From positions 1,054,001 to 1,118,000 of the forward strand of contig CAJFCV020000005.1 of the NCBI GenBank assembly GCA_904066235.2: a DNA stretch of 64,000 bases. The letters are read 5' to 3'. Shown one piece after another: positions 1 to 64,000 of this stretch. The notes below the pieces were generated by a model that searched no databases, had not been told where the DNA came from, and saw only the letters and a program-made list of their open reading frames with translations. The position numbers and the translations under genes were made by a program. The stretch is from Bursaphelenchus xylophilus (lineage: Eukaryota > Nematoda > Chromadorea > Rhabditida > Aphelenchoididae). Each line of letters opens with the position of its first letter. The first letter of the stretch is position 1.

Positions 1-1
1 T

Positions 2-262
2 CCAGCCTCTGCCCGCCTCGGAATGGGCGACTTTGTCTTCTACAGCCTTCTCGTGGGCCAAGCCGCTTCATCCGGAAGTGTTTTGGCCACAATCGCACCA
101 ATGATCGGAATAATAATTGGCCTCACGATCACGTTGACTCTACTCACCGATGGCGACGAGGCCACTCCAGCTTTGCCGGTCTCGGTCTTTTTCGGGATCA
201 TTCTTCATTTCGGAACCCTCCACTTGGCCGAGCCTATGTTGAATCAAGCTTTTATGATCTGA
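2..262 (+). CDS. psn: Presenilin, C-terminal end (partial)
   Basis: Presenilin is the catalytic aspartyl protease of gamma-secretase, a multi-pass membrane protein that cuts Notch-type receptors and APP-like substrates inside the membrane. The window opens in its last part, open from base 2. The read-through contains LGMGDFVFYS, which carries the GxGD signature with the catalytic aspartate of TM7, followed by two hydrophobic segments and the PALP motif (PALPVSVFFG) that lines the active site in TM9. The protein ends 14 residues after HLAEP, as expected for the family, with a TGA at 260-262. A polyadenylation signal AATAAA lies at 290-295. The internal ATG at 23 is not the start; the gene begins upstream of the window. 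The C. elegans homologues are sel-12 and hop-1, and which one this matches cannot be told from the fragment. Confidence 0.93.
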   Translation, partial: PASARLGMGDFVFYSLLVGQAASSGSVLATIAPMIGIIIGLTITLTLLTDGDEATPALPVSVFFGIILHFGTLHLAEPMLNQAFMI

Positions 263-722
263 ATTTTTGTTGTGGTATACTGTAGGTGTAATAAAAGTGT
301 TATAAAGGGCTTATATTGATTTTTGGGGGAAAAAATTAATGGAAATATTTTTGATTTTTTAAAATTGGTGTATTTTTTTATGGTATTTTTTTTGAAATTA
401 TAAAATAAATGAAAATTTTGAGCTTCCCAAAATATTTTTGATCGATTCAGCCTCTCGTTGCAATGGATTTCTTTTCCCGCTCGTTCATCTATCAAAAGAT
501 TCCAAATTGCCTCCAATTTTTCGCCATATGCCCAGACTCTTGAAGATTTGCACGTCTCCCAAATCATATACTTTTTAACAGTTTAAAAAAATCTTTTTTT
601 TTAAAAAAGAACAATTTTTCATTTCTGACAATTGTGATTTTACACATGCAAATTAGGTCATTTTGTCTGGCCAGTTTTTCGGATCGGAAATTGCAATCAT
701 TCAGTCGAAAGAATTTTTTGCG
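263..722. other. Intergenic: presenilin 3' flank and peptide-gene promoter region
   Basis: AT-rich with poly-T runs. It holds the AATAAA at 290-295. No coding exon is convincing; the reverse-strand open frames here lack splice support and family resemblance. Confidence 0.5.
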
Positions 723-1804
723 ATGCGTTTTCTTGTCCTCGTTCTTCTTGTTGCGCTCTCGATCAGCGAAGTTCACGGTGAGTTGATGCTGTGGTTACGT
801 TGATAAAACTTCTGCAGATTGATCCTAGCCAGAGATTGCCACGGCTCCGGAGCCGGCTCCGGCTCTGAGCGGCTCCGGCTCCGAGCCAGGAGTCAGAGCC
901 GGAGCCGGAAATTTTGGGTGCGGCTCCGGCTCCCGAGCCCAAAGTCGGAGCCAGGCTTCTCAGCGTTCAGAAAAGTAAAAATTTTGTGCTCTTGTTAAAC
1001 CAAATTGCTCAAAAAATACTGCGGAGGATGCGTTGCGTACGACTTGTCTGCAAAAACGAGCCGGAGCTGCAAATTTGGCCTCGGCCCCGGCTCTGGGAGC
1101 TAAGAGCCGGAGCCGGAGCCGAAATTTTGACCGTGGCAATCTCTGGTCCTAGCCTTAAAAAAAAGGAAAGGGTTCGACCTGCAGAGGACATTTTATACGA
1201 TTAAAAGTTGGCTAGACTCGCTGCGCTACCAGGAGAAAGTACCCCAAGTGCGACGCTCAGATTTTGATGAAACTTGGCACAAATTGAGAATAATTTTTTA
1301 AAAGATATATGCGAGAATCCTAGCTCGCGTTTTGCAGAAACAACCGAGATTTTTAGATCGAAAGTCGGCCAAAATTTAGGACTTTTTGCCGAATTTCGAC
1401 ACGAAAATTTTCATACCTATTTCTATCGTAAAGAGTAATGTTTCCACAAAAAATGAACTTTTTCCACACGGAACTAACAAAGTTATGGCCAAAAAGCGGT
1501 TTATCGTTCGATATCTCGGCGGCGCTCGCAAAGCGCGAGCTAAAACTTTCAAGAATTGATATTTAGTCTATACCCGACGTGTGTGGAAAATTTAAAGAAA
1601 ATCTGAGCGTCGCACTTGGGCTAGTAATATCTGAGCCCAACTTCTCCTGTTAATATTTATCCCCATTCTTGTTTTACATTCACGTTTTCAGCTCAATTAT
1701 GCTTCAAGGACTCGGATTGCAGCGATTATCCAAGCGACTACAGATGCTGCTATCCTTGGTTCACCTGCTATCCTCGCCATCTCCCTTGCGTCAAATGGAC
1801 TTAG
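723..1804 (+). CDS. Small secreted cysteine-rich peptide, six-cysteine member (peptide gene 1)
   Basis: Two exons, 723-777 and 1692-1804, joined in phase 1 (55 + 113 nt = 55 residues plus stop). Exon 1 encodes a hydrophobic signal peptide starting MRFLVLVLLVALS and ending in VHG at the splice. Exon 2 encodes a mature peptide with spacing C-x5-C-x8-CC-x5-C-x6-C, the C-C-CC-C-C order seen in disulfide-knot peptides. Signal-peptide exon, phase-1 intron and the first C-x5-C match the seven paralogues downstream, so this is the most divergent member of that family. The 914-bp intron holds a hAT-like element (830-1145) and an inverted-repeat element (about 1231-1648). AATAAA at 1877-1882. Function is unknown: defence peptide, excreted effector or signalling peptide are all possible. 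The peptide is too short for normal ORF finding. Confidence 0.72.
830..1145. mobile_element. hAT-like non-autonomous element (316 bp)
   Basis: Terminal inverted repeats CAGAGATTGCCACGG at 830 and its complement ending at 1145, flanked by an 8-bp target duplication (ATCCTAGC at 822-829, GTCCTAGC at 1146-1153, one mismatch). CAG ends and an 8-bp duplication are hAT features. The interior is a run of GGCTCC/GGAGCC palindromes, giving a strongly GC-rich island in an AT-rich intron. No transposase. Confidence 0.8.
1231..1648. mobile_element. Inverted-repeat intronic element N1, copy in peptide gene 1
   Basis: The ends are inverted repeats of AAGTGCGACGCTCAGATTTT and its complement. The interior shares AACTTGGCACAAATT-type and GTTTCTGCAAAACGCGAG-type stretches with the other copies. 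Related copies sit in intron 1 of the peptide genes at about 2620-3105, 3825-4275, 5938-6360, 11150-11960, 14390-14830 and 16255-16520, and as stand-alone copies at 49424-49860 and, decayed, at 41470-42570. No coding capacity. Confidence 0.65.
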
Positions 1805-2537
1805 ATAAAGGAACAAACGCCTAGTCCACCGATATTGTAATAATTGTAGTAATGTTTATTTTATTATAAGGTTAACAATAAAAAATGGGATTTTTTAAAA
1901 TTTATTTTCTGATCTTTTTGCTGAGCTTCTGAGCACAAGTAACCCGTCAAGTTCAACTCTCAGATTCTCCTTATTTTTCACACATAGGCCACATATCAAT
2001 TTATGAAAATTTTTGCTCGCGTTCTGCAACCTTGTGATCCATAAAAATTCAAATAAAAATTCTAAAGAAAATGTTAATCGGTGATCAAAAAAAAAAAAAA
2101 TCCTAATTTCTTCCAAGCTTAATACTTTGTTTGCAAGCATTTTTGACGCCGTTGTGCGAAGAGATATAAGTCCGGCCTCCTAGCCATGTGTAACTCTCTT
2201 GCGATGGAATTTAAATTTAAAAAAATTAGTCGTTTCCCGGTCTCGTCAGTCGTAAAAATTTAAATTAAAGTTGTAAAAAATGTGATCAAAAAAAAGCAAT
2301 TGGGACCAGTATTTTGTTCAGTTTTTGAATCTTGACATCCATAAAAACCAAATTGAATTTTAAACAAGTTTCCATTAGTAATCAAAAAAAAAAAAGTATT
2401 ATGCCTAATTTATGCCGTTGATATTGAAAAATTTTCATTTATTGTGCAAAAAGGCATAAAATTTATGTCATTCAGATGTTTGATATGGGCCTATATATAT
2501 AATAAATTTCTCATTTACAAATGCACTGTCTCCAAAA
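1805..2537. other. Intergenic, AT-rich, duplicated upstream region
   Basis: Poly-A/T runs. It contains blocks such as AAATTTAAATTAAAGTTGTA that recur before peptide gene 4 (about 5690-5790), so it belongs to the duplicated upstream region of this peptide family. No gene seen. Confidence 0.5.
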
Positions 2538-3292
2538 ATGACGAACATGTGTTTCTTCTTGCTGTTTGTTGCATTAATTGTTTTGATTAGTGCAGTTGAA
2601 GGTGAGTCATTCAAAATGGGAAGTACCACAAGTGCGACGCTCGGATTTTCGTTTAATTTTGCATACATGTAGAGTGTAGACTACATGTCAATTACTGAAA
2701 GTTTTGGCTTGCGCGTTGCAGAGGCTGGTGAGATATTGAACAGTGTTTGCGGAGAGAGAGTACACTAAACGTAGAGAGCGGTAAGAGAAAAAAAACACTT
2801 TTTTTTGGCAATATCTTGGCCAGTTTCGCAAGAAAAAAATTGTTTTTTTTTTTGGAAAATTACCCTATACGCTAGAAATCAGCATAAAACTTCCGGTGAA
2901 TGGATTCGCAATTTGCCAAAAAAAGACGCGAAAAAACGTTTTGTCGGGGAAGTAATGGGGAATTTTTGGGGCGAGGGAGTACGTTTTTGCGTATCTTTCT
3001 TCTCTCTTTCTCTGCGAAATAGACGAAATGTAGAAAACCAAGGGTCTATTCCGGTCACCGGACTCCTCAGTTTGACGTGCGTCGCACTTACAGTATTTCT
3101 CCTGTCAGTAAAAGCGTTTTTATTTTTTTATTTTCACTTTCAGCTGGATGGTGCTTAACTAATTAAAATTGCGAAGACGACGAAATATGTATTCTCTTCG
3201 TAAGTGTCAAAAAATAGGTGGCGGAGAGATGACAAAAAAATTTTCAGAACTGTGTAACGATACCAATGACTCAATTTGACGAATCAATTTGA
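2538..3292 (+). pseudogene. Cysteine-rich secreted peptide, copy 2, interrupted by a nonsense codon
   Basis: Exons 2538-2601, 3144-3199 and 3248-3292 (64 + 56 + 45 nt, in register). Exon 1 gives a signal peptide (start MTNMCFFLLFVAL, end SAVEG). Exon 2 opens AGWCLTN and then meets TAA at 3164-3166. Beyond it the frame continues unchanged with the family's C-x5-C core, and exon 3 carries the last cysteine. A single base change therefore truncates the mature peptide to seven residues with one cysteine. Splice sites remain intact (GTGAGT donor, TTTCAG acceptors), so loss looks recent. Intron 1 holds element N1. A hairpin array (3340-3690) follows. Confidence 0.75.
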
Positions 3293-3339
3293 AAAAAATT
3301 GCCGGACCCTTTGGAACACACACATTTCCGATCTGTATT

Positions 3340-3690
3340 TGATGTGTTTACGCATACATAAACATCAGCTTTTATTTTGTTTTTTTTCATTGAGCAAGGT
3401 GACATTTTATACGAAAAAATAATTTTTCGTATAAAATGTCACCTGATGATTTTTTAAAATCTCTCTTTGATGTGTTTCCGCATACATAAACATCAGCTTT
3501 TATTTTGTTTTTTTTCACTGAGCAAGGTGACATTTTATACGAAAAAAATAATTTGTCGTATAAAATGTCACCTGATGATTTTTTAAAATCTCTCTTTGAT
3601 GTGGTTCCGCATACATAAACATCGGCTTTTATTTTGCTTTATTTTCATTGAGCAAGGTGACATTTTATACGAAAAAATAATTCCGCCGAT
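3340..3690. repeat. Hairpin array A, three units
   Basis: Units near 3398, 3526 and 3655, about 128 bp apart, each with left arm GGTGACATTTTATACGA and right arm TCGTATAAAATGTCACC around an AT-rich loop. The third has lost its right arm, where the leader of peptide gene 3 begins. Spacers share GTTTACGCATACATAAACA. Confidence 0.9.
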
Positions 3691-3752
3691 TTCTCCATTG
3701 TGATGATTTTAAATCAGTCGTTTTCAAAAGCATGTTCTCTCAACTGTCGAAT

Positions 3753-4441
3753 ATGCGTCTCTTGTTGCTGTTTGTTGCATTGCTCGTCATGATTAGTGCG
3801 GTTGAAGGTAAGTCGTTCAAAATGGGAAGTACGTCCCGTGCGACACTCGGATTTTCTTTTTATTTCGCGCACAGTTAGGGTATAGGCCAGACATCAATTG
3901 CTGTAAATTTTAGCCCGCGCTTTGCAGACGCCGTCGAGATATTGAACAATCTTTGCCGTCGAGAGAGTACACTAAACGTGGAGAGCGGTCAGAGGAAAAA
4001 AAACACTTTTTGGCAATATCTTGGCCAACTTCGCATGAAAAAAATTGATTTTTTGTGAAAACACTACCCTATACGGTAGAAATCAGCATAAAACTTTTGG
4101 TGCCAAAATTCGCGAAATGGTTTGACATTTTTTTATAGCTTTCGACTAAAAAGGTCTCGGTTGTTTCTGCAAAGTGCGAGTTAGAAGCCTTGCATATGTC
4201 TTCGAAAAGATTATTCTGAAGCTGTGCCAAGTTTTATCAAATTCTGAGCGTCGCACTCAAGTTCTTCCCCTGTCAGAAAAAGCGTTTTTAATATTATACT
4301 TTTATTTTCACTTTCAGCTGGAGGTTGGTGCTTGACTAATGAAGATTGCCCAAGTTACGAATTTTGTTTTATCGTAAGTGTTAAACAACAGGTGCCGGAG
4401 AGATGACAAAAAAATTTCAGCACTGTATACCGCTCCCATAG
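3753..4441 (+). CDS. Small secreted cysteine-rich peptide (peptide gene 3)
   Basis: Exons 3753-3807, 4318-4373 and 4421-4441 (132 nt, 43 residues plus stop). Start chosen at MRLLLLFVALLVM, a compact signal peptide ending SAVEG; an in-frame ATG at 3732 would only add seven polar residues. The mature part has C-x5-C-x5-C-x3-C, beginning AGGWCLTNEDC; the last cysteine lies in exon 3 after a 47-bp intron. Intron 1 (510 bp) is nearly all N1 element. The 60 bp before the start match those of peptide gene 5 almost exactly, so promoters were duplicated with the genes. Four cysteines allow two disulfides. Function unknown. Confidence 0.78.
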
Positions 4442-4529
4442 ACCAATGGAGCACACACATTTCCAATCTATCGTTGATCTGGTTACGAATACATAAACAG
4501 CAGTTTTCATTTATTTATTTTTTTATTGA

Positions 4530-5310
4530 GCAAAGGAATGGTGACATTTTATACGAAAAAATAATTCATCGTATAAAATGTCGCCTGAAGAAACCACCCA
4601 TTCTGGATATTTTAAACACATTTTTTTGTTTTTACGAATACATAAACATCAGTTTTTATTTATTTGTTTTTTATGGAGCCATTTTATACGAAAAAATATT
4701 ATACTTCATCGTATAAAATGTAAGCTTTTCGAACTGCGTCGCCGCGGATTTGCTCAAACATTTTCACAGTGCAAACGCGGCTTTTCTCAGATTTGCACGG
4801 TGCAAAAATAATGCACTGTGCAAAAGCGAAAAAATGTCCATGCACTTTGTGAAAATGCTAATATTTCGGCCTCAAAGTTTGTCTGGTTCACACATTTCCA
4901 ATCTATCGTTGATGGGCTTACATATACATTAACAGCAGTTTTTAATTATTTATTTTTTATTGAGCAAAGGGATGGTGACATTTTATACGAAAAATAATTC
5001 ATCGTATAAAATGTCACCTGATGAAACCACCCATTCTGGATATTTTAAATCTATATTTGATGTGTTTACGCATAAACAGCAGTTTTTATTTGTTTATTTT
5101 TTTTATTGAGCAAAGGGATGGTGACATTTTATACGAAAAAATATTCCTCGTATAAAATGTCACCTGATGAAACCTCCTTTTTAGATATTTTAAACACATT
5201 TTTTTGCCTTTACGAACACATAAACAACAGTTTTTATTTATTTATTTTTTCATTGAGCAAAGCGATGGTGACATTTTATACGAAAAAATAATTCATCGTA
5301 TAAAATGTAA
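4530..5310. repeat. Hairpin array B, two blocks (2 + 3 units)
   Basis: Palindromes near 4540, 4678, 4975, 5122 and 5267 with the same 16-17 bp arms. Between the two blocks (4740-4870) lies a short segment with GCAC-N-GTGC sites. Short open frames repeating DETTFLDILN across the units are artefacts of the repeat. Confidence 0.88.
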
Positions 5311-5640
5311 GCTTTTTCAAACTGCGTTGCACGGTGCAAACGCCCAAAAAATGTCCATGCACTATGTGAAACCGTTAATACGGTTCCAAAAAGTGCGTAG
5401 ACTTTTTGTCGTTGGGCGCACTGTGCCAAGACTCCCTTTTTGCGGCGTGCATTTGACCTTTTGCACGGTGCAAGAGTAACATCGCTACGACGCAAATTTT
5501 TCTCAAATCGTCGCGAATTTTGGGCGTGCGACAAGAAATTACACAGTGCAAAATGTTTCGAAAAAGAGCGTTCGTGTAACATGCAATGTGCGGTGCGAAA
5601 GAAGGCCAAAAAAGTCTACGCACTTTTTGAAAAATCGTAG
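5310..5640. repeat. GCAC-N-GTGC-bearing dispersed segment, copy 1
   Basis: A block with GTGCGTAGACTTTTTGTCG, several GCAC-N-GTGC sites (about 5330, 5463, 5541) and GC-rich CGACGC-type words. Related blocks occur at 4740-4870, 7000-7270, 8400-8700 and 41060-41370. Open frames on both strands lack support. Confidence 0.65.
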
Positions 5641-5860
5641 TATTAATATAATAATATAGAATTCAGCGTGGTAAACAAGACTCCCTTCCCTTGCGATGGA
5701 CTTAAATTCAGAAAAAACAATCGTTCCCAGTCTCGTGACCCATAAAAATTTTAAATTAAAATTGTAAAAAAATGTAAATCAGTGATAAAAAATACAATTG
5801 GCGTCAATGATTTGCCCGTTACGGGCCATAAACATCATTCGCTTTTCATTGTCTCTAAAA

Positions 5861-6511
5861 ATGACGAACATGCGTTTCTTCTTGCTGTTTGTTGTATTTC
5901 TCGTCATGATTAGTGTAGTTGAAGGTACGTCATTCAAAATGGGAAGTACCTCAAGTGCGACGCTCGGATTTTCTTTTTATTTCGCGCACAGTTAGGGTAT
6001 ATACCACATGTTAACTACTGTAAATTTTGGGTCGTGCTTTGCTTTGGCTGCTGAGATATTGAACAATTTTTGCCACCGAGAGAGTACACTAAACGTGGAG
6101 AGCGGTCAGACAGAAAGCACCTTTTGCCCATATCTTTGCCAGTTTTGCGCGGAAAAAATCGATTTTTTGAGAAAATATTACCCTCTACGGCAGAAATAAC
6201 CATGGAACTTTTGGTGCCAAAATTTTCAAAAAAGTCATAAATTTTTTTGCGACTTTTGACCTATAAAATCTCTGTCGTTTCTGCAAATCGCGATATAGGA
6301 GTTTAGATTTTTTCGAAAAAAACTATTGTAAGGTTGTAATAAGTGTCATTAAAATCTACGCGTTTTTATTATTTTATTTCCACTTTCAGCTAATTGTCCA
6401 TTTTGCTTCATGAATTCCGATTGTAAGAAAGACCAAATGTGTTTGTTCTTTGTAAGTGCTAAAAACAGGTGACAAAACAAATTTCAGGTGTGTATGCCGA
6501 AACCAGGATGA
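5861..6511 (+). CDS. Small secreted cysteine-rich peptide, five-cysteine variant (peptide gene 4)
   Basis: Exons 5861-5924, 6390-6451 and 6488-6511 (150 nt, 49 residues plus stop). The signal peptide starts MTNMRFFLLFVVFLVM and ends SVVEG. The mature peptide has C-x2-C-x5-C-x5-C-x4-C: an extra cysteine precedes the family core, leaving one potentially unpaired. Donor 1 is GTACGT rather than GTAAGT. Intron 1 carries N1, intron 2 is 36 bp. Shares its MTNM leader with the broken copy 2, whereas genes 3 and 5-8 begin MRLLLL, so two subfamilies alternate along the cluster. Confidence 0.75.
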
Positions 6512-6569
6512 TTGAATTTGAAAAAATTGGCAGACTTATTGGAACACACACCTTTTTGGATATTTTCAA

Positions 6570-6965
6570 TCTATGATGTGTTTACGCATACATAAACAGC
6601 AGTTTTTCTATTTATTTTAATTTTTTTGAGTGTGGTGACATTTTATACGAAAAAATAATTTATCGTATAAAATGTCATCTGATGAAATTACCTTCCTGGA
6701 TATTTTAAATTCATCTTTGATGTGTTTTTACATAGACATCAGCTTTTATATTTATTCGGTTTTTCCATTGAGTGAGGTAACATTTTATACGAAAAAAATA
6801 TGTCATCGTATAAAATGTCACCTAATGAAACCACTTTTCTGGATATTTTCAATCTACTTTTGATGTATTTAAGCATACATAAACGTCAGCTTTTAATGAT
6901 TTTTTTCATTGAGCGAGGTGACATTTTATACGAAAAAATAATTTATCGTATAAAATGTCACCTGA
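6570..6965. repeat. Hairpin array C, three units
   Basis: Palindromes near 6633, 6776 and 6917, spacing about 142 bp, same arms as array A; loops differ by a few bases. Confidence 0.9.
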
Positions 6966-6999
6966 CAAACATATTTAAAGAGACTCGAAACGACAGAAA

Positions 7000-7270
7000 C
7001 TAGTCTGAAATTTGCTTCTGACACTGTTTTTGCCCGTAATTAGGGTTTTTATAAAGTGCGAAGACATTTTGTCGCGGTCCGCATCGTGCACAAAAGATCC
7101 CCGTTTTGCATCGAGCATTCCACTTTTTTTTTTGTTATGTTTTTGTTTTTTCGCACAGTGCCTTTCGCCGATTTCAGCGTGCGGAAAATTTGCGACAAAA
7201 AGTCTACGCACTTTCAGGAACGATTAGTAGTAAGCACTGTAAGCGAAAAAACGTCCATGCATTTTTAAAT
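7000..7270. repeat. GCAC-N-GTGC-bearing dispersed segment, copy 2
   Basis: Starts after AGACTCGAAACGACAG-type sequence and contains AGTGCGAAGACATTTTGTCG and a degraded GCACAGTGC at about 7155. Same family as 5310-5640 and 8400-8700. Confidence 0.6.
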
Positions 7271-7443
7271 TCAAACAATCGGAGGTTTCCCAGTCACACT
7301 AATAAAAATCTGAATCAACTTCGTATTAAGCGAATCAGTCATCAAAAAAAAAAACAATTAGGCCTTATTTATTCCGCCGCTTTCTCCATTGTGATGATTT
7401 TAAATCAGTCGTTTTCAAAAGCATGGGCTCTCAACTGTCGAAT

Positions 7444-7753
7444 ATGCGTCTCTTGTTGCTGTTTGTTGCATTGCTCGTCATGATTAGTGCGGTTGAAGGT
7501 AAGCCATTCAAAGAAGATTATTCTAAAGCTGTGCCAAGTTTTATCAAATTCTGAGCGTCGCACTCAAGTTCTTCCCCTGTCAGTAAAAGCGTTTTTAATA
7601 TTATATTTTTATTTTTACTTTCAGCGTGGTGCTTCTTCCCTTCCGATTGTCAAAAACACGAAAGATGCGTGTTCTTTATGTTTGTAAGTGTTAAAAAACA
7701 GGTGGCGGAGAGATGACAAAAAATAATTTCAGCACTGTATACCGTATGTTTAA
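7444..7753 (+). CDS. Small secreted cysteine-rich peptide, compact copy (peptide gene 5)
   Basis: Exons 7444-7498, 7625-7683 and 7733-7753 (135 nt, 44 residues plus stop). Signal peptide MRLLLLFVALLVM to SAVEG; mature core C-x5-C-x5-C-x6-C. Intron 1 is only 126 bp because most of element N1 has been lost: the donor-side sequence jumps directly to the right end of N1 (CAAATTCTGAGCGTCGCACT). This copy shows that the element is dispensable for the gene structure. Array D follows. Confidence 0.75.
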
Positions 7754-7789
7754 TAATTTGAAAAAAATGGCAGACCTATTGGAACACAC

Positions 7790-8340
7790 ACCTTTTTGGA
7801 TATCTTCGATTTATCTTTGATGTGTTTACGCATAAATAAACAGAAGCTTTTATTTGTTGTTCCACATTGAGCAAGGTGACATTTTATACGAAAAAATAAT
7901 TCATCGTCACCTGACGAAAGCACTTTCCGGAAATTTTCAATTTTACTTTGATGTGTTTAGGTATACATAAACAACAGCTTATATTTAGTTTTTCCATTGC
8001 GCAAGGTGACATTTTATACGAAAAAATAATTCATCGTATAAAATGTCACCTGATGAAACCACCTTTCCGGATATTTTCAATCTATCTTTGATGTGCTTAC
8101 ATATACGTAAACAACAGCTTTTATTTAGTTTTTCCATTGCGCAAGGTGACATTTTATACGAAAAAATGATTCATCGTATAAAATGTCACCTGATGAGGCC
8201 ACCCTTCCGGATATTTTCAATCTATGTTTGATGTGTTTAGGTGTACATAAACAACAGCTTTTATTTAGTTTTTCCATTGCGCAAGGTGACATTTTATACG
8301 AAAAAATTGGAAAAAATATCATCGTATAAAATGTCACCTG
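7790..8340. repeat. Hairpin array D, four units
   Basis: Palindromes near 7875, 8008, 8146 and 8286, spacing 133-140 bp. The first has lost the ATAAAATG part of its right arm. Confidence 0.9.
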
Positions 8341-8399
8341 ACGAAAAATCCTTTAAAAAGACGTTTGAAACGACAGACTCTGGTCTGAAATTTGCATCT

Positions 8400-8700
8400 G
8401 ACATTGTTTTTGCACATTATTAGTATTTTCACGAAGTGCATAGACTTTTTGTCGCGGCCGCATCGTGCACAAAAGATGTCCGTTTTGCGCCGTGGCTCCC
8501 AATTTTTCTGCTTTTGCACGAAAATATCGCGTCGCCGCGGTTTTGCCGAACAATTTGCACAGTGCAAACGGCTTTTTTGAGGTTGAAAAAACATGCACTG
8601 TGCGTTGGCGACAAGCGTGGGAAATGGTTCAAGATGCACTGTGCGAAAACAAAAAAACGTTCATGCACTTTTAAATTCAAAAAATCGGACGTTTCCCAGT
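8400..8700. repeat. GCAC-N-GTGC-bearing dispersed segment, copy 3
   Basis: Contains GTGCATAGACTTTTTGTCGC and GCAC-N-GTGC sites near 8558, 8594 and 8634. Overlapping open frames on both strands are products of the repeat. Confidence 0.62.
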
Positions 8701-9023
8701 CGGAGTAACAAAAATATCAATTAAAATTCGTAATAATTGAATCAGTGAACAAAAACGAAGAAACAATTCACGGCAACCCGAAGTGTTTCCTGGCTCCTTT
8801 CGGCACTGCGCCCATTTTGTATCGGTTAAAATCAAAGGAAATGTCACAAAAGAATTTTTCGTGGGATTTTCCGACCGAAAAATGTTTTTCTCTGAATTAT
8901 TTTATTTCTTTTGTCAATTTTGACACTTCGTTTGGACGAAACTAAAAAGTGGGCGGGAAACATTTTTCCTCTATTTCGGGTTGCCGTGCAATTGGCCTTA
9001 TTCCGCTGATTTGTCCATAGCAG

Positions 9024-9235
9024 AGGGCCAAATATGATGCAACCACAGTCTTCGACGATAATGACAAGATTTGGAAACTGTTCAAGTGCTTGAGGCCATT
9101 TTCGAATGCCTTTAAATGCGAGCCGGGTACCAAATACTACCAAGTGGAGGAATGTCGAGTTCTCAAACATATTCCCGAATTACAATTTGAGTTACTATGG
9201 GCACGATGCGGTCAGGAGATTCTTTTTGAAGTAAT
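9024..9235 (+). pseudogene. M13-like last-exon fragment, diverged copy
   Basis: Matches the last exon of the M13-like gene from the RAKYDATT region to the stop (KCEPGTKYYQVEECRVL is readable) but lacks the exon's first half. It has lost bases after RVL, so the frame shifts, and it has an altered end. The 3' flank (AATAAAACTGATTTTACGCT) also matches. It is the most diverged of the copies of this gene end in the window. Confidence 0.8.
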
Positions 9236-9404
9236 AAAACTGATTTTACGCTTTGCTTTTTAATGAAAAAATTAAACTGAAATTCGCACTGTGCAAAAAC
9301 TAAAACCAATTTTTTGCACAGTGCAATGAAAATCTTGGCCAAAAATGGTGACGATTCGATTAATTCTTCAGTTTTCGTCGTCTCAAATTTCTTCTTACAA
9401 ATTT

Positions 9405-9800
9405 TTCATCAGGTGACATTTTATACGATGAATTACTTTTTCGTATAAAATGTCACCTTGCTCAATGAGAAAAGAAATAAATAAAAGCTACTGTTTATGT
9501 GTGCGTGACACAACAAGGATGGATTTAAAAAAATATCAGGTGACATTTTATACGACGACTTATTTTTTCGTATAAAATGTCACCTTGCTGAATGAAAAAA
9601 TAGATAAATAAAAGCTACTGTCTATGTATGCGTAAACACAACAAGGATGGATTTAAAAAAATATCAGGTGACATTTTATACGATGAACTATTTTTTCGTA
9701 TAAAATGTCACCTTGCTCAATGTGAAACAACAGATAAATGCTACTGTTTATTTACGCGTAAACACATCAAAGATAAGTCGAAGATATCCAAAAAGGTGCG
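9405..9800. repeat. Hairpin array E, three units
   Basis: Palindromes near 9412, 9538 and 9665 in the orientation opposite to arrays A-D, spacing about 127 bp. Confidence 0.88.
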
Positions 9801-9810
9801 TGTTCCAACT

Positions 9811-10030
9811 TAACGACGAGAGGTCGACTGTCCACCAAGCCGGAGAATCCAACGAATGAATGAATGCCAACCGAAAGGAGCAAAGTCGAGCATGGACCAA
9901 TTTGGCAACCCCAATTTCTCATACATTTAGTGCAAAATCTGCATAAAAATTGAATTTTTGCTCATTTGGGGGTCATTTTGGAAAAAGTTCCTCACTAGTT
10001 GACATGCGGTATATACCCTAACTGCGTGCG
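9811..10030 (-). repeat. Inverted copy of a peptide-gene leader and intron edge
   Basis: 9811-9895 is the reverse complement of the 5' leader of peptide genes 6 and 8 (GGAGAATCCAACGAATGAAT). 10005-10030 is the reverse complement of the intron sequence just after the TIR element in gene 6. A rearranged, partial inverted duplication of 10980-11700 without the signal-peptide exon. Confidence 0.75.
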
Positions 10031-10427
10031 GAAAAAGTTCCTTATTTTGGCCACAACAAAGGTACTCCGCGAACTGCGCCCAAGCTTGGGCACTAAAGTT
10101 AGGAAAAAACGCTTCGACCTAGCTGGAACTGAATTACTATAATAGCTCTATAGTTTTAAGGGTACCTAAAGGGCTGTGACGGCTCATTTAGTTCCATACG
10201 GAGGCAATAAGTTTAGTTCCGGACATGTTTCATCGTATAAAGTGTAAAATCACAGGCTGCAGCCGTTTTTGAAGGGTAAGATGGTACGTAAAAAAGAAGG
10301 TACCTCACTAACCAAATCCACTGCCCGGGCATTGACAACGATGAATTGAGCGTGCACGCTAAATTTGGGCTAATTCCGACCAGTTTCCGCAAAGTTATAG
10401 GTTGTGGCCAAAATAAGGAACTTTTAC
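10031..10427. mobile_element. 397-bp terminal-inverted-repeat element, copy A
   Basis: Ends AAAGTTCCTTATTTTGGCC and complement, inverted repeats of about 27 bp ending GGCCACAAC. Same length and sequence, in opposite orientation, as copy B at 11276-11672. No transposase. Target duplication not resolved. Confidence 0.8.
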
Positions 10428-10972
10428 CGTCATTTTCATTCTGGGGTGAGGTTGGTGACCGCTGACTCAGAGCTCTGAAGTTTTTTCGCCCTTCAGAAAA
10501 AGTTGTAAACACAAGTAAAAAAAAACAAAAGTTAAGCATACCTGAGGTCACGAACAACATCTCCTGGGGGTTCTCTGACATTTTCAATAAATGAAGTACA
10601 ATATTCGACGAAAGAGGGGGTACCACAATTTTTTAGTAGGTTTTCTGCTCGGGTTTAGATTACATTTTTGTGATTAATAGGATACAGGCATATTAGAGAC
10701 ATTTTATTTACAAACTCAACGCGTTTTTTAAGACGAACTATGATACATAAATGAAGTTTATATAAGCTTGAATTGTAAAGAAAGGTAATCTGAATGAAAG
10801 CGATTGTGTTAAATATCAAGCACCTTGTATTTTTCACATTTATTACGGTTATTGTGCCATTTAGGAATTGTTTCATAACTTCGTAATAAAAAAAATGAAA
10901 ATTTCCCATAGATGAGCGAAACTTCTATTTTCACGCAAATTTGGACTAATTTGCTACGCTACGCTATGCTAC
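10428..10972. other. Unique AT-rich stretch
   Basis: No gene or clear repeat seen. Reverse-strand open frames here lack splice or family support; those ending in copy A overlap the mobile element. Confidence 0.4.
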
Positions 10973-11086
10973 GTGACAAATAGTCGACTTTGCTCCTTTC
11001 GGTTGGCATTCATTCATTCGTTGGATTCTCCGGCTTGGTGGACGGTTGCCCTCTCGTCGTTAAGTGTGCTCTCTCGACTGCCGAAC

Positions 11087-12123
11087 ATGCGTCTCTTGTT
11101 GCTGTTTGTTGCATTGCTCGTCGTGATTAGTGCGGTTGAAGGCAAGTCATTCAAACTGGGAAGTACCATAAGTGCAATGCTAGGATTTTCTTTTAATTTT
11201 GTATACATGTAGAGTGTAGACTACATGTCAATTACAAGTGCGACACTCGGATTTTCTTTTTATTTCGCACACAGGGTAAAAGTTCCTTATTTTGGCCACA
11301 ACTTATAACTTTGCGGAAACTGGTCGGAATTAGCCCAAATTTAGCGTGTACGCTCAATTCATCGTTGTCAATGCCCGGACAGTGGATTTAGTTAGTGAGG
11401 TACCTTCTTTTTTACGTACCACCTTACCCTTCAAAAACGGCTGCGGCCTGTGATTTTACACTTTATGCGATGAAACATATCCGGAACTAAACTTATTGCC
11501 TCCGTATGGAACTAAATGAGCCGTCACAGCCCTTTAGGTACCCTTAAAACTATAGAGCTATTATAGTAATTCAGTGCCAGCTAGGTCGAAGCGTTTTTTC
11601 CTAACTTTAGTGCCCAAGCTTGGGCGCAGTTCGCGGAGTTCCTTTGTTGTGGCCAAAATAATGAACTTTTACTTTTTTTTTTCGCACGCAGTTAGGGTAT
11701 ATACCGCATGTCAATTAGTGTAAATTTAGGGTCATGCTTTGCAGAGGCAGCTGACAAGTTGAACGATCTTTGCGGAGAGAGAGAGAGAGTAAAACGCGGA
11801 GAGCGGTCAGAGAGGGAAGCAAAAAAAATTGTCGAATTTCGACCAAAAACAAACAGTTTTTGCTGCAAATCGCGATGTAGCATATGTCTTGAGAAAATTA
11901 CTCTAAAGTTGTGACAAATTTCGTCAATTTCTGAGCGTCGCACTTACAGTATTTCTCCGGTCAGTAAAAGCGTTTTTATTTTTATTATTTTCACTTTCAG
12001 CTGCTGATTGGTGCTTAACTAATTTGAACTGTGACAGCAACGAAATTTGTATTCTCGCCGTAAGTGTCAAAAAATAGGAGATGACAAAAAAATTTTCAGA
12101 ACTGTGTATCCTTGAATTTTTAA
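11087..12123 (+). CDS. Small secreted cysteine-rich peptide with GC donor (peptide gene 6)
   Basis: Exons 11087-11141, 12001-12059 and 12100-12123 (138 nt, 45 residues plus stop). Signal peptide MRLLLLFVALLVV to SAVEG; mature core C-x5-C-x5-C-x4-C starting AADWCLTN. Intron 1 begins GCAAGT where all paralogues have GT; GC-AG introns are spliced in nematodes, so the gene may still work. That intron is the longest (859 bp) because the 397-bp TIR element (11276-11672) sits inside the N1 element. Flanked downstream by array F. Confidence 0.7.
11276..11672. mobile_element. 397-bp terminal-inverted-repeat element, copy B
   Basis: GTAAAAGTTCCTTATTTTGG at the left end and its complement (one change) at the right. 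Inserted within N1 in intron 1 of peptide gene 6. The flanks read TTTCGCACACAG on the left and TTTCGCACGCAG on the right, so about 12-20 bp of the target appears on both sides. Confidence 0.82.
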
Positions 12124-12139
12124 GACGATGGAGCACACA

Positions 12140-12515
12140 CATTTCCAATCTATCTTTGATATGTTTACGCGTAAATAAATAGTAGCTTTTATTTGTTGTT
12201 TCACATTGAGCAAGGTGACATTTTATATGAAAAAATAATTCATCGTATAAAATGTCACCTGATATTTTTTTTAATCCATCCTTGTTGTGTTTACGCATAC
12301 ATAAACAGTAGCTTTTATTTATTTATTTTTTCATTGAGCAAGGTGACATTTTATACGAAAAAATAATTCATCGTATAAAATGTCACCTGATATTTTTTTT
12401 AATCCATCCTTGTTGTGTTTACGCATACATAAACAGTAGCTTTTATTTATTTATTTTTTCATTGAGCAAGGTGACATTTTATACGAAAAAATAATTCATC
12501 GTATAAAATGTCACT
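12140..12515. repeat. Hairpin array F, three units
   Basis: Palindromes near 12215, 12345 and 12470, spacing about 127 bp. Units 2 and 3 are almost identical, including TCCATCCTTGTTGTGTTTAC in the spacer. Confidence 0.9.
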
Positions 12516-12745
12516 TGATGAAAAATTTGTAAGAAGACATTTGAAACGACGGAAACTGAAGAATTAATCCAATCGTTACCATTTTTGGCCAAGATTTGCA
12601 TTGCACTGCGCAAAAAATTGCTTTTAGTTTTTGCACAGTGCAAATTTCAGTTTAATTTTTTCATTAAAAAGCAAAGCGTAAAATCAGTTTTATTACTTCA
12701 TAAAGAATCTTTTGACCGCATCGTGCCCTGTCACGATTAAGAACG
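12516..12745 (-). pseudogene. M13-like gene 3' end, inverted fragment
   Basis: Reverse-strand copy of the 3' flank and last few codons of the M13-like gene (compare 17655-17850), breaking off at about 12745. With array F and peptide gene 6 it forms a second peptide-plus-M13-end module like the one at 16.2-17.9 kb. Confidence 0.78.
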
Positions 12746-12890
12746 TGAAGAATTTCATTTCCTTGAATTATTAAGCGACAAGGATCATTAAACTAAAAAT
12801 AGTAATCATCTTACTGAAGTTCACTTGGCACGTTAGAGAGGTTCAATTTGGCACACTAACAAAGAGGAGGAAGGTCGGTCAGAATCCTTT
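12746..12890. other. Unique junction segment
   Basis: Sequence between the inverted fragment and the left end of the large palindrome. No feature seen. Confidence 0.4.
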
Positions 12891-13112
12891 CCATATTAGT
12901 GCAAAAATTTGCAGAAATATTTTTTTGCACGGTGAAAAATTCAGCGAAAATTTTTGCACTGTGCGAAATTCCAAATTTATAGATATTTTGCACCGGGAAA
13001 AATTCAAAAAAAAAATTTTGGCACTGTGCGAAATTCCGAATTAATTTTTCGCACCGTGCAACATTTCGAATTCTTTTCACCGTGCAAAATTCAAAAAAAA
13101 TAATTTTTTCAG

Positions 13113-13950
13113 GCTCATACAGAACGAATGGAAGTTGGTGACAAAACTTATGTCGGCTTTGGATGGGAAGCAGTGACCTGGCCATTCTTTGCGACGTCTC
13201 TTCAGCCGTCCTTGGCGTTTTCAAACTTTGTCTTCGCTTTTCAAGATGAGGCGGGTGAGTTGGTTTTTGTTTTTGAAAAAAGTTTTTTTTCCGTTTGCAC
13301 AGTGCAGAAAAGGTGGTTTTGAAATTTTTGCACAGTGCGAGCGAAGAAAGGCCCTGAATTTTGTACAGTGGAAAAAAATATTTTTTTTTTTTAATTTTGC
13401 ATTGATGTGAAAATTTAAACTTTGCACTGTGCAAGAAAAAAGATTTTTTTTATTTTTGCACATTGCAGATACCGTAGTTTTGAAATTTTTGCGCAGTGCA
13501 AGTCTGTGCATTATCCACAAAATTTTTTTTTGCACAGTGCAGAATCCAAAAAAATAAAAAAAATTGACTGCACTGATTCCACCATTTTTTTCAGTCAGTC
13601 AAATTGTCCACGACGCCTACGTCCGTCTGAATGCGAAAGCCGTCCGAAAAACGCGAGTTTCGGGCTCGATTATTGACACTTTGTCCGATGTTCAGCTCTA
13701 CTTCATCAATCTGGCTCAAACATTGTTGATTCAGAGGGCCAAATATGATGCAACCACACTCTTCGACGATAACGACAAGATTTGGAAACTGTTCAAATGC
13801 CTGAGGCCATTTTCTAATGCCTTTAAATGCGAGCCGGGTACCAAATACTACCAAGTGGAGGAATGTCGAGTTCTCAAAGGAAACATATTCCCAAATTACA
13901 ATTTGAGTTACTATGGGCACGACGCGGTCAAAAGATTCTTTATGAATTAA
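13113..13950 (+). pseudogene. M13-like gene fragment (last two exons), left palindrome arm
   Basis: Exons 13113-13254 (142 nt) and 13595-13950 (356 nt) have exactly the lengths and splice sites of exons 6 and 7 of the complete gene on the other arm (18441-18582, 17820-18175). The first starts AHTERMEVGDKTYVGFGW; the second ends KRFFMN and stop. No upstream exons exist on this arm: before 13113 lies only the GCAC-N-GTGC intron sequence, which ends at the palindrome edge. It is a truncated copy without signal peptide, though its frame is intact and it could be transcribed from elsewhere. Confidence 0.85.
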
Positions 13951-14212
13951 TAAAACTGATTTTACGCTTTGCTTTTTAATGAAAAAATTAAACTGAAATT
14001 TGCACTGTGCAAAAACTAAAAGCAATTTTTTGCGCAGTGCAATGCAAATCTTGGCCAAAAATGGTAACGATTGGATTAACTCTTCAGTTTCCATCGTTTC
14101 AAATGTCTTCTTACAAATTTTTCATCAGGTGACATTTTATACGATGAATTATTTTTTCGTATAAAATGTCACCTTGCTCAATGTGAAACAACAAATAAAA
14201 GCCACTGTTTAT

Positions 14213-14894
14213 TTACGCGTAAATTGGTGTACATCGCTGAAATTATTTTTTGTCATTTCTCCGCCACCTGTTTTTTAACACTTACAAAGAACAGAGTACA
14301 TCTTTCGCCCTTCTCACAATCTTTTCTACCCCAGCACCAACCTCCAGCTGAAAGTGAAAATAAAAATATAATATTAAAAACGCTTTTACTGACAGGGGAA
14401 GAACTTGAGTGCGACGCTCAGAATTTGATGAAACTTGGCACAGCTTTAGAATAACTTTCTCAAAGACATATGCAAGGCTTCTATCTCGCACTTTGCAGAA
14501 ACTACCTTTTTAGTGTAAAAAAATGTCGACCCATTTTGCGAATTTTGGGAGCAAAAGTTTTATGCTGATTTCTACCGTATAGGAAAATGTTTCCACAAAA
14601 AAAAACTTTTCCATGCGAAACTGGCCAAGATATTGCCAAAAAAGTGTTTTTTCCCAGACCGCTCTCCACGTTTAGTGTACTCTCTCGGCGGCAAAGATCG
14701 CCGACAATCTCGGCTTCCCCTGCAAAGCGCGAACTAAAATTTACAGCAATTGATGTGTGGCCTATACCCAAACTGTGTGCGAAATAAAAAGAGAATCCGA
14801 GTGTCGCACTGCACGTACTTCCCATTTTGAATGACTTACCTTCAACCGCACTAATCACGACGAGCAATGCAACAAGCAGCAACAAGAGACGCAT
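14213..14894 (-). CDS. Small secreted cysteine-rich peptide (peptide gene 7, left palindrome arm)
   Basis: Reverse-strand exons 14840-14894, 14286-14347 and 14213-14236 (141 nt, 46 residues plus stop). Signal peptide MRLLLLLVALLVV to SAVEG; mature core C-x5-C-x5-C-x5-C beginning AGGWCWGRKDC and rich in charged residues. All three exons equal those of gene 8 on the other arm. The open frame extends upstream of the chosen start into a conserved leader (VDFAPFGG), which is probably 5' UTR because genes 3 and 5 differ there. Intron 1 keeps a complete N1 element, unlike gene 8. Confidence 0.78.
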
Positions 14895-15152
14895 GTTCGA
14901 CAGTTGAAAGACCATGCTTTTGAAAACGACGAAAGGTCGACCGTCCACCGCGCCGGAGAATCCAACGAATGAATGAATGCCACCGAAAGGAGCAAAGTCG
15001 ACCATTTGTCACGTAGCACAGCGTTCTGTACTTTTTTGGAATGATTCCGACACCGATTTTTTCAAATTCTTCTAAAATAGCCCGCATTTACGCGGGTGTA
15101 ATAATTTTCTATGCACTGTGCAAAATTTCAGAAAATTTTTTTGCACGGTGCA

Positions 15153-15931
15153 GAACTCAGCAAGAATTTTTGCATTTTTTATGATTTTTCAAGTTTGTTT
15201 CTTGCACCGTGCAAAATTTCGAGTTTATTTTTTGCACAGTGCACTGCAGGATGAGCCAAGTCTTTCTCCTTGGATGGTCAACTCTTCCTCTTAAAATTCA
15301 TTTTTGTCAAGATTAATATAAATTTCTTTATGTTTTAATCTGCATACATCGACAGGACAATAACCCCATAAGTAAGTTAAATTATCCCTCTTTCTGACTC
15401 TGCAACAATTTTTTGCATTACATAAGTTTATCCTTGCGTATTCAGACATTGTAGTAGGTATATAAATTTAGATGGATGCTGTTCGTTCTTGCCATTCCAT
15501 GAACGAAATTTGAAAGTCTTCCCCACAAAAGAACCGGCGTCGAGCCTTCGTGCCAGAATTGTTTCAGCATGAAAGGACTTACAGTTTTTTTGTTGATTCG
15601 GTTTTCGATATTACACTAGGTACTTTTATCAATTTGCAGGCAAAATCTAATTTTTTTGAGGTTTAAACTCGGAAAACTATAAAGCTGAGCCATTACTAAA
15701 CCGTCCCCAACATAAATATTCTTTCAAACCCGGGTTTGAGATGTTTTCGGGTCTAAGTGATCAAGTACAACGTGGATCTAAAAAAGTCTCAAATACCTCT
15801 CATACTGTTCTAAACATGTTTTTGATCGACCAGGGACCTTTTAAATATGGTTTGCGAAGTTTTAATACGCATCTATGGCCGCGGATACATTAAAATTGTT
15901 CCATACCTAAAATCTGAAAAAAAATCAAAAA
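15153..15931. other. Palindrome spacer
   Basis: Unique AT-rich DNA. GCAC-N-GTGC sites at 15204 and 15234 continue the 30-bp phase of 15113 and 15143 in the adjoining arm. No gene seen. Confidence 0.5.
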
Positions 15932-16190
15932 CTGCACCGTGCAAAAAAATTTTCTGAAATTTTGCACAGTGCATAGAAAATTATTACACCCGCGTAAATG
16001 CGGGCTATTTTAGAAGAATTTGAAAAAATCGGTGTCGGAATCATTCCAAAAAAGTACAGAACGCTGTGCTACGTGACAAATGGTCGACTTTGCTCCTTTC
16101 GGTGGCATTCATTCATTCGTTGGATTCTCCGGCGCGGTGGACGGTCGACCTTTCGTCGTTTTCAAAAGCATGGTCTTTCAACTGTCGAAC

Positions 16191-16704
16191 ATGCGTCTCT
16201 TGTTGCTGCTTGTTGCATTGCTCGTCGTGATTAGTGCGGTTGAAGGTAAGTCATTCAAAATGGGAAGTACGTGCAGTGCGACACTCGGATTCTCTTTTTA
16301 TTTCGCACACAGTTTGGGTATAGGCCACACATCAATTGCTGTAAATTTTAGTTCGCGCTTTGCAGGGGAAGCCGAGATTGTCGGCGATCTTTGCCGCCGA
16401 GAGAGTACACTAAACGTGGAGAGCGGTCAGAGAGAAAAGCCTTGCATATGTCTTTGAGAAAGTTATTCTAAAGCTGTGCCAAGTTTCATCAAATTCTGAG
16501 CGTCGCACTCAAGTTCTTCCCCTGTCAGTAAAAGCGTTTTTAATATTATATTTTTATTTTCACTTTCAGCTGGAGGTTGGTGCTGGGGTAGAAAAGATTG
16601 TGAGAAGGGCGAAAGATGTACTCTGTTCTTTGTAAGTGTTAAAAAACAGGTGGCGGAGAAATGACAAAAAATAATTTCAGCGATGTACACCAATTTACGC
16701 GTAA
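16191..16704 (+). CDS. Small secreted cysteine-rich peptide (peptide gene 8, right palindrome arm)
   Basis: Exons 16191-16245, 16570-16631 and 16681-16704 (141 nt, 46 residues plus stop), identical in coding sequence to gene 7. Intron 1 is 324 bp, about 180 bp shorter than in gene 7 because the middle of N1 is deleted (the sequence jumps from GAGCGGTCAGAGAGAAAA to the GCATATGTCTTTGAGAAAG stretch). The leader GGCATTCATTCATTCGTTGG upstream matches gene 6. Start at MRLLLL chosen by analogy; an in-frame ATG at 16170 would add seven residues. Confidence 0.8.
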
Positions 16705-16824
16705 ATAAACAGTGGCTTTTATTTGTTGTTTCACATTGAGAAAGGTGACATTTTATATGAAAAAATAATTCATCGTGTAAAATGTCACCTGATATTTTTT
16801 TTAAATCCATCCTTGTTGTGTTTA

Positions 16825-17549
16825 CACAACAATTAATCCCAATTGAAAAGCGCTTTTTTAGCTAATCGTTGCAATTATTGATTGAAATTTTTGAACACTT
16901 CGTTACAAAAAGACGGTCCAACAAATATTATCGCCTCTCACTTTTGAGGACATCGGGTGATTGGATAAATAGTAAATAAGAAGGAGGGAATAGAACTCTA
17001 TCCGCACCACCTAAAATAATTTCTGCAGTTTTTACCGTTTGCAAGATATAGCCACCTTAAGTATTCAACAATTGCAATCTTTCCCGCGGTCTAACCGACT
17101 TATAATAACGAAAAATCGCATGAAACTTGGAAGTCAACATTGATACATTCTTATCAAACAGCATGCAAAAAATCGCGGCACATTTACTACTCGGCTGAGG
17201 AGTTATACATCAATTTTTCCCCATAACAAAAGTCAGTTCCCGGCTTTTTGGCACTTTTTGGCATTCTGCAAATGGGAAAAATAAATATAAAAAAGTCATG
17301 AAGATTTATATATTTTATCAATTATAGTGTCTTTACGTGTAAATTTAGACTTTAATGGCTCATACCCATGTCATTTGTCAACTTGCTGACGTCTGAGGGA
17401 ACTTTCGGCTAGGAAACGGGACTTGGAAGGCGATAAAATGGTTTTTATAAAAAAAAATTTTCTTTGCAAATTCTTTATTTTGCACAATGCCAAACTCCTT
17501 TCCATTTTCGTGGTGAGGCAAAAGACTGCAAGCGAGATTAATTGTTGTG
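16825..17549. mobile_element. 725-bp element with 14-bp TIRs and TTA duplication (PIF/Harbinger-like MITE)
   Basis: CACAACAATTAATC at 16825-16838 and its perfect complement at 17536-17549, flanked by TTA at 16822-16824 and 17550-17552. The empty site is readable in array F (GTGTTTACGCATAC), confirming insertion into a hairpin-array spacer after the arms formed, since the left arm lacks it. TTA target duplications are typical of PIF/Harbinger. No transposase seen inside. Confidence 0.85.
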
Positions 17550-17819
17550 TTACGCATACATAAACAGTAGCTTTTATTTATTTTTTCATTGAGCGAGGTG
17601 ACATTTTATACGAAAAAATAATTCAACGTATAAAATGTCACCTGATGAAAAATTTGTAAGAAGACATTTGAAACGACGGAAACTGAAGAATTAATCCAAT
17701 CGTTACCACTTTTGGCCAAGATTTGCATTGCACTGCGCAAAAAATTGCTTTTAGTTTTTGCACAGTGCAAATTTCAGTTTAATTTTTTCATTAAAAAGCA
17801 AAGCGTAAAATCAGTTTTA

Positions 17820-20800
17820 TTAATTCATAAAGAATCTTTTGACCGCGTCGTGCCCATAGTAACTCAAATTGTAATTTGGGAATATGTTTCCTTTGAGAAC
17901 TCGACATTCCTCCACTTGGTAGTATTTGGTACCCGGCTCGCATTTAAAGGCATTCGAAAATGGCCTCAGGCATTTGAACAGTTTCCAAATCTTGTCGTTA
18001 TCGTCGAAGAGTGTGGTTGCATCATATTTGGCCCTCTGAATCAACAATGTTTGAGCCAGATTGATGAAGTAGAGCTGAACATCGGACAAAGTGTCAATAA
18101 TCGAGCCCGAAACTCGCGTTTTTCGGACGGCTTTCGCATTCAGACGGACGTAGGCGTCGTGGACAATTTGACTGACTGAAAAAAATGGTGGAATCAGTGC
18201 AGTCAATTTTTTTTATTTTTTTGGATTCTGCACAGTGCAAAAATAATTTTTTTTAGAAAAATTATGCACAGTGAAAAAAAAATTTTTGGATAATGCACAG
18301 AAAAAAAAATTTTTTATTTTTTTTGCACAGTGCAAAATTTAGGTTTTTTTGCTTGCACTGTGCAAAAATTTCAAAACCACGTTTTCTGCACTGTGCAAAA
18401 CGACAAAAAATTTTTTTTTCAAAAACAAAAACCAACTCACCCGCCTCATCTTGAAAAGCGAAGACAAAGTTTGAAAACGCCAAGGACGGCTGAAGAGACG
18501 TCGCAAAGAATGGCCAGGTCACTGCTTCCCATCCAAAGCCGACATAAGTTTTGTCACCAACTTCCATTCGTTCTGTATGAGCCTAAAAAAATTAGTCGTT
18601 TTAAATTTTGCACAGTGCAAAAAAATAAATTTGGAATTTCGCACAGTGCAAAAAATATGTTTATTGAATTTTGCACCGTGCAAAAAAATATTTATAAATT
18701 TGGAATTTCGCACAGTGCAAAAATTTTCGCTGAATTTTGCACGGTGCGAAAAATTAATTCAGAATTTCGCACGGTGCAAAAATTTTCGCTGAATACAGTG
18801 CAAAAAAATATTTCTGCTAAATTTTGCACGGTGCAAAAAATAATATCGAAAAATCGCACGGTGCGAAAAAATATTTTTGCTGAATCTTGCACCGCGCAGA
18901 TTTTTTTTTTTTTTTGATTTTGCACAGTGCAGAAAAAAACATTTTTTTGGTTTTTTGACAGTGAAAAAATTTTTAAATTCAGCACTGTGAAAGACATTTT
19001 TTTGTGGTTTTCAAACTGCACTGTGCAAAAAATAAACTCGAAATTTTGCACGGTGCAAAAATTTTCGCTGAATTTTGCACCGTGCAAAAAAATATTTCTG
19101 CTAAATTTTGCACGGTGCAAAAAATAATATCGAAAAATCGCACGGTGCGAAAAAATATTTTTGCTGAATTTTGCATCGCGCAGATTTTTTTTTTTGATTT
19201 TGCACAGTGCAGAAAAAAAATTTTTTGACAGTGAAGAAATTTTTAAATTCTGCACTGTGAAAGACATTTTTTTGGGGTATTCACGGTGCACTGTGCAAAA
19301 AATAAACTCGAAATTTTGCACGGTGCAAGAAACAAACTTGAAAATCATAAAAAAAGAAAAAATTTAAAAAAAAATCTTAAATTTTGCACAGTGCAAAGAA
19401 TTTTTTTTTGGCTTTTAATGGTACACGGTGCAAAAGATAAATTTTCAAATTTTTCATCTAAAAATTCAAAATTTTAACTTCCAGTGCTCATATTTCCATA
19501 CATATTTTCAAACTCACATCCAACGGCGGTGTCCAGAACATATTCAATCTCTTCTCGATATTATACTTCAACAGCGGCAAGTAATTGTTCTGATGGCGTC
19601 TTCTGTAGGGCATACTCATGTCCAAATTGCCGAAATATTTGGTGAAAGTGTCCTTCTCGAAAATCGGATGACTGAATTTTTCGAATTTCAGTCGATTGCG
19701 GACGTAATCGATTTGTCGCTTCTTCTCGGCGTCGCTGACATTCAGCCAACGATATGTGGCCTCGTAATCCTCGACAATTGCCGTCATGTATTCGAGGACG
19801 GTCTGGTCGATTTCTTCCTGACCTGAAAGTAGAAAAAATTAAAAAAATTTTTTTTGAGTTTGAAAAAGTTTTTGCAAAATTCGAAAAAAAACAATTTTCA
19901 AATTTTGCACTGTGCAAGGACGAATTTTTCAATTTTGCACAGTGCGAAACATTGAGTTTCAAATTTTGCACTGTGCAATATTTTTTTTGCACAGTGCAAA
20001 GACGGATTTTTGAATTTTGCACAGTGGAAAAAAAATTTTTTGAAATTTTGCACAGTGAAACAGCGAATTTTTTTAAAATTTTGCACAGTGCAAAACAATT
20101 TTTTTCAAAATTCGGCACGGTGCAAAAGAAGGTTTTTTGAATTTTGCACGGTGCAATAAATTTTTTTCCGCACGGTGCAAAGACGGATTTTTGAATTTTG
20201 CACAGTGGAAAAAAAAATTTTTGAAATTTTGCACAGTGCAAAACACTTTTTTTCAAAATTCGGCACGGTGCAAAAGAAGGTTTTTTGAATTTTGCACAGT
20301 GCGAAAAAAACTTGTTTTTCGTAACGCACTGTGCAAAAAATTGCTCCTGTGTTTTACACATTGCCAAAAAAAAAATTCAAATTTTGCCCGCTGCAAAACT
20401 CAAAGCAAAAATCTCTTTTCCCGCTTACCTTTCGGTGGAGGAAACTCGTAATCAAGCAGCATGAACTTGTAATGCATTGGGAAGAGATCCCTGACCATCT
20501 CGGCACAAGACCCGTAAGGGTCTATTTTCCTCTCTCTCATGCTGTCGATAAAATACGCCAAAAGCTGTCGACGGGCGTCACCCTGAAAGTTAACATAGAG
20601 TTTGTCCTAATATTTCTTACAAACAACGCCAAAAAAATTTTTTTGCTTTGCACAGTGCAAAATTTGGTACCTTATTTTCTGCACTGTGCAATCGGTTTGA
20701 TGGCCAAATACGGCACTGGGCCACCGAGTTAACGGCTTAAAATACGAAATGTGCGTGTGGTTTAGAATTTAAAACGTGTTTCTTTTTACGAAAGTCAAAA

Positions 20801-23578
20801 ATTTGCATTGCACAGTGCAGAAATATCTAAATTTCGTTTTTCGCACAGTGCAACCATTTTGATTGTTACAGATGGCGTTGTGAATGCCCAAAAGGTCCTC
20901 AGAAACAACATATACTTTTTTTTGCCAAAATTGAACGCATGGCTTTGCAAAATTGATGTGTATTGGCATTGCACAGTGCGAAAAATCAATCGCCGAATTT
21001 TGCACCGTGCGAAATCATAAATTTTAATTTTTGCACAGTGCAATAGTAAAAATAAAAAAAATATATTTTTTACATAAAAAAGATGGTCTTGGCATGCCAT
21101 AAAACCATTTACCTCTGTACTACTCGGATAATAAATATTGAGGAAGCTCGGAATAAACCCGGGGATCCCAAAAATCCTCTGTGCCATCGTATCGCACAAT
21201 TTGGCTCGTTTTGCTGGGTCAGCAACAGCCTCGTAACAAGTTCCATTCATGCCTTTCATAGTTGGCGGCGGTCCGTACTCGACAAGATGCCCAAAATGCA
21301 TCCAGAAGTCGGGGAGACCATACTTGAAAGTCCAGGAAATAACTTTGACATAAATGTCGTTAAATGCATCCTCGTCACTGAACGCGGCTTTACTATAGAA
21401 GTTATAGAGGATACGATAATTGTCATTGCGTTCGTCGGTGGTATCTCCGGGCCCCGGGTTGCGGTCAATGTTTAGCAGAGTCGTGTTGCTCTCGCACTGT
21501 GCGTAGAAATCTTTGATCGTTTTGATGGGTGCGGGCTGAAGATATAGGGGTAAAAATTGATCAAAGCAAAAGTATAGACTTTAGTTAAAAGCTTTTTTTT
21601 CGATTTTTTTGAAAGTCTTGAATGCACAGCGCAGAAATAAAAAAATAAGTTTTTGCACCGTGCAATCACTTTTTGACTTGTTTAAAGATTCATGGTAGAA
21701 GGTAACGAGATAAAAATTACTACGATATTGCAAAACTGCTTCTGCCAATACTATTTCTTTGTTTAGAGATCTAAAAATTAGCTGCACAGTGCGCAAATCA
21801 AAATTCAAATTTTTGCACCGTGCAAAATTTTTTCAACTTTTTGGCTGTTTGTAAAGGTGAGTACTAGAATAAAAAGTGATGGATAAGGAAAGGAAGCCAG
21901 TTTACACCATACTACGTATGTTTTTTAGGCCAAATTACATTGCACAGTGCGTAAACTTGAAAACATATTTTTTGCACCGTGCGTTGAAAAGTTTGGCATT
22001 TTCCAAAGTTGCAGAGGAAGAAAATGTAATGGAAAATGAAATAGAGGGTGATAGGAAAATGCGTTCTCAAAAACAAAAAGCTTTCAGGTCTAAAGATTGC
22101 GGGTTCAGTGCAAACATTTGATTTTTCGTCCTGCACAGTGCAGTCGATGGTATTGGAAATTATTCGGCTGTAAAATTGTTTTATGATATACGAAATAATC
22201 GACAGATATTTTCTTTGTCTGTACAAGCTATTTTTATCTGTCTTACAGCGATATATTTCCTGTACTCCGCCGAAATCTCAAATTATGTTATCCGCACTGT
22301 GCAATGTGATTTAGCAAAAAACTGAAAATTCCAGTCAGAATTTCTATCGCTTTCTTATCAAATCACAACCAAATTTGCCCCAAACTTACATCACTGTCAC
22401 TTCTTTCTTTCAGAATCCTCTCTGCGGTCTGGATTTTGTGTTTTTGGAAGGCGGACTTTATGACTGTTACGAGGCCATCGCCGGCATAGCGCGGAAAGTC
22501 TTCGCAGGGGTCGTAGGAGCGGTTCATAGCCGCTTCAATCAGCTCGCCTTTGTATTTGACATACTCGGTGTTCTGAAAAAAATATTATAAAGTAAGAAAA
22601 GTGGAGCCTCTGCACAATGAAGGGCATCTTTGTGGCCCGATTTGAATTGGCTATAACTTCTTTCGTTTTTGGCCAAATCTTAAAATTATTTTTTTCCCTG
22701 AATCCTCAGACAACCCCATTTTGTTTGATACCAAATATGTTATACATAAATAAGTGTCATCTACAGTTATTGGATTTATTCACGAAGTTTGTCCAGAACC
22801 GAGGGAATGCCTTCACCAAGGACCATTCGACGAATTCTGGTGTTCTTATTCTCATCGTCGATTTTCGGCAGGGGAAATTCCACCGTATTTTTCTTTCACA
22901 CCGTACTCCATTTTCGGACACACCGGGAAACACCGAAAAAACAACCGAAAAAATGACCTCCAAGAAAAAAAATCCAATAACTGTAGATGACACTAAGCTA
23001 CGTATAACATACTTGGTATCAAACAAAATGGGGTTGTCTGAGGATTCAGAGAAAAAAAGAATTTTAAGATTTGGCCAAAAACGAAAGAAGTTATAGCAAA
23101 TTCAAATCGGGCTACAAAGATGCCCCACCCTGTATTTCAAGAAAACCTGTCTATAACGAATAAATTTTTAATATTGTAAAGAGGTTGCAAGTGTCAAGTG
23201 TAAGTCAAAATTAACCTCTGTATAACAAAACCCTTCTATAACGAATATTTTTTTGTTCTGCTCGATTTTTCTATGGACGAAAAATCATGTTATCCATGAC
23301 AAAAATTGATCAAATTTTTTTGAAAAATCTATTTTTTCGAAAACAAAAACTGTGTCTATATAGGTAGTACGCCCCGGAAAACTCAGAAATGACATTGATT
23401 TTCCTCAAAAATTACCGTAACATACTGAAATTGTAAAAAAATTGATGAAAATGACACCTTTTCCTTAAAAAATCCATATCTTTCCTCTATAAGTAGTTTG
23501 ATTTTTTGATTTTCTCACCGGATTTATTCCATTTACCACTCCGAATATTCCCAAAAATATTAGACTTGAGAGTTTCAT
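17820..23578 (-). CDS. Secreted M13 (neprilysin)-like protein lacking the zinc motif
   Basis: Seven reverse-strand exons: 23519-23578, 22390-22572, 21113-21535, 20429-20582, 19518-19822, 18441-18582 and 17820-18175, summing to 1623 nt (540 residues plus stop) with all phases consistent. Exon 1 is a signal peptide (MKLSSLIFLGIFGVVNG). SYDPCEDFPRYA matches the DPCxDFxxYA motif that opens the M13 ectodomain. Exon 5 (LNVSDAEKKRQIDYV through KYFGNLDMS to WTPPLD) matches the end of the M13 N-domain. The C-terminus (DVQLYFINLAQ, SNAFKCEPGTKY, EECRVL) matches the family's end. M13 enzymes are usually about 700-750 residues. Here exon 6 goes straight from the segment equivalent to VFPAGILQPPFF into AFSNFVFAFQDEA where HExxH should stand, and the following ExxxD helix is missing. 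It is probably a catalytically dead homologue. Introns are filled with GCAC-N-GTGC sites. Confidence 0.82.
18600..19430. repeat. Phased GCAC-N-GTGC array in M13-like intron 5
   Basis: Sites start at 18610, 18641, 18673, 18710, 18739, 18769, (18794 degenerate), 18826, 18856 and 18888 (degenerate), mean step about 31 bp, then continue past a partial tandem duplication (about 18780-18990 resembles 19030-19260). Flanks tend to TTTT/AAAA but spacers differ. Confidence 0.9.
19900..20350. repeat. Phased GCAC-N-GTGC array in M13-like intron 4
   Basis: Site starts 19907, 19937, 19968, 19989, 20019, 20050, 20083, 20115, 20146, 20170, 20200, 20231, 20263 and 20294: steps of 30-33 bp with two steps of 21 and 24 bp. 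Some sites carry one changed base (GTGG or GTGA in the right half). Confidence 0.92.
20640..22300. repeat. Scattered GCAC-N-GTGC pairs in M13-like introns 2 and 3
   Basis: Isolated pairs or triplets with otherwise unrelated spacers: 20650/20681, 20810/20843, 20971/21002/21033, 21624/21655, 21784/21815 and 21952/21974. Steps are 31, 33, 31, 31, 31, 31 and 22 bp. Pairs are separated by ordinary intron or exon sequence. Confidence 0.88.
22621..23133. mobile_element. Inverted-repeat element in M13-like intron 1, possibly carrying a gene fragment
   Basis: Arms of about 150 bp (GGGCATCTTTGTGGCCCG at 22622 and CGGGCTACAAAGATGCCC near 23107) enclose about 210 bp. On the reverse strand the interior reads a protein-like stretch (PKIDDENKNTRIRRMVLGEG, then IPSVLDKLRE and stop) that shifts frame partway. 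The right end is CACCCTGTA; the left end is degraded. Confidence 0.65.
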
Positions 23579-23805
23579 CGTACAAAATGAAAATGAAGAT
23601 CGAAAACCACAAAGGAAATTAGAATTGAAACGCTTATTAAAATTGAATTTGCCACTTTATTTGATTATAATCAAAATTTGAAATTCAAATTGAAATTATA
23701 GCCACTGCTTGAAGAGAGAGTTTGTTTTTGTAAAATACGTTTATTCGTCCTTAAAAAAAACTCTTTTTAATATAATAATTTTTTTGAAAATATCGCACTT
23801 GATCC

Positions 23806-26800
23806 TTACAAACGAGCTCGTTCGTTGCCAACGGGACGTCCTCGGACTCTCCAAACATCCTGAAAAAAATATTTAGTTATTTTGGCAATGAAAAATTAGA
23901 AAAATTTTGTTTTTTTTTTTTTTTTGCACTGTGCAAGAAGTTAATTCTTGAATTCCGCACTGTGCGAAAATTCAAAATCAATTTTTTGCACTGTGCAAAA
24001 ATCAGAAAAAAAAATTTGCACGGTGCAGAATAATTTTTCTGCACTGTGCAAGAAATTAATTCTTAAATTTTGCACTGTGCAAAATAAAAATTTTTTTTTT
24101 ATCGCACTGTGCGAACATTCAAAATCAATTTTTTGCACGTGCAAAGCTCAAAAAAAAAAAACATTTGCACGCACTGTGCAAGAAATTAATTTTTAAATTT
24201 TGCACTGTGCAAAATAAAATTTTTTTTTATCGCACAGTGCGAACATTCGAAATCTATTTTTTGCACTGTGCAATGTTAAAAAAAATATGTTTTTAACGGT
24301 ACAGTCCAAAAATCAAAAAGAGACATTTGCACTATGCAAAATCAAATAAAAAAACTTCTGAGGCGTGAGATTAAAAAAAAAAACAAAATGCACAGTGCAA
24401 AATTAAAATATTCTTTTGCACTGTGCAAGATCAAAAATTCTTCCCGCTTTGTATATATTCAAAAAAATTGCATCGTGGAAAACATAACCCCCATTCCGAC
24501 TCACCGCAAAGCTCCATCCCGGCCATTCGACGCCTCTTTTCTCGCACTTTGCCTTGGCCATATCCAAAATTTCCTTTTCCAAAATCTCCTGATTCGTCCC
24601 TTTCACATCAATGTAATCGCAAAGCTTGCCATTCGCGTAATGACAGGAGATGGCTTTTCGGAAGCCTTCAGTGCGATTAGCGCCGCTTCCATGAATCAGC
24701 AGTGGATGGAAGAAGACGGTGTCTCCGGCGTCCATTTCCACGTAAACCCGGGGGCAATTCGGGTCGTAGTCTTGGATTCCGTAGTAAGCTTTGTTTACAC
24801 CGCCCTGTAAATATTTTTCTGGGTAATTTTTGAAAGAAAAATGGTCTTAAAAGTTCAAAAAAAAGACTGCACTGTGCGGTGAAATCAAATTGAAATTTTT
24901 GCACAGTGCGGAAAAATGACGTCAGAAAATTTTTAAATAAAATGTGGCTTGTTAAATTGATGAGAGTAGAGTAATTTAAAATTAATTTCGTCAAATTACC
25001 AGCAAAATTACGCGTTATATTACACATTAAATTTTCCGCACAGTGCGAAATTTAAAATTTCAAAATTCCGCATTGTGCGGTAAAAAATTTCATACACAGA
25101 ATGTCTAAAATACAACAGCGGTTCATTTTAGACGATTCTCATCAAGTTTTAGCCTTTGCTCTACAAAATCAGGCGTTATATTGCACTTGAGGTTTGTTGC
25201 ACAGTGCAATATTCATAAATATGAAATGTGCACTGTGCAGTCGGGGAAAATAAAAAATCTGGTCATAAGAAGAAAATTCAGATTAAAAACAGTCCTTTAT
25301 AGAAAATTTTGGGTCAAAAAGCATCTGTACAACACAGTAAATTACACTTTTGTCATTCGCACAGTGCAAAAAGATAATTCTGGCCAAACAGAAAAAGTCA
25401 GTGAAAAAATTAAAATTTTTGAAAAAAAGCTTGTCAAGAAGCTTAAAATTGTATGCTGTAAAAATGTTCGTTATACAAAGACATCGTTATATAGAGGTTT
25501 TGGACTTTTTTTTTATTGTTATTACACAGCTTAAAATTACGTATTTTAAAATTTTCCAATCGAAAAAACCTTTCTCACCTCCCATTTAGGATAATCATGG
25601 TCCAATAATTTCCCCTTGTGACTTCTAGGGACCACCACCAAACATCCATTGGCTCGATTTACCTTCTCCATGGCAGTCCAGGCGCAACAAATAAAATCGG
25701 CCGGCCTAAACGGGAAATACTGCAAATCCTGATGCAACGGATGTCTAGAAGTCAATTTTCCCGAATCGGGAGGCTTGTTGATCAACATCGTATGCATTGA
25801 CATCAAATTTTCTTGGCCAATTAGGTCGCCGACAACATCCAAAATCGCGGGATTCCGACAGAAATCGAACAAAACAGGGTCGAAATTGAAGTCCTGCAGC
25901 TTTGTGATGGCGCGTTCGCCGGATTTGAACTCCGACTTTGCGATGGCAACATCCCGCATAACGACCATTTCGGAGGGAACGTTTTTGCCCGAGCAGATTT
26001 CACGGAAACGGTCCCTGAAAAGAGAGTTTTTGATGACAAGAAATTTTAGCTGGCGCGGGTAAAACTTGGCATATATTTAAGTTAGGAATTATGGAAGACA
26101 TATTTGGAATTTTTAGCTTGCGCTTTGAAGAGACCATTGAGATTTTTTAAAATTCGCAGTTTTGAGAGGTAAGGGGGGACCAAGGCAAAAATTTTGAAAA
26201 AATTATTAACTCAGATTTGGCCAAAACTTGGCCTAAATTTAGGTTAGGACTTTATAAGACATAATTGAGATTTCTAACTCGCGCACTGCAGAAATCTCTG
26301 AGCTTTTTTTAATTTTGTTAAAATCTTCAGTTTTGGGAGGTAAGGGGGGACCAAGGCAAAAATAAAAAAAAAAAAATTACCTGGCTCGGCCAAAACTTAG
26401 CATAGCTTTAGATTAGGACTTTGTAAGACATACTTGAAATTTTCAGCTCGCGTTTTGCAGAAATCTCCGAGATTTTTTAAAACTTTCAGTTTTGAGACGT
26501 AAGGGGGGAGCAAGGCAAAAATTTTGAAAAAATTATTTAATCAGATTTGGCCAAAACTTGGCATAAATTTAGGTTAGGACTTTATAAGACATAATTGAGA
26601 TTTTTAGCTCGCACATTGCAGAAATCTCTAATAAGCTTTTTTTACTTTTGTTAAAATTTTCAGTGTTGGGAGGTAAGGGGGGACCAAGGCAGAAATTTTG
26701 AAAAAATTATTAACTCAGATTTGGCCAAAACTTGGCATAGCTTTAGATTAGGACTTTGTTAAACATATTTGAAATTTTTAGCTCGCGTTTTGCAGAAATC

Positions 26801-27854
26801 TCCGAGATTTTTTAAAACTTTCAGTTTTGAGACGTAAGGGGGGACCAAGGTAAAAATTTTGAAAAAAAAATTTATGCTCAGATTTGGTCAAAACTTGGCA
26901 CGAATTTAGATTGCAATTTTGTAAGACATATTTGAGATTTTCGACTCGCGTTGTGCAGAAACTAACATGATTTTTACAGCAAGAACCAAAAAAAATTTAA
27001 CATTTTTAGAGGTAAGGGGGGACCAAAGCAAAATTTTTGAAAAAATTGTCAGCTCATATTCTGCTGAAACTCGGAATATATTTGGATTAAAATTTTGTAA
27101 GACACATTTGAGAGTTTTAGCCTTGGATTTAGCAGAAATCACTGAGATTTTTAGATCGAAAATTCAGAAAATTTTCATTTTTTTTTTCAAAATTAAAAAT
27201 TGGCAGTCTCTTCTAAATGGAAAGTAGGCAATTCATGCAAAAAATAGATTTTTACCCAGCAAAGTATGCAACTAAACTAGTAAAAATAAATTTTTCTCCC
27301 CGACGGTCTCCTCCTTTTCTGTACTCTCTCATCTGCAAAGATCGTTCAATATTTCGGCTCAAAATAAAAACTACGCGCTGAAACTTTGAGGAATAAATCT
27401 GTAGACAGACTAGACAATACGTGCAAAATTTCAAACAAATCCGAACTTTGTGCGATGTGTTATGATCGATTTTAGACTCACAAGTATCTCTGCAATTCCG
27501 CTTTGGAAACGATGTTTTTCAGGACAATGAATCCATTTTTGTCGTAGAATTGGAGTTGCTCTTTGGAGAGAACAAGGCCTGGCTTGGAGTAGTCGGGCTG
27601 AAAATAAAAAAATATGGCGAAAAGTAATTTTCAAAGTAATTTTTCAAAGTAAAATTTGAAAAAATTAAAATTTTTGATGAAATTTGAGATAAACTTGATA
27701 AAAACGCTATGAAAATGGCTAGATTCGTCCGTAATTTGAACCATAATTTGTTTTTTGCCCCCTAGCCGATATCTTATCGCAAAATTAAAACAAATTTTTA
27801 CGGATGTCATCGTATTTTACCTCCATTTTTACTTACCTTATGGGTTAAACTCAT
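23806..27854 (-). CDS. phyh: Phytanoyl-CoA dioxygenase (PhyH)
   Basis: Fe(II)/2-oxoglutarate enzyme that hydroxylates phytanoyl-CoA at C2, the first step of peroxisomal alpha-oxidation. Five reverse-strand exons, 27837-27854, 27482-27597, 25579-26014, 24505-24804 and 23806-23859, total 924 nt (307 residues plus stop), all phases consistent. The iron ligands are His139 and Asp141 in RHPLHQDL and His228 in HPLLIHGSG; Arg239 in GFRKAISCH binds 2-oxoglutarate. Other family blocks: [37 protein letters not shown]. Start MSLTHK in an 18-nt exon with a GTAAGT donor. The human protein begins with a cleaved PTS2 leader, absent here; instead the protein ends ERARL, and A-R-L fits the PTS1 consensus. Lies 227 bp upstream of the M13-like gene on the same strand, close enough for an operon. 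Intron 2 holds a tandem repeat. Confidence 0.95.
23920..24460. repeat. Phased GCAC-N-GTGC array in the last PHYH intron
   Basis: Site starts 23926, 23957, 23988, 24018, 24041, 24072, 24104 and 24135 (last lacks the central base), steps 31, 31, 30, 23, 31, 32, 31; continues with less regular sites to about 24430. Confidence 0.92.
24865..25370. repeat. GCAC-N-GTGC pairs in PHYH intron 3
   Basis: Pairs 24869/24901, 25038/25070 (second GCATTGTGC) and 25199/25230, plus a single near 25359. Pair spacing is 31-32 bp with unrelated spacer sequence. Confidence 0.85.
26050..27200. repeat. Tandem repeat of about 168 bp, six to seven units, in PHYH intron 2
   Basis: GTAAGGGGGGACCAAGG-type landmark at 26168, 26339, 26498, 26671, 26832 and 27011; units share TTGGCCAAAACTTGGCAT and GCAGAAATCTC. 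The outer units at 26050 and 27050-27160 are more diverged. Confidence 0.85.
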
Positions 27855-28561
27855 CTTTTTTTTCAAAATCTCAAAATTAGTCAAAAACAAAACAAAAATT
27901 TAGCTCACCACTGAAATTTCTAGACTAAATAGCGTCTTTTTTGCACTTATGATATAGAAATTGGAGTGAGGGCGACGTGAAATTTAGACTAGACATATTG
28001 TAGTCAGCTATCCGAAATCGATCAAAATTTCAAAAACAAGCATTAAAATGTGTTGTCACATTTTAAAAAACACATGGAAATTGTTGATTAGTCGCAGTCT
28101 GCAAAAGTTCAATTGTGTTTTGTGCATCAGGGCTACTGTAACATGCAATTTTGACATTTTGTAAAAACTGTATTTTACAATTAAATTTTAAGTTAAAATA
28201 TAATTCACATTGAAGCTAAAAGTGATTTATGGTATAATAAGGATATTTTCAACATAAATTTTTGGATTTTATACAGTAGTATTCGTATTTTACCGTAAGA
28301 TCAAAACTTGCCGTATCGCTAAAATAAAGTGTGAATTTGGAATTATCAGGACTCCTCAGATGCCATAAGACTATTACCCCATCAACAACTGCCTTGAAAA
28401 TCTCAAAACAGCTTTATTTTGTCATTCATTGACATTTCACCTGCGTCTCTCCACGAAAACAATTGATGCCAAAAGTTTTGGCATTCTGTTTTAACCCATT
28501 TCTCCACATTTTTCTCGTTTTCCTATCTTCGCCTTGTAATTTCCATTGAATCCACATCAAA
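27855..28561. promoter_or_regulatory. Shared upstream region between PHYH (-) and PWP2 (+)
   Basis: About 700 bp separating two divergently transcribed genes, so it must hold both promoters. No TATA-like or known motif stands out. GCAC-N-GTGC sites and hairpins are absent here. Confidence 0.5.
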
Positions 28562-31500
28562 ATGGAATCAAAATTTCAGGTAAGGACTTATTTTTTTGAT
28601 CAAAATGTTATTCATGCCATTGTACATCTAAATTTTTATTTTTTTTAGTTGTCAGATGTGGTTGGAGCTGTCTTTCAAAATGGAAACCTTAAATTCTTCA
28701 CCAAAGATCATTTGGCCTGTCCGATTGGCAACAGAGTCAAGGTTATGGACCTGAAAAAGTAGGTATTTTGTGTTACATTAGTTTACGTTTAGTGATGCTT
28801 CTCATATTCTTGATTGCGAGTCCAATTTCAACGTGGTTCACATGGCTTTCAGCCGAGATGGAAGTATGGTGGCGTTGGTGAATGAAGGTAAGCTTTTGAA
28901 TTTTCTTTTCTGCGATTTTAGAGGCAATTTATCTTATCCATGATGGCTACTAACATTGTTCTGAAATCTTTTATATTTATGCCTAAAATGAAGTCTAAAC
29001 TCGAGGGTTTTCAGTTGGAATCGTCAGTCTGGTCTCGTTGGTTCTCAATTCAGTCATTTATCAAAGAAAGATTGGACAACACGTGAGATGTGCGGCTTTT
29101 TCTCCCAACAGCAAGTATCTGGCGTTTGGAATGGATGGATACGTCGCCATCTACTCTGTGGACGTTGATTGTCTTACCCCGGAACCTCTAAGGCTTCTCA
29201 GCAGAAGACAGTTCGCAAATATGTCAGCACAAACTACTTTCACTCAGCTGGAATGGTCGTTTGACTCAAGGTAAGATGTTATACATGATATTGATGATGG
29301 TTGGGGAAATATGGATGGTTCATAGATTTGAAGGGATAAATGAAAATGATTTTTGGAAGGGACATTGACTATGATATAGCGGTGCTTTATGAGAAATTTG
29401 GCGATTGTAGCTGGGATATATTTTGTGTTATAGACAATTTTCTGAAACCCATCAAGAATTTGCCAAGGTTAATATAATTTAGGTGAAATTTAGAGTTGAG
29501 GTTGGATTTTGTCCCGGGTTTTTGGTTAAGTGAGGAAGTCCATGAGCTGTTTTGAGATTTTAAGCGTTCTTGAAAATTAGCCAACCTGTTTTAGACATCA
29601 AAATTAGAAATTTTATTTTTTTTCATTTTTTCAAAATTTCGAAGTTTATTCTGACATAAACGATGTTTCAGATTGCTTACAGTCTCATCCAACTCTCACA
29701 TTCAACGGGTTTATGCTCCATTGAGGGCTCTTCCCAGGTTCAATATGTTATCCTTGCCCGAAAGAGCTGAAATCATTGGTGCTTGGTTCAGAACAAGTTC
29801 AACTTATGATGTAAGTGGCTTGACTAAACTGTATTTTACTAGATATTAGCCTCACAATGTATTTGAGGAAAATATTTAAAAAATTTTATATTATTTTAGA
29901 TCCTTTTGGTGACAAAAAGAGGAATTATCTCCAATTATTCCGCCTCCTTAGACCCCGTGGAAGTTATGAAGCCTCTGGAGGAAGATGAGCAGTTCAAAGA
30001 AGCCAGAATGTTCTTCAAATACGATTCAAAGTAAGTATTTTGACTATTTTTTGAGATTTTCGAAATTTAGGCCTGCGATTTACGACAAATTCGAGAGTAA
30101 CGGCCGTCCAAATGTCACGTCTGCCGCATTCGACAAGAAGAATGAGTTGTTGGCCATTGGGTTCGAGAATTCCGAGATCGTCATCGCCAATTTGTCCATG
30201 GGTCTTCATGTCACCAAACATTTGAAGTGAGTTTCAGCGAAAAATAAGGAGAATATTAGAAAGGAAGAGGGGTTAAAAGATGATATGGTCATTTTGTCGT
30301 GTTTTAGATTTATTTTTGAGGTTTCAAATGGGATAAAAATATTTTTGCAACTAAATTTACCTTCTTTTAGTGATTTTTTGACAAAAAATTTATATTTTAA
30401 AAATTTTATGGGTGAAATTGGCAGTGTAAATGGATGGAGAGTGTAGAAATTGCCATTTGGAGTTTTTCGAAAGGAATTTTGATCGTATTTTGGGTTAAGT
30501 TTTGCTTTATTTTGCAAAATTTGATTTCTTTTAGGTAAAATTGACGATTTTTGGAAAAAATTTTTGTTCAGCGACTTTTATTTTAGTTTTGAAATAACAT
30601 TTAGGGTCTCTACTGTAATTTTAGTGCTAAAAAATTCAAATAGTTTTCGAATTTTTGGGTTTTTTCGTCATTTTAACCTTATTTCGAAAGGAAAGTACTT
30701 CTATGGGGTATGGAGTTACAGGTCGAGACATGTACCAAAAAATCGCAAAACTTTTCTGATTCAGAATGTGCAAAAATTAGCTGCCTAATTTTGGTCTGTA
30801 AGGGTGAAAAACCCCTCAGAACTTTTCTTGCAACACCAAGCAAATGCCTTTTTGACCACGTTTTTACCAATTCAAAAGCTTTTTTTGGAGCTAAAATAAA
30901 CCCCGGAATCTTGACAAGCCTTGAAATAGCAAATTTGATTAATACTACACCTTATTAATAATTGCAATGTAAAAACGGGGTAGTATTAATCAAATTTGAT
31001 ATTTTAAGGCTTGTAAAGATGTCAGGGTTTACTTTAGCTCAAAAAAAGCTTTTGAATTGTTAAAAACTTGGTAAAAAGACATTTGCGTGGTATTGCAAAA
31101 GTTCTGAGGATTTTTTCGCCCTTACAAACCAAAATTGAGCAGCTAATTTTTACATATTCTGGATCCGAAAAATTTTGCGATTTTTTTGATATATGTCTCG
31201 ACCTGTAACTCCATACCCCATCGAAGTACTTTCCTTGTAAAATTGCCATCCCATAAAACAAGTTTTAACACCGTTAATCATCCAAATTCAACATTATTTC
31301 CCAAAAAATCCTCCATTTACTTTCCTTGTAAAAATTTCGTTTTTTTTGTCAATTTTGAAATTTTCAGCCTAAATTTGGGCATCCCAATCGAAGCCATCGA
31401 CATTACCGACAACCTGCTCGCATTCGGAACCGGGCGCGGCTACAACGGCGCCCTCTACGTGTGGGATCAGCGCTCCGAAATCTTCGCCGTCAAACAGCAA

Positions 31501-34500
31501 TCCCACACGAAAGCGATCAGAACCGCCGTCTACTCGCCGCTGGGCCATGTCCTTGCCACTGGCGGCGACGACGGCCTCGTGAAGATCTGGAATTCCGAAT
31601 CCGCCATGTGCGTCGTCACCCTGAAAGGGCACACCGCCCCGGTGACGTCACTCTGCTTCACTCAAAATGGAAACGCAATTTTGAGCGCCTCCCTGGACGG
31701 CCAGGTACTCGCGCATGACATGAAAAAGTACCGGAATTTCCGCACCATGGTCACCCCGAGGGAAACGCAGCTGGAGCATTTGTGCGCCGACAAGGAGGGC
31801 CTGAATTGTATTGCCTCGTCGCAAAACTCGTTCGAAATTTATGTCTGGGCCATTGAGACTGGAAATTTGTTGGAGGTTTTGACTGGTAAGGACATTGAGG
31901 GGATTTGAGGGAAATTTAAAGGGAGTTGGGGTGATTTGAGAGGAATAAATGGGCTCTCGGATATTATTTTAGATGATTTAGGGGATTTTTGGGGAAAATT
32001 TTGATATTTTAAGTAAAAGTGAGATTTTTTTTATGATTTTTGGGTTTTAAAAAGAGCGATTAGGCTTTTGTGGTGATTTGAGAGAATTTGAGGCAAGATA
32101 TAGACAAAAATTTGACACTTTGGATATTACTTTAGATGACTTTATGGATTTTTAGGGAAAATGAAGTAAAAGTGGGATTTTTTAATGACTTTTGGATTTA
32201 AAAAAGAGCGGTGAGGCATTTTGGGATATTTTTAACAGTATTTTAGCCAAGGTACGGAGAAAAATTTGACACTTTGGATATTACTTTACAAGGAAAGTAC
32301 TTTTATGGGGGCTCCTACTTTTTGACGGGACATATCTCAAAAAATCAGAAAAAATGTGCTGATCAAGGATATATAAATCTTAGCTGCCCATTTTAGGTTT
32401 TTAGGGGTGAAAACTCAATCGGAAGTTGACTTAAAGTCCTGTATGAACCCCTTTTCGCCTAATTTTTCACGGGTTTACAATTTTTATTTTGGCTTCAAAT
32501 GATGTTTATTGAGTTTCTAAGACGTAATAAATCAGTCTTGGCCCAAAAATTTATTTTTCCGACCTTCAACTTCAAAAAAAGTCGATTCAGCCCAAAAGGG
32601 AAATCGAACCCGTGCGGCATTCCCCCTCTTGATCCCCAGACTACGACACTAGCCACTCGGCCACACCGCTCTCTTCCGAAGGAAGAGACCGACTGCGCTT
32701 TTTATCGTTTCGAATGCATGCGCCTTTTGTAGGGAAATTGAGCCAGTTTTTGGGCATTTTCACCCCTAAAAGCCCAAAATGGGCAGCTAAGATTTACATA
32801 TCCTTGATCAGCACATTTTTTATGATTTTTTGAGGTATGTCCCGTCAAAAAGTAGGAGCCCCCATAAAAGTACTTTCCTTGTTAGATGACTTTATGATTT
32901 TTTTTAAATGGACCTAAAATTTTGTTTTTTGATGGTTTTGAAAGTTTGGAAGTAATTAGAGATGATTTCAGAGTGGTTTTAGACCATTTAATATTGGTTT
33001 TGGGTTCAAAAATTGCATGTTCGATATTACTTTAGACAATTTTTTGGGATTTTTGAGGGGAATGGAGTAAAAGTGAAATTTTTTGATGACTATTGGATTT
33101 TAAAAAGAGCAGTGAGGCATTTTGGGATAATTGGAGAGTATCTGAATCAGGGTGTAGACAAAAAATGGCACATTTTGGATATTACTTTAGATGACTTTAT
33201 GATTTTTTTTTCAAAAAATTTTAAAGTTGAATTTTTTATGGGTTTTAAATTTTTTTAGGTAATCAGAGATGCCTTTAGAGTTATTTCAGATTATTTCGTA
33301 TAGGGTTTGAGTTTAAAAATGACATTTTGGATATTACTTTAGACAATTTTTTGGGATTTTTGAGGGGAATGGAGTAAAAGTGAAATTTTTTTGATGTCTT
33401 TTCGGTTTCAAAAAGGGCGATAAGGCTTTTTGGATAATTTGAGAGTATTTGAGGGTAAAAAATAGAGAAAAATTAGACACTTTGGATATTACTTTAGATG
33501 ACTTTATGACTAAAAATTTTTATTTTTTTTTGGTGGTTTTAAAATTTTTGAAGTCATTAGAGATGCCTCTAGTGTAATTTCAGACCATTTCATATTGGTT
33601 TTGAGTTAAAAAATGACATTTTGGATATTATTTTAGACAATTTTTTGATGATTTTTTGGACTTTTATAAAAATTTTCAGGACACACCGGCCCGATCACCG
33701 CCCTCTCCCTAAATGGCCTCAAATTGGCGTCGGCGTCGATGGACAAGACGGTCCGGGTCTGGGACGTGACCCGAATGGAGAACGAAGCCATCCAATTCTC
33801 CAAGGAATGTGTGGACGTGAAGTTCAGCCCCGACGGATTCTTCCTCGCCGTGCTGTTGCTCGACTCCTCGGTGCATGTGTTGAGTGCGGAGAGCAACTCC
33901 GAGATTGCAATCATCGAAACAAAATTGGACATGGACATTGGATGGAAGAAGGGGAATTTGGCCAAAAATTCGATCGAAAAGAATGTGAATTACAATCGAA
34001 TCGAGTTCTCACCCACCTCGAAATTCCTCCTAATTGGTGGACAATCCAATAATTTTTCGTTATACGACTTTGCACAACACACTTTGATCAGAAGATTCAA
34101 ATTAACGGCGAATCAGTCGATCGACGGGACAAATGTAGGTTTTTGAAGGGGTTTTTGAAAGATTTGGAGGGGAGATTTGGTGGATGTATGAAGAATAGAG
34201 AGTGTAGTGTGAGGTAAAGTTGATTTTTACGGGGAATTTTATGCGTGGATTACGGTAAAATTGAGTTTTTTTTCCATATTATAGGTGGTTTGATGGGGCT
34301 TTGGAAAAATTTTTGATTTTTCGATGGAATTGAGGTAATTTGATGGGAAAGCTTGATGATTTTAGAAATAAGAAGGTGTGTAGTGAATTATGAGTCTGGA
34401 ATTTGAGGTATTAAAGAGCATTGGGCTACTGTAACAACGATTTTTCTCGAAATTTTTCGGTTTTTTGAGTTTTCTTGGGAAATTTATGTATTTTTTGTGA

Positions 34501-36894
34501 ATTTCAACAGGAAAATCGATGATTTTAAAAAGAGCTTGGTGTTTAGTAAATGATGAGGCTAAAATTTGAGGTATTCAAGAGCATTGGGTTACTGTAATAT
34601 GTATTTTTTTCAAAAAATTCTGGATTTTTTGGGTTTTCTTGGGAAACTATGCATTTTTTGTGAATTTCAACCGGAAAAATTGATGATTTTAGAAGGAAGA
34701 AGGTGTGTAGTGAATGATGAGTCTAAAATTTGAGGTATTTAAGAGCATTGGGTTACTGTAACAACGATTTTTTTGGAAAATTTCCAGATTTTTTGGGGTT
34801 TCTCGGGAAATTGTGCATTTTTTGTGAATTTGAAGCAGAAAGTGGTTGGATTAGGCACAGACTAAGCTCATAGTATTGTTTAGGAAGGATTTTATATGTC
34901 CCACAGGGTGTTGAGATACTGTAATTTCAATTTTTTCGAGTTTTTTGTGAAAATGAGGCAAAAATTGGTCTTTTGCTTATTTAATGTTGTATTTTCAGCC
35001 TCGATTCGATCCCTTCGCCTACTACGGACAACAAATCGACGCCTCGGATGAGGAGAACGAAATCGGGCCGATCAACACCCCGGGCGAAGCGAGAAAAGAC
35101 CTCTCTTTGCGGAAGTTCGAACGCCCCTCCATCGAGCTCACCGAATTCGCCTTCAATCCCACCGGCCGCTCGTTCGCAGTGGTCTCCACGGAGGGAGTAA
35201 TGGTCTTCTCATTGGACAAACGACGAAGATTCCGACCGATTCGACTGGTGGAGGGAGCAACCATCAAAAAAGCGGAGGAACTGCTGGAAAATGAGGAATA
35301 TCATGAAGCACTGTTGATGTCTCTGGCCCTGGATGAAAAGGACTTGGTGGAAAAAGTGCTGGTGACAATCCCAATCGATGAAAGTAGGAGATTTTGGAAG
35401 ATTTTTGGGGATTTGAGGGAAAAGTTGAGAAAATTGAGGATTTTTGGGGAATAATGTTGAATTTGGATGATTAACGGTGTTAAATCTTGTTTTGTGAGGT
35501 TGAAATTTTACAAGGAAAGTACTTCTATGGGGTATGGAGTTACAGGTCGAGACATATATCAAAAAAATCGCAAAATTTTTCTGATTCAGAATATGTAAAA
35601 CTTAGCTGCCCAATTTTGGTTTGTAAGGACGAAAAAACCTTCAGAACTTTTCTTGCAACACCACGCAAGTAAACCCTGACATCTTGACAAGCCTTAAAAT
35701 ATAGTCGAGGCAAAAAGTCCTTAGAATTTTGCACTGTGCATAAACCCGAAAAAACATTTTGCACCGTGCATCCGACCGAAAAAGTGCTTTTGCACAGTGC
35801 AATTTTGTTGTTTTTGCCTTATTGTCGCGCGCGATTCCCATTTTTCTCAGCGACAAATCGACTTTTCGGGGTGCGACGAGATTTGGGGGCCGCGAAAAAT
35901 TCTAAGGACTTTTTGCCGCGACTAGTATCAAACTTGGAACTACTAATAATTCAAGTGTAGTATTAATCAAGTTTGATATTTTAAGGCTTGTCAAGATGCC
36001 AAGGTTTACTTTATCGGTCTGTCGGGAAAATAACGGCGGATCGTCGCGCCTCGGAATCGCCCATCATCGCTCTGCGACTGCAAGCCGCGACTTGGGATTT
36101 GGTGCGCGATAGCGGCGAGGCGAGACATTTTGATGCGACGATCCGCCGTTATTTTTCCGACAGACTGATAGCTCAAAAAAAAAGCTTTTGAATTGGTAAA
36201 AACTTGGTCAAAATAGCATTTGCGTGGGGTTGCGAGAAAGGTTCTGATGGTTTTTTCGCCCTTACAAACCAAAATTGGGCAGCTAATTTTTACACATTCT
36301 GAATCAGAAAAATTTTGCGATTTTTTTTGATGTATGTCTCGAGCTGTAACTGCACACCCTATAGAAGTACTTTCCTTGTAAAATTTCAATCTCACAAAAC
36401 AAGATTTAACACCGTTAATCATCCAAATCTGCCATTATTCCCAAAATCGTCATTTTTCTCAGTAAAAATTGAGCAAATTTAATTTACAGTCAGCAAAAAT
36501 AACGGGATTTTTTTGAGCTAAAATTGGGTTTTGAGCCGGTTTTTGCACCTAAAGTAATATATTTTTAGTTCAAAAAGAGATCCAGACTTTGGACGATCAA
36601 CTCGCCATCGAACTGCTCCGATATTTGGGCGCGAATATCAACAGAATCGCCAAAATCCGCATCCATCAGTACCTATTGATCTGCCGACATTTGGTCTTCA
36701 CCTTTGCCCAAACTTTCAAAGCAGACACCACTCTCACCGACTCGATTACGTCCCTCCAATTCTTCCTCAAAACCCACAAAGACCTGCTGCAGATCATCCA
36801 GTCCAATAAAGGACTCATCGACTTTGAACTCACCCAAAGACAATTGAACCAACTCAACAGAGAAATGGAAGAATTGAAGCCGCCTGGAGCATGA
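28562..36894 (+). CDS. pwp2: PWP2/UTP1, WD40 protein of the small-subunit processome
   Basis: A core component of the UTPB subcomplex that assembles on the 5' ETS of pre-rRNA in the nucleolus for 18S rRNA processing. Eleven exons: 28562-28579, 28649-28758, 28793-28887, 29015-29270, 29672-29810, 29900-30030, 30071-30226, 31368-31885, 33680-34134, 34999-35383 and 36569-36894. These sum to 2589 nt (862 residues plus stop) with every phase matching; human PWP2 is 919. The N-terminus (LSDVVGAVFQNGNLKF) fits the conserved start of the first propeller. WD motifs include GALYVWD, GGDDGLVKIW and KTVRVWDV (about residues 310-520). FDPFAYYG and LRKFERPSIELTEFAFNPTG begin the second half, and the C-terminal helical UTP domain (about 690-862) includes LDDQLAIELLRYLG. 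AATAAA at 36999-37004. The last five introns have been invaded by foldback elements; exons are intact. Confidence 0.96.
30688..31240. mobile_element. Foldback element in PWP2 intron 7
   Basis: Two arms of about 270 bp in inverted orientation (AAGGAAAGTACTTCTATGGG at 30689 and its relative near 31235) meet around ATTAATACTACACC/GGGGTAGTATTAAT. Same family as 35440-36440, and with outer 15 bp like the tRNA-bearing foldbacks. Confidence 0.85.
32289..32882. mobile_element. tRNA-bearing foldback element, copy 1
   Basis: Ends CAAGGAAAGTACTTTTATGG and complement, about 130-bp inverted arms, flanked by TTA on both sides (empty site ACTTTAGATGAC is visible in neighbouring repeat units). The interior carries a reverse-strand tRNA-like sequence at about 32591-32672. 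A second copy is at 58012-58603. Confidence 0.85.
32591..32672 (-). pseudogene. tRNA-Ser/Leu-like sequence inside foldback element
   Basis: Reverse strand has an A box (GTGTGGCCGAGTGGCTAG) and a B box (GGGTTCGATTTCC) with a long variable region, as in class II tRNAs. The acceptor ends do not pair, so it is not a working tRNA. It may give the element an internal pol III promoter. Confidence 0.72.
34330..34870. repeat. Tandem repeat in PWP2 intron 9
   Basis: Three units of about 155-160 bp with AGAGCATTGGGTTACTGTAA near 34416, 34580 and 34741. Confidence 0.75.
35440..36440. mobile_element. Compound foldback in PWP2 intron 10
   Basis: Outer arms (about 35440-35700 and 36180-36440) are inverted copies including TACAAGGAAAGTACTTCTAT and GGATGATTAACGGTGTTAAA. 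Nested inside are a TA-flanked element with GCAC-N-GTGC sites (35704-35922) and a small foldback of the GTCGGGAAAATAA family (about 36015-36172). Confidence 0.82.
35704..35922. mobile_element. 219-bp TA-flanked TIR element carrying three phased GCAC-N-GTGC sites
   Basis: TIR GTCGAGGCAAAAAGTCCTTA and its complement (27 bp, one mismatch), TA at 35702-35703 and 35923-35924. Sites GCACTGTGC 35731, GCACCGTGC 35761 and GCACAGTGC 35792 are 30 and 31 bp apart. GACTTTTTGTCGCGG-type words in the 5-8 kb segments resemble its ends. Confidence 0.8.
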
Positions 36895-37083
36895 TTTTCG
36901 TGGACAATTTGAGTTGAAAATGGATTTTTTTTTGATTGTTTTTGGACATTTTTTATTTGTTTTTACTTGTTAATTTGTTGTTGTTGGTTCCTTGTTGAAA
37001 ATAAATGAAATTGAATTAAATTTGGAAGGATTTTTTTTTTGACCCTACGAATTTTTGGGTCATAGTTCAGGTCAACAATACTA

Positions 37084-37325
37084 CAGTGACGGACCTGATC
37101 CAGCGGCAAAAAACTACCATTTTGTATCCGGGAAGTGCCAAAAAATGTGGCAAAATGCCTCCATCTTCAACCATAAAAACTCCTTTTTTGAAGAGCGCGC
37201 TGTTTCCCTCGGGTGCGCTTTTGAAATCGGAATTTTTTCACTTGGAAAGGAAGCATTTTGCCACATTTTTAATACTTCCCGGATGCAAAATGGTATGTTT
37301 TTGCCATTGGATCAGGTCCGCCACG
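37084..37325. mobile_element. 242-bp TIR element (Tc1/mariner-like MITE)
   Basis: Ends CAGTGACGGACCTGATCC and GGATCAGGTCCGCCACG, TA on both sides (37082-37083, 37326-37327). Inverted arms extend inward with CCATTTTG and CCGGGAAGT. No coding capacity. Confidence 0.82.
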
Positions 37326-37812
37326 TATGTGTTATCTTGATTCGTTACTTTCGATCTATTTTGAGGTATTTTACATGTACTCACATCAATAACATCTACA
37401 GTCGATAAAAGTTACGGATCTTCGTTTTTTGGAGCAAACTTTGATTGTCTTTATATTACACTAGAAAAAGTAGTCATAAAAGTCTTCGCCAAGTCTCCGC
37501 CGAGGCTTCACCGAGGCTTCGCCGAGAGCATCCAACGGTTTTTTCCAGGCCTTATAGGCACTTCTTACAGTCCTTTTTTTGGATCTCCATTTGTCATACA
37601 GCTGTATACAGCTCATATCAATCGAGTTCGGACACACATTCCAAAAAAAAATCGAAAAATTCGAAAATTTTTTTGATCAAAAAATCTCGATTTTTATTGC
37701 AATTTACGTGCTAAAAAAATTAGCCATGCACTGGGAACATCTCAATTTCTTAATTTAAATTCATGTCAAAATAAATCTAGTTTTTCCAGTACTTTTTTTG
37801 AAATCTTTTTTC

Positions 37813-40375
37813 AGTCTGTCGGGAAAATAATGTGGATTTTTCGCAACAAAATTTATCGTCTTGTCGCAGTCGCCAACCAAATCTCCAGAAACGGCTACCA
37901 AATCGATGATAGGCGATTTGAAAGCGCCACAAATCCACATTATTTTCCCGACAACCTGATCAATATAAAATTCTCCAAAAAACTTCTTTTTTTCTATTTT
38001 TTCAATAAAAAATCAGTGATCGCTAAACTTTGCCTTCCAACTCATCGCATACAATTCCCGAGCCGGATGACCCTGTCAAGTTGCAGCGTTTCAAAACATT
38101 ACAAACCCCGGCCGTCGGTGTAAAAATCACGCCATTCCGGGGACCCTTTTCCCCAAAATACCCAATGAACTTTGTCTTGTTACAGCGGCACCATGATGCG
38201 GTCACGTTGTAACCCGCTCGAACAGCTTTTGTATTATGCGCCGCGGGGCCGCAAACAATTTTTGGGATGGCTTTTTCGGGAGCGTTGCAGCGATTTGCGC
38301 CTAAAAATTTTGTTTTTCCCGAGACATGTGACGCTTTACAGCGTGTACAAAGACTTTGAACTGTGGTGGGCGGGGAAGGGGGGTTGGGTGCTCGAGGGGT
38401 TCTTCTTTGCCTTTTTTTACGGACCTAATTGTCATCGGGGTTACGGTAGGAGCGGTAAAGTCATCGTTGAAAATTTGGGGGAGATTTCAACAAATCAGAT
38501 GGGGACTTGCAGTGAAGGACAGTAAAGCCTCTATATAGCAAAACAAAGACAAAAACTGCCTATAAAGAACAAGTCCAGAGAAAACAAAACTCTTCAGTCA
38601 TCTGTTAATTTTTGAGATTTTTGGGGTCAAAATACCAGCGTGTCGGGAAAATAATGTATATATAGTTGTCGCAGCAAAATCTCTCGCCTCCTCGCCGACT
38701 GTATCTCCAGCCGCGGAAGCCGCTACAAAGTGATGATGGGCGATTTTCGAAGGCACAAAAAATCTACATTATTTTCCCGACGGCCGATATAATGATTTAT
38801 CAGTTTGTCGGGAAAATAATGTGGATTTGTCGCAACAAAATTTTTTGTCTTGTCGCAGAAATCTCCAGCAGCGGTTAGCCGTTGCAAAGCGATGATGGGC
38901 GATTTCAAAGTGAGACGAAACAAGATTATTTTCCCGACAGGCTAAATCCGTTGGAAAAGCCACTGGAATGACTTTCGCGACATGCACTGTGCAAAAACAA
39001 AAGTTCTCTTTGCACTGTGCAATTTATTGATTTTTGCACCGTGCATTAGGGGTTATTAGGCTGCCGCTCGCACCCTGACTTTTTTGCACAGTGCAAATGC
39101 CAAAAATCACTCCAACGACTTTGCGAACGGACTTGTTTTTCGAAAAAAAAATCTTGATCTTCAAAGTCATGTTTCATTTCCCTTTTTACAACTAGTGTAA
39201 AATTGGGTGTGTCAGCCGGTATGAATTTCTTCGATCGGTCAAAAATACATCTCAAATCAATCAAGGTAAAGATCAGCCAACTTTTAAAGTGTAATCGAAC
39301 CTTTCTGAATTACTCGTCGTAAAACTTCTTTCTTCTAAATTTTGTACTTTTAGGGTAACCAGTTTACTCGTGTTTTTTTTACATTTGCACACAATTTGGA
39401 CCTATACTGTATATGAGTCAAATATCAACCCCCAGGCTGATATTGAAAAAACCAAGCTATCGCCAAGCGTGACGACCGATTTCAATGCGCGAAAAATCAA
39501 CATTATTTTCCCGACAGACTGATAGTCCGTTCTCAAAGTCGCTGGAGGGATTTTTGCGACATAAATTGTGTTCGAAAAGTCAGAGTGCGAGCGGCAGCCC
39601 AAAAAAAGCCTTGCACGGTGCAAAGCCAAGAAATTGCACAGTGCCAAGTCAACTTTTGTTTTTTTCACTGTCCATGGCGCGGAAATTACTCTAGCAAACG
39701 GACAACCAGTCTGTCGGGAAAATAATGTGGATTCCTTGCTCCTTGTAATCGCCCGTCATCGCTTTGCGACGGCTAGCCGAGGTTTGAAATTTTGTATGCA
39801 AGGCGATAAACTTTGCTGCGACAAATCCACATTATTTTCCCGACAGACTCATAGGAAAGTTTTGACGGACAGATGCTTGTTTTAGTCCATAATTCACTCT
39901 GGAGGCATTGGAGATTTGGTGCGCTCCACATTATTTTTCCGACAGAATGATATCAGTCTGTCGGAAAAATAACGGCGGATCGTCGCATCAAAATGTCTCG
40001 CCTCGCCGCTATCGCGCACCAAATCCCCCGCCGCGGCTTGAAGTCGCAAAGCGATAAAGGGCGATTCCGAGGCGCGACGATCCGCCGTTATTTTCCCGAC
40101 AGACTGATACAAGAGTTTTTATCGCGGATGTCTTGCGCCAAAAGTAAGTGAATGTCGTTAGTGCAAAAAGTTTGAGAAAAAAACATTGTGAAAATTTTGA
40201 AGGCTTTATAGCGCGAGTAATATCGGTCTGTCGGGAAAATAATGTGGATCTCTCGGAAGCGAGAATAATTGCTTTGCGACGGCTAGCCGCGGCTGGAAAT
40301 TTTTGGTGCGCGACTGCGAAAAGAAGATAAATTTTTCTGCGACAAATCCACATTATTTTCCCGACAGACTGATAC
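37813..40375. repeat. Cluster of small foldback elements with TGTCGGGAAAATAA ends
   Basis: About 150-bp elements with inverted ends (CTGTCGGGAAAATAATGTGG and complement) at about 37813-37966, 38640-38785, 38801-38945, 39400-39528 (left part degraded), 39706-39853, 39920-39955 (end only), 39955-40113 and 40224-40375; one more lies at 36015-36172. Two subtypes, AATAATGTGGAT and AATAACGGCGGAT. Interiors share GCGACGGCTAGCCG-type cores. No protein. Confidence 0.88.
38020..38520 (+). other. Open-frame region of doubtful coding status
   Basis: A higher-GC stretch with open frames (for example SSHTIPEPDDPVKLQRFKTL). An acceptor-like TTGTTACAG lies at 38177-38185. No family recognised, no start or exon chain established. 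May be a gene relic between foldback elements. Confidence 0.25.
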
Positions 40376-41060
40376 TACTCATGTCATAAAGCATCGACAA
40401 TTTTCTGATAGTAGTCTTGAAAGTTTTGTCAAAATCCGAGCCGTATTTTTTGGAAGCAATCAAAAATTGCTTCTCCAAAATTTTTCTAAATTTTAGAATC
40501 CATCTTCTCCAAATTTCATAAAAAAATCACCTTTAGTCTAGCCCTTCACATAGCACTTTCCCAATAGACGTTTTCCAACTACCAACTTGACTGTTTTTCA
40601 TTTTACAATCCACCCTTTTCTCCGCGCTCTTCGAAATTCCCAACCACTTCACCCGGAACTGGTCAGACATCGGTCGAAAGAAAAAAAAATTTGGTGATCC
40701 ATCTCATGTCGGCTAATGTCATCATGTCGGAATGTTTTCAATTCGCACATAAGCGCGCATTCCCCCTGATTTTGCACTTTCGAAGAGCGCCCCAAGGTCT
40801 GCCGCAAACGTGGGTTTCCAAAAGTTACTCCCCCGACCGACCAAAAAAAAGAGGAAGGGAGGGGTCAGGGGGATGGTTGTTGTAACCGAAGAGCGATTGT
40901 ATTTATTGACGAGAAAGGCGAGTATAAGAAGTGGAGTAAGTGCGGCGAGAAGGGAGGAAAAAGGTCACTGACCATTTTTTCAGAGACAGAGAGTTTCAAG
41001 GGGATTTTTTTGATGATTTTTTGAGGAAATTGAGGGGAAATACGTACAAGGTGGGTCGAA
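40376..41060. other. Intergenic, no gene seen
   Basis: Mixed composition. The short open frames on both strands are unsupported. Confidence 0.4.
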
Positions 41061-41370
41061 AAGTCTTGACATGTCTTTGCACTGTGCGGTCGGTATCGCG
41101 ATTTGGCTTTTCGCGACAAACCGTCGGCAGGGTGCGAAAACAGAGCGCACTGTGCAGTTAGGCTTGACAATGTGTTTGCACTGTGCAGTCGTCATCGCGA
41201 CATGGCTTTTCGCGACAAACAATCGGCACAGTGCGAATGAAAAAAATGCACTGTGCAGTTAGTGTTGCCAGTGTCTCTGCACTGTGCGGTCGTTCACCGC
41301 ACGGGTCAGTGGCTTTGCGCGATAAACGGTAGCGGGGTGCGAAAAGAGAGCGCGCTGTGCAGTTTAGGGC
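41060..41370. repeat. GCAC-N-GTGC segment, tandem units
   Basis: Three related units of about 105 bp with GCACTGTGC near 41079, 41179 and 41278, each followed by GCGACATGGCTTTTCGCGAC-type sequence and closed by another site (41150, 41252, 41354). Confidence 0.75.
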
Positions 41371-41469
41371 AAAGGAGTAAGTCTGAAGTTTAGTAACGAG
41401 TCTGAAATTTCCATACGAAAAATCGCAAAAAATTGATTTTTTTATTTTCTAAATCTTGCGCACTTTTTG

Positions 41470-42570
41470 GCTATAGGTAACACATTAGTTTCTGAAAGTT
41501 TTAGCCAGTGCAGGCGATGCTAAGATATTGAACAATTTTTAGAGGACGCAAAATCCGGAGAGCGGTCAGAGAGAAAAACACTTTTTGGCCATATCTTTGC
41601 CAGTTTCGCGCGGAAAAAATTGATTTTTTGTGGAAAGATTACCCTCTATGACAGACATAGGTATGCGACATTTTATATCAAAATTCGCAAAAAAAGGAAT
41701 ATTTTTCCCGATTTTTGAACCTAAAAATGTCGGTCGTTTCTGCAAAACGCGAGTTGTAAAATCGGTAAAAATGGCCTGTTCAAACAATGAAAAGGCTGTC
41801 AACATTTTTCTTATTTTTTTCAAATTCCCAAAAAAATTCAAAAAAATCTCAATGAGCCATATCAAAACAAAATGAATGGCCCATAGCGATTTGAAATTGG
41901 AATTCGCCAAATTTGGATCGCGGATTCACTTTTTACTCGCTTTTTTAATCTAAATTTAACGATTTCCTCTTGATTTTTCCTGAAGCGACGACCTTTAAAA
42001 AAATTTCAAAACAACTAATTTACTTGAACTCCTTAGGTTCCACTTCCTTCTTTGTGTTTCCTCATGATAATCTGCGAAGAATCCGAAGGTCAATTTTGAG
42101 GGTTACTGTAATTTTGAAATTTTTTGTTGTTACAGATGAAATTTTTACAGTATAATGCTTCAATTTTTGTGAAAGTTGAGGTAGATTAAAAACGAAATAT
42201 TTTTGGACAAATATTTTAGCGATTTTTTAGCCTAGCTTTTGTAGAAACAACAAAAATTTTAGGCCAAAAAAAATTAAAAAAAATTTTTTTTTTGATTTTT
42301 TTAAGATTAAAATTGGCATTCTATTTACCCTTAGGCATGAAACATTTCAGCAAAAAAATCTGTTTTTTCTAGCCAAAATTCACAAAGATATTGGTGAAAA
42401 CAAAGAAATTTCTCTGGTCGTCTCTTCATTTTCTGCACTCTCTCGTCCGGAATGATCGTTGAATATCTTGGCTCTACTTGCAAATGGCAAGCTAAAATTT
42501 TCAGCGATTGATAAGCGTTATAGATAAAGTTTACATGCAAAATTTGAAGAAGCTCTGAGCTTTGGATTTT
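41470..42570. repeat. Decayed N1-type sequence
   Basis: 41545-41765 retains GAGAGCGGTCAGAGAGAAAA and GCCATATCTTTGCCAGTTTC. 42340-42570 resembles it in inverted orientation at lower similarity. No gene seen. Confidence 0.55.
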
Positions 42571-42749
42571 GAGTACTCGTCTTTTGATTTTTTTGGCATT
42601 TTTTAAAATTTTTTATTCTAAAAATGGTTTTATCACTTTCTAAAATTGATAAAACATGCCCTTAATATAAGCCTCAACTCCGCGGTAACGCTTTTTCCCT
42701 ATTTACTTACTTATATCATATTATTTTTACCTTTTCAGCAACATTAACC

Positions 42750-43928
42750 ATGATTTTTGCCCTTCAACTTGTTTTTCTCTTCTTTCTGGCCGCTTCGGCC
42801 AAGCCAATGGCCTCCGAAGACGCTCTAACCGAAACAGCAACTCAACTGAAGCCCAGCGAGGACTTGGTTCAAGTCGCAGAGGTCAAGAACTCGGAGCCAA
42901 TCAAGATTAATTTGCCCGGTCATCTGCTCTTCTCCTATTACAAAGCCGATATGCCAGTGGACAGCGTCAAACGGGAAAGTAAGCCGAACAGGCCAAAGGA
43001 AAATGAAGTGGATTCCGATGAGATGGCAACGGAGCCACCTCTTAGCGAGAGCGAAGAAGCCGTCGTCTACAATACTGATTGGGAACATGACAAGTTTGCG
43101 TGGTACCCCACGATTGTTGGTAAGTTCAAATTTTCGTTTTTTATGAGTAACGTAGTTGTCAAACACTCCCAGAAATCTTGTCCAGACCTTATTGTCTTCT
43201 CTACAATTTTGATTTTGCTATTTTTTTGGAATTATCACTATTGTGACATTTTATACGATGAAATGTATTTATCGTATAAAATGTCGCCTGCTGGAAAATT
43301 TTATCGAAAATATATAAGATAGCGTTTAGAAAAACTTAATAGATTTTGATTTTTGTTGTTCTTTGAAGAAGAGGACATTTTATACGATGAAATATAATCA
43401 TCGTATAAAATGTCGCCTGTAGAAAATTTAATGGCAAATTGGTAAAATAGTGTATATACACATGTTTTGTCCTCCGAAATTTCCTGGGGTTTCCATTTTT
43501 TGCATCTTTAAGTTTGGGGACATTTTATACGACAAAATATGTTTATCGTATAAAATGTCCCCAAACTTATTTTTGATCTTCCATGCACGTATTAATCGAT
43601 CTCAGCCTTTTCATCAATTGTTTACTCCAGCTTTCTTGCCCTTTTTTGTAATAATTTAACATTCCGTAGACAGTAAAAATATTGATCACAAGTCTAATCT
43701 CAGAGCCGCAACTAATCATTCAAGTTTCCCATTCTTCTTCATCAACGTCTTTTTTACACTGGCTCAGCGGGAAAATTACACAATTTTTTTGTTTTTAAAC
43801 TAAAGTTTTTAATTTTTTTTTTTGTTGCAGAAGTCGAAGGTAAGGACGGTCAAAAGACCTTCCAATTCAAACCCAACCGCATGCCCGCCGGGTTCTATGC
43901 CGCAAAATACAGGAGGAGACATCAGTGA
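42750..43928 (+). CDS. Secreted protein of 155 residues, unknown function
   Basis: Exons 42750-43119 and 43831-43928 (370 + 98 nt, phase 1, 155 residues plus stop). The start follows an acceptor-like TTTTCAG by 11 nt, suggesting trans-splicing or a non-coding 5' exon. A signal peptide (MIFALQLVFLFFLAASA) is followed by an acidic Glu/Ser/Pro-rich stretch, a hydrophobic INLPGHLLFSYY patch, a dibasic KR site near residue 75, and a basic C-terminus (YRRRHQ). The layout would fit a processed secreted precursor such as a neuropeptide-like protein, but no repeated peptide is seen and no family is recognised. The 711-bp intron contains hairpin array G. AATAAA at 44004-44009. Confidence 0.75.
43240..43565. 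repeat. Hairpin array G, three units, in an intron
   Basis: Palindromes near 43243, 43372 and 43517, spacing 129 and 145 bp. Arms GACATTTTATACGA/TCGTATAAAATGTC as elsewhere, but flanking base pairs change (GTGAC/GTCGC, GGGGAC/GTCCCC) and spacers are unrelated to arrays A-F. Confidence 0.9.
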
Positions 43929-44017
43929 GAGGGATGGAGATGGATCGGGTCGTAGAATGATCTCAACTGTGTAAAAATTGTATATTTTGAACATAAGAAT
44001 CGTAATAAAAATGGAGA

Positions 44018-44346
44018 AATAATCGACTGGTAATATCATCAAAAATTTTTTTTTATCAATAGACTTATTTATCATCATTTTCAAGGCCAAAATCGTCAAA
44101 ATATCCAAAAAAAATCGAAGTACTGAAATTGAAAAATAATCGACCAGTAATATCATCAAAAAAAATTTTTTTTTATATACTCATTTGTCATCATTTTCAA
44201 GCCCAAAATCATCAAAATTTCCGGAAAAATCAATGGATTAAGATTGAAAAATAATCGACCAGTAATATCAACGAAAAAAAATTTTTATTAATACATCCAT
44301 TTATCATCATTTTCAACTCCAAAGTCATCAAAATATCAAAAAAAAC
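44018..44346. repeat. Tandem repeat, three units of about 116 bp
   Basis: AATAATCGACCAGTAATATC-type landmark at about 44018, 44135 and 44250, each unit also with TTTATCATCATTTTCAA. It lies between the convergent ends of two genes. Confidence 0.82.
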
Positions 44347-44350
44347 CTGA

Positions 44351-46268
44351 TTAATTTGTCTTTTTTCCTTCGTCCAAGAACGTGTCATACGGGATCAAGT
44401 AATGTGCCGGAGGGAAAGCGGCCAGTACCGGGTCCAATTTCCCATTACTTCCGATGGCTCCAGGCATGCTATGCACCGACTTCCAGCTCTCCTCAACCGC
44501 TCCACGATAGCCCGGGATTTGCACATGTTGCAGCTCATTCAACGGGTCGAAGACATGAATATCGTCTGGCATTTGACCCGTCCAACCGGGGAGCTCGGTG
44601 ATTATGGGAAGGGAAAATGTTGGGAATGGCTGGAGATAGAAGGGATCCACAGTGCTGGGTTCGGCAGGGCCTTGAGGACCTTTGGGAGCTACGTTGACGG
44701 AGGATGAAGAAGTGGCTGGCTGGACAACGACTTCTGAAGTCGGATCAACGTCTTTTGGAGGGGGAATTAGGATTGCAGAGGGCTCTGGAGCCGAGGGAAG
44801 CGATGTGGAAGAGTCTGGTTTCGAGACGGAGGACTGTGAAGCCTCTGGAAGAGGCGTAGAGCTGTCTGGAGTAGCATCTTCAGCAGCAGGTGGCTTATTG
44901 TCGTCTGGACTTGCCGTAGAGCCATTTGGCGGCTCAGCCGTTGAGTCAGGTGACTCTGGAGTTCCTGGCTCATCGATTGGAGCAGTAGTTTCTTCATTAG
45001 TCGAGCTATCGCCTTCTTGTGGCCCTGACGGCTCCTCCACTGCTGTCTGAGGGACCACTGCTCCTTCGGGCGACGAAATAGAGCCTTCAATTGTTTGTGA
45101 CGCAATATTCGCTGGCTTGGCGGCTACAGGAAGAGAAGAAGATGAGCCGGCGTCCTCTGTATGCGATGCGGACAATGTTGAGACTTCTGGAGATGAGGTA
45201 ATGGCCTCAGAGGATGAGACAGTAGTCTCAGAGGTTTTCGACGGCACTTCCAGAGATTCCGTAGTCTCGGATGGCTCTGGTGCCACTCCCGGAGCAGAAC
45301 TTGTCTTTGAGGATGCTGGAGTGACTTCATTTTGCTTTGAAGTTGAGATTTCTTCCTCCGCTGGTGAATAAGGAGCCGCTAGGCCAGCAGATACAGCGTT
45401 AGAGTCTATGCTTGTTGATGCCTCCGAATTTAAAGGCTCCGAGGTCGTCTCTACAGCTTCCAGTGGCACCGACGATGATTCGATAGCTTCTGGAACTTCT
45501 GTAGACAATTTACTGTTTTTTGAAGACGCTGAAAAGGCCGTAGCATTCTCTGACGATTCACTGTTTATTGTCGACGTTGAAGCTTCAATTGTAGGCTCTG
45601 ACGATTCATTGTTTACTGAGGATGATGGAGCTTCAGTTGCTTGCTCTGCAGTTGATTCTGAGACCGATCCCTGGACTGTTGAGGCCTCTGTCGCCTCTGG
45701 AGAAAGATTTGGAACTTTTGAAGGCCCTGCTTGGACAGCAACTGCTTCGACAGTAGATTCAGGGCTTGCTGAGTCTACAGGAGTTACAGAGAAAGTCTCA
45801 GAAGACGATCTGGGACTTTCCGGCTCTTCCGGGCCAGAGTTTTGAACTGCGGAAGTCGAAGATGTCTCTTTGATGACTTCTGGGAGAAAAATTGAGTTTT
45901 CTCCATTTTCCAAACCCGAAACCGAGGTTTCTGTGGCTGGTAATGCGACCGGCTGTTTGATTTGCTTTTGTGATGCTTCTTCTGGCTTCTCCTTCGATTT
46001 AGATTCCACAAAAGTTGTTGTTTCTGGCAAGCTTGCTTCTGGCAAAACATTCGTCTCTTTTCCGGTAGAAGCTTCTTCAATTACTTCAGTTCTGGGTGTT
46101 ACAGAGGCTTCAGAATTTTCTTCATCAATTTCGGCGTTAAAACTGTTGAGGAATTCAGCGTTAGCCGACTTGGAAGGCACTTTGGCCTTCCCAACCGGCG
46201 GTTTTACCCGTTTGAGGGTGAAATCTCTGTCAATTGTGAGCTCATCTGCTTCTGCTGATCGTGGAAGC
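44351..46268 (-). CDS. Ser/Thr/Glu/Pro-rich low-complexity protein, 5' end unresolved
   Basis: One long reverse-strand exon, 44351-46268 (about 638 residues visible), starting after an acceptor (TATTTTTAG) in a phase that needs an upstream exon not identified here. The open frame is far too long for chance in this AT-rich DNA, although the shadow frames opposite are also long because of the repetitive codon use. Composition is dominated by Ser, Glu, Thr, Pro and Ala with degenerate short repeats (SSEPTIEAST, SSPEVSTLSAS), like mucin or matrix proteins, followed by a more ordinary conserved-looking C-terminus (DPFYLQPFPTFSLPIITELP, AHYLIPYDTFLDEG). No signal peptide is visible because the start is missing. 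No family recognised. The 5' intron probably contains the tRNA gene and the mariner relic. Confidence 0.72.
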
Positions 46269-46517
46269 CTAAAAATACAATTTCCAGATATAAAATTAAC
46301 CTTATGGACACTGTAACTTTTCGGACTGATAAAAATATTTTTTTTTTCAAAATTTTTTCGGTTGATCTCAAGGATAATATAAAATTACGTCATCGAGTAG
46401 AAAGAAACATCCCGTTCGCTTCTTTTGGATTTTTTTTATATCCAGCAAGGCTTTAGAAACATTGCGCTAATCCCAAAAAAACGATTGGCATTTCCATCGA
46501 AGAGCAGTTGTGACCGT

Positions 46518-46589
46518 GGGGGTATAGCTCAGGGGTAGAGCGCTCGCTTAGCATGCGAGAGGGCTGGGGTTCAATTCCCCATACCTCCA
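46518..46589 (+). tRNA. tRNA-Ala (AGC)
   Basis: 72-nt cloverleaf: acceptor GGGGGTA/TACCTCC, D arm GCTC/GAGC, anticodon stem CTCGC/GCGAG with loop TTAGCAT (anticodon AGC), T arm TGGGG/CCCCA with loop TTCAATT, discriminator A. A box and B box (GGTTCAATTCC) are intact, and no CCA is encoded. It is on the strand opposite to the flanking Ser/Thr-rich gene. Confidence 0.97.
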
Positions 46590-46785
46590 GAAAGACGTTT
46601 TTGTAATTTTAGGTGGAAAAATAAAGCAAATTTATCGCATTTTTAGAAAAAATATGTCTATGCCCTCAGGGCATTTCCTGCAAAACTCCTTTTAAGGCTC
46701 TTTTATCCCTTTTTTAAGCCCTTTTAAGGCAATTTTTTGCTGAAAAATCAAAATTTTTTTGATCAATAAATTGTTTTCGGATATA

Positions 46786-48023
46786 CAGGGTGTCCCAAAA
46801 AAATGCATGTTTTTTTCCATTGGTCCTGACGCGAAAATGTTTAGGTCAGGCCAAAAGATTTTTGTACCACTAAAATCTCCGTTTTTTTCTGTCCTAGACA
46901 TTTCAGTTTCGTGTTCATATCGATTAACTAACGTGGTTTTTTAAAATGTCAAACAAAGGAACTGCAATTCTGTCACTATTTTTGAGCCGTTCAAGTTGTA
47001 AATCTGCCCAGTATAGAAAGGACGTTGTGTCAAAAGTAATCACGCGATGTAGGGAGCTTGACAACGATAGTAAGCGTCCAGGACGTAAAAGAAAACGCAC
47101 CGCCAGCGGTTCTGTCAACCGGGAGATCACCAACAGCAAAACGCTATTTTCAAGAAAAAATTGGCTGTGAGATCGGCATCAGCGACCGATCGGTCACCCG
47201 AATAGTCTATGATGAGCTGTGCCTTACGCTGTATAAGCTGTAAAAAGCTCAGATCTTTAAAGTAGACGACAAGTGCGTGCAGCGCGAAAAATGTCGGAAA
47301 GTCAAGGGCTGGGCCGCAGCTTACAGACGTGAGCGCATTCCTTCATGGTTCAACATTTGGCGGATGCACAGCCACCAGAACGATAGGAACTTTCTAGATG
47401 AGGCCTTCGGCACGTCGGCTGACGTCGAAACCCGTCGAAATCCGGGCCGTCATCCCCTAAGGCGGAACTTCTCCCAGCGGCAAGAATTCCATGGTTTTCT
47501 CGGATCAAGGGGGCAAAATTCTAGCGCCGCGTTAATGTTGATTTTTCCATACTTCTGTTGACTCAGCAGAACCTCGGCAATGCAAATCTGGCGTTCCTGC
47601 TAGACTCAGCGCCGGCTCACAAGGCAAAATCGACTCAGGACCCGAAATGGGACCGATTTTCCCGATTTCACCCCGTCCGCAAATGGCCGTCTGCTCGCCG
47701 GATCTGAATCCGACAGACCAAAAATTTTTTTAAATTGGAGACCAACGCGTGCACTACACGCCACAAAAGTTTGGAGTCGCAGAGTAGTCGTTGCGCCAAG
47801 AACGGGACCGATTTCCCCGAAACTAGCTGCGGCCCCGAGCCCAAAATTTTAAGTTACGTTTGGAGCTATATATCGCCACCAAAGGCAGCCACTGTGAAAC
47901 TGGCTTGATATGTTATCAATAATCCTCTATGTTACTGATATCCATCGTTAGTTTTGCCAAATTTTGTTTGGTATATAAAATGTAGCCATAAAAATAACAT
48001 GCATTTTTTTTGGGACACCCTGT
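46786..48023 (+). mobile_element. Degenerate Tc1/mariner transposon (1.24 kb)
   Basis: Ends CAGGGTGTCCCAAAAAAATG and complement, flanked by TA (46784-46785, 48024-48025). The transposase is broken by several frameshifts and stops. An N-terminal helix-turn-helix region is readable at 46946-47210 (ISDRSVTRIV in a shifted frame), a middle part at 47240-47480, and the SPDLNPTD motif that precedes the last part of the catalytic domain near 47700. No intact coding frame, so the copy is dead. Confidence 0.87.
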
Positions 48024-48419
48024 AATTCACTACTCAGAAACTCTTACCGTCTTACAGATCCACCATTACAATCATTCAAAATCAACAATAATACAATAAA
48101 ATAGCAAAAAATTGGGTTCTTATTTGGAAATCTCATTAGCGCTGACGACTTTCCACCTTGATCCGCTCCCGTTAAATATGCAAATTGGGATGAGCGAGAG
48201 CCTTCGAGAACCCCGATTTATTTTTTATTTTTCTCTCATTGCGCTTTGGTTATCCAAATTTGGCGCTTTCTCTTGGAGCTCAGTGTCAAATCGGATGTTC
48301 AAGGTTGGGCAGTGAACTTTGTGAGGAAACACACGTATTTGAAATAAATGAGCACAAATTTTGCTGTACAATGCGAGGAAAGAGATCGTTGTTTTAATAA
48401 ATTCGGGAGAATGAAAAAT

Positions 48420-48970
48420 TTGCGTATAAAATGTCACCCAGCACAAAAGCGTTGAAAAAATTGGTAATTTGAGATATAAGTATGTAAAAGAGGGTCCAAA
48501 ATTATTACAATACAAGGCCAATTTTAGCTTTGTTTGGCCAAGTCGACATTTTATACGATGAAATCATTTTTTTGTATGAAATGTCACAAATAATATCACA
48601 TCACATTTTAGGCAAGTTTCCGTCTTTTCAAAAATTACGCTATTTTTAATTTTTCATTAGGTGACATTTTATACGATAAATCATTTCTTCGTATAAAATG
48701 TCACCATCTTCAAAAAAATGTGCAAATGTAATATCTCAAGCAAGTTTCCCTTGTTTGTAACACGTTTCTTTCAATTTTCCATCAGGTGACATTTTATACG
48801 ATAAATTATTTTTTCGTATAAAATGTCTCCATTAACCAAAATGAAATGAAAAGAGATTTACAACTAATTTAAGACCAGTCCCTGTAGTCTTTAATGCACC
48901 TTTAAAATTTTTCATCGGGTGACATTTTATACGACAAACTTTTTTTTCGTATTAAATGTCTCCATCAGCA
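48420..48970. repeat. Hairpin array H, four full units and one half
   Basis: Half site near 48422, then palindromes near 48544, 48660, 48785 and 48919, spacing 116-134 bp. Loops differ in every unit; spacers share only short words such as TTTTTCATC before the left arm. Confidence 0.9.
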
Positions 48971-49423
48971 CAAATACACAAAAATCGTAATCCGCAAAGA
49001 CTTCCATCAAGACTCCGAAAATTTTTGTATAACTTTTTTCTCTATTTCAATAGTCAAGATCGACGCCACGTAATCCTTTGTACATCTTGATCCGATTTAC
49101 GACAAAAATAAAAATATCCGAAAATTTTTTTTGGCTTTGCAAACAGTTGGAGATTTACAAACTTGAAAGGCTGACTTACGCAACAACTCCAGCGAGTGAT
49201 TCTTGACGGAATCCTGCATTGTCCTCGAGGCGTAACGGTTGCAAATTCAAGGCCGTTCTGAGTTCACGTCGGGCGTGGATATAAAAGGAAAGGGTTACGG
49301 ATCCGCTGGGTATACCTTTTATATTTGTTTGTTATACCTTAGGGTTATATTTGACCGGGTCAAGGACTGGCTTAGAAGGTTTTGGGGAGGTCTTTTGGTA
49401 ATAATTTTTGGCTTGACTTATAA

Positions 49424-49860
49424 GGGTAGTACCTCAAGTACGATGCTCAGATTTTTTTAAAATTTTGCACACATGTAGGGTATAGCCCACATATCAATTG
49501 CTGAAAATTTTAGCCCACGCTTTTCAGGGACAGCCGAGATATTGAACAATCTTTGCGGCCGAGAGAGTATGCTAAACGCGGGGAGCGGTCAGAGAGAAAA
49601 CTTTTTGGCCATATCTTTGCCAGTTTCGGGCGGAAAAGATTGATTTTTGGTGGAAATATTACTCTCTACGGTAGAAATACGCATGAAACTTTTGATGCCA
49701 AAGTTTGCAAAAAAAATATTTTTTTTTTGAAATTTTCGATCGAAAAATCTCGGTCGTTTTTTGCAAAGCGTGAGCTAAGGATCTCGCACAAGTACTAAAA
49801 ATAGTTGTTTTAAACTTGTGCCAAATATCATCAAAATCTGAGCGCTTGAGGTACTTCCCT
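49424..49860. mobile_element. N1 inverted-repeat element, stand-alone copy
   Basis: Runs from GGTAGTACCTCAAGTACGAT to AGCGCTTGAGGTACTTCCC, inverted at the ends, with the interior blocks GAGCGGTCAGAGAGAAAA and GCCATATCTTTGCCAGTTTC. It shows that the sequence in the peptide-gene introns is a dispersed element. Confidence 0.75.
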
Positions 49861-50814
49861 TGTTATAGCCCTAGAAAAACTTGAATCAGCAAAAACTTTA
49901 AAAAAAATTTCTCTGATTTTTTCCAAATTTTTGCCAAATAATTCCAGTCGGTCAATAATTAATTGATGAAAATTTTAATTCACATCTTACAGAGGCCGCC
50001 AAGATATTCAACAATCTTCACCAACAGCCCTTTTTTCAACTTTCTCTTCGAAATTCTTTAAAAAATCCAAAAATCCAAAACAACTAGCTCTTCCCAAGTG
50101 CTCAACCTCTCCCTTACTGTGTAATTTCCTAGACATTCGCACGTTTCTCCCCATCAATTTGACCTATAAATAGTGTATATACGTAAGGGTTTTCAAAGGA
50201 TTTTGACTTTTCCGCTCGGTTGAACATTGCCTGGCCGAAGGAAATGGCCGAGAAAATGGTTAGAGAGGTGAAGTCTGTAAAAAGTAGAGTTGTTTTGGAA
50301 AGTTCATGAGCAGTGGTTTACATCACAAATTGCTTTTGCGAGACCCCGGAATTTCGAGATTTTTAAAATTTTTCGTATAAAATGTCACCTTTGAGAAAAA
50401 GCATACCGGTGATTGACAAATAAATAAGTGTTTGAAATTTAGACGTATTTTACCAGTTTCGTATCTTTTTCATGGTGACTCTTTATACGATAAATTACAT
50501 TTTTCGTATAAAATGTCACCTTTTATACCAGACGAAATCAGGATCAAAAAAATTCTAAAGAAGTATTGGCTGCGTATTTTACCCATTTTCACATATTTTT
50601 AGTAAAAGGGACGTTTTATACGACAAATTTTGATTGTTCGTATAAAATGTCACTCTTCATTTTAAATGCCACAGGACTGAAAAAATGACACAAATATTTT
50701 TTATTTGTGTTTTACGCATTTTTACATGATTTTTTTAATAAAGGCTACATCTTATACGAGAAATTTCACCTTGCGTATAAAACGTCCCATGCCAACAAAT
50801 CTCAATTTCAGGTG
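49861..50814. other. Upstream region of the large secreted gene, with hairpins
   Basis: AT-rich. It holds hairpins near 50370 (right half only), 50475, 50607 and 50745; the last ends about 22 bp before the acceptor that precedes the start codon at 50815. Confidence 0.6.
50370..50792. repeat. Hairpin array I
   Basis: One half site and three palindromes (50475, 50607, 50745), spacing about 105-138 bp, with decayed arms in places (GTGACTCTTTATACGA, ACATCTTATACGA). Confidence 0.85.
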
Positions 50815-53800
50815 ATGTTACCTCGACTTCTTCTCTTACTACCCTCAATAGCGGTATTATGCCAACAAAACTCCCGGATTCAACCCTCAGGCTACGAAGA
50901 AAATCAAAAATGGCCGGTTCAACAGCAAAGTGTTCGACATGATCTCGATTCCACTGCCATGGACCAATTTTATGGTGGAATTACCACGGCCAACAAAGTT
51001 GTTAGACCTACGATCCCTGCAACGATGGCCAAATCTCAGCCCACGAAGCCAAAGTATGACTTTCCGGAATTCCATCCAACTCTTGATGGTAAGTATGATA
51101 TAAAAGTGAAAATATACGGGGAAAACTAAATATAAAATTGTATAATTGTGTGTAGTTACATTCCAGTAATGCAAAAAATTAGTTTTTCCAGAAAAATCTA
51201 GAAAATCCAACATATTTTATGCTGGTGACATTTTATACGATGAACAAATTTTTCGTATAAAATGTCACCAAATGAAAATACAGTTTGTAGCTTATATTCT
51301 AAGCTCTGAAAAAAGACAGATCAATCATTTCCTAACAGAAATACTCATTTTGTATTAGGTGACATTTTATACGATGGCTTAATTTTTCGTATAAAATGTC
51401 TATCTTCCCCCGGAGAATGAAATAAAAAAATCGCGAAGTCGCTAGATGGACAAAATGCCGGACAATTACTAAGTCTAGTAATTTTTAATCAGCTATTTCT
51501 GTCGTTTTCAGAGTTAACTTCAATTCTTCCCGAGCCTTCGACCACTCCTTTCCCTCAAACTGTTTACCGCACGACCACAACCACATCTCGCCCAACAACA
51601 ACGCCCCGAGTGATCTTCAATCAGCAATCTACCATTCCTTCAAGAAGTCGGAACCGTCAACCGTTCGCCGAAAATCGCGATAAGCCCGAAAGATTGTATC
51701 AAAATGTCGGGCAAAACTTTGAATTAAATTTCGACCGGAGCCCGGTAAATTTCCAGAAAGATGAGAGAAGACCTCGTCCTAGCCCTAACGGCCCAAGGAA
51801 TGACCAAAGAGCGCGAGTGAGTCAACGAAAACCTGAGATTGAAGAGAGCAATGACGTGTATGCCATGGTGACCAAGCAATCTCTCGATTATTTGCGCAAA
51901 AACATGCCGCAAACTGCAAATCGTGGAAGTGGACGGCCTACAGTACCCACCAATCGTCAGTTCACATCGCCTGAGGGCAGTAATCAACAGTTCTGGGCGC
52001 AGAATCGGCAAGGATTTAGAGATCAGCAAAATCTCCCAACTTTTGCCGGGATCCAATCAAATCTCGGATATCGGAGTGGAGAGATGCCTGAGGGCTACCG
52101 AACTGGACCAGAATTTACCGCAAGCCCTGAGAAGCCCTACGGAAATAATAGATCGCCCTATTCCGCAGAACGCCCGGACATTCGACCATCGCCAGCTATC
52201 GACCAACAAGGCTATGAGGCAAATTCAAATGCCAATTATAACGCCCCAGGGCATTATGGTCATGTCGCGTTCAACTCAAGCAGAGATCGAGCTCTACAAT
52301 ATGCCTCGGATCAAGCAGAACCCCCAATATATGAACCACAACGAGATACTCGCCTTCCGGCGTCAGCATCTCCTTATGATCAGATCCCACGAAGAGATAC
52401 GAGAATTCTGCCGGGAAGAACGCAATTCCAGCCAACTAGAGATGACTATACCGCTCCACTAAGTCGTAATCCTCATCAGAATCCGTTCAACACCGATGAG
52501 AATCGAGATATCACGGACTTACGGACACACGAAGGCGTGGCACCAATTCAGCCAATAAACAGCCAAAGAGACCCTCAATTTGCTCCGAACGATGGAAGGT
52601 ACGGCTACAATATCGAGTCCGGCAATCAATTTGGCAGTCAGCTTCCAGGTTATGCTGGTAACAACTTCAACCGAGACAACGGCCAAAACCGACAGCAGAT
52701 TTTGAGAAATGGACCAAATGAAGAGACTGGGTACGTAACTGCTCGACCTCCATTCACCTCGTCGAACAATGATGAATACGGCAATTCGGAGAGCAGTAGA
52801 CGACCTCAGTTTAATTCTGATGCAGCAATAAACAGCTATGGGTCACCATCAAACCGAAATACAGTAGGATTTGGAGCACAAGAGGATCAGGAAAGAACAA
52901 CTACAGAGGCGACAATTTCGACGGGTGAAACTCCAGAAATTACTGCTGAATCGGCTACTCAAGGTAGTAATAGGCCTTTTGAGGGCTCTAGAGTTACTGT
53001 AGAAGGCAATAGGGATACGACGAATCAGCGAACCTGGTCGAATCGACCAAATTCCCAAACTCGACCAAATTTGATGCAAGTCGAAAGAAGTGGCTATAAT
53101 TTGCCCGGAGGGCAAGGAAGAAACCTCAACCAAGATCCAAGATACACCCAATTCAATGCTGATTCAGCACCAGGAAGCCTACATCCATCGACTCGAAAGC
53201 CTTCCGGATTTGCCGGAATTATTATCGGACCAACTCAAGGCGCAGGTCCCTATGAAATCGAGAATTCCGGATATCAATCAAACCAGAAAGCATCCCATGT
53301 TTACGAACAGTACACTAGACCCAATCTACAGCAGAATAAAGACGGAGGATATGATGGAGCCACTGTGAGTGGTCAAAACCGACCAACAAATCGACCAACC
53401 GACAGTTCGGGGTATGGCCGACAATACTCTCGGGAAAATAGCAATCCCTACGCCGGTAGTCGCTCAAATTACAGTCCAAGACCTACGCAGTACAAAAGTG
53501 ATCCTTACTCTACTACCTCCAACTATAATGAAGTATCTTCGACGCCAAGGAGAGATCAAACAACGAGGGCGGGATATGAACCATCAACCTCAAGTACTCT
53601 TGATGAAAGCATCTTCAGCACCACTGCGAATCCCTATGAGACACAATATACTACAACAAATAACCCTTACGATGCATCAAACACTTCCCCAAGATCTCAT
53701 GGACTGAATGTCAACCAGCTTCGAAATACAAAGCCCGTTAGTTCGGGGTACGATTGGGAGGACTATGTGAATCAATACAAAACTCGGACTCAAGTCAGCA

Positions 53801-56051
53801 ACACCGGCTACTATCATCGACCTCAAACCACAACTGGATCTACAAGACGTCCCACAACGAACCCTTATGGGCATATGGAGAGAACTACGGTCGCAACGCC
53901 ATACGAAAGTGTTCATACGACGGCTTCCAATCGGGACCCCTTCCCCATCCCTAGAGCCCTGTTTGTGGTCGATAATGGATATGAGGGAACGTCGAAGAGC
54001 CCGGTCAGTCAAAGCCTGGACTCGGAGATTAGAAGGCTGAGGGACAAACTGAACAAGATTGAGGCGTTCACAAAGTACACCTTGGGTAAGTGTGATATGA
54101 TTTTATGTAGAAAAAGTGCTCCAAATTTAGGCAAGATAAAGCCCAGACAGAATCATTATACTTAGGCAAAACATGGAGCAAACTGAATTCAGATGATGAA
54201 TTTCAGCAAGATACAGCATGATTTTCGAGTAGAACTTGATAAATTTCGAAGAAATGATGACTAAATTAAGCAAACTCTTATATTCCCTCTCAAAATCACT
54301 GATATTGCAGAATAACCGCCCGTATTTTACCAGACATCCGATAAACTGATTTATTTGTAAATAAATCCGCAAAATCCAACATGATTTTAGACAACAAAGA
54401 CAGCCGGACCACCTCCATCCCAAGAGTTAGCAATGGATATGACGAATTGTTATTTAGCAACGATACTGATGAACAATTACTGAATGGAACTTTGACCACC
54501 ATTATGAGCGACTTTGTGACAAATGATACGGTAAGCAGAACGAATTTTGCCTCTGGGCAAGATTTTATACGAAGAAAACAATTTTCGTATAAAATGTACC
54601 CCTTGGATAAATGGAAAACCTTTTGCGGCCGCTAGATATTTCCAATGTTAAGACTTGGCTTATTTCGCACGTCTAACTTGAAACTTTTTTCTTTTTTATG
54701 TCGGGCGACATTTTATACGATGAAGAAACTTTTCGTATAAAATGTCACTATTTTGAAAATGGAGAACATTTTGCGGTTGTTGGTAATTTTTGATGTTAAA
54801 CCTTGGCTGATTTGACACGGCTAACATGAATTTGTTTTATTCTTTGACCCGGCGACATTTTATACGAAAAATAAAAATTTTCGTATAAGATGTCCCCAAG
54901 ACTTGGTTTTTGGAAAAAATCAAAATAATATTGTGAAATTGGTCGTTTAATACCATCCTATGTAATTTTTTCTCCATTATGACATTCTCCGTCACTTCTA
55001 TTAACCTTATTTTAGGACGCCAACGACACCACCAAAGGCCCCTCCAATTCACAGAAAACCGAGGTCATTCTTCCCCACAGCGTCACCGTCATCGAACCCA
55101 GCCACACGCATCCCACAACAACCACCGCTGCCGCCGAAACAACATCGTTGACCTTTTTGGGGACCACGGAATCCGCCGAAACCACGGAGCTGCCCGCTAC
55201 AACAACTGAAGCCAACACGTTGATCAGTCTGGCCAAGGAACAGGAAATCGGAAAAGATGAGGTCTTAGACGACACCACTGCCAAACTTTTAAAGGCTCTA
55301 CATGAAGATTTGCTGGTCAAAAAAGGCGACAAAGAGGGAAATGTCAGCAGAAGTCAAGACGGAAAAGATTTGGTAACAGTGGAGAAAACGGTCATGTTAC
55401 TTACTTTACCCGAAAGTAATGAGACGATTTCTGGTGACGTGATGGTCGTAGAAAGTGAGTTAGACTGTATTTTGAAATTTTTGTGGAGGTGACATTTTAT
55501 ACGAAAGAAATTTTTTCTTCGTATAAAATGTCACCCCGGGTCAAAAGTGTTTTTACATTAATGAAAGGTTAGGAAGATGCGTATTTTACAATTTCTTCGT
55601 CACTTTTTCAGTGAGTGACATTTTATACGAATGAAAAATTTTCGTCGTATAAAATGTCACCCCGGACAAAAATTTGATAATGTGCAGAAAAATTTGAGAC
55701 ATACGAAGAACACTTTTTTAGTGCATTTTACGAAACTTGCTACAAAAATCTAATTAGGTGACATTTTATACGAAAACCTTATTCAACGTATAAAATGTCA
55801 CCAAATTTCTGCAGACTAAAAATAATGATACTCTAGAGAACTCTACCGCCTCAACCACGGAAACCGTCTTCCCGCCAGTCGACGACTCCACTACAATGGC
55901 TTCAACGACCATCTCAACGGTCGATGACGCCACTGCAACTGGGAATGCTACCGTATCCGAGATTGATGACGCCACAAACACCACAACATTAGCTCCAATA
56001 GTATTTCCAGCGCCTAAACAGGGCGAGGGAAAGCCATCTATGACAATTTAA
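50815..56051 (+). CDS. Large secreted Gln/Asn/Thr/Tyr-rich protein, unknown function
   Basis: Exons 50815-51088, 51512-54085, 54391-54530, 55016-55454 and 55815-56051, about 1,220 residues. The ATG follows an acceptor (AATTTCAG) by 3 nt. Signal peptide MLPRLLLLLPSIAVLC. Exon 2 alone gives 858 residues of disordered sequence rich in Gln, Asn, Arg, Pro, Tyr, Ser and Thr, with NPYETQY- and TTNNPYDA-like repeats. The end of exon 2 (LDSEIRRLRDKLNKIEAF) looks like a short coiled coil. Later exons are Thr/Glu-rich. Exons 1-4 join in consistent phases. Exon 4 to 5 does not: the strong donor GTGAGT at 55455 leaves one base, while exon 5 needs phase 0 (a weaker GTAGAA donor at 55446 would fit). Likely an extracellular matrix, cuticle or mucus component; no domain recognised. 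All large introns carry hairpin arrays. Confidence 0.75.
51220..51405. repeat. Hairpin pair in intron 1 of the large secreted gene
   Basis: Palindromes near 51224 and 51358, 134 bp apart, different loops. Confidence 0.88.
54555..54898. repeat. Hairpin array J, three units, intron 3 of the large secreted gene
   Basis: Near 54560, 54707 and 54852, spacing about 146 bp. Loops differ; spacers share GATGTTAAACCTTGGCT-like words, so the array grew locally. Confidence 0.9.
55484..55804. repeat. Hairpin array K, three units, intron 4 of the large secreted gene
   Basis: Near 55487, 55615 and 55757, spacing 128 and 142 bp. The third ends 12 bp before the exon 5 acceptor junction. Confidence 0.9.
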
Positions 56052-56217
56052 TGCAGCTTTTAAGGTTTTCTTTGTATTTGTTTACAATGTTTGTACCTTA
56101 TGCAGTATATTTGTATATTCGACAAGTTTCTTGTATAAATGAGTGTTATTAGTAAGGGAGTTGATTGGATTTAGTGTCATGCTTTCTTAAATTACATGTG
56201 TTTCCAACTTTTCGCAT

Positions 56218-56820
56218 ATGAGCGACATTTTATATGAAAAATTTGTTTTTCGTATAAGATGTCTCCCTCATTATAAAAAACTAGAAACAATGTTGTTTTT
56301 AGTCAACGGGCAGTCAAAATACTGCGTAAAAGACAGGAAGTACCAATAATTCCAGTAATTTTATGCACGAGACATTTTATACGACAAAAACATTTCTCTC
56401 GTATAAAATGTCGCTTGTAGAAAATGTATAAAAAGCAGTAGTCCTATCCAAAATACGTTCTTTTAGAACATCACTGCAAATTATTCCACAACTGAATACA
56501 GGCGACATTTTATACGATAAAAAATTTTCCTTCGTATAAAATGTCACCAACTTGTCCAAAATGTATAAAAAGCAGCATTCGTATCCAAAATATGGTCTTC
56601 TAGACTTTGTCACTAATTAATTCAGGAATCAAATATAAGCGACATATGACAAAATCTCTTTGTTCGTATAAAATGTCACCAGGATACAAATACTGCTAAA
56701 AAGCAGTATTCGTATCCAAAATACGGTCCTACCGAATTTTACCGCTAAATCATTCAAAAAATTAAATAAAGACGGCAATAAAAAGACAAAGCCTTTTCTC
56801 CCGCATAAAACGTCACCCGC
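56218..56820. repeat. Hairpin array L, four units plus a decayed fifth, 3' flank
   Basis: Near 56222, 56369, 56502 and 56640, with a degraded right arm at about 56800. Spacing 133-148 bp. Spacers share AAAAAGCAGTATTCGTATCC, an array-specific sequence. Confidence 0.88.
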
Positions 56821-56882
56821 TGAGAAGACGAGGTCGAGTTTCATAAACGGCAGAGCAATCAAAGAATAAAGGACAAATACGG

Positions 56883-58011
56883 ACATTTTGCAATTTTTTT
56901 TTTTTTCTATTTTTTCTTTTCTTTTTTTTTTTCATTTTACATTTTTATTTTAATGCTTTAATAGATTAAAATCTGCAAACCGCAGAAATTTGCTTGAAAA
57001 ATACGGCGTCGTTTCATACATGCATGTAGAATCAATTGCTCCATCTGTCTGTCCATGCGCTGCGCATTTATCTTACGCAAGTGGGGCTTGGGGACTTGGA
57101 GTAAAAGGGGGGAAAGCAATGGGCACTCTTTTTCGCTCTTTTTCCCCGCTCTTTCGCTTCAAACAGGAGGGAAAGGGGGGAAATTCGAGAACGACTTTTT
57201 ATGCAGAGGGGTCTCTGAACTTTCCTCCATAGTCAATTTTATTTCTTTTTTTTGAACTTATAATAACATAGTTATGCTTTTAAAAAATTATATTTATGTT
57301 TGTTTAAATTTATTCGCGTTTTTTCATTATTTTTTGGCGTTTTTGAATACTAATATACTTTAATATGGATATATTACTGATATAATAATTTTCAATTGCA
57401 TTTATGTTATATATAATATTTATTGGGGTCTTTTATTTATTGGAAATTCATTTTGAAGAAATAGGAAAAAAAGAAAAATGGATTTTTTTTGACAAAAGGG
57501 GAAAAAATTCTGTTTTTTTTTAAATATATTTTTTTGGAATTTATAGTGTAATATAGATAGCAAAAATTACACTTGTTTTTACTTATCATTTTAATAAAAT
57601 TTATTTGTTATTTTGAAATATTTTTTAATCGTTTTACCCATATATTACTCATATAATAATTTTTTATTTGCATTTGTAAAATATAACATGTTTGATAAAA
57701 GTTTCGCGTTCTAATTTACTCTCAAAAATAAAAAAATTTTCCAAGCTGCACCCAGCTTTAATGTGGCCGTTTTTCTTGTCTTTTTTTTGATGTTAACCGC
57801 GATTTTACGTGAGTTAGAATATAATAATAATGATGGGAGATAAACTAGAGCTAAAAAAGGCACCAATGGTGCCATTAAACGTTCTTTTTTGTCAGTTTAG
57901 ACAGGTTTTTTACTCATATTTTTTGTTCCCAATATGCAAAACAATGTGAAAAAAATCAAAAAAAAAAATTGTAGTAGGCCTAGACTCCAAGCCGGACCGA
58001 AACAAATCCGA
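56883..58011. other. AT-rich intergenic DNA
   Basis: Long T-runs (56890-56950) and very AT-rich sequence with ATATTACTGATATAATAATT-like imperfect duplicates (about 57366 and 57640). No gene seen; open frames at 56990-57255 are unsupported. Confidence 0.45.
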
Positions 58012-58603
58012 CAAGGAAAGTACTTTTATGGGGGCTCCTACTTTTTGACGGGACATATCTCAAAAAATCAAAAAAAATGTGCTGATCAAGGATATGTAGA
58101 TCTTAGCTGCCCATTTTAGGTTTTTAGGGGTGAAAACTCAATCGGAAGTTGACTTAAAGTCCTATATGAACCCCTTTTCGCTTAATTTTCCACAGGTTTA
58201 CAACTTTTATTTTGGCTTAAATGGTGCTTATTGAGTTTTTAAGACGTAATAAATCAGTCTTGGCCCAAAAATTTATTTTTCCAACCTTCAACTTCAAAAA
58301 AAGTTGATTCGGCCCAAAAGGGAAATCGAACCCGTGCGTCGTCCTCCCTTTTGATTTCCAGACTACGGCACTAACCACTCGGCCACACCGCTCTCTTCCG
58401 AAGGAAGAGACCGACTGCGCTTTTTATCGTTTCGAATGCCTGCGCCTTTTGTAGGGAAATTAAGCCAGTTTTTGGGCATTTTCACCCCTAAAAACCTAAA
58501 ATGGGCAGCTAAGATCTACATATCCTTGATCAGCACATTTTTTCTGATTTTTTGAGGTATGTCCCGTCAAAAGGTAGGAGCCCCCATAAAAGTACTTTCC
58601 TTT
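58012..58603. mobile_element. tRNA-bearing foldback element, copy 2
   Basis: Same ends, arms and interior as 32289-32882, with a few percent difference by eye, including the reverse-strand tRNA-like part at about 58311-58392 with GCCGAGTGGTTAGTGCC and GGGTTCGATTTCC. Target duplication not clear on this copy. Confidence 0.85.
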
Positions 58604-60285
58604 TGAGGTGGGCTGGGACAACATATCTGGTTAGAGAGCCGGCCCGGTAAATTGAGTTTACTAGCAAAAAGATTTTATAAATTGTATTTAGTACTAACTG
58701 AAAATTAAACAAATGAAAGGGGATTTTTATTTTATAAATGTGTCAAATGATGGCCACAAGAACGAGGGAGGGGGGGGGGGGGCTGAACTACCAAAGCCCC
58801 GAAAATGTTGTTGTTTTTTGCAAATCGAAGACCAAGACGGTAGTACTAGCGGGTATAGCCGGGCAGGGGAAATTTGAGACAGTCCAATACCCAGGTCGCG
58901 ATATCCGGCCCGGCTCGCGAGCCATGGCTAACTGGGAAACTTTTTCATATTTTTTCTGTTTGCAACTCTCTCATTGCATGTAAGAGATTGGGAAATACTC
59001 TTCAAAATACCTCTCTTTTTATCGCGTATGTTTTGAAAAAGCGAGGGTTATGTTGGGGAGTGATTTTGAAAAAAAACTTGTTAGATATCTATATTCTAAC
59101 AAGTTTTTATTTTAAATTTATTTAATCTATGGTGTGCTGGTAAAACTTCTTAGTTTATTATAAATATTAAAAAAATTATATGTTGGCTCAAATTTAAACA
59201 GCCTGGTTTATTATTTACTATGTTCGAAATCATCTTTTGTTAGAAAATATCGGCTACCAGCCTTGTGAAATATGAATTATTTTGTGCTAATTGTAACGGT
59301 GGTTTTAACTTTAGTAAATGCGGGTGTTTTCCATTTACTTATTTGATGTTGTAATTTAGATACAAGCTGCGTTGGGAGGTAGCCTGACTACGTCGCTACG
59401 TGTGAAACTTTTTTCATCAAAATAATTTTTCTAAACGTTGGGAAGGCATTGAAAGGTCAATTAAGAACACCTTTTTTTCCAAAATGTAGCATTTAAGAAA
59501 ATCGGCGAAGTGTCATCGGAAAAACCCAAAGAAAGAAAAATCAATCATTGTTATCTCGCATAAGCGCCATCGAAAACCCCTAAATAAATCCATTATTCAA
59601 AATGGCTAAATGTGCAAGGACAAACTTATGTAATGCAAAAAATCATGGCATGTTTAGAAAGAGGGTTAGTTTAACTTACTTTTGTAGTTATTGTCCTGTC
59701 GATGCATGTAGATTACAACATAAAGAAATTTACATATAAAGGTAAAAAAGATTTTGGAAAAATTACTGGCCATCGCTTATAATAGATGACTGTTATACGT
59801 AAATGAACTACGAGACGCTAATAAGAGCGCATAGCAAGAACTGTACGACAAATATAATAAACAGACTGAACTATAATGAGAATAACGTCATTAGAACTCT
59901 TTATGTATGCTACACTATCGACATGACGATCAGGCTCGTAAACAACAAAGATGGAAGCAAACAGTTGATATTGTAAAATGATGGTGACAAACATATTTCA
60001 CCTTCAATTAATATGTACCATTGACCGGGCTATTGTTGAACCGGCCTGTAGACCAGGCTGGCGACCATGGGAGACGAGTGGGATCCCTGAAAAAATTATA
60101 TTACACTGGACAAACGACTATGATTTTGTGATAAACATGGCGGGGCGAAGCGCCTGAAATCTCAGTACTATTGCGAGAAAACCATCACCAATCAGCATTG
60201 CCAGTGATATGACTAATCAGAGAGAGTTTCTATATCTCATATAGATACGTAAAAACAATGGTCAAAAGGTTTATCCCATGCCTTC
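58604..60285. other. Intergenic, no gene recognised
   Basis: Contains a run of 12 G at 58771-58782 within a G-rich context, and otherwise AT-rich sequence. No supported exon. Confidence 0.4.
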
Positions 60286-61222
60286 GAATCAACAGGACTC
60301 GACGTCTGTGGACCATTGCGAACAAAGGATGGCCAGCCTACGTACTGCTACTGGCCTGTCTTCGCACCAACCGTAAGCCCCAACAGTACATTTGGAGCTT
60401 ACGGATTCCATCAAGACAGAAGAGATTTTAAATGCAATGACCAAATTCTGCGCACGCAGAGGAGTCCAACAATATATTCTCAGCGACAACACCCCCTACT
60501 TTGTCGCTGGAAGCAAAATGTATCTACATCTGCAAAATATCGCATGGACACACACCACACCAAACGCTTCATGGCGCGGAGTGACGTATGAGAGAATGAA
60601 GTCTAAAGGAAGGAATTAAGCGCACTCTGGGGCGAACACGACCTACGTATAGGCTCGACAAGTTTTGGGCACGATGGAGAAAGGAATACCTTGCCGATCG
60701 TGGAAACTACCAAGAGAAACAAACTCTCATTCCGAGACCAGAACCAGAAAAACCGAGAGGAGAATGGAAAATGGCCCGGATTAAAAGAGCAATCAAATCC
60801 AATGATGGAATCACGAGAAACTGCGAGATCATCCTGAATGTATGTCGCTTGGAGGCAATGACCGTAAGGCAACAGACGCTGTTGAACGGCGTCCCAGAAG
60901 GTCGAGAAGAGAAAAACCCACCCGAAGTTCTATCAGAAGAAGAATGTAAGAAGATGATTGCGGAAAGAAAACGCAAACATGGAGAATTAGTAAAAGGAAG
61001 ATCGATTTACCGGACACACAACAAAGTCAGCATCGATCCCCCAAACAGAATTATGACATTCTTAAAATGGAGAAAGGGTGGATATCAAGAGAAACTGCCT
61101 CCTGGTAGAAACAAAAGTATTCGCCCATTACGGAAGCCCATCAGCAGCTTCACTCCGACATCACTAATTCACTTTTTTTCGGTGCCAAGTATAATATCAG
61201 AGTGTTCGGCCCGGGCGTAATT
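60286..61222 (+). pseudogene. BEL/Pao-type retroelement remnant (integrase and C-terminal domain)
   Basis: Integrase core in broken frames: GLDVCGPL (first catalytic Asp) near 60300, ARRGVQQYILSDN (second Asp) near 60460, and SWRGVTYERM with the catalytic Glu near 60580. It is followed, in another frame, by LDKFWARWRKEYLADRGNYQ and PRGEWKMARIKRA (60650-60790), the pattern of the C-terminal domain after BEL/Pao integrases. Frameshifts and a stop at 60617 separate the parts, and no reverse transcriptase or LTRs are visible. A roughly 30-bp sequence (CTCCGACATCACTAATTCAC) occurs at 61155 and 61300. Inactive. Confidence 0.75.
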
Positions 61223-61859
61223 TGACTCCAAAAAAGCTGAAACTTGCCGTGCTAAAATCTCATTCGATTACCTTTCGAACGGTATATGTGTTGTCAATTT
61301 ACTCCGACATCACTAATTCACTTTTTTTCGTAAGGGAGTTCCACCTATGGAACACGCGAAGAAATCGTAACGATGTCGGAAACAACCCGACAGAAGTTGC
61401 TAAGACAGCAATTCGTAAAGGGACCACTCGCACCGGGTTTTCCAAATCGCTGACAGGCCATTTGGGCACTAAAACTCGCCTCATCAGCAAAAAATAACTA
61501 TATAGAGAACTTCTCAAAATCATCGTAACTCATTCTACCATGTGCGTTTGCAACACCAAGCAACGAATTATCAATCAGCCTTCGAACGCGTTTTGCGTCC
61601 GTTTTGAGAGCTGTTACACCCGTTGGGCGCTCGAAAAATGGGCGGAGCTCCGGGTATAAGTCAGCACGCAAGTTTTCGGCAGGAGACAAGAAAACCCGCA
61701 GCCGCTCCAATCCGCTGCAACTTCGTCAGCAACGTCAAATATGGCAACCATGGTCGTAAATGACTATCATATGCGTTTACAACACCCCGAAGCGTATTGT
61801 CAGTCAACCTGGCTACACAACAAGCTCTGGTAGGGTCAACAGTAGGTGTAGTGTTGTAG

Positions 61860-62081
61860 TTGTGTAGTGTGCTTAGGTATTTGAATCCGAAGATTGGCGT
61901 TCATCCGAGCTGGACGCTCCCAGGAGATTTGCTCCTTCCGAAGCCGCCGTATTACACTCCATGGGCAACGGTTGTTGTTTGTGATGTCTCTTTGGTGTGG
62001 TGGCCGATGTTTATTCTTTGGCTGAGGTCCCTTTTTGCGTTTGTGATTTATCTACGGATTCGAGCGCGCAACTATAGGTAG
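61860..62081 (+). other. Short open frame with hydrophobic segment
   Basis: The end of this frame reads WWPMFILWLRSLFAFVIYLR, a plausible membrane segment, preceded by PSWTLPGDLLLPKPPYYTPW. No family recognised. It sits between retroelement remnants and the repeated coding unit and may be part of the same element. Confidence 0.3.
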
Positions 62082-62122
62082 AACTTAGGCAGAACTTTAC
62101 ATTTAAATACTTGTTATTTTAG

Positions 62123-64000
62123 ATGGACGTCATCGAAGAATCGAACAAAATATCCCAAGCGACCCACGGGTCCCTCTTCATCATTTTTGATGACTACGAC
62201 ACCAGGAGGTTCCTAGCGAAGCGTGCGGAACAACTGGTCCTGCCACATACGTTCGTGGCTCCGACAAACGCGTTGGACATAAATCTACAAATCCAACAGA
62301 TCTACCTTTTTAAAGGTAGTTCTTTTAGCTATCCTTGCCGCACACTTTTGTGTCCCCGAAGAATGCGTTGGAAATAAATTTGCAGAATCAGCAAATCTAC
62401 CTTTTTGACCAGGTGAATAGCGACGTAACACACAACAACTTTTTCTATTCGACCAAGTCGATTCGGATTAATTTCTCCCCTGCCCGCAGCGCCAAATCAA
62501 CCCCGGGCCGGTTGGCAGAACCTGCGGTATCAATTTTGACGATCGGATCGTAATAACGCCGATAAGCGTTATGGAAATCTGACTTCAACACATGAACTAT
62601 CCAAACAGTTCGTAAAGGGGGCCCGTGAGATCCCAAATAGGGACAAATTTCAATCGAGAAAAAAATGAAAATATGTAGAAAGATCAACACAATATCCATG
62701 GTACAACAAGCCTCACGAAATTCCAAACTCTGGTGGGTGAACCGAACAGAAAACAGTCCATACATCTCATCGAATGGCACAGCTTCCACTTGGTGAAACC
62801 TAGTTTTTTGAGGAAATTTTGACAATCTATATGCCACTATCCATATTGTTTCACGTAAAGGAAATCCCTTTCTCATACACAAAATACCTTGTTTTTGTCA
62901 TCACTTCTTTCAAATTTCATATAAACGGATTGGAATGGGCTCTAAAAATCACTAATTTAATCGATTTCTATTTGATTCCTGCCTTCTCGATTTACAAGAA
63001 GGTTATCACTGTTCGGTGGTTACGCAGATATCGCAACAAAACAATTAAACTTTTGTCAAGTGATTACGAAGGAAGGAAGGTTTATACTGCCGAATACATA
63101 TTCGCGTAATTTCACCGCTCACAGGCCGTCGAGAGGCACAGTAAAGGATGCAACAATTGGCGCAGTCTACACGAGCAGAAGAAGAATTACGACGTGGAAC
63201 CAGCTCCATATCATCACGATGACCGTCCACAGACCAGCTCGAGAACTCTATCTGAGCCTACGGTTGAAGAAGCCAAAGAGGAAGCCCATCCTCTATCAAG
63301 GCCTATCCTTCGAGATCCTCGAATTCAATACAGAATATTCCCCAACGTCGGGAACATTATTCATGGAGTTTTACGTAAAACTGAAGAGGTAGTTTGTTAG
63401 TAGCACAACTAAAAATCTTCCTTCTTGACCAGGTGACACCGGACTGTTCCTTTCGGAGCATGCGGAAAAACTGGCCCTGCCACATACATTTGTGGCTCCC
63501 ACAAACGTGTTGGACATAAATCTTCAAAGCCAACAGATCTATCTGTTTGATCAGATAGATAGCGACGTATTTCTGGCCTACCCGCCTCGCTAACCAAACC
63601 CAAACCCAGTAACGGACGTAATATTAACCAACATCTCAAGCGAATGTCGCCCAGACGTCGTGTCTAATCTGGCCTTACCATACTTTGGGATCGGCTCATC
63701 CACCGAACTGCCCATCATCACAATGGCGGTGCACCGTCCAACCAGAGAGCTCTACAGGAGCTTGCTCCTAAAGAAACCAAAGAGGAGACCAATCCTTTAT
63801 CAAGGAATGACCCTACAAGGAATCATGGAGGACAATATGACATCCTTCGGGACCCAGGAGTTCAACGCAGAATACTCTCCAACGGCCGGAACATTGTTTA
63901 TGGAATTTTATGTCAAACCCAGGCGAGAATTCGTCAGTAGCACAACGACCGTACAGGTCATCGACAATTTGCGACCAATGATGGTACGGGCCTTCCTGCT
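62123..64000 (+). other. Tandemly repeated coding unit of unknown family, partly broken
   Basis: Two blocks recur. Block 1 (LPHTFVAPTNALDINLQ ... QQIYLF) at about 62230-62315, 62335-62415 and 63470-63555. Block 2 (HRPARELYLSLRLKKPKRKP, ILYQG, FNTEYSP, GTLFMEFYVK) at about 63210-63392 and 63725-63920. Full unit order is best seen at 63430-64000, interrupted by a stop near 63590, and it runs off the window. The first copy follows an acceptor-like TATTTTAG (62114-62121) and begins MDVIEESNKISQ. Copies differ from each other yet keep the protein sequence, so the unit was once translated. It could be a retroelement or virus-derived protein given the neighbours, or a host repeat protein; I do not recognise it. 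Confidence 0.5.

What the first reader, a model, noticed from the sequence alone, without database searches (positions are those of the whole stretch)
18600..25370. GCAC-N-GTGC palindromes phased at three (sometimes two) DNA helical turns
Hand-measured start-to-start distances between 9-bp GCAC-N-GTGC sites cluster at 30-33 bp, with a minority at 21-24 bp. Examples: 19907 to 20294 (14 sites; steps 30, 31, 21, 30, 31, 33, 32, 31, 24, 30, 31, 32, 31), 23926 to 24135 (31, 31, 30, 23, 31, 32, 31) and 18610 to 18856 (mostly 29-32). About 31 bp and 21 bp are three and two turns of B-DNA, so sites would face the same side of the helix. The central base is free (A, T, G and C all occur) and spacers vary. 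This suggests an array bound by a dimeric protein, filling introns of two adjacent genes. The plain alternative is a minisatellite with a 31-bp unit.
Basis: partly seen in the sequence, partly recalled or inferred. Interest (0 to 1): 0.88.

Follow-up and report, generated by a model that had tools for sequence, protein, structure and literature searches.

The report
Genome-wide nine-base palindrome binding-site arrays
A nine-letter mirror-image DNA word that looks like a landing site for a paired protein occurs tens of thousands of times in this pine wood nematode genome, often in rows about three DNA turns apart; mobile elements carry part of it, and the protein that would bind it is unknown.

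Summary
The window is from Bursaphelenchus xylophilus. GCACNGTGC occurs 110 times in the window (0.22 expected) and 41,616 times in the genome (178 for the reversed pattern). Only a 1-bp gap is abundant: 303 copies against 1-9 for gaps of 0 or 2-20 bp. In paralogous copies the eight core bases change far less than their surroundings, the centre at least as fast. Flanking bases vary independently, against a stem. Genome-wide, sites are rarely closer than 18 bp and peak at 28-33 bp; the ~30 bp preference survives collapsing of similar spacers. There is no separate two-turn peak, and other runs step by 20, 25 or 34-38 bp, so strict helical phasing is not general. In a location sample paired sites avoid chromosome centres. 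Some sites lie in inverted-repeat elements; none was found enclosing the 18-25 kb arrays. Best reading: sites of an unidentified dimeric DNA-binding protein, spread by MITE-like elements and tandem duplication, and kept intact where they lie. A neutral repeat relic is the main rival.

The parts
18325..19394 (.). 21 exact GCACNGTGC sites, mostly 29-33 bp apart, with a 284-bp higher-order duplication at 18738-19328
   Evidence: Site list, count; tandem repeats; spacer test
19907..20334 (.). Array of 12 exact and 3 one-mismatch sites, steps 21-33 bp, between exon blocks 19518-19822 and 20429-20582
20650..22302 (.). Fifteen sites, mostly in groups 31-33 bp apart, recurring on a ~161-162 bp lattice; units otherwise almost unrelated; one site (21494) falls in exon block 21113-21535
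   Evidence: (period 162.5, P=0.003 against random placement of the same clusters; weak residual similarity between units)
23926..24426 (.). 13 exact sites, steps mostly 23-32 bp with a few longer; includes a 128-bp duplication at 24041-24285
24869..25367 (.). Six sites between two reading frames that match PhyH, near a 161-bp lattice (not significant alone, P=0.09)
35702..35924 (.). TIR element (arms 29 bp, 97%; ends of the CTAGTC..AAAGTCC type) with three sites at 35731, 35761, 35792 (30 and 31 bp apart), inside a larger inverted repeat 35426-36461
38984..41287 (.). Twelve sites in and beside a stretch rich in a second end type (CAGTCTGTCGGGAAAATAATG)
4795..18238 (.). 28 further sites, single or in short runs; 9 of them lie inside an inverted repeat 12418-14223 (arms 311 bp, 95%) and 6 inside one at 14647-16438 (arms 507 bp, 99%)

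Best explanation
GCACNGTGC (extended YGCACNGTGCR) is most likely the binding site of a sequence-specific protein that binds as a symmetric dimer, one subunit per GTGCR half-site. Shown by sequence: exact dyad geometry, conserved core, free centre, minimum and preferred spacing, avoidance of chromosome centres in a sample, presence inside inverted-repeat elements. Inferred: sites were brought in and scattered by MITE-like DNA transposons, some of which carry sites ~30 bp apart; tandem duplication made arrays, many in introns; adjacent dimers need at least ~18-20 bp and sit best ~30 bp apart; and the sites stay under constraint where they lie, because a protein (a transposase or a transposase-derived host factor) still uses them. 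The protein and what its binding does are not known.
For: Abundance: 41,616 against 178 for the reversed pattern. Gap specificity: 303 at 1 bp against 1-9 at each gap of 0 and 2-20 bp in 300 kb. Constraint: in 857 site comparisons (not independent) core mismatch 4-9% per position, background 21.6%, centre 48%; inverted arm pairs outside the window, 11 pairs with 27 sites, core 6/216 against background 169/1382, P=6e-6; the three tandem alignments in the window with at least 75% identity and 300 bp, core 15/216 against 123/775, P=5e-4. Few near-misses: 18,654 one-mismatch sites (60,270 minus 41,616) against 8,060 for the control. Spacing: 55 pairs at 9-17 bp against 11,963 at 28-33 bp; after collapsing similar spacers 24 of 82 groups at 30-32 and 15 at 27-29. 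Flanks -1/+9 close to independent. Old 161-bp units keep the sites while the rest is near random. Inverted-repeat elements with sites; 589 ends of one family next to a site genome-wide.
Against: No binding protein found, no binding data. Only one genome could be read, so constraint rests on paralogs, where array homogenisation and alignment of non-orthologous sites can mimic it; in the window-wide set the centre is saturated (203/292), so many of those alignments are not true orthologs. In the 3 inverted arm pairs inside the window core (1/24) did not differ from background (25/828). The counted TIR family has only 589 strict ends, and 38 of 73 sites in 20 sampled loci (96 of 110 in the window) lie near neither end type, so the transposon origin of most sites is not shown. 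Runs differ in step (about 20, 25, 31, 34-38 bp), which fits local repeat expansion as well as binding geometry.
Confidence: 0.55

Rival explanations
1. A neutral relic: subterminal motif of transposons plus minisatellite expansion; the motif is common because its carriers were, and spacings are inherited from the parent elements.
For: Sites inside inverted-repeat elements, three of them 30/31 bp apart in one; a same-orientation run of such ends at C1:614302-615628; homogeneous runs with their own steps; bias to chromosome arms is usual for nematode repeats (general knowledge).
Against: Core is more conserved than flanks between inverted arms outside the window and between tandem copies without TIRs; the 161-bp units have lost almost all other similarity; few one-mismatch sites; spacing preference across unrelated spacers.
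Confidence: 0.28
2. An arm-marking chromosomal protein: the arrays anchor, pair or package chromosome arms, comparable to pairing-centre zinc fingers or to periodic A/T clusters in introns.
For: Paired sites of one kind avoid the middle 40% of chromosomes: 8 of 100 listed places (of 102), 7 of 73 after collapsing within 20 kb, P=1e-8; arrays between exons.
Against: Places lie on both sides of the centre on all six chromosomes, not at one end (on C4 the right-hand ones only at 0.64-0.70 of its length); no 10-bp A/T periodicity in the arrays; avoidance of centres alone is what repeats show; TIR ends with a site do occur in the middle of C1 (35 of 100 listed).
Confidence: 0.12
3. An RNA-level feature: the intron arrays fold into double-stranded structure in the pre-mRNA.
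For: One array folds far better than shuffles (z -9.7). In the window complementary -1/+9 pairs are slightly above independence (75 against 68.2).
Against: Strong folding follows from any set of palindromes. Exact letters rather than pairing are kept: outside the window complementary -1/+9 pairs are below independence (87 against 99.7) and C..A and T..G are common. Sites also occur in inverted-repeat elements away from the two genes.
Confidence: 0.04
4. A recombination signal like the RSS heptamer CACAGTG of RAG/Transib (resemblance recalled from memory).
For: GCACAGTGC contains CACAGTG.
Against: The centre is free and start-to-start spacing peaks near 30 bp; no nonamer was looked for; the RAG1 family search did not complete, so presence of such a recombinase is untested.
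Confidence: 0.01

Closest known systems
HIM-17 sites (m1m2 pairs) in CERP2/CELE2 MITEs of Caenorhabditis (PMC9757741, passages read)
   Same: Short motif pairs inside the inverted repeats of MITEs, thousands of copies, motif conserved above neighbouring sequence, a transposase-related (THAP) protein binds.
   Different: Two different motifs, 12-28 bp apart, also at germline promoters; here one palindrome with a fixed 1-bp gap, in arrays, tens of thousands of copies, in a clade IV nematode, binding protein unknown.
C. elegans pairing-centre motifs bound by HIM-8/ZIM zinc fingers (PMC9071541, passages read)
   Same: Short motif, enriched at particular chromosome regions, that recruits a DNA-binding protein.
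   Different: 12-base motifs at one end per chromosome; here a palindrome, sampled places on both sides of all six chromosomes.
Periodic An/Tn clusters of C. elegans (PMC7725773, passages incl. part of the abstract read)
   Same: Non-coding elements, used in introns, a noticeable share of the genome.
   Different: Defined by A/T periodicity; these arrays show the 30-34 bp repeat of A and T runs, no 10-bp one.
MITE- or foldback-derived satellites such as Drosophila Tetris (PMC4079207, search listing only)
   Same: A foldback element giving building blocks to a satellite.
   Different: Not compared in detail; here spacers are largely unrelated and mainly the 9-mer recurs.

Membership tests
Ordinary 31-bp minisatellite | Spacers align as copies of one monomer | tested here: not met
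   40 groups from 47 spacers, 0 of 17 adjacent pairs above the 99.9% shuffle level; weak residual similarity remains
MITE with subterminal sites | Terminal inverted repeats flanking the sites | tested here: inconclusive
   Met at 35702-35924 and in sampled loci (24 of 73 sites lie within 350 bp inside a type-A end); no inverted repeat with arms of 60 bp or more and span under 3 kb encloses the sites at 17760-25359, and neither end type occurs there
MITE with subterminal sites | Target-site duplication | tested here: inconclusive
   Ends read TACTAG..CTAGTA, compatible with a TA duplication, but this cannot be told from the element's own end
Dimeric protein binding site | Fixed dyad geometry with conserved half-sites | tested here: met
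Dimeric protein binding site | A protein binds it | not testable with these tools
   No binding data available
Periodic An/Tn clusters | 10-bp periodicity of A and T runs | tested here: not met
   AAAA and TTTT autocorrelation above 0.08 only at 30-34 bp, plus lag 8 for TTTT at about 0.08, in three arrays
C. elegans pairing centre | Motif concentrated at one end of each chromosome | tested here: not met
   Sampled pairs of one kind lie on both sides of the centre on all six chromosomes
C. elegans pairing centre | HIM-8/ZIM zinc-finger protein | not tested
   No search made
RSS/Transib signal | RAG1-type recombinase in the genome | not tested
   Seven requests unanswered

The most novel reading that the evidence does not exclude
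A nematode has domesticated a transposon-borne palindrome into a genome-wide system: a dimeric protein coats tens of thousands of regularly spaced sites along the chromosome arms and gives arms their identity (packaging, envelope anchoring or meiotic behaviour).
Probability: 0.2. Interest if true: 0.87.

Novelty: new variant of a known kind. Interest (0 to 1): 0.62.

Why it matters
A 9-bp dyad at about one copy per 1.9 kb of genome, with its core kept while its surroundings are lost, points to a DNA-binding protein with very many sites in a clade IV nematode. If real, it makes testable how such nematodes mark chromosome regions, and it would be a case outside Caenorhabditis of transposons spreading a binding-site network.

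Tried and rejected
Simple 31-bp monomer: not supported by spacer comparison. Two-turn class: no excess at 18-22 bp. Strict helical phasing: runs at ~25 and 34-38 bp are common in the C1 listings. Stem or cruciform pairing: flanks do not covary clearly. Inversion of the centre: its changes are of the ordinary spectrum, not mostly complements. Hypermutable centre: excess over CNG control positions significant at 75-85% identity (43/122 against 27/157, P=8e-4) but not at 85-92% (6/30 against 11/97) or 92-98.5% (1/21 against 0/75), so left open. Rfam at gathering threshold: only a tRNA in the window. Gene at 18.4-23.6 kb: no Pfam family above its cut-off for the exon peptides. Literature: no paper describing this motif was seen in the listings of searches, which cover open-licence PMC papers only; one search returned nothing.
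Full report
Source. The window is C5:1054001-1118000 of an assembly of 78,253,340 bases in 8 contigs. Its six long contigs (15,101,617; 12,140,115; 12,730,644; 12,794,883; 12,633,386; 12,822,979) match the v5 assembly of Bursaphelenchus xylophilus Ka4C1 (78.3 Mb, longest 15,101 kb, N50 12,794 kb, N90 12,140 kb; PMC7561696, whole text read), although that paper gives 11 scaffolds and this copy has 8. Contig C7 begins with TTAGGC-type telomere repeats. The species call rests on these lengths.

The observation. GCACNGTGC occurs 110 times in 64 kb (expected 0.22). Neighbour steps cluster at 30-32 bp. Among 47 spacers of steps 26-35 bp, 40 groups remain after collapsing those more alike than 99.9% of shuffled pairs; group spacings are 28 (2), 29 (1), 30 (12), 31 (16), 32 (5), 33 (4). 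Adjacent spacers are mildly more alike than shuffles, so distant common ancestry is not excluded.

Genome scale. 41,616 exact copies against 178 for the reversed pattern; with up to one mismatch 60,270 against 8,238. In 300,356 sampled bases GCAC-N1-GTGC occurs 303 times and gaps of 0 and 2-20 bp 1-9 times each. The site is therefore a rigid dyad. Pair counts by start-to-start distance: 9-17 bp 55; 18-22 bp 951; 23-27 bp 5,291; 28-33 bp 11,963; 34-38 bp 3,737; 39-43 bp 3,023 (the last bin includes pairs with a site in between). Per bp this is 6, 190, 1,058, 1,994, 747 and 605: one broad peak and near exclusion below 18 bp. These counts are not collapsed for duplicates. In the pooled sample, 193 neighbouring pairs at 18-70 bp collapse to 82 groups: 3 at 18-20, 7 at 21-23, 6 at 24-26, 15 at 27-29, 24 at 30-32, 6 at 33-44, 3 at 45-56, 2 at 57-59, 10 at 60-65 and 6 at 66-70; the 60-65 groups would fit a missed site. 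Runs elsewhere keep their own step, for example ~25 bp at C1:487322-487691 and, in part, ~20 bp at C1:342418-342835, so facing one side of the helix is not a general rule.

Constraint. In BLAST alignments of sampled repeats, seeded outside the motif, 857 site comparisons give 4-9% mismatch at core positions, 21.6% in the rest of the same alignments and 48% at the centre; 645 of 857 cores are intact in the other copy. By identity class: 90-98% core 4/480, background 5.6%; 80-90% core 82/1416, background 15.8%; below 80% core 349/4960, background 27.9%. Many comparisons are not independent. Between inverted arms of the same locus outside the window (11 pairs, 27 sites): core 6/216, centre 8/27, background 169/1382 (P=6e-6 for core); in the 3 pairs inside the window core 1/24, centre 0/3, background 25/828. 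Between tandem copies in the window I took the three alignments with at least 75% identity and at least 300 bp among all those listed: core 15/216, centre 14/27, background 123/775 (P=5e-4 for core). Over all alignments: core 217/2336, centre 203/292, background 1888/7845; the saturated centre shows that many of those pair non-orthologous sites.

Symmetry. Position -1 is mostly T or C and +9 mostly A or G. Window: TA 68, TG 16, CA 12, CG 7 of 110, complementary pairs 75 against 68.2 expected; elsewhere TA 72, CA 51, TG 46, CG 14 of 193, complementary pairs 87 against 99.7 expected. A hairpin or cruciform would call for pairing; near-independent half-sites fit a protein dimer. One array nevertheless folds strongly as RNA (z -9.7), as any set of palindromes would.

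The 161-bp lattice. Sites in 20600-22320 follow a period of 162.5 bp (P=0.003 against random placement of the same clusters); 24850-25400 gives 161.5 bp (P=0.09). Outside the motif, seven unit pairs are only slightly above shuffles (z 0.9 to 4.7); three pairs of the same unit list (20971/21494, 22133/24901, 24901/25038) were left out of that test as not contiguous or irregular. I read this as an old tandem repeat whose sites outlived the rest. A tandem repeat of the same period, without exact sites, lies at 26061-26961.

Carriers. Several sampled loci show elements with inverted ends TACTAGTC..AAAGTCC.. and sites just inside, for example L026 757-1029 (47-bp arms, 100%), L034 6061-6415 and L040 1910-2751. 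The window has one at 35702-35924 with three sites 30 and 31 bp apart. In the window 18 of 110 sites lie inside inverted repeats with arms of at least 100 bp and 85% identity: 9 in 12418-14223, 6 in 14647-16438, 3 in 35426-36461. No inverted repeat with arms of 60 bp or more and span under 3 kb encloses the sites at 17760-25359. Genome-wide 589 ends (280 forward, 309 reverse) fit a strict pattern of the CTAGTC end plus a site; of the 100 listed, all on C1, 35 lie in its middle 40%. In 20 sampled 10-kb loci 24 of 73 sites lie within 350 bp inside such an end, 11 more within 900 bp of a second end type, 38 near neither; in the window 3, 11 and 96 of 110. So elements carry part of the sites, and the origin of the plain arrays is inferred. 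A 15-kb contig holds a Tc5-type transposase reading frame; no link to these ends was tested.

Chromosome distribution. A pattern for pairs with C and G centres gave 102 places, 100 listed: 8 in the middle 40% of chromosomes, or 7 of 73 after collapsing within 20 kb, where 40% was expected (P=1e-8). This is one kind of pair, not all sites. Places lie on both sides of the centre on all six chromosomes; on C4 the right-hand ones reach only 0.70 of its length. Bias to arms is usual for nematode repeats (general knowledge).

Gene context. Six sites at 24869-25359 lie between two reading frames that match phytanoyl-CoA dioxygenase (PhyH; profile positions 170-213 and 21-169). The gene at 18.4-23.6 kb has exon blocks 18441-18582, 19518-19822, 20429-20582, 21113-21535, 22390-22572 and 23518-23578 with splice-like borders; arrays lie between them and one site (21494) lies in an exon block. 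These models are by eye, without transcripts, and exons were joined without a full open frame being shown.

Judgement. A dimeric protein is the best reading, with transposon-borne spread as its likely history. The neutral relic is the chief rival, and comparison with a second species would decide.

Noticed in passing
3331-3682, 4926-5308, 6588-6965, 7789-8307, 9408-9774, 12147-12519, 48651-48963, 54562-54898, 55488-55661, 56371-56728: A second, unrelated palindrome (GGTGACATTTTATACGA, a short A/T-rich middle, TCGTATAAAATGTCACC) recurs many times in the window, mostly in tandem repeats of about 127-148 bp.
   Followed up: no
26061-26961 and 32011-34831: Tandem repeats with periods of 153-164 bp (and about twice that) without exact GCACNGTGC sites, close to the 161-bp lattice of the site pairs.
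   Followed up: partly
12418-14223 and 14647-16438: Two large inverted repeats (arms 311 bp at 95% and 507 bp at 99%) that enclose 9 and 6 of the sites.
   Followed up: partly
C1:614302-615628 of G000: Seven element ends in the same orientation at 188-280 bp steps, as if the TIR element had become a tandem array.
   Followed up: no
L040 (C8:1-10000): A small contig with 60 sites in 10 kb and several nested inverted-repeat elements carrying them.
   Followed up: partly
L039 (C7) 1111-2457: Tc5-type transposase reading frame on a contig that starts with telomere repeat.
   Followed up: no
22622-23125: Inverted repeat with 159-bp arms (94%) and no GCACNGTGC sites inside.
   Followed up: no
46518-46589: A tRNA gene.
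   Followed up: no
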